Positions 1 to 15,700 of a stretch of DNA of 15,700 nucleotides are shown here, piece after piece. This DNA comes from Acidithiobacillus sulfuriphilus. GTDB lineage: Bacteria; Pseudomonadota; Gammaproteobacteria; Acidithiobacillales; Acidithiobacillaceae. The position numbers and the translations under genes were made by a program. Position 1 is the stretch's first letter. Each line of letters begins with the position of its first letter. Under the pieces are notes generated by a model. That model was not told the origin of the DNA and searched no databases. It was given only the letters and a program-made list of their open reading frames with translations. The stretch lies in contig NZ_RIZI01000124.1 in assembly GCF_003721225.1 (NCBI RefSeq), positions 1 to 15,700 on the forward strand, read 5' to 3'.

Positions 1-68
1 ATGTTTCATCTCGATAATCCACTTTCCGCCCCCACCCTACGCCTGACTCCATTTCAGAGAGGCGACAA

Positions 69-553
69 CTACCCTGACACCGGGGGTAGGTAACGATCAA
101 ACGCATAAGCCCGCCCCCGTTGCTGCCCGGTAATTTCCTGCAGCATCCCCAGGTTCTCGAAATCACGGATCAGGGCATTGGCCGTCGGCGTGCTGACTGA
201 CAGCGCCTTTTCGATGTCGGCCGCCGACACCACCGGTTTGCGGTACAGCAGATTCAGCATCTGCCGGGCGTTGGCGGCCCGCTTGCCCAGTTCCAGCACG
301 GCCCGATCTGGGTGCCCTCGATGCGGCTGGAAGTCTGCGCCTCCTTGACCACGTGCATTTCAATGAACAAGTCGATGTCCGGCACGATCAGGGAAAAGGC
401 GTTCAACTCGCCCAGCGCCCGGTTGGCCGCCTCCAGCAAGGCGTTGATGGTGGCGTCTTCCCACACCCACTCATGGTTCACCGGAACCGGCTCGAAACTC
501 TTGTACTGGTAGCGCTGCCGCCACACGCCCGCCTGGAAGGATTCAAATTTCAT
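69..553 (-). pseudogene. Fic-family protein, catalytic core deleted and frame broken
   Basis: The remnant starts at ATG 553 (MKFESFQAG...) and reads the N-terminal domain typical of ~370-residue Fic AMP-transferases. It reaches the segment SSRIEGTQ, which fits the (S/T)xxxE(G/N) inhibitory-helix motif. Around position 300-315 the reading jumps to another frame, which encodes a typical Fic C-terminal winged helix (LELGKRAANARQ... to RYLPPVSG, stop at 69). Roughly 190 residues, including the expected HPFxxGNGR catalytic motif, are absent. The first-frame reading runs out into a short nonsense tail that ends at 254. The ATG overlaps the stop of the hsdM remnant as ATGA, the coupling expected of an old hsdM-fic operon. 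The product should have no AMPylation activity. The family assignment is confident; the exact size of the deletion is inferred from family length. Confidence 0.85.
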
Positions 554-900
554 GAGTGGATTCTCCCATGCGACTTGTTGAAGATCAGGCCGAGCAAAGC
601 TTTCTGCTTGTCCAGTTGCTCCAGGGTGTGGCGGTAGGGGTCGAACAGCTCGTCGCCCCAAGAAAATCCCCTCTCCCGCTTGCGGGGGAGGGCTAGGGAG
701 GGGGTAAGTCTTTGCAAGTCATAGCCGGCGGGCACCGGGCTCTTCTGGCTATAGGGCGCCCGGCTGCGCTCATCGGCCATCTTGAGGAACAGCAGATAGG
801 TGAGCTGCTCGACGTAGTCGCCATAGCTCATGCCGTCGTCGCGCAGGACGTTGCAGTAGTTCCAGAGCTTCTGGACGATTTGGGTAGGATCGCTTGCCAT
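550..900 (-). pseudogene. hsdM: Type I restriction methyltransferase subunit HsdM, N-terminal fragment
   Basis: The N-terminal helical domain of HsdM is clear: MASDPTQIVQKLWNYCNVLR is followed by the YVEQLTYLLFLKMADER block. The frame stops after ~116 residues (...LGLIFNKS, then unrelated residues), against roughly 490-500 for the family. The SAM-binding motif I and the catalytic NPPF motif are therefore missing, and no DNA methylation is possible from this gene. Residues ~65-76 (SLALPRKRERG) come from a palindromic dispersed repeat inserted in frame. I chose ATG 900 because family members start with MASDPTQ. A GTG at 924 in the same frame overlaps the stop of the upstream helicase gene as GTGA and may be used. 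The stop at 550-552 overlaps the fic ATG. Confidence 0.88.
667..707. repeat. Palindromic dispersed repeat (REP-like) inside hsdM
   Basis: Positions 669-679 (CCCTCTCCCGC) pair with 682-692 (GCGGGGGAGGG) over 11 base pairs with one T-G pair, around a two-base TT loop. They are followed by the AGGGAGGGGG tail usual in this kind of element. The peptide it encodes (SLALPRKRERG) is one commonly seen where such repeats run into proteobacterial genes. It sits in frame in a loop of the HsdM N-terminal domain. Only one copy is visible here, so calling it a dispersed repeat rests on recognition of the motif. Confidence 0.7.
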
Positions 901-920
901 CAATGTTCTCTGCTGCAACT

Positions 921-3446
921 TCACAAAGAAGTGCCAAGTAAATTTTCGATTGAGCCACAGTCCAATTTCGCTTGTTGAATTTCAGCTTTCAACTGATCAC
1001 GAGCCACACCGAAATCCTTACCAACAAATTGCGTGCGTAGCTTCTTGAGCTCAGCAGCAGCGCTTTGCCCGTATTTCAAAATTTCTGCGGTTGAAATGAA
1101 ATTAAGCCCCTTGATGTGCGGTTTAGCCGACTCATCAACTTCATTACCTGCGGCGACTATTAGCGCCTGCATTGGAACTTCACTCAGTTCCGGGCGTTCG
1201 GCTTGTACCCAAGCAGGATGCCCTTTCGCCTGTAACACATACCTTTTCGAAAGCTGCGTTCCCGCCTTTGCCTCGAATGTGTAGTACCGATCATGAAAAA
1301 CCCATACAACATCTGGTGCGCCATCCGCTGTGGAGCGAATCACCTCAGCACCTAGACACTGCCCAAGTCGCTCCATACCAATGTGAAACTTGGTGTAATC
1401 GTTTGTCTGTGACAAGCCCGTCATCATCTCTTCCAATTTCTTCTTGAACACAGGCCCTTGCCATCCCCAACTTGCGAGTTGGTTCCAAATGGATTCTGCT
1501 TGCACATCCAGAGAGGTGGCATTGTCGGATTTTGCTGCACCCTTGCTACGCAGCCGAAGCAGGCTGTCCAGGAACCCCGAGTTGATCCCGATCGCCTTTG
1601 CTCTCTTCAGGCAATCAATCTCCCCCTCAGTTTCTCCTGCTGCACGCGCCGCAATAGATGCAAGAAACAGCCACCACGCGCGATAGCCTGCAAGCTCGGG
1701 CTTATTGATATCGTCAGCTGTTCGGCGAGCTATTTGATACGCACCAGTGTAGTCATCACTCCACATTGATCGAAGGTAAAGAACTTCAGCCTTACCGCTA
1801 TCTTCGTCCCCAAGCTCATCGCTAATTTGGTTAGGAATATCCAGCTCCGCGATACTTTCATTGGCATTCTTTCGATACTCTTCATCGGTAAGCAATCCGA
1901 CGATCATTCCCGTGAGCGCGTCAGATTCCTCTCGGGCAACCTCTCCCTGTTCCATGCCCCATGAAAGCTCTCGCTGTATCTCGCCGGGAAGAGTCTTTGA
2001 AAAAGCTGGCGGCGTAATGCTGTCAACTAACGACTGCCCGAGAAGAATGATCACAGCGAAGTCGGTTGCGTCTCGCGTGCAACGCCCCATCCCTTGAATC
2101 AACCTCGTTCGCTCACGGCGACGTAGCAAAGGCCCTAGTTTCCAGTGTTCTCGGAGATGGCGTTCCAAGGCCCCAATCGCCCCTGGGCTCTCGGCCAGAA
2201 CAAGTAGCCGGCAGTCGTCACCAGGAAGATCAACACCGTCGTAACGACCGGCCAGGCACAGTACTGCACTTTCTTTTGTAGTAAATGGCTCGAGACTATT
2301 CTCGATGTCCCAAGCACCTAGTTTGGCAGGGCTGGGGTTCATACCAGCCGAAAGCGAATCAAAAGTGCGGTTCGCAATTGGGAATGACGGCGCAAGAATG
2401 AGCGCGCGATGCGTACTCATTCCATTCCAAATTGAGGAAACTACTTGTGGGCACTCCTCCTCTTCGAAATAGAGACTCGGCATAAAGATGTATCGCCGAC
2501 CCCACTGTGCATGTTTTACGCGTATTGTCTCGATGCCCGTAACTCCATAGCCCCGGAGCAAATCACCCTCCCCTCCCAAGGTCGCAGACATGTAGATGCG
2601 CTGTTTCGTTTCACTAAATGGAGCATGAGTATGTGTAGGCGGCGCGATCGGTCGTATGACAATCTCGCGCACTGATACGAAAAATAGGCATGCGATGAGG
2701 TTGTTTCGGATGACGGTCCACGGAAAGTGGATACTTGGTTCTTTCGCTTCATCAAGCACCGCTGTGATGTTTGTAAGAACGTCTGCACGGGCGTGAATAT
2801 CCGCCAACTCTACCGCTACATACTCTGCTTCATCAGTAACCACGCGATATTGCGACTCGGACAGTGAAGGGCGCAGTGCGGCCAATACTTCTTGGTAGAC
2901 GTCTTGGTGGTCCTCGGCATCGATCCTCACTGTCCACATCGAGGCCACAGAGTGTTCGCCGCCGTGAGCATCGTCGAATACCAAAACATTTGAAGCCTGA
3001 ACTACTGGGTTTACGTTGAACAGATTGGAAAATGTGGTTACGCCAATCGCGCGCCCCATCGTATATCGACCCACTTCACCTGCGTCACGCGTTTCTTTTG
3101 TTCCTATTAGATTTGCACAATCGATTCCGAGACTTTCTGCTTCACGCAGCACTTGCTTCGCCAACTGATTTGTAAGAGTGAGGTAAGCGACTCGCTCACC
3201 TGTTTGTCGTCTACGCCATTCAGCGATGAGGAGCCCTACCGTTGTCTTTCCGGTGCCTGTCGGCAATTCGCATGCGATGTCGGTATTATCCTGCAATTTG
3301 ATGTAATCGCGCAGTGCATCTGTTTGTGGACCGCGCAGGTAGCCGTGCGATTTAACGCGATTAGGGAGTTTGGCGAACAACTCTTCTGGGGTTTCATACG
3401 ATTGTGCGGCTTTTGGTTTGCGAAATTCTGGTCTCTTCTTTTCCAT
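921..3446 (-). CDS. Rad3/XPD-like superfamily 2 helicase fused to a PD-(D/E)XK nuclease
   Basis: The protein has 841 residues. Helicase motifs appear in order: a Walker A PTGTGKTT (62-69), a Walker B FDDAH (157-161) in DEAH position, motif III MSATL (286-290), motif V GVDLPGD (414-420), and motif VI QGMGRCTRD (451-459). The GVDLPG form of motif V is typical of the Rad3/XPD/DinG branch. No four-cysteine iron-sulphur cluster is obvious. After a helical middle (~500-690) comes a nuclease-like core: P711-D712, then the strand YYTFEAKAG with E725 and K727, then a QAKGHPAW segment. It follows hsdS by three bases, and its stop overlaps a possible GTG start of the hsdM remnant, so it lies in the same operon. 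Its codons are visibly AT-richer than hsdR or rhuM, which suggests separate acquisition. It is probably a defence-related DNA translocase/nuclease. I do not recognise a named family. Confidence 0.85.
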   Translation of the reverse strand: MEKKRPEFRKPKAAQSYETPEELFAKLPNRVKSHGYLRGPQTDALRDYIKLQDNTDIACELPTGTGKTTVGLLIAEWRRRQTGERVAYLTLTNQLAKQVLREAESLGIDCANLIGTKETRDAGEVGRYTMGRAIGVTTFSNLFNVNPVVQASNVLVFDDAHGGEHSVASMWTVRIDAEDHQDVYQEVLAALRPSLSESQYRVVTDEAEYVAVELADIHARADVLTNITAVLDEAKEPSIHFPWTVIRNNLIACLFFVSVREIVIRPIAPPTHTHAPFSETKQRIYMSATLGGEGDLLRGYGVTGIETIRVKHAQWGRRYIFMPSLYFEEEECPQVVSSIWNGMSTHRALILAPSFPIANRTFDSLSAGMNPSPAKLGAWDIENSLEPFTTKESAVLCLAGRYDGVDLPGDDCRLLVLAESPGAIGALERHLREHWKLGPLLRRRERTRLIQGMGRCTRDATDFAVIILLGQSLVDSITPPAFSKTLPGEIQRELSWGMEQGEVAREESDALTGMIVGLLTDEEYRKNANESIAELDIPNQISDELGDEDSGKAEVLYLRSMWSDDYTGAYQIARRTADDINKPELAGYRAWWLFLASIAARAAGETEGEIDCLKRAKAIGINSGFLDSLLRLRSKGAAKSDNATSLDVQAESIWNQLASWGWQGPVFKKKLEEMMTGLSQTNDYTKFHIGMERLGQCLGAEVIRSTADGAPDVVWVFHDRYYTFEAKAGTQLSKRYVLQAKGHPAWVQAERPELSEVPMQALIVAAGNEVDESAKPHIKGLNFISTAEILKYGQSAAAELKKLRTQFVGKDFGVARDQLKAEIQQAKLDCGSIENLLGTSL

Positions 3447-3449
3447 GAT

Positions 3450-4964
3450 TTACCTTTTTCCAACACGTGCCGTGATCGCTTCGCGCGGAATCGCTTGATT
3501 TACGAGGTACCCGGAAAACGCCTTGGCAAGAATGACTTGCCGAAGTCGCTCAGAGCGCTGGAGGTTGACGTCTGCCTGAGACTCGGTGCCACCTAGAATC
3601 GAGAGGCGGCGGTCGACCTCAGCGACGATGCGGTGTTGTTCGGCAAGTGGGGGAACCGGGATTCTGAATGCCTTTACGTCACCAACGTTGATATGCGGCA
3701 CTGTGCTACCGAGTGCCTGAGCTAGATATTGGGACCTAACGATTTCCGAGTGCAGGGTGTACCGGAGCAGACTGCCCAAGAAATGTATGGATGGCCTGAG
3801 AAGCATTACACGCTGCCCTAAACAAGGTCTCATTCGCTCAGGCACCAAGATCGCTGTCCCGATAGTCCCTTCCCGTGCGAAAACGATATCGCCAGGTTTG
3901 GGTGCGAGTCTTGCAATGCGCTCTTGGTAGGTGACTTCATCAACATACCTTGCCCGTTGGATTACTAAACCTTCTTTTGTCATCCACGTGGTGTCGATGC
4001 ACGGATAACCGTCGGGCATGAAACGCGCAGTGCTGTGCGGGCAATCGACGATCCACTCACAGACCAAATCGACAGTGGCCCACACCCACCCCTCCGGCAA
4101 TTCGGGCAGGCTGGTGGTATCGGGTGGGTTGGGTTCTTTGTATTTGCCCTTGCCTTGCCACTGGCTGCGGCGGGTTTCGAGGATGCGTTGCAGGAGTTGG
4201 GCGCCGGTTTCGTAGCTGCGGCCTTCGCGGTGGGCGCGTTCGGCTTCGGTTTCGACGAGGCGGCCTTCGACGGCGGCTTTGAGGACGGCGGCTTTGTAGC
4301 GTTTGAGGTTGGCCTTGACGCGCTTGAGGTTGGCGACGGTTTCGTCGAGGCGGGAGAATTGTTTTTCGATTTCCGCGACGATGCGTTTTTGTTGGCCGAG
4401 GGGCGCAACGGGGATAGTGCTTTGCTTCAAGTAGGTCGTGGACACACGTTTCTGTCCCACCGCCCCGGTCATATATCTCTCTGCTTCTCCACGAAATATC
4501 TGGCTCGACACATAGTAGTAAAGGTACTTGGCATCTATTCCCAGTTTGGGCCGGAGCACATGAAATTCAGTGGACCCAAAGCCGTAGCCGTTCACCAGCT
4601 TGGGGACGACGGCCATCTTTCCGTTTTCCATGCAGGGCGTTATCTTCGCGAAAAGGACATCCCCCTCCAGGAATACGGTGAAGCCCTTTTTCACTTCTCC
4701 GGCCAAACGAGTCTCTTTGACTTGGATAGAGCCATCTCCAGCACCAACGGCTGGCATGGGAACGAAGGAAACAGGTAGATCATCCGGAACCACGGATTTA
4801 TCAACTCGGGGATTAACGTCAGCCACTTCCTCAATGGGGTAAACTGGCCAACCTTCCAGCCATTGCATAAGGGACTCTACGCTCTCATGTCGCGTGACAC
4901 GACCAGCCTCCACATCCTCAAGAGAGGCTTCAAGCCGCGCAGGGGCATTGCCATCTTGATACAT
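3450..4964 (-). CDS. hsdS: Type I restriction specificity subunit HsdS with antitoxin-like N-terminal extension
   Basis: The protein has 504 residues and two target-recognition domains. The first spans about 38-190. The first conserved helical spacer follows (~190-290: QQKRIVAEIEKQFSRLDETV, then KRYKAAVLKAAVEGRLVE). The second domain begins at PELPEGWVWATV (~288) and runs to ~445, ending in the second spacer (PLAEQHRIVAEVDRRLS... ILAKAFSGYLV). HsdS gives the M2S/R complex its sequence specificity. The two recognition domains are AT-richer than the spacers, as is usual for exchangeable domains. Start ATG 4964 follows a purine-rich GGGGAGAGCGGCGGA. The first ~37 residues (ASLEDVEAGRVTRHE) are not normal HsdS sequence and resemble the C-terminal tail of small antitoxins; HsdS homology begins near EGWPVYPIEEVADVNPR. 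It is apparently intact, but its HsdM partner here is truncated. Confidence 0.9.
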   Translation of the reverse strand: MYQDGNAPARLEASLEDVEAGRVTRHESVESLMQWLEGWPVYPIEEVADVNPRVDKSVVPDDLPVSFVPMPAVGAGDGSIQVKETRLAGEVKKGFTVFLEGDVLFAKITPCMENGKMAVVPKLVNGYGFGSTEFHVLRPKLGIDAKYLYYYVSSQIFRGEAERYMTGAVGQKRVSTTYLKQSTIPVAPLGQQKRIVAEIEKQFSRLDETVANLKRVKANLKRYKAAVLKAAVEGRLVETEAERAHREGRSYETGAQLLQRILETRRSQWQGKGKYKEPNPPDTTSLPELPEGWVWATVDLVCEWIVDCPHSTARFMPDGYPCIDTTWMTKEGLVIQRARYVDEVTYQERIARLAPKPGDIVFAREGTIGTAILVPERMRPCLGQRVMLLRPSIHFLGSLLRYTLHSEIVRSQYLAQALGSTVPHINVGDVKAFRIPVPPLAEQHRIVAEVDRRLSILGGTESQADVNLQRSERLRQVILAKAFSGYLVNQAIPREAITARVGKR

Positions 4965-4987
4965 TCCGCCGCTCTCCCCTTTCGTTA

Positions 4988-5050
4988 TTATTTCCGACCC
5001 ACTAAAGGCAGGCGTTGAACTTCCTGAATAATCTTTTCCGCCGCGGTCAT
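4988..5050 (-). pseudogene. 20-codon remnant, probably the start of an antitoxin (DUF2281-like)
   Basis: ATG 5050 follows a GAGGGGAGGGG ribosome site and encodes MTAAEKIIQEVQRLPLVGRK before a stop. The first 15 residues resemble the opening of small DUF2281-type antitoxin proteins, which normally run to about 70 residues. The hsdS start, with its antitoxin-like extension, lies only 23 bases further on, so both pieces may descend from one antitoxin gene that suffered an internal deletion. The similarity is from memory and short. Confidence 0.4.
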
Positions 5051-5063
5051 AGCCCCTCCCCTC

Positions 5064-5225
5064 TCACGCAACCAAGGCACTGTTGAGGGCTTCCAATATC
5101 GCACCCAACTGATCGCTAAACAACTGATGCACCCGCCCCAACCCACCCTCCTGCGCGAAGGGGCCGTATTCGAATTCATCCGGTTCGATGCCGAGGTTGG
5201 CGGCGATGGCAATGCGCGCCGTCAT
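5064..5225 (-). pseudogene. Orphan copy of the hsdR 3' end (tail C)
   Basis: This 53-codon frame reads MTARIAIAANLGIEPDEFEY and then PFAQEGGLGRVHQLF... LNSALVA. It closely matches the last ~50 residues of the full HsdR at 6956-7114 (IAANLGIDPDDFEYAPF... LNEALVA). Its ATG shares one base with the stop of rhuM-fic (TAATG), and it ends at TGA 5064. The copy is diverged rather than identical, so it came from a different hsdR allele or is old. It could be an untranslated relic or a small protein made by translational coupling. Confidence 0.85.
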
Positions 5226-6226
5226 TAGCCACCCTCCTGGAGCAGATTCAGGATCAAGCGGACCAGCAGTTCTTTCTGCGCGGGGTCGCTTTCGGCGACC
5301 AGTAAGGCCGTCGCCACCAGGGCGTTGTCGGCGAAACGCGGGGTGCCGTCGAACCGGGTCAACAGGCCATTGCGATCGAGGTAAAGCAGAAACAGGAAGC
5401 TGCCGATACGCTTGTTGCCGTCGGAAAAAGGATGGTCCTTGATGCTGAAATACAGCAGGTGCGCGGCGCGTGTTTCGGCGCTGGGGTAGAGCGCCGCGCC
5501 GCCGAAGCTTTGTTCAATCGAACCCAGGATGCCATCCAGCGCGTTGCCCCGCTCCTGGCCGAACAGTGCCGTGGCCTCGCCACGGGCCAGTAGCGCCTGT
5601 TTGAGTCCCGCAATGGCATGGCGGCATTCTTCCAGGCGCAGAGCGGCCAGCGGCGGCGTGGGGTGGGCCGGCGATTCCGGCAGGCGGTCTTCGTCATACT
5701 GCAAGAGCAAACGCCAGGAGCAGGCGTAGCTGGTGACCACGTCCAGCACCGCCCGGCCTTGCTCATTGACCATTGCCTGCGCGGATAGCGTCCGCGCCAG
5801 CAAACGCACGGCCTGTTCCATTTCGGTGAGGCCCTTTTCGCGCAGGCGGCGCTCGTTGAGGGTGTAGCCCTGGATCAGATGGTCCCGAAGGGTGCGGGTG
5901 GCCCAGATGCGGAACTGGGTGCCGCGCCGGGATTTGACCCGGTACCCGACGGAGATGATGACGTCCAGGCTAAAGAATCTGACGGGCTTATCTGAACTTG
6001 CAATGTGCAAATTTTGCACATTGCTTTCTTCATCCAACTCCCCCTCCCTGAACACATTGGCGATGTGCTTGGTAATGACAGACCGCTCCCGGCCAAACAG
6101 CTCGGCCATCTGTGCCTGGGTCAGCCAAGCGGTCTCCCGTTCCAGGCGTACATCCAGACGAATCTGGCCATCGGGCGCCTCGAATAGCGCGACCTCACCG
6201 CCGGGCTGGGGGTTGTTCTGGCTCAT
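5225..6226 (-). CDS. RhuM-family protein with C-terminal Fic/Doc domain
   Basis: The protein has 333 residues. The N-terminal half is the RhuM-type module often found beside type I restriction genes: TAWLTQAQMAELFGRERSVI (32-51) looks like a DNA-binding helix-turn-helix, followed by SLDVIISVGYRVKSRRGTQF (86-105). The C-terminal half is a Fic/Doc fold with HPFSDGNKR at 265-273. The GNKR ending is the Doc variant, whose members phosphorylate EF-Tu, rather than the GNGR of AMP-transferases. I chose ATG 6226 because it overlaps the stop of the preceding hsdR tail as ATGA; an in-frame ATG at 6247 would lie inside that tail. The length is normal and no residues of the motif are lost. The role in the locus, toxin or RM accessory, is not known to me. 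Confidence 0.88.
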   Translation of the reverse strand: MSQNNPQPGGEVALFEAPDGQIRLDVRLERETAWLTQAQMAELFGRERSVITKHIANVFREGELDEESNVQNLHIASSDKPVRFFSLDVIISVGYRVKSRRGTQFRIWATRTLRDHLIQGYTLNERRLREKGLTEMEQAVRLLARTLSAQAMVNEQGRAVLDVVTSYACSWRLLLQYDEDRLPESPAHPTPPLAALRLEECRHAIAGLKQALLARGEATALFGQERGNALDGILGSIEQSFGGAALYPSAETRAAHLLYFSIKDHPFSDGNKRIGSFLFLLYLDRNGLLTRFDGTPRFADNALVATALLVAESDPAQKELLVRLILNLLQEGG

Positions 6227-6381
6227 GTCGCCAAGGTCCCGTTCCATTCTTCGATGATCGCACTGAACTCACCACCGAAGCGCTGATGCACCCATCCCAG
6301 CCCACCCTCCCGTGTAAAGGGCGCGTACTCGAAGTCGTCCGGTTCGATGCCGAGCTTGGCGGCGATGTGGTCGCGGATCAT
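6223..6381 (-). pseudogene. Orphan copy of the hsdR 3' end (tail B)
   Basis: This frame of 52 codons plus stop reads MIRDHIAAKLGIEPDDFEYA, then PFTREGGLGWVHQRF, and ends ...GTLAT. The first ~26 bases equal those of the genuine hsdR end at 7114-6956, and most residues agree until the last ~15. Its ATG overlaps the stop of the relE toxin (ATGA), and its TGA overlaps the rhuM ATG (ATGA). It is therefore a precise hsdR tail placed between two cargo genes. Changes such as GLGRV to GLGWV suggest weak or no selection. Translation as a short peptide is possible because of the coupling. Confidence 0.85.
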
Positions 6382-6665
6382 TTCACCCGCCTCCCCGCCT
6401 TCCGATACACCGCGCTATCCTCCCGCTTGCCCACCGCCACCACGACGATCACCACCCGCTCGTCAAAAACCTGATACACCAGCCGGTAACCGGCGGCGCG
6501 TAGCTTGATCTTGTAGCAGTCGGGCAAGCCGGACAAACGCGCGGATTCGACGTGGGGGTTGTCCAGCCGCTCCTGCAGTTTGGCCTTGAATTGTTCGCGC
6601 AACGGGCGGTCGAGCTTTTGCCACTCCTTCCAGGCGCTTTCCCGGAATTCAAGGCTATAGCTCAT
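6378..6665 (-). CDS. relE: RelE/StbE-family mRNA interferase toxin
   Basis: The protein has 95 residues and is very like Escherichia coli RelE in length and layout: MSYSLEFRESAWKEWQKLD, then LPDCYKIKLRAAGYRLVYQV and VGKREDSAVYRKA. The catalytic residues described for RelE fall at the same numbers here: K52, K54, R61, R81 and Y87. An active ribosome-dependent RNase is therefore expected. The ATG at 6665 lies inside the end of the antitoxin gene (11-base overlap), which is typical toxin-antitoxin coupling; longer starts upstream would run back through the antitoxin. Its stop overlaps the ATG of hsdR tail B. Confidence 0.92.
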   Translation of the reverse strand: MSYSLEFRESAWKEWQKLDRPLREQFKAKLQERLDNPHVESARLSGLPDCYKIKLRAAGYRLVYQVFDERVVIVVVAVGKREDSAVYRKAGRRVK

Positions 6666-6900
6666 CAAGCACGACTTTGACGGTGGGCTCGTGGGCGCGT
6701 TGCGCGACAACTTTAGCCAGATCCATGTCGTCCAGCTTTTCCATCAGGGCCTCGAAGGCGGCGGCGGGCACCAAATAGGCGGCGGGCTTGTTGTGGTTGA
6801 GCACGGCGACGGGAAAGCCATCCGCTTGCGCGATGACGGCGCTAGGATTTTTCTTGAGTTCACTGATGCTGACCGAGGCGTTGGTGTAGAGCAGTTCCAT
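6655..6900 (-). CDS. stbD: Phd/YefM (StbD)-type antitoxin
   Basis: The protein has 81 residues from ATG 6900. The N-terminal Phd/YefM DNA-binding fold is recognisable from SISELKKNPSAVIAQADGFP (11-30) and VAVLNHNKPAAYLVPAAAFE (31-50). The acidic C-terminal part (EKLDDMDLAKVV... VVLDEL) would wrap the toxin. I chose the start by its GAGGAG six bases upstream. In-frame ATGs at 6921 (GGAG six bases upstream) and 6933 are alternatives that would add 7 or 11 residues. It should neutralise the RelE encoded immediately after it and autorepress the pair. It begins 55 bases after the hsdR stop. I saw no convincing promoter or operator palindrome in that gap. Confidence 0.9.
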   Translation of the reverse strand: MELLYTNASVSISELKKNPSAVIAQADGFPVAVLNHNKPAAYLVPAAAFEALMEKLDDMDLAKVVAQRAHEPTVKVVLDEL

Positions 6901-6955
6901 CGCGAGCTCCTCATGAGCCATAATTGTCTCCATATTCTAGTCAAAATTGTGAATG

Positions 6956-9718
6956 TTACGCCACCAGTGCTTCGTTCAACCGGTCAAGAAGGGGCTGGAG
7001 TGCCTCGCCGAAGAGCTGATACACCCGTCCCAACCCACCCTCCTGCGCGAAGGGCGCGTACTCGAAGTCGTCGGGATCGATGCCGAGGTTGGCGGCGATG
7101 TGGTCGCGGATCATTTCCAGCCATCTGATCTGTTCGGCGGTGAATGGTTTTTCGCGGCGAGGCGCCGCTCCTACGAGCCATGCCCTGAAGTTGGTGTTGA
7201 CCCGCTCGGGAAAAGGCACGAGTTCGTTGTCCTGATGGATGGCGAAGCGGACCAGCGACACCAGGTCGGTGAGGATGCGGCGGCCGCTGGCGCCTTTGAC
7301 CTTGCTCGCTTCCAGCGCGGCGTAGGCCTGCCAGAGTTGGGATTCGTTCCACAGGTAGGGCGGCTTTTCGATGGCGTCGGCGAGCTCTTTCACCGCCTCG
7401 AAGGTGAGACGCTGTTTGTAGGGCTTGCTGTAGAGAATTTGCAGGGCGGTGATTTCGTCCTTGTGGTCGGCGATGAATCGCTCGAAGGATTGGACCAGGC
7501 CACGGGCGCGGTCGAGGGCGGCCTGGCTGAAGCCGGCTTCCAGAACCAAGTCCTGGCTGACGTGGTCGATGGTGAGTTCGTTTTTGGCTTTGATATCGAG
7601 GATGAGTTGGCGCAGGGCGGGGTCGCAGAGCGGTTTGACAGCCTGAGTGCGATCCTGTGCCGCGGCCCCCGCTCCTGCACCGTGATGGCTATCGGGGTCG
7701 AGGGATGCGACTAGCTGGTGGGCGAGGTCTTTGAGGCCGAGGCCGCCGCTGGCGGCGCGAATCCTTGCATCGTCTTCGGCGCTGATGCGGTGTTCCATTC
7801 TGGCCAGGCGGCCGGCGATGCTGGTGATGACGTCGTCTTCGGTGTTGCCGAAAGCGACGGCTTGCAGCAGGCGCTCGAAGCTGACGCTGGGCTTTTTCTC
7901 CATGGGGCGGGCGTCGGTTTTGTCCTGCTCGCACACGCCGACGGCGTCGATGATGACGAAATGGTCCTTGGCCGTGGCGTCGGGGGTGACGGCCTTGAGG
8001 TCGTCGGGCGCAATCACGCGCACGCCGCGGCCTTTCATCTGCTCGAAGAAGCCGCGTGATTTGACGGCGCGCATGAAGAAGACGATTTCCACCGGCTTGA
8101 TGTCGGTGCCGGTGGCGATCATGTCCACGGTGACGGCGACTCTAGGATGGTAGCTGTTGCGGAAGGCTTTGATGAGGTTCTGCGGGGTGTCGCCGGTGGT
8201 GCGGTAGGTGATCTTCTGGGCGAATTCATTGCCCTTGCCGAATTCCTCGCGCAGGATTTCGACGATGTTTTCGGCGTGGTTGTCGTCCTTGGCGAAGATG
8301 AGGGTCTTGGGCACTTCGCTGCGGCCGGGGAAGATTTCGCTGAACAGCTTGTCGCGGAAGGTGCGCACGATGGTGCGGATCTGGTCGGGGGTGACGACGT
8401 CGCGGTCGAGCTGGTTGGGGTCGTAGGCGAAGTCGTCGTCGAGTTCTTCCCAGCGGGTCTTGCGGGTGTCGCGCTCCTGCTTTTCCACGTAGTAGCCGGC
8501 TTCGACCTTGGAGCCGGCCTCGGTGATGGCGGTCTTGATGCGGTAGACATCGTAGTTGACGTTGACGCCGTCGGCCACGGCCATCTCGTGGCTGTATTCC
8601 ATCACCAGGTTCTGGTGGAAGAAGCCGAAGGTCTGCTTGCCCGGCGTGGCGGTGAGGCCGACGAGGGTGGCGTCGAAGTATTCCAGCACCTGCGCCCACA
8701 GGTTGTAGATAGAGCGGTGGGCCTCGTCGGTGACGATGATGTCGAAGGTCTCGATGGGGATGCTGGGGTTGTATTCGATGGGCTCGGGTTCCTTGAACAG
8801 CTTGCCGAGCTGGTCGACGGATTCTTCTTCCAGGTCGGCCGGCAGGTCGCGGCCCTTGAGCATGGAGTACAGGCGCTGGATGGTGCAGATGCAAACGCGG
8901 GCGGTGGTGTCGATCTGGTTACCCTGCAGGCGCTGGACGATGTACTCCTCGCTGAACTTGAAATTGTTGTAGGGCGAGGCGTACTGCTGGAATTCCTTGA
9001 GGGTCTGGTCGGCGAGGTTGCCGCGATCGACCAGGAACAGGATGCGCCGCGCCCTGGCGAACTTGATCAGGCGGTAGATGAAGGAAATCGAGGTGAAGGT
9101 CTTGCCCGAGCCGGTGGCCATCTGGATCAGGGCGCGCGGGCGGTTTTCCTTGAGGGATTTTTCGAGGTTGCGGATGGCCGTGATCTGCGCGGGCCAGAGG
9201 CCTTCTTCCTTCAGCGGCGGCATGGCTTGCAGGCGGGCGAGGAAGGTGGTGCCCCGCTCGATATAGCTCCCAGGTGCCTCCTGCACATGGTTCTGCGTGG
9301 TGCCGAGCCATTCCGCCAGAAGCTCCGGGCGGTGGAAGGCGAAGACCGGTCGCGCGCGGGGCTCCGGGTCCAGGCCGTTGGTGAAGCGGGTCTCGACGCC
9401 GGTGGACTGGTAGGCGAATGGCAACGGGTTGTGCCAGGCGGGCATGCCGGGCGGCAGCCCTTCCGTATATTTCTTCGCCTGAACCTCGACGCCCGAAAGG
9501 GTCACGCCCTGCCTCTTGGCCTCGATGACACCGGCGGCCTTGCCGTCCACATAGAGGAGATAGTCGGCAAAGCCGTGGCCGGGTTTCAGCGGAAATTCGC
9601 GGACCGCCACTCCGCGGGCGGCATGGATGTTGACCGCCGCGGCGTCGCAGACCTGCCAGCCGGCCCCTTGAAGGAGGCGGTCGATGGTCTGGCGGGCGTC
9701 CTGCTCGGGGTTGCTCAC
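6956..9718 (-). CDS. hsdR: Type I restriction endonuclease subunit HsdR
   Basis: The protein is about 920 residues, normal for the EcoEI-like branch. The N-terminal nuclease core shows D52 in GFADYLLY and the EAK pair E66/K68 (GVIEAKRQG). Helicase motifs follow: Walker A ATGSGKT (201-207), DEAH (331-334), LTATP (355-359), then MIATGTDI and QMKGRGVRV for the second RecA lobe. The helical C-terminal region ends in HIAANLGIDPDDFEYAPF... LNEALVA. This subunit cuts DNA after ATP-driven translocation when bound to methyltransferase-specificity complexes. I prefer GTG 9718 (VSNPEQDAR) because GGAG lies 5 bases upstream and family members begin like this; a GTG at 9757 would add 13 atypical residues. 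No frameshift is visible. I found no clear promoter in the 127 bases between it and the tRNA. Confidence 0.94.
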   Translation of the reverse strand: MSNPEQDARQTIDRLLQGAGWQVCDAAAVNIHAARGVAVREFPLKPGHGFADYLLYVDGKAAGVIEAKRQGVTLSGVEVQAKKYTEGLPPGMPAWHNPLPFAYQSTGVETRFTNGLDPEPRARPVFAFHRPELLAEWLGTTQNHVQEAPGSYIERGTTFLARLQAMPPLKEEGLWPAQITAIRNLEKSLKENRPRALIQMATGSGKTFTSISFIYRLIKFARARRILFLVDRGNLADQTLKEFQQYASPYNNFKFSEEYIVQRLQGNQIDTTARVCICTIQRLYSMLKGRDLPADLEEESVDQLGKLFKEPEPIEYNPSIPIETFDIIVTDEAHRSIYNLWAQVLEYFDATLVGLTATPGKQTFGFFHQNLVMEYSHEMAVADGVNVNYDVYRIKTAITEAGSKVEAGYYVEKQERDTRKTRWEELDDDFAYDPNQLDRDVVTPDQIRTIVRTFRDKLFSEIFPGRSEVPKTLIFAKDDNHAENIVEILREEFGKGNEFAQKITYRTTGDTPQNLIKAFRNSYHPRVAVTVDMIATGTDIKPVEIVFFMRAVKSRGFFEQMKGRGVRVIAPDDLKAVTPDATAKDHFVIIDAVGVCEQDKTDARPMEKKPSVSFERLLQAVAFGNTEDDVITSIAGRLARMEHRISAEDDARIRAASGGLGLKDLAHQLVASLDPDSHHGAGAGAAAQDRTQAVKPLCDPALRQLILDIKAKNELTIDHVSQDLVLEAGFSQAALDRARGLVQSFERFIADHKDEITALQILYSKPYKQRLTFEAVKELADAIEKPPYLWNESQLWQAYAALEASKVKGASGRRILTDLVSLVRFAIHQDNELVPFPERVNTNFRAWLVGAAPRREKPFTAEQIRWLEMIRDHIAANLGIDPDDFEYAPFAQEGGLGRVYQLFGEALQPLLDRLNEALVA

Positions 9719-9802
9719 GGCGGCTCCGGGGCGGTTGTTTTTTCCGTTATGAACCACAGATTAGGACAAAAACCCCCATACCGAAAGCCTCTGTACAGGT
9801 CC

Positions 9803-9831
9803 TTGCCCAGCGCAGCACCATTCTCTATAAT
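9803..9831 (+). promoter_or_regulatory. Promoter of tRNA-Leu
   Basis: A perfect -10 TATAAT lies at 9826-9831 and a -35 TTGCCC (four of six consensus bases) at 9803-9808, with the ideal 17-base spacer. Transcription would begin near 9838, about eight bases before the mature tRNA. Confidence 0.85.
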
Positions 9832-9845
9832 TCTTCTCAGATTTT

Positions 9846-9932
9846 GCCGGGATGGCGGAACAGGTAGACGCGCCGGACTCAAAATCCGGTGGTGGTGACA
9901 TCGTGTCGGTTCGAGTCCGACTCCCGGTACCA
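9846..9932 (+). tRNA. tRNA-Leu, anticodon CAA
   Basis: This is an 87-base type II tRNA with encoded CCA (9930-9932) and discriminator A9929, as leucine tRNAs need. The anticodon stem CCGGA/TCCGG encloses loop CTCAAAA, giving anticodon CAA at 9880-9882 (reads UUG). The T arm is GTCGG-TTCGAGT-CCGAC. The variable arm forms GGTG/CATC around GTGA. The acceptor stem GCCGGGA/TCCCGGT has G-U instead of G-C as its first pair. It has its own promoter and terminator, so it is a single-gene transcription unit. Confidence 0.97.
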
Positions 9933-9941
9933 AATACACGA

Positions 9942-9967
9942 CCCTGGCAAGGTGCCGGGGTTTTTTT
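9942..9967 (+). terminator. Intrinsic terminator of tRNA-Leu
   Basis: Stem CCCTGGCA (9942-9949) pairs with TGCCGGGG (9953-9960) over eight base pairs with one T-G, with a three-base loop, followed directly by seven T (9961-9967). It begins ten bases after the tRNA. Confidence 0.93.
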
Positions 9968-10060
9968 GTAGCCGCAACGCCCCACTGGACAACGGTACGG
10001 TGTCGTGGGACTTTTTACGCACGGGTTTCCATTCCAGTCCATGCCGCAGCAGCGGCAAGC

Positions 10061-10065
10061 GGAGG
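10061..10065 (+). promoter_or_regulatory. Ribosome binding site fixing the lipoprotein start
   Basis: GGAGG lies five bases before ATG 10071 and marks this start in preference to the in-frame ATG 10041 and GTG 10005 upstream, which have nothing comparable. Confidence 0.8.
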
Positions 10066-10070
10066 TCGAG

Positions 10071-10586
10071 ATGTCAGGAAAAATGCTTCAAGGAGGGCGC
10101 TGGGCGCTCATTGCCCTGGGTTGCGCAGCAGTAGCCATGCCCCTGAGTGGTTGCGTGGCACTCCTCGGTGCCGGTGCCGGCGGCGGCGCCGTAGCCTATG
10201 TGGAAAACGGCGGCATCGCCAATTATTACGCCTATTATCCCGTTTCCCTGCAACAGGCCAGCGCCGCATCCCAGGCCGCCTTGCAGCAAATGGGCATTGC
10301 CTATAACGGTAATATCCGCAAGACCTCCAATGTAGAATTGATGGAAGGAACCACCCGCGACGGCGAGACCGTGAAAATCACCTTCACCTCCATGAGCACC
10401 CAGGTCACCAAGGTGAATGTCCGGGTGGGCACCTTCGGCGACAAGGCCATCTCCCTGCAGTTCCAGAAGACCCTCTCCCAGCACCTGGGCATGGCCGCCA
10501 GCGCCGTGGCTCCGGCGAGCACCGCCCCGGGCGAGGCTGCCGCACCCCCGGCGCAAGCGCAACAGCAGACCATCCCCCTCCAATGA
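10071..10586 (+). CDS. Small lipoprotein, DUF3568-like
   Basis: The protein has 171 residues. The signal sequence is of lipoprotein type: a charged start, a hydrophobic stretch WALIALGCAAVAMPL (11-25), then lipobox LSGC with the acylated cysteine at C28. The mature protein begins with a small-residue stretch (VALLGAGAGGGAVAYVENG), then a compact domain up to ~140 (YYPVSLQQASAASQAALQQM... VRVGTFGDKAISLQFQKTL). It ends in an Ala/Pro/Gln-rich low-complexity tail. The domain resembles DUF3568, whose function is unknown to me. It has a strong ribosome site and probably its own transcript, since the tRNA terminator precedes it and hairpins follow it. Confidence 0.8.
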   Translation: MSGKMLQGGRWALIALGCAAVAMPLSGCVALLGAGAGGGAVAYVENGGIANYYAYYPVSLQQASAASQAALQQMGIAYNGNIRKTSNVELMEGTTRDGETVKITFTSMSTQVTKVNVRVGTFGDKAISLQFQKTLSQHLGMAASAVAPASTAPGEAAAPPAQAQQQTIPLQ

Positions 10587-10593
10587 CCCTCAG

Positions 10594-10628
10594 TGGAGCG
10601 CGCCGCTTCCCGGAAGTGCCGCGCTCCA
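10594..10628 (+). terminator. Long hairpin after the lipoprotein gene
   Basis: TGGAGCGCG (10594-10602) pairs exactly with CGCGCTCCA (10620-10628). An inner stem, 10604-10608 with 10614-10618, extends it past a C-C mismatch. It starts eight bases after the stop codon. No T-run follows, so it is a likely 3'-end stabiliser or a weak terminator. Confidence 0.55.
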
Positions 10629-10679
10629 TTCCGTAGGGGGCGACAGCCCTCCCGGGCGCCGTCCTGTCCGTATTCTGGC

Positions 10680-10703
10680 GGAATCCCCCCAAGGGGGGTT
10701 TCC
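10680..10703. repeat. C6-AA-G6 palindrome
   Basis: Six C (10685-10690), AA, then six G (10693-10698) form a stem, extended by GGAA/TTCC past a T-T mismatch. A T-run of only three follows the G tract. It may add to transcription stop in this gap; its function is unknown. Confidence 0.5.
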
Positions 10704-10717
10704 ATGCTTCCCGCGAA

Positions 10718-10736
10718 GCCCGCCAAGGGCGTTTTT
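10718..10736 (+). terminator. Possible intrinsic terminator before the TonB locus
   Basis: A short stem GCCC/GGGC (10718-10721 with 10727-10730) with a five-base loop is followed by G and five T (10732-10736). The stem is short, so this is tentative. With the two hairpins before it, it would insulate the lipoprotein unit from the regulator promoter. Confidence 0.45.
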
Positions 10737-10779
10737 CCACGCCTTACCCAACCCGAACCGCGCCATCTATCTGCCTATT

Positions 10780-10834
10780 TGTCATGACATTGTCATAAAA
10801 ACTTCATCATAGTGTCACATTGCCACGCTACCCT
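10780..10834 (+). promoter_or_regulatory. Pho-box-like promoter: four 11-bp direct repeats and -10
   Basis: TGTCAT (10780), TGTCAT (10791), CTTCAT (10802) and TGTCAC (10813) start exactly 11 bases apart, with A/T-rich linkers. A weak -10, TACCCT, lies at 10829-10834, sixteen bases after the start of the last unit. This is the layout of PhoB-activated promoters, where tandem TGTCAT units replace the -35. It sits upstream of the small ORF and the OmpR-type regulator. The same arrangement recurs before exbB. Confidence 0.75.
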
Positions 10835-10860
10835 TGTCGGTGCCGCAACCAAGCGCATAC

Positions 10861-10867
10861 AAGGAGG
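10861..10867 (+). promoter_or_regulatory. Strong ribosome binding site of the 39-codon ORF
   Basis: AAGGAGG, a full Shine-Dalgarno match, lies five bases before ATG 10873. It is the best ribosome site in the window and supports translation of the small ORF rather than of a longer regulator N-terminus from GTG 10812. Confidence 0.8.
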
Positions 10868-10872
10868 CCGCC

Positions 10873-10992
10873 ATGGGCATTACAACGAGCAACGCAGCGC
10901 AATTTCCTATCGTCCATTCCCGCCACAAGGCGCCCGCGAATTTTTTCCATCTGTGCGCTGCATGCGCCGCGGGTATGGGCTGCAAGGATTGA
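10873..10992 (+). CDS. 39-residue Cys/His-rich small protein or leader peptide
   Basis: The ATG follows a perfect AAGGAGG. The peptide opens MGITTSNAAQFPIVHSRHK and closes NFFHLCAACAAGMGCKD. H15, H18, H26 and C28, C31 (CxxC), C37 could bind a metal. There is no signal peptide or membrane helix. It lies 39 bases downstream of the -10 of the Pho-box-like promoter, and its stop is two bases before the regulator ATG 10995, so the two are translationally linked. It may be a small metal-binding partner of the regulator, or a leader whose translation gates the regulator. I recognise no family. Confidence 0.65.
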   Translation: MGITTSNAAQFPIVHSRHKAPANFFHLCAACAAGMGCKD

Positions 10993-10994
10993 CC

Positions 10995-11834
10995 ATGCTC
11001 TACACCCTCATGGGCGGCGTAGCCCATCACACCCTCCACTTGACCGAAGCCTTCTGGCTGACCGCCGCCGCGCGCTGGGAGGAGACCGATCCCTTGGAGC
11101 GATCCCGCATTCTCCTGCTGTCCGAGAAAGGCGACGCCGCTCCGGCCATGGTCTCCCGTCTCCGACGCTTCGGGGCACTGCCCCGGAGCGTCTCCGCAAG
11201 GGATGCGGCTACCCTGCTGGTACAGCGCTGGCATCCCCAACTCCTCGTCATCTCTCCCTGGTCCAACGCCATGGGCGCTTGGTGCAAGGGCCTGTGCTCC
11301 CGCGCCGAGGGCATGAATCTGCCCATCCTTGCCATCGGCCCCGGGGGGAATGAGGACATGGCCATGATGGCCCTCGATGGCGGTGCCGATGCCTATCTGA
11401 CGCAACCCGTCAGCGACACTTTGCTCCTGGCCCAGATCAGCGCCCTGCTCAAACGCAACAGCCACTGGGAACAGGTGGTAGCGGGACAAATGGAGATCCT
11501 GCAGGTGAACCCCCGCACCCATCGGGTCTGGGTGCGGGGCCAGGAGATCCGCCTCAGCCGACGCCTCTTTCGCCTCCTCCATTACCTCGCCCTGCATCCC
11601 GATCAGACCTTCTCGGCCCGGCACATCGCCTCGCTGCTCAGCGACGGGAGCAAGTTCATCCAGGAAAACTCCGTGGCAGCCCAGATCCATCGCTTGCGCA
11701 AGGCCCTGGATACCCGTCATGCCGGTGAATGGCTGGAAACCGCCCACGGCTTCGGTTATCGCCTGACCCTGCCCCCGGCGGAGAAGCCGGCCAATCCTGC
11801 CATCCCCCCGCCACAGGATGGTTGTTTGTCATAA
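10995..11834 (+). CDS. OmpR/PhoB-type transcription regulator with degenerate receiver domain
   Basis: The protein has 279 residues from ATG 10995 (AAGG seven bases upstream). Residues ~37-155 have a receiver-like pattern (RILLLSEKGDAAPAM... HPQLLVISPWS... LPILAIGPGG... GADAYLTQPVSDTLL). The phosphoacceptor Asp is replaced by S87, the conserved Lys by Q137, the Thr/Ser switch by G115, and the acid pair is reduced to S43-E44. It should not be phosphorylated normally. Residues ~167-260 are a typical winged helix (VNPRTHRVWV... LSRRLFRLLHYLALHPDQTF... NSVAAQIHRLRKALDT... GFGYRLTLP). No histidine kinase gene is adjacent. It sits between two promoters with 11-bp repeats, the spacing OmpR-family dimers bind, so autoregulation and control of exbB are likely. 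The tail is Pro-rich. Starting at GTG 10812 is unlikely because that base lies within the repeat region. Confidence 0.85.
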   Translation: MLYTLMGGVAHHTLHLTEAFWLTAAARWEETDPLERSRILLLSEKGDAAPAMVSRLRRFGALPRSVSARDAATLLVQRWHPQLLVISPWSNAMGAWCKGLCSRAEGMNLPILAIGPGGNEDMAMMALDGGADAYLTQPVSDTLLLAQISALLKRNSHWEQVVAGQMEILQVNPRTHRVWVRGQEIRLSRRLFRLLHYLALHPDQTFSARHIASLLSDGSKFIQENSVAAQIHRLRKALDTRHAGEWLETAHGFGYRLTLPPAEKPANPAIPPPQDGCLS

Positions 11835-11870
11835 AAGCTTCATAAAAGTGTCACATCGCTTTGTTATCTT
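11827..11870 (+). promoter_or_regulatory. Pho-box-like promoter of the exbB operon
   Basis: TGTCAT (11827), CTTCAT (11838) and TGTCAC (11849) are spaced 11 bases apart with AAAAG linkers. A -10, TATCTT, lies at 11865-11870, sixteen bases after the start of the last unit, as in the site upstream of the regulator. The first unit overlaps the stop codon of the regulator gene. Transcription would begin about 20 bases before the exbB ATG. Confidence 0.78.
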
Positions 11871-11897
11871 CCCGCCTGACTTTTTTGAGGGACTACC

Positions 11898-12581
11898 ATG
11901 GACACCCAATATCTTATCCACCTCGCCAACTATTCCGACGGTATTTTATATGTGCTGGCCCTCCTCCTGCTGGTGGCCCTGGCGGTGATGGTGGATCGCT
12001 TCTGGTATTTGCGCCGTACCATCCTGCGCGGGCATATCTTCGTGCAGGAAATGGGTCGGCATGGCCGGCTGGATCGGGAAACCCTGGAAAAACTGGCCGA
12101 GCAGGCAGGGGATCTTCCCGAAGCGGCCTTGCTGCGCAGCGCCGCCAATCATCATGGGCAGGTCAAGGAGGAAGCGCTGGCCAACCGCCTGGAAGAAAGC
12201 ATCCTGGTGACGGCCCCGCAACTGGATCGCCGGCTGTGGATCCTGGACACCATCGTCACCCTCGCGCCCCTGCTGGGCCTCTTTGGCACCATCATCGGCA
12301 TGTTTCACGCCTTTTCCGTCCTCGCCCAACCGGGCCACGCCCCCACCGCCGTCACCGGCGGCGTGGCCGATGCGCTGGTGGCCACGGCCTCCGGCCTCTT
12401 CATCGCCATGCTGGGCCTGGTCGCCTTCAACGCCTTCAACAACCAGGTGCGCATGATCCTGCTGCAGATGGACTCCCTCAAGACCATGCTCCTCAACCGC
12501 ATGGACGGACACCCGGTGCTGGGCGCCGCAGACATCCGGGACACTGCCCCGGCGGCGGTGGTCATGGCGAGGGCCGGCTGA
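11898..12581 (+). CDS. exbB: ExbB/TolQ-family proton channel subunit
   Basis: The inner-membrane protein has 227 residues. Membrane segments lie near 14-34 (ILYVLALLLLVALAVMV), 115-140 (TLAPLLGLFGTIIGMFHAF) and 155-182 (VADALVATASGLFIAMLGLV). The last two carry the signature MotA/TolQ/ExbB sequences that line the proton path with ExbD. A large cytoplasmic loop separates segments 1 and 2. With ExbD and TonB it converts the proton gradient into force on outer-membrane receptors. GAGGG lies six bases before ATG 11898. The gene begins the operon driven by the Pho-box-like promoter, and its stop shares a base with the exbD start (TGATG). Confidence 0.94.
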   Translation: MDTQYLIHLANYSDGILYVLALLLLVALAVMVDRFWYLRRTILRGHIFVQEMGRHGRLDRETLEKLAEQAGDLPEAALLRSAANHHGQVKEEALANRLEESILVTAPQLDRRLWILDTIVTLAPLLGLFGTIIGMFHAFSVLAQPGHAPTAVTGGVADALVATASGLFIAMLGLVAFNAFNNQVRMILLQMDSLKTMLLNRMDGHPVLGAADIRDTAPAAVVMARAG

Positions 12582-12982
12582 TGACCAGACGCTATTTCGA
12601 GGCCCGCAAGGGCCGGGTGGAGATCATCCCCATGATCGACATCATGCTCTTCCTGCTGGTGTTCTTCATCATGATCACCCTGCAGATGATCCCCGACAAA
12701 GGACTCGACCTGCAGCTCCCGGCTTCCAGCCAGGCCAAGAGCCTGCCCCGGCCCCACTACACCCTGAATATCGAGAAGGACGGCACCGTCACAGTGAAGG
12801 GCAAGCACTACACCCTGGCCGGTCTCCAACAGATGTTGGTTGGTGACAAAGACCCTGCCAAGACCCAGATCACCATCGCCGCCGATAGGACTGTCCCCTT
12901 TCAGGACTTCATTCACGTCATGGATACCTGCCAGAAGGCGGGAGTCAGTGACATCGGGATCGCCGCCAAAGCGTCTGGCTGA
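12581..12982 (+). CDS. exbD: ExbD/TolR-family protein
   Basis: The protein has 133 residues: a short cytoplasmic N-terminus, one membrane helix (IIPMIDIMLFLLVFFIMITL, ~15-34) with the essential protonatable Asp at D20, then a periplasmic domain (YTLNIEKDGTVTVKGKHYTL... TQITIAADRTVPFQDFIHVMD). This is the normal size and layout. The ATG overlaps the exbB stop by one base, so the two subunits are co-translated. It ends 74 bases before the receptor gene. Confidence 0.95.
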   Translation: MTRRYFEARKGRVEIIPMIDIMLFLLVFFIMITLQMIPDKGLDLQLPASSQAKSLPRPHYTLNIEKDGTVTVKGKHYTLAGLQQMLVGDKDPAKTQITIAADRTVPFQDFIHVMDTCQKAGVSDIGIAAKASG

Positions 12983-13056
12983 ATTTGCAACTGAAGGCCC
13001 TGTGCCAGGAAAAAACGATCATTAAGCACCACCACCAAAGTAACAGGAGAGTAGAA

Positions 13057-15414
13057 ATGTATAAAAAAATGCCGCTACGCCCCTTGATTCTGGCGCTCGC
13101 CGGTTCCGGGATGATCCTGCTCAGCCCCGCCGCCTTTGCAGATGGGGTCACGGCAGCCACCGACAGCAGCGCTCACAGTTCCGTCAACGTCGGTCAGGTG
13201 AATGCCGCTGCCAATTCCGTGTCCTATCTCGGCAGTCAGGAGGCCCAGTCCCTCACGCAGAAGAGCAATTTCCATTCCGGTCAATCCATCAAGGTGCTCG
13301 GCAAGCATCAAATGGCCGCTGCCGGGCCGGTGGGTGGCAGCGCGCAAGCGCTTTCCTATGCGCCGGGCGTGAGCGTAGCCAGCTACGGTTACACGGGGGC
13401 CACCAAAAATACCATCAGTATCAACGGTATCAAGCAGGGTTGGGTATCTCCATCGGGCGGTCAGGTCGACGACGGCAGCATCGCGGTCACCTTTGACGGC
13501 GTGCCCATGGTGGATCCCTCCACCGGGCTGTGGGAAAGCCCCCAGGTGCCGCAAACCGGAATTCTACAAGGCATCGGCATCACTTACGGACCAGGGAACC
13601 CGTTGAATCGCTGGTACAACAACATCGGCGGGCAGATTGATTTCGTCCCTCTGCAGCCAACGGCGAAGCCAGGCGCATCCATCAAAATGTCTTACGGTAG
13701 CTACAACACCAAGAATATCGTCTTCAATATCCGCACCGGCAGCGTGGACGGCTGGTCCACCATCCTCGCCGGGGGAGCGGGATCGGGCGACAGTTACCGA
13801 CAGAGCCCCGACGGTTTTGCCAATCCGAGTTATGACTACGCCTGGTTTTTGAAAACCAGAAAGACCTTCAGCAATGGCGATTTCTCCCTCGGCGCCTATC
13901 TGGCCAAAGGCTCAGGCTACCGCCCCGTGCCCATTCCCCTGAATCCCATTGCCGGGGTGACGATGGACGGCACCCCCAACAGTCCCCTTTACAGTCAGGC
14001 CAGCTCGGGGTTTTATTCCTCCCTGCCCTACGGCGTCTGGAACAAGGAGGACAGCAACAGCACCTGGCTCGTCTACAGCAAGCTCAACGTCGCCCTGGAC
14101 CGGATGGTAGGCGCGCATAACATGGTCTGGTACCGCTACGGTCAGCGCCTGCACGTCCACTACAACAACTATGGCCTGGGCAATCCCGGCAATCTGTATG
14201 AGTTCAACAATCCTTATGACAGCGTCTATGGGGATAAATTGTGGTTGTCGGTGAAGCTCCCCTACAACGACGTGGATCTCGGCGGCTTTTTCCTGAAGAG
14301 CCGTTACAATTCCCGCAACGTGTTTTACAACAGCAACGCCCCCTACTATGGTTCTCTCCAGGTACCCAACGCCCATTATCGCAGCGACTATTGGGACCAG
14401 ACGGATCTGGCCGCCTTCGTACAGGACCGGATCAGTCCCATGGACAACCTCCATATCACCCCGGGCGTGCGCTTCATCAATTACCAAACCAATTACTACC
14501 CGGCCGCGAGCACCGACTTTGCCGCAGCCTATGCCCTTTATCCAAACAACAATCAGGGCGTGCTACCGGCCGCGAACAACAGCTTTACCAAGGTGGAGCC
14601 GTCGGTGGACTTCAATTGGCAGCCGCTGAAATGGCTGGCCGTCTTCGCCAGTTACGCGCAAGCCTACAAGGAACCGAACGTGGGCGGCGGCGGCGGTCTT
14701 TATCAGAGTACGCCAGCGATCTACAACCTGGAAAAAAGCGCGGACTACAATGCCGGGATCAAGGTGCACTTCAACGAGGGCCCTTATCTGCGCAACTTCC
14801 TGCTCACCGCGAGTTTCTACCACCTGCATTATACCAACCAATACATCCCCATTTCCGATGCCAACGGCAACTACCTGGGCGACGGCAATGGCGACTCCAT
14901 CTATCAGGGAGTGAATATCGCCTTTGCGGATGATCCCCTCTACAATCTGCACGTATTTGCCAACCTCAATTTCGAGAAGGCGACCTTCGCTCATTATGTC
15001 AACGCCGGCGTCAGCTACAATGGCTTGCCGGTGTCCAACGTGCCGGACAGCACCTTCAACATCGGCGCTGCCTACAATTACTTCGTCTCCGGCATCATGC
15101 TGCAACCGCGCCTGTGGTATCAGTATGTCGGCGCGCAAAGTCTGTTCAGCAACCTCACCGGAGCGCCGACCAACCAGCAGATGCCGGCATACGGCACCCT
15201 CAACCTGGGTCTGGACAGCACGGTGCCGACCCATGGCGCGCCTTTGCTCAAGGATGTCAAGCTGGGCGTGGACATCCTCAATCTCACCGACAAGCACTAT
15301 AACGCGTTCGAATACATCACGAGCGGCGGCTTGCTGGGAGGAGGTGCGGGACAGGTCCTGGCCTTGCCAGGCGCGCCCCTGACGGTATATGGCAGCATTA
15401 CCGCCAATTTCTAA
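13057..15414 (+). CDS. TonB-dependent outer-membrane receptor
   Basis: The protein has 785 residues from ATG 13057 (AGGAG seven bases upstream). A signal peptide ends near AAFA-DG (residues 28-29). A likely TonB-contact segment lies at 41-50 (SSVNVGQVNA). The plug domain runs from ~77 (SIKVLGKHQMAAAGPVGGSA) through NTISINGIKQGW and GIGITYGPGNPLNRWYNNIGGQ to ~220. A 22-strand type barrel follows, rich in Tyr, Asn and Gly, with a typical C-terminal strand ending in Phe (VYGSITANF). No N-terminal signalling (STN) domain is present. The ligand cannot be read from sequence: Pho-box-like control hints at a phosphate-related substrate, but iron chelates or other metals remain possible. It is in one direction with exbB, exbD and tonB. 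Confidence 0.93.
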   Translation: MYKKMPLRPLILALAGSGMILLSPAAFADGVTAATDSSAHSSVNVGQVNAAANSVSYLGSQEAQSLTQKSNFHSGQSIKVLGKHQMAAAGPVGGSAQALSYAPGVSVASYGYTGATKNTISINGIKQGWVSPSGGQVDDGSIAVTFDGVPMVDPSTGLWESPQVPQTGILQGIGITYGPGNPLNRWYNNIGGQIDFVPLQPTAKPGASIKMSYGSYNTKNIVFNIRTGSVDGWSTILAGGAGSGDSYRQSPDGFANPSYDYAWFLKTRKTFSNGDFSLGAYLAKGSGYRPVPIPLNPIAGVTMDGTPNSPLYSQASSGFYSSLPYGVWNKEDSNSTWLVYSKLNVALDRMVGAHNMVWYRYGQRLHVHYNNYGLGNPGNLYEFNNPYDSVYGDKLWLSVKLPYNDVDLGGFFLKSRYNSRNVFYNSNAPYYGSLQVPNAHYRSDYWDQTDLAAFVQDRISPMDNLHITPGVRFINYQTNYYPAASTDFAAAYALYPNNNQGVLPAANNSFTKVEPSVDFNWQPLKWLAVFASYAQAYKEPNVGGGGGLYQSTPAIYNLEKSADYNAGIKVHFNEGPYLRNFLLTASFYHLHYTNQYIPISDANGNYLGDGNGDSIYQGVNIAFADDPLYNLHVFANLNFEKATFAHYVNAGVSYNGLPVSNVPDSTFNIGAAYNYFVSGIMLQPRLWYQYVGAQSLFSNLTGAPTNQQMPAYGTLNLGLDSTVPTHGAPLLKDVKLGVDILNLTDKHYNAFEYITSGGLLGGGAGQVLALPGAPLTVYGSITANF

Positions 15415-15424
15415 TGGGACGAAG

Positions 15425-15454
15425 CGCCCTCGCCGGGATTTTTCGGCGGGGGCG
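15425..15454 (+). other. Intergenic hairpin between receptor and tonB
   Basis: CGCCCTCGCCG (15425-15435) pairs with CGGCGGGGGCG (15444-15454) over eleven bases with one T-G; the loop is GGATTTTT. No T-run follows the stem, so it is more likely an mRNA stabiliser that raises receptor expression relative to tonB than a full terminator. Confidence 0.65.
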
Positions 15455-15489
15455 GCGCGTACCCTTTCTGCCAGTCTGGAGGACTGATT

Positions 15490-15700
15490 TTGAACGCGAT
15501 ATTGATGAGCGGCTCCACGCCGATGGGTGGCAACCCCCAGCGCGGACATTTTGGCCGGGCACTGATAGCGGGGGCCGCGCTGGAGGCCCTGCTGATCGGC
15601 GGCATCCTGTGGGTCGGATCGCATACCCCCCCGCCCAAACCCATGGTGCCGGAAAAGAAGATCATCGCCATCCACATGGTGCAGCCGGCCCCGCCCAAAC
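15490..15700 (+). CDS. tonB: Energy transducer TonB, N-terminal part (runs off the window)
   Basis: Seventy codons are visible. TTG 15490 is preceded by GGAGG (15478-15482) at seven bases and is the likely start; ATG 15505 is too far from that site. A short cytoplasmic part leads to one membrane helix (RALIAGAALEALLIGGILWV, 23-42), with a glutamate inside it (E32). The start of the proline-rich periplasmic spanner follows (HTPPPKPMVPEKK, QPAPPK). This is the usual TonB layout, and the neighbours exbB, exbD and the receptor support it. The C-terminal receptor-binding domain lies beyond the window. Confidence 0.85.
   Translation, partial: MNAILMSGSTPMGGNPQRGHFGRALIAGAALEALLIGGILWVGSHTPPPKPMVPEKKIIAIHMVQPAPPK

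Follow-up and report, generated by a model that had tools for sequence, protein, structure and literature searches.

The Pho box promoters of Escherichia coli (NC_000913) are the closest described counterparts of the elements reported here. At pstS, four units (TGTCAT, TGTCAT, TTACAT and TGTCAC) are followed after ten bases by the hexamer TATTTT, while phoA has two units and then, again after ten bases, TATAGT. The consensus in print, as given in the portion of the article available, is CTGTCAT-A(AT)A(TA)-CTGT(CA)A(CT) (PMC3465305), and T194, V197, R201 and R219 are named as base-contacting residues of PhoB in the accessible text of PMC3264566. Among regulators, ChxR, HP1043 and CosR combine a receiver fold devoid of phosphorylation residues with a winged helix; the first two are described, in the excerpts at hand, as phosphorylation-independent. 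A recent review, in the part available, describes the switching of pseudo-receiver regulators as a mystery (PMC12632262).

For the acidithiobacilli, Osorio et al. 2008 described a FecA3-ExbBD-TonB-phosphatase cluster that follows PhoB-like regulators, and suggested a circuit linking iron and phosphate (PMC2631029, available in part). The locus presented below shares with it the kind of genes and a predicted link to phosphate; in that study, however, the regulator was taken as PhoB, and the accessible passages contain neither 'pho boxes' nor 'receiver', the two loci being likened here by kind of cluster. Two pst clusters and PhoR/PhoB were listed by Valdes et al. 2008 (PMC2621215, in the part available). 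PhoB of Synechocystis controls iron genes according to the accessible text of PMC11126600, and in this tie of PhoB to iron acquisition it resembles the present case, whereas its box core is TTAA and TonB and ExbB do not occur in that text. A survey of the open-licence literature, with subscription journals mostly outside it, returned no report of a Pho box, a Pho regulon or a PhoB pseudo-receiver for Acidithiobacillus.

Two Pho arrays in the TonB locus

The window, which is the whole 15,700-nucleotide stretch of Acidithiobacillus sulfuriphilus DNA analysed here, carries the following features:

10071 to 10586 (start approximate), plus strand, DUF3568 lipoprotein-like gene (Pfam DUF3568)
10780 to 10823, plus strand, Pho array 1, four 11-bp units, conserved in relatives
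10829 to 10834, plus strand, -10-like hexamer TACCCT, at a 16-base offset from the first base of unit 4 of array 1
10873 to 10992, plus strand, remnant of a phosphate:H+ symporter-like MFS gene, about its first 36 codons (BLASTP and DNA alignment)
10995 to 11834, plus strand, OmpR/PhoB-type regulator with a pseudo-receiver domain (Pfam Trans_reg_C only; residues; AlphaFold2)
11827 to 11859, plus strand, Pho array 2, three 11-bp units
11865 to 11870, plus strand, -10-like hexamer TATCTT, at a 16-base offset from the first base of the last unit of array 2
11898 to 12581, plus strand, exbB (PF01618)
12581 to 12982, plus strand, exbD (PF02472)
13057 to 15414, plus strand, TonB-dependent receptor (PF00593, PF07715)
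15505 to 15700 (start approximate), plus strand, beginning of a tonB-like gene that runs off the contig (N terminus Pro-rich and TonB-like by eye)

The region from 254 to 9757, on the minus strand, is defence-like and includes genes for type I restriction and specificity; next to a Fic-like frame lies a short piece of a methyltransferase (by eye), a RelBE-like pair was likewise named by eye, and PADLOC proposed PDC-S23 and PDC-S28 candidates. A protein similar by eye to the DUF3568 product lies just upstream of the array at another locus (L163).

The two arrays stand before two genes. Array 1 comprises TGTCAT at 10780, TGTCAT at 10791, CTTCAT at 10802 and TGTCAC at 10813, and array 2 TGTCAT at 11827, CTTCAT at 11838 and TGTCAC at 11849; re-reading the window returned the same positions, 11-base spacing and TGTCAT-CTTCAT-TGTCAC order as a preliminary description of this DNA. 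That description had also set both -10 elements sixteen bases from the last unit, which holds for TACCCT at 10829 and TATCTT at 11865 when the distance is measured from the unit's start, both arrays having TAnnnT at exactly this offset. Since the stretch at 11816 preceding array 2, GGATGGTTGTT, contains no recognisable unit, array 2 is taken to have three. The stop codon of the regulator falls inside the first of them.

In common with E. coli pstS, the arrays have the 11-bp spacing, the TGTCA core and a deviant unit before the last, and, as at both pstS and phoA, the hexamer of the last unit is followed by ten bases and then the -10 hexamer. Tandem 11-bp units with a TGTCA core, an array in place of the -35 element at a fixed distance from the -10, and presence before phosphate genes of the same genome are all found here. 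The label Pho-box-like given previously is supported by a geometry equal to that of E. coli pstS, by conservation and by the phosphate genes described below. What differs from E. coli is the genes served: a TonB/ExbBD/receptor operon follows one array of the window and a pseudo-receiver regulator the other.

Chance was ruled out as the origin of the arrays by shuffles, a genome scan and reversed controls. In dinucleotide-preserving shuffles of the window, a best three-unit score of 15 (maximum 18) was reached in 1 of 500, as compared to scores of 16, 15 and 15 in the window itself, and two sites scoring at least 15 occurred in 0 of 500 of a second set. The exact three-unit pattern was present at two places in the 2.8-Mb genome, both in the window (reversed control, 0). 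Three TGTCAT units with up to three mismatches gave 10 matches across the whole genome versus 1 in the reversed control; two of the 10, on contigs C72 and C187, look like chance by eye.

Conservation of the arrays and the genes behind them

With the regulator as query, matches were obtained in 30 of 31 genomes of the order, and near relatives of the regulator (86%) are named Acidithiobacillus sp. Reading the best locus of each matching genome assigned 28 to the pseudo-receiver family and two, from a sister family of genomes, to canonical PhoB. Of the 29 genomes in the window's own family, 28 accordingly yielded a member of the pseudo-receiver family; the exception is G020 (71% complete), which holds one array and no detected family member. 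An array with a correctly placed TAnnnT adjoins the regulator, within 700 bases upstream or 450 downstream, in 28/28 best pseudo-receiver loci, so that the repeats are conserved at orthologous loci, a point on which the preliminary description had staked its proposal. Scores reached at least 19 of 24 in 24 of these 28 and 17-18 in the others (L052, L053, L060 and L061); the two sister-family PhoB loci attained only 14 and 12 of 24. Across whole genomes, the array pattern with its -10 and up to two mismatches matched 150 times, overlapping matches counted, in 29/29 family genomes, and 0 times in the two sister-family genomes and in the reversed control of all 31.

The patterns used for the scans of several genomes (up to two or three mismatches) have NTTCAT built in, and the unit statistics were therefore redone on 39 distinct arrays, at loci fetched by protein and picked on unit score alone, without the -10. 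Bearing in mind that many of the 39 come from related species, TAnnnT lies at offset 16 in 35, the second base of the third unit is T in 32 with the first base free, and the second base of units 1, 2 and 4 is G in 36-38. Behind the regulator of L052-L057, an inverted repeat resembling GTCAC-CTCA-GTGAC, with variants in some, replaces part of the array and precedes, in several, another gene of about 200-270 codons.

The preliminary description had suggested scanning the genome for the three-unit pattern; looser forms of that scan place matches before pst and phosphoesterase genes. In the window genome, G003, G017 and G021 together, up to three mismatches gave 33 matches, corresponding to 31 distinct arrays (control, 0), and loci for 29 of these were examined for the gene downstream. 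Five arrays precede a pseudo-receiver regulator, five exbB, three a TonB-dependent receptor, three a symporter-like MFS gene, three a porin (one phosphate-selective porin O and P, two OprD-like), two PstS, and one each a phosphoesterase and an ornithine acyltransferase-like gene. An ABC ATPase, a beta-propeller-like protein (below cut-off) and a Sel1 protein, one each, are without a clear phosphate role, and three of the 29 arrays had no assignable gene behind them, both of which speak against Pho promoters driven by PhoB. One of the two PstS was tested and exceeds its NCBIfam cut-off; for phosphate:H+ symporter (two of the three MFS tested), ornithine acyltransferase and acid phosphatase, each the best NCBIfam match of the protein concerned, the scores stay under the curated cut-offs.

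Within the window genome, arrays lead the phosphoesterase on contig C49 and the symporter-like MFS gene on C85, and one of the five array-led regulators, on C94, heads pstS-pstC-pstA (genes by eye). Moreover, exbB of G017 is followed in its operon by exbD, receptor, tonB, ribonuclease T2 and phosphoesterase, and exbB operons include a ribonuclease in G021 and a phosphoesterase in G003 and on C85 (some names by eye). TonB_C follows the receptor on C85 and in G017. A shorter, two-unit box with a -10 precedes pstS1 of the window genome, and each of the two sister-family genomes has one before a pstS. In 25 of 29 phoB loci such a box is located some 2 kb past the start of phoB, which in the window genome is behind phoR and before pstS1; it was not found there at L106, L107, L109 and L110. 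Allowing one mismatch, the two-unit pattern matched 26 times in six genomes (1 and 2 times in the sister family; control, 0).

Further observations in the same genome concern single contigs. The array at 3779-3822 of C107 precedes the gene resembling ornithine acyltransferase (OlsB); the use of membrane lipids free of phosphorus under starvation would be in accord with this. On C96 (L013), a single array accompanies a cluster at 7854-18094 that encodes two TonB receptors, a beta-propeller phosphoesterase and a protein like phospholipase C, and on C77 (L014) a weaker array at 8422 (14 of 18 over three units), behind that contig's receptor, precedes an OprD-like porin and an ABC transporter.

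With pstS, a phosphate-selective porin, symporter-like and phosphoesterase genes among those behind the arrays, the predicted role of the arrays in phosphate control is well supported. An iron-uptake operon under Fur, with the repeats of minor importance, represents a rival reading, as clusters of this kind were annotated as ferric transport by Osorio et al. 2008, who suggested that Fur and PhoB control them jointly (PMC2631029, in the text available), and the weak NCBIfam matches of the window receptor are heme and siderophore receptor models, far below cut-off. Nevertheless, the best Fur-like site in 10590-11900 agrees at 10 of 19 positions with the Fur consensus by simple count, on which basis Fur control of the exbB operon was rejected, and the operon of G017 adds the ribonuclease T2 and phosphoesterase genes; we regard this reading as very improbable. 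Because the arrays are Pho-box-like, adjoin orthologous regulators and precede phosphate genes, it is very probable that a single regulon of the phosphate response unites the regulator gene with the exbB operon. The preliminary description had left that regulon either to this response or to the locally encoded OmpR-type protein; the conserved arrays and phosphate genes speak for the former, and as to the binder the choice leans to PhoB over the local protein.

The pseudo-receiver regulator and the symporter remnant

Pfam detects Trans_reg_C in the regulator of the window and no receiver domain. The winged-helix domain matches PhoB in sequence and fold, and an AlphaFold2 model (mean pLDDT 76.6) retains the five-fold beta-alpha receiver fold. 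To this the model adds a low-confidence N-terminal helix (residues 4-26) which has no counterpart in the aligned PhoBs; this N-terminal extension, residues 1-30 (window 10995-11084), is conserved, and most members show an HxxH-like pattern in it.

Alignment of 43 family members with three canonical PhoBs, with the numbering placed by motif, revealed extensive changes at the phosphorylation residues. The beta-5 lysine (Lys105) is missing in 43/43, the beta-4 Thr83 column holds glycine in 42, serine in one and threonine in none, and the phosphoacceptor column (Asp53) retains aspartate in 11 of 43, with proline in the window regulator. At the second position of the beta-1 acid pair, 17/43 have Asp or Glu. 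The regulator thus departs from canonical PhoB in its phosphorylation residues (acid pair, Asp53, Thr83 and Lys105), and it scores 99.1 bits with NCBIfam TIGR02154 versus a cut-off of 296.2. By its sequence, it is a PhoB relative whose receiver has lost most phosphorylation residues, and the receiver fold without these residues, in part known from the model, together with Trans_reg_C, places it among the atypical OmpR/PhoB-type regulators. ChxR, HP1043 and CosR are alike in this respect, and DNA-bound CosR is the closest solved structure to the model (TM-score 0.45 over the query); the local regulator differs from the three by lineage, by the N-terminal extension and by the adjoining Pho boxes.

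In a tree of 26 proteins, the pseudo-receiver family forms one group (support 100/100) apart from PhoB and from six other response regulators of the window genome, and the six PhoB rows do not form one group. A plasmid search returned matches below 60% identity; those listed were response regulators, other OmpR proteins or unannotated. A scan of genome contigs gave a single match, of 46 residues.

The translation of 10873-10992 is identical at 21 of 37 positions to an MFS protein encoded on C85 of the same genome (BLASTP, E 9e-11), where the gene has an array of its own. An autonomous small protein was thereby ruled out, the frame matching the first 36 codons of the C85 gene. At the DNA level, the alignment to the symporter scores 105, as compared to shuffled maxima of 24-26, and the match runs from the array on. 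Both C85 and G017 show an array followed by symporter and regulator and then a further array followed by exbB; to judge from this order and the remnant, array 1 was originally the promoter of the symporter gene, the body of which is gone in the window.

Symporter remnants between array and regulator also occur in two other groups, L042/L044 and L054-L056. In L042/L044, 13 symporter codons are joined to a regulator without the N-terminal helix, the break falling at codon 13, while in the window and L054-L056 it falls at codon 37-38. This near-identical position would suit one loss as well as separate losses; that L053, close to L056 in the tree, still matches C-terminal symporter codons speaks against one inherited loss. 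L057 gave no symporter match above shuffles. Loss of the symporter with retention of its Pho promoter before the regulator, in two other genome groups, hints at selection for this wiring. The regulator start in L042, L043 and L044 appears fused to the symporter N terminus, as aligned for L042 and L044.

Candidate binders of the arrays

The window genome encodes a canonical PhoB on another contig. Absence of canonical PhoB fails as an argument for another binder, as this protein scores above the curated cut-off in 29 of 31 genomes, the window genome included; the misses are G020 (71% complete) and G012 (81% complete). The boxes keep the PhoB consensus, PhoB is present in these 29 genomes, and the local regulator lacks most phosphorylation residues and has altered DNA contacts; for these reasons the choice of a first candidate leans to canonical PhoB.

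We therefore favor, with a probability of roughly two in three, Pho promoters driven by phosphorylated PhoB, with the pseudo-receiver regulator as a second tier. Both arrays would be activator-dependent promoters of the E. coli pstS type, at which, under phosphate scarcity, phosphorylated PhoB dimers on the tandem 11-bp units would stand in for the -35 element and recruit RNA polymerase. Array 1 would drive the regulator and array 2 exbB-exbD-receptor-tonB. With a receiver that is presumably not phosphorylatable in the usual way, the regulator would be made only while PhoB is active and would act as a second-tier factor whose amount, rather than phosphorylation, carries the signal, feeding forward perhaps on the same arrays. 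PhoB binding, induction upon phosphate limitation and the targets of the regulator are what we infer here.

Alternatively, the local regulator rather than PhoB may be the main binder. It would then activate the TonB operon as well as the gene that encodes it, with no need of phosphorylation, as for other atypical OmpR-type regulators. Congruent with this, an array adjoins it in 28/28 best loci, such arrays are absent from the two genomes without it, and DNA-bound CosR is its best structural match. R201, R203 and T217 are invariant in 43/43 members, and the family may thus itself bind arrays. Conversely, among the PhoB base-contact columns, all kept in the 3/3 canonical PhoBs aligned, R201 is conserved in 43/43 and T194 is Ser/Thr in 39, yet V197 is replaced by Ala in 34 and R219 by His in 42, while the arrays keep the ordinary PhoB consensus. 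In addition, arrays of the window genome on C49, C77, C96 and C107 have no family member on their contig, and G020 has an array and no detected member. We consider this reading unlikely. Long arrays are nonetheless found only in the pseudo-receiver-bearing genome family (incomplete G020 excepted), the two sister-family genomes, a small sample, having PhoB only and no such arrays, which leaves the regulator a possible share in array control.

Such a share could take the form of mixed occupancy, with PhoB and the regulator sharing the arrays and the regulator, for instance, on the third unit, NTTCAT; the operon would then need phosphate starvation plus build-up of the regulator. The fixed deviation of that unit (T at the second base in 32/39) is in line with this. 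However, E. coli pstS likewise carries T at the second base of its third unit (TTACAT), and E. coli is not known to have such a pseudo-receiver regulator; joint occupancy appears rather doubtful.

Returning to PhoB-driven arrays with a second-tier regulator, a wider proposition may be entertained tentatively, namely that throughout this family of acidophiles a phosphorylation-blind, lineage-specific PhoB relative acts on PhoB's own boxes. Phosphorylated PhoB would start it, here from a captured symporter promoter, and its amount would then hold or shape how the TonB, Pst and phosphatase operons respond.

A pseudo-receiver family with a predicted control point, the Pho boxes, and with candidate targets renders the question of how such regulators are switched testable. 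Furthermore, bioleaching bacteria may acquire phosphorus by the TonB-driven uptake that the 2008 study annotated as iron transport, which is relevant to how phosphate and iron are used in ore heaps. Finally, the PhoB look-alike behind Pho boxes points to an extra layer in the possible response of mining bacteria to scarce phosphate.
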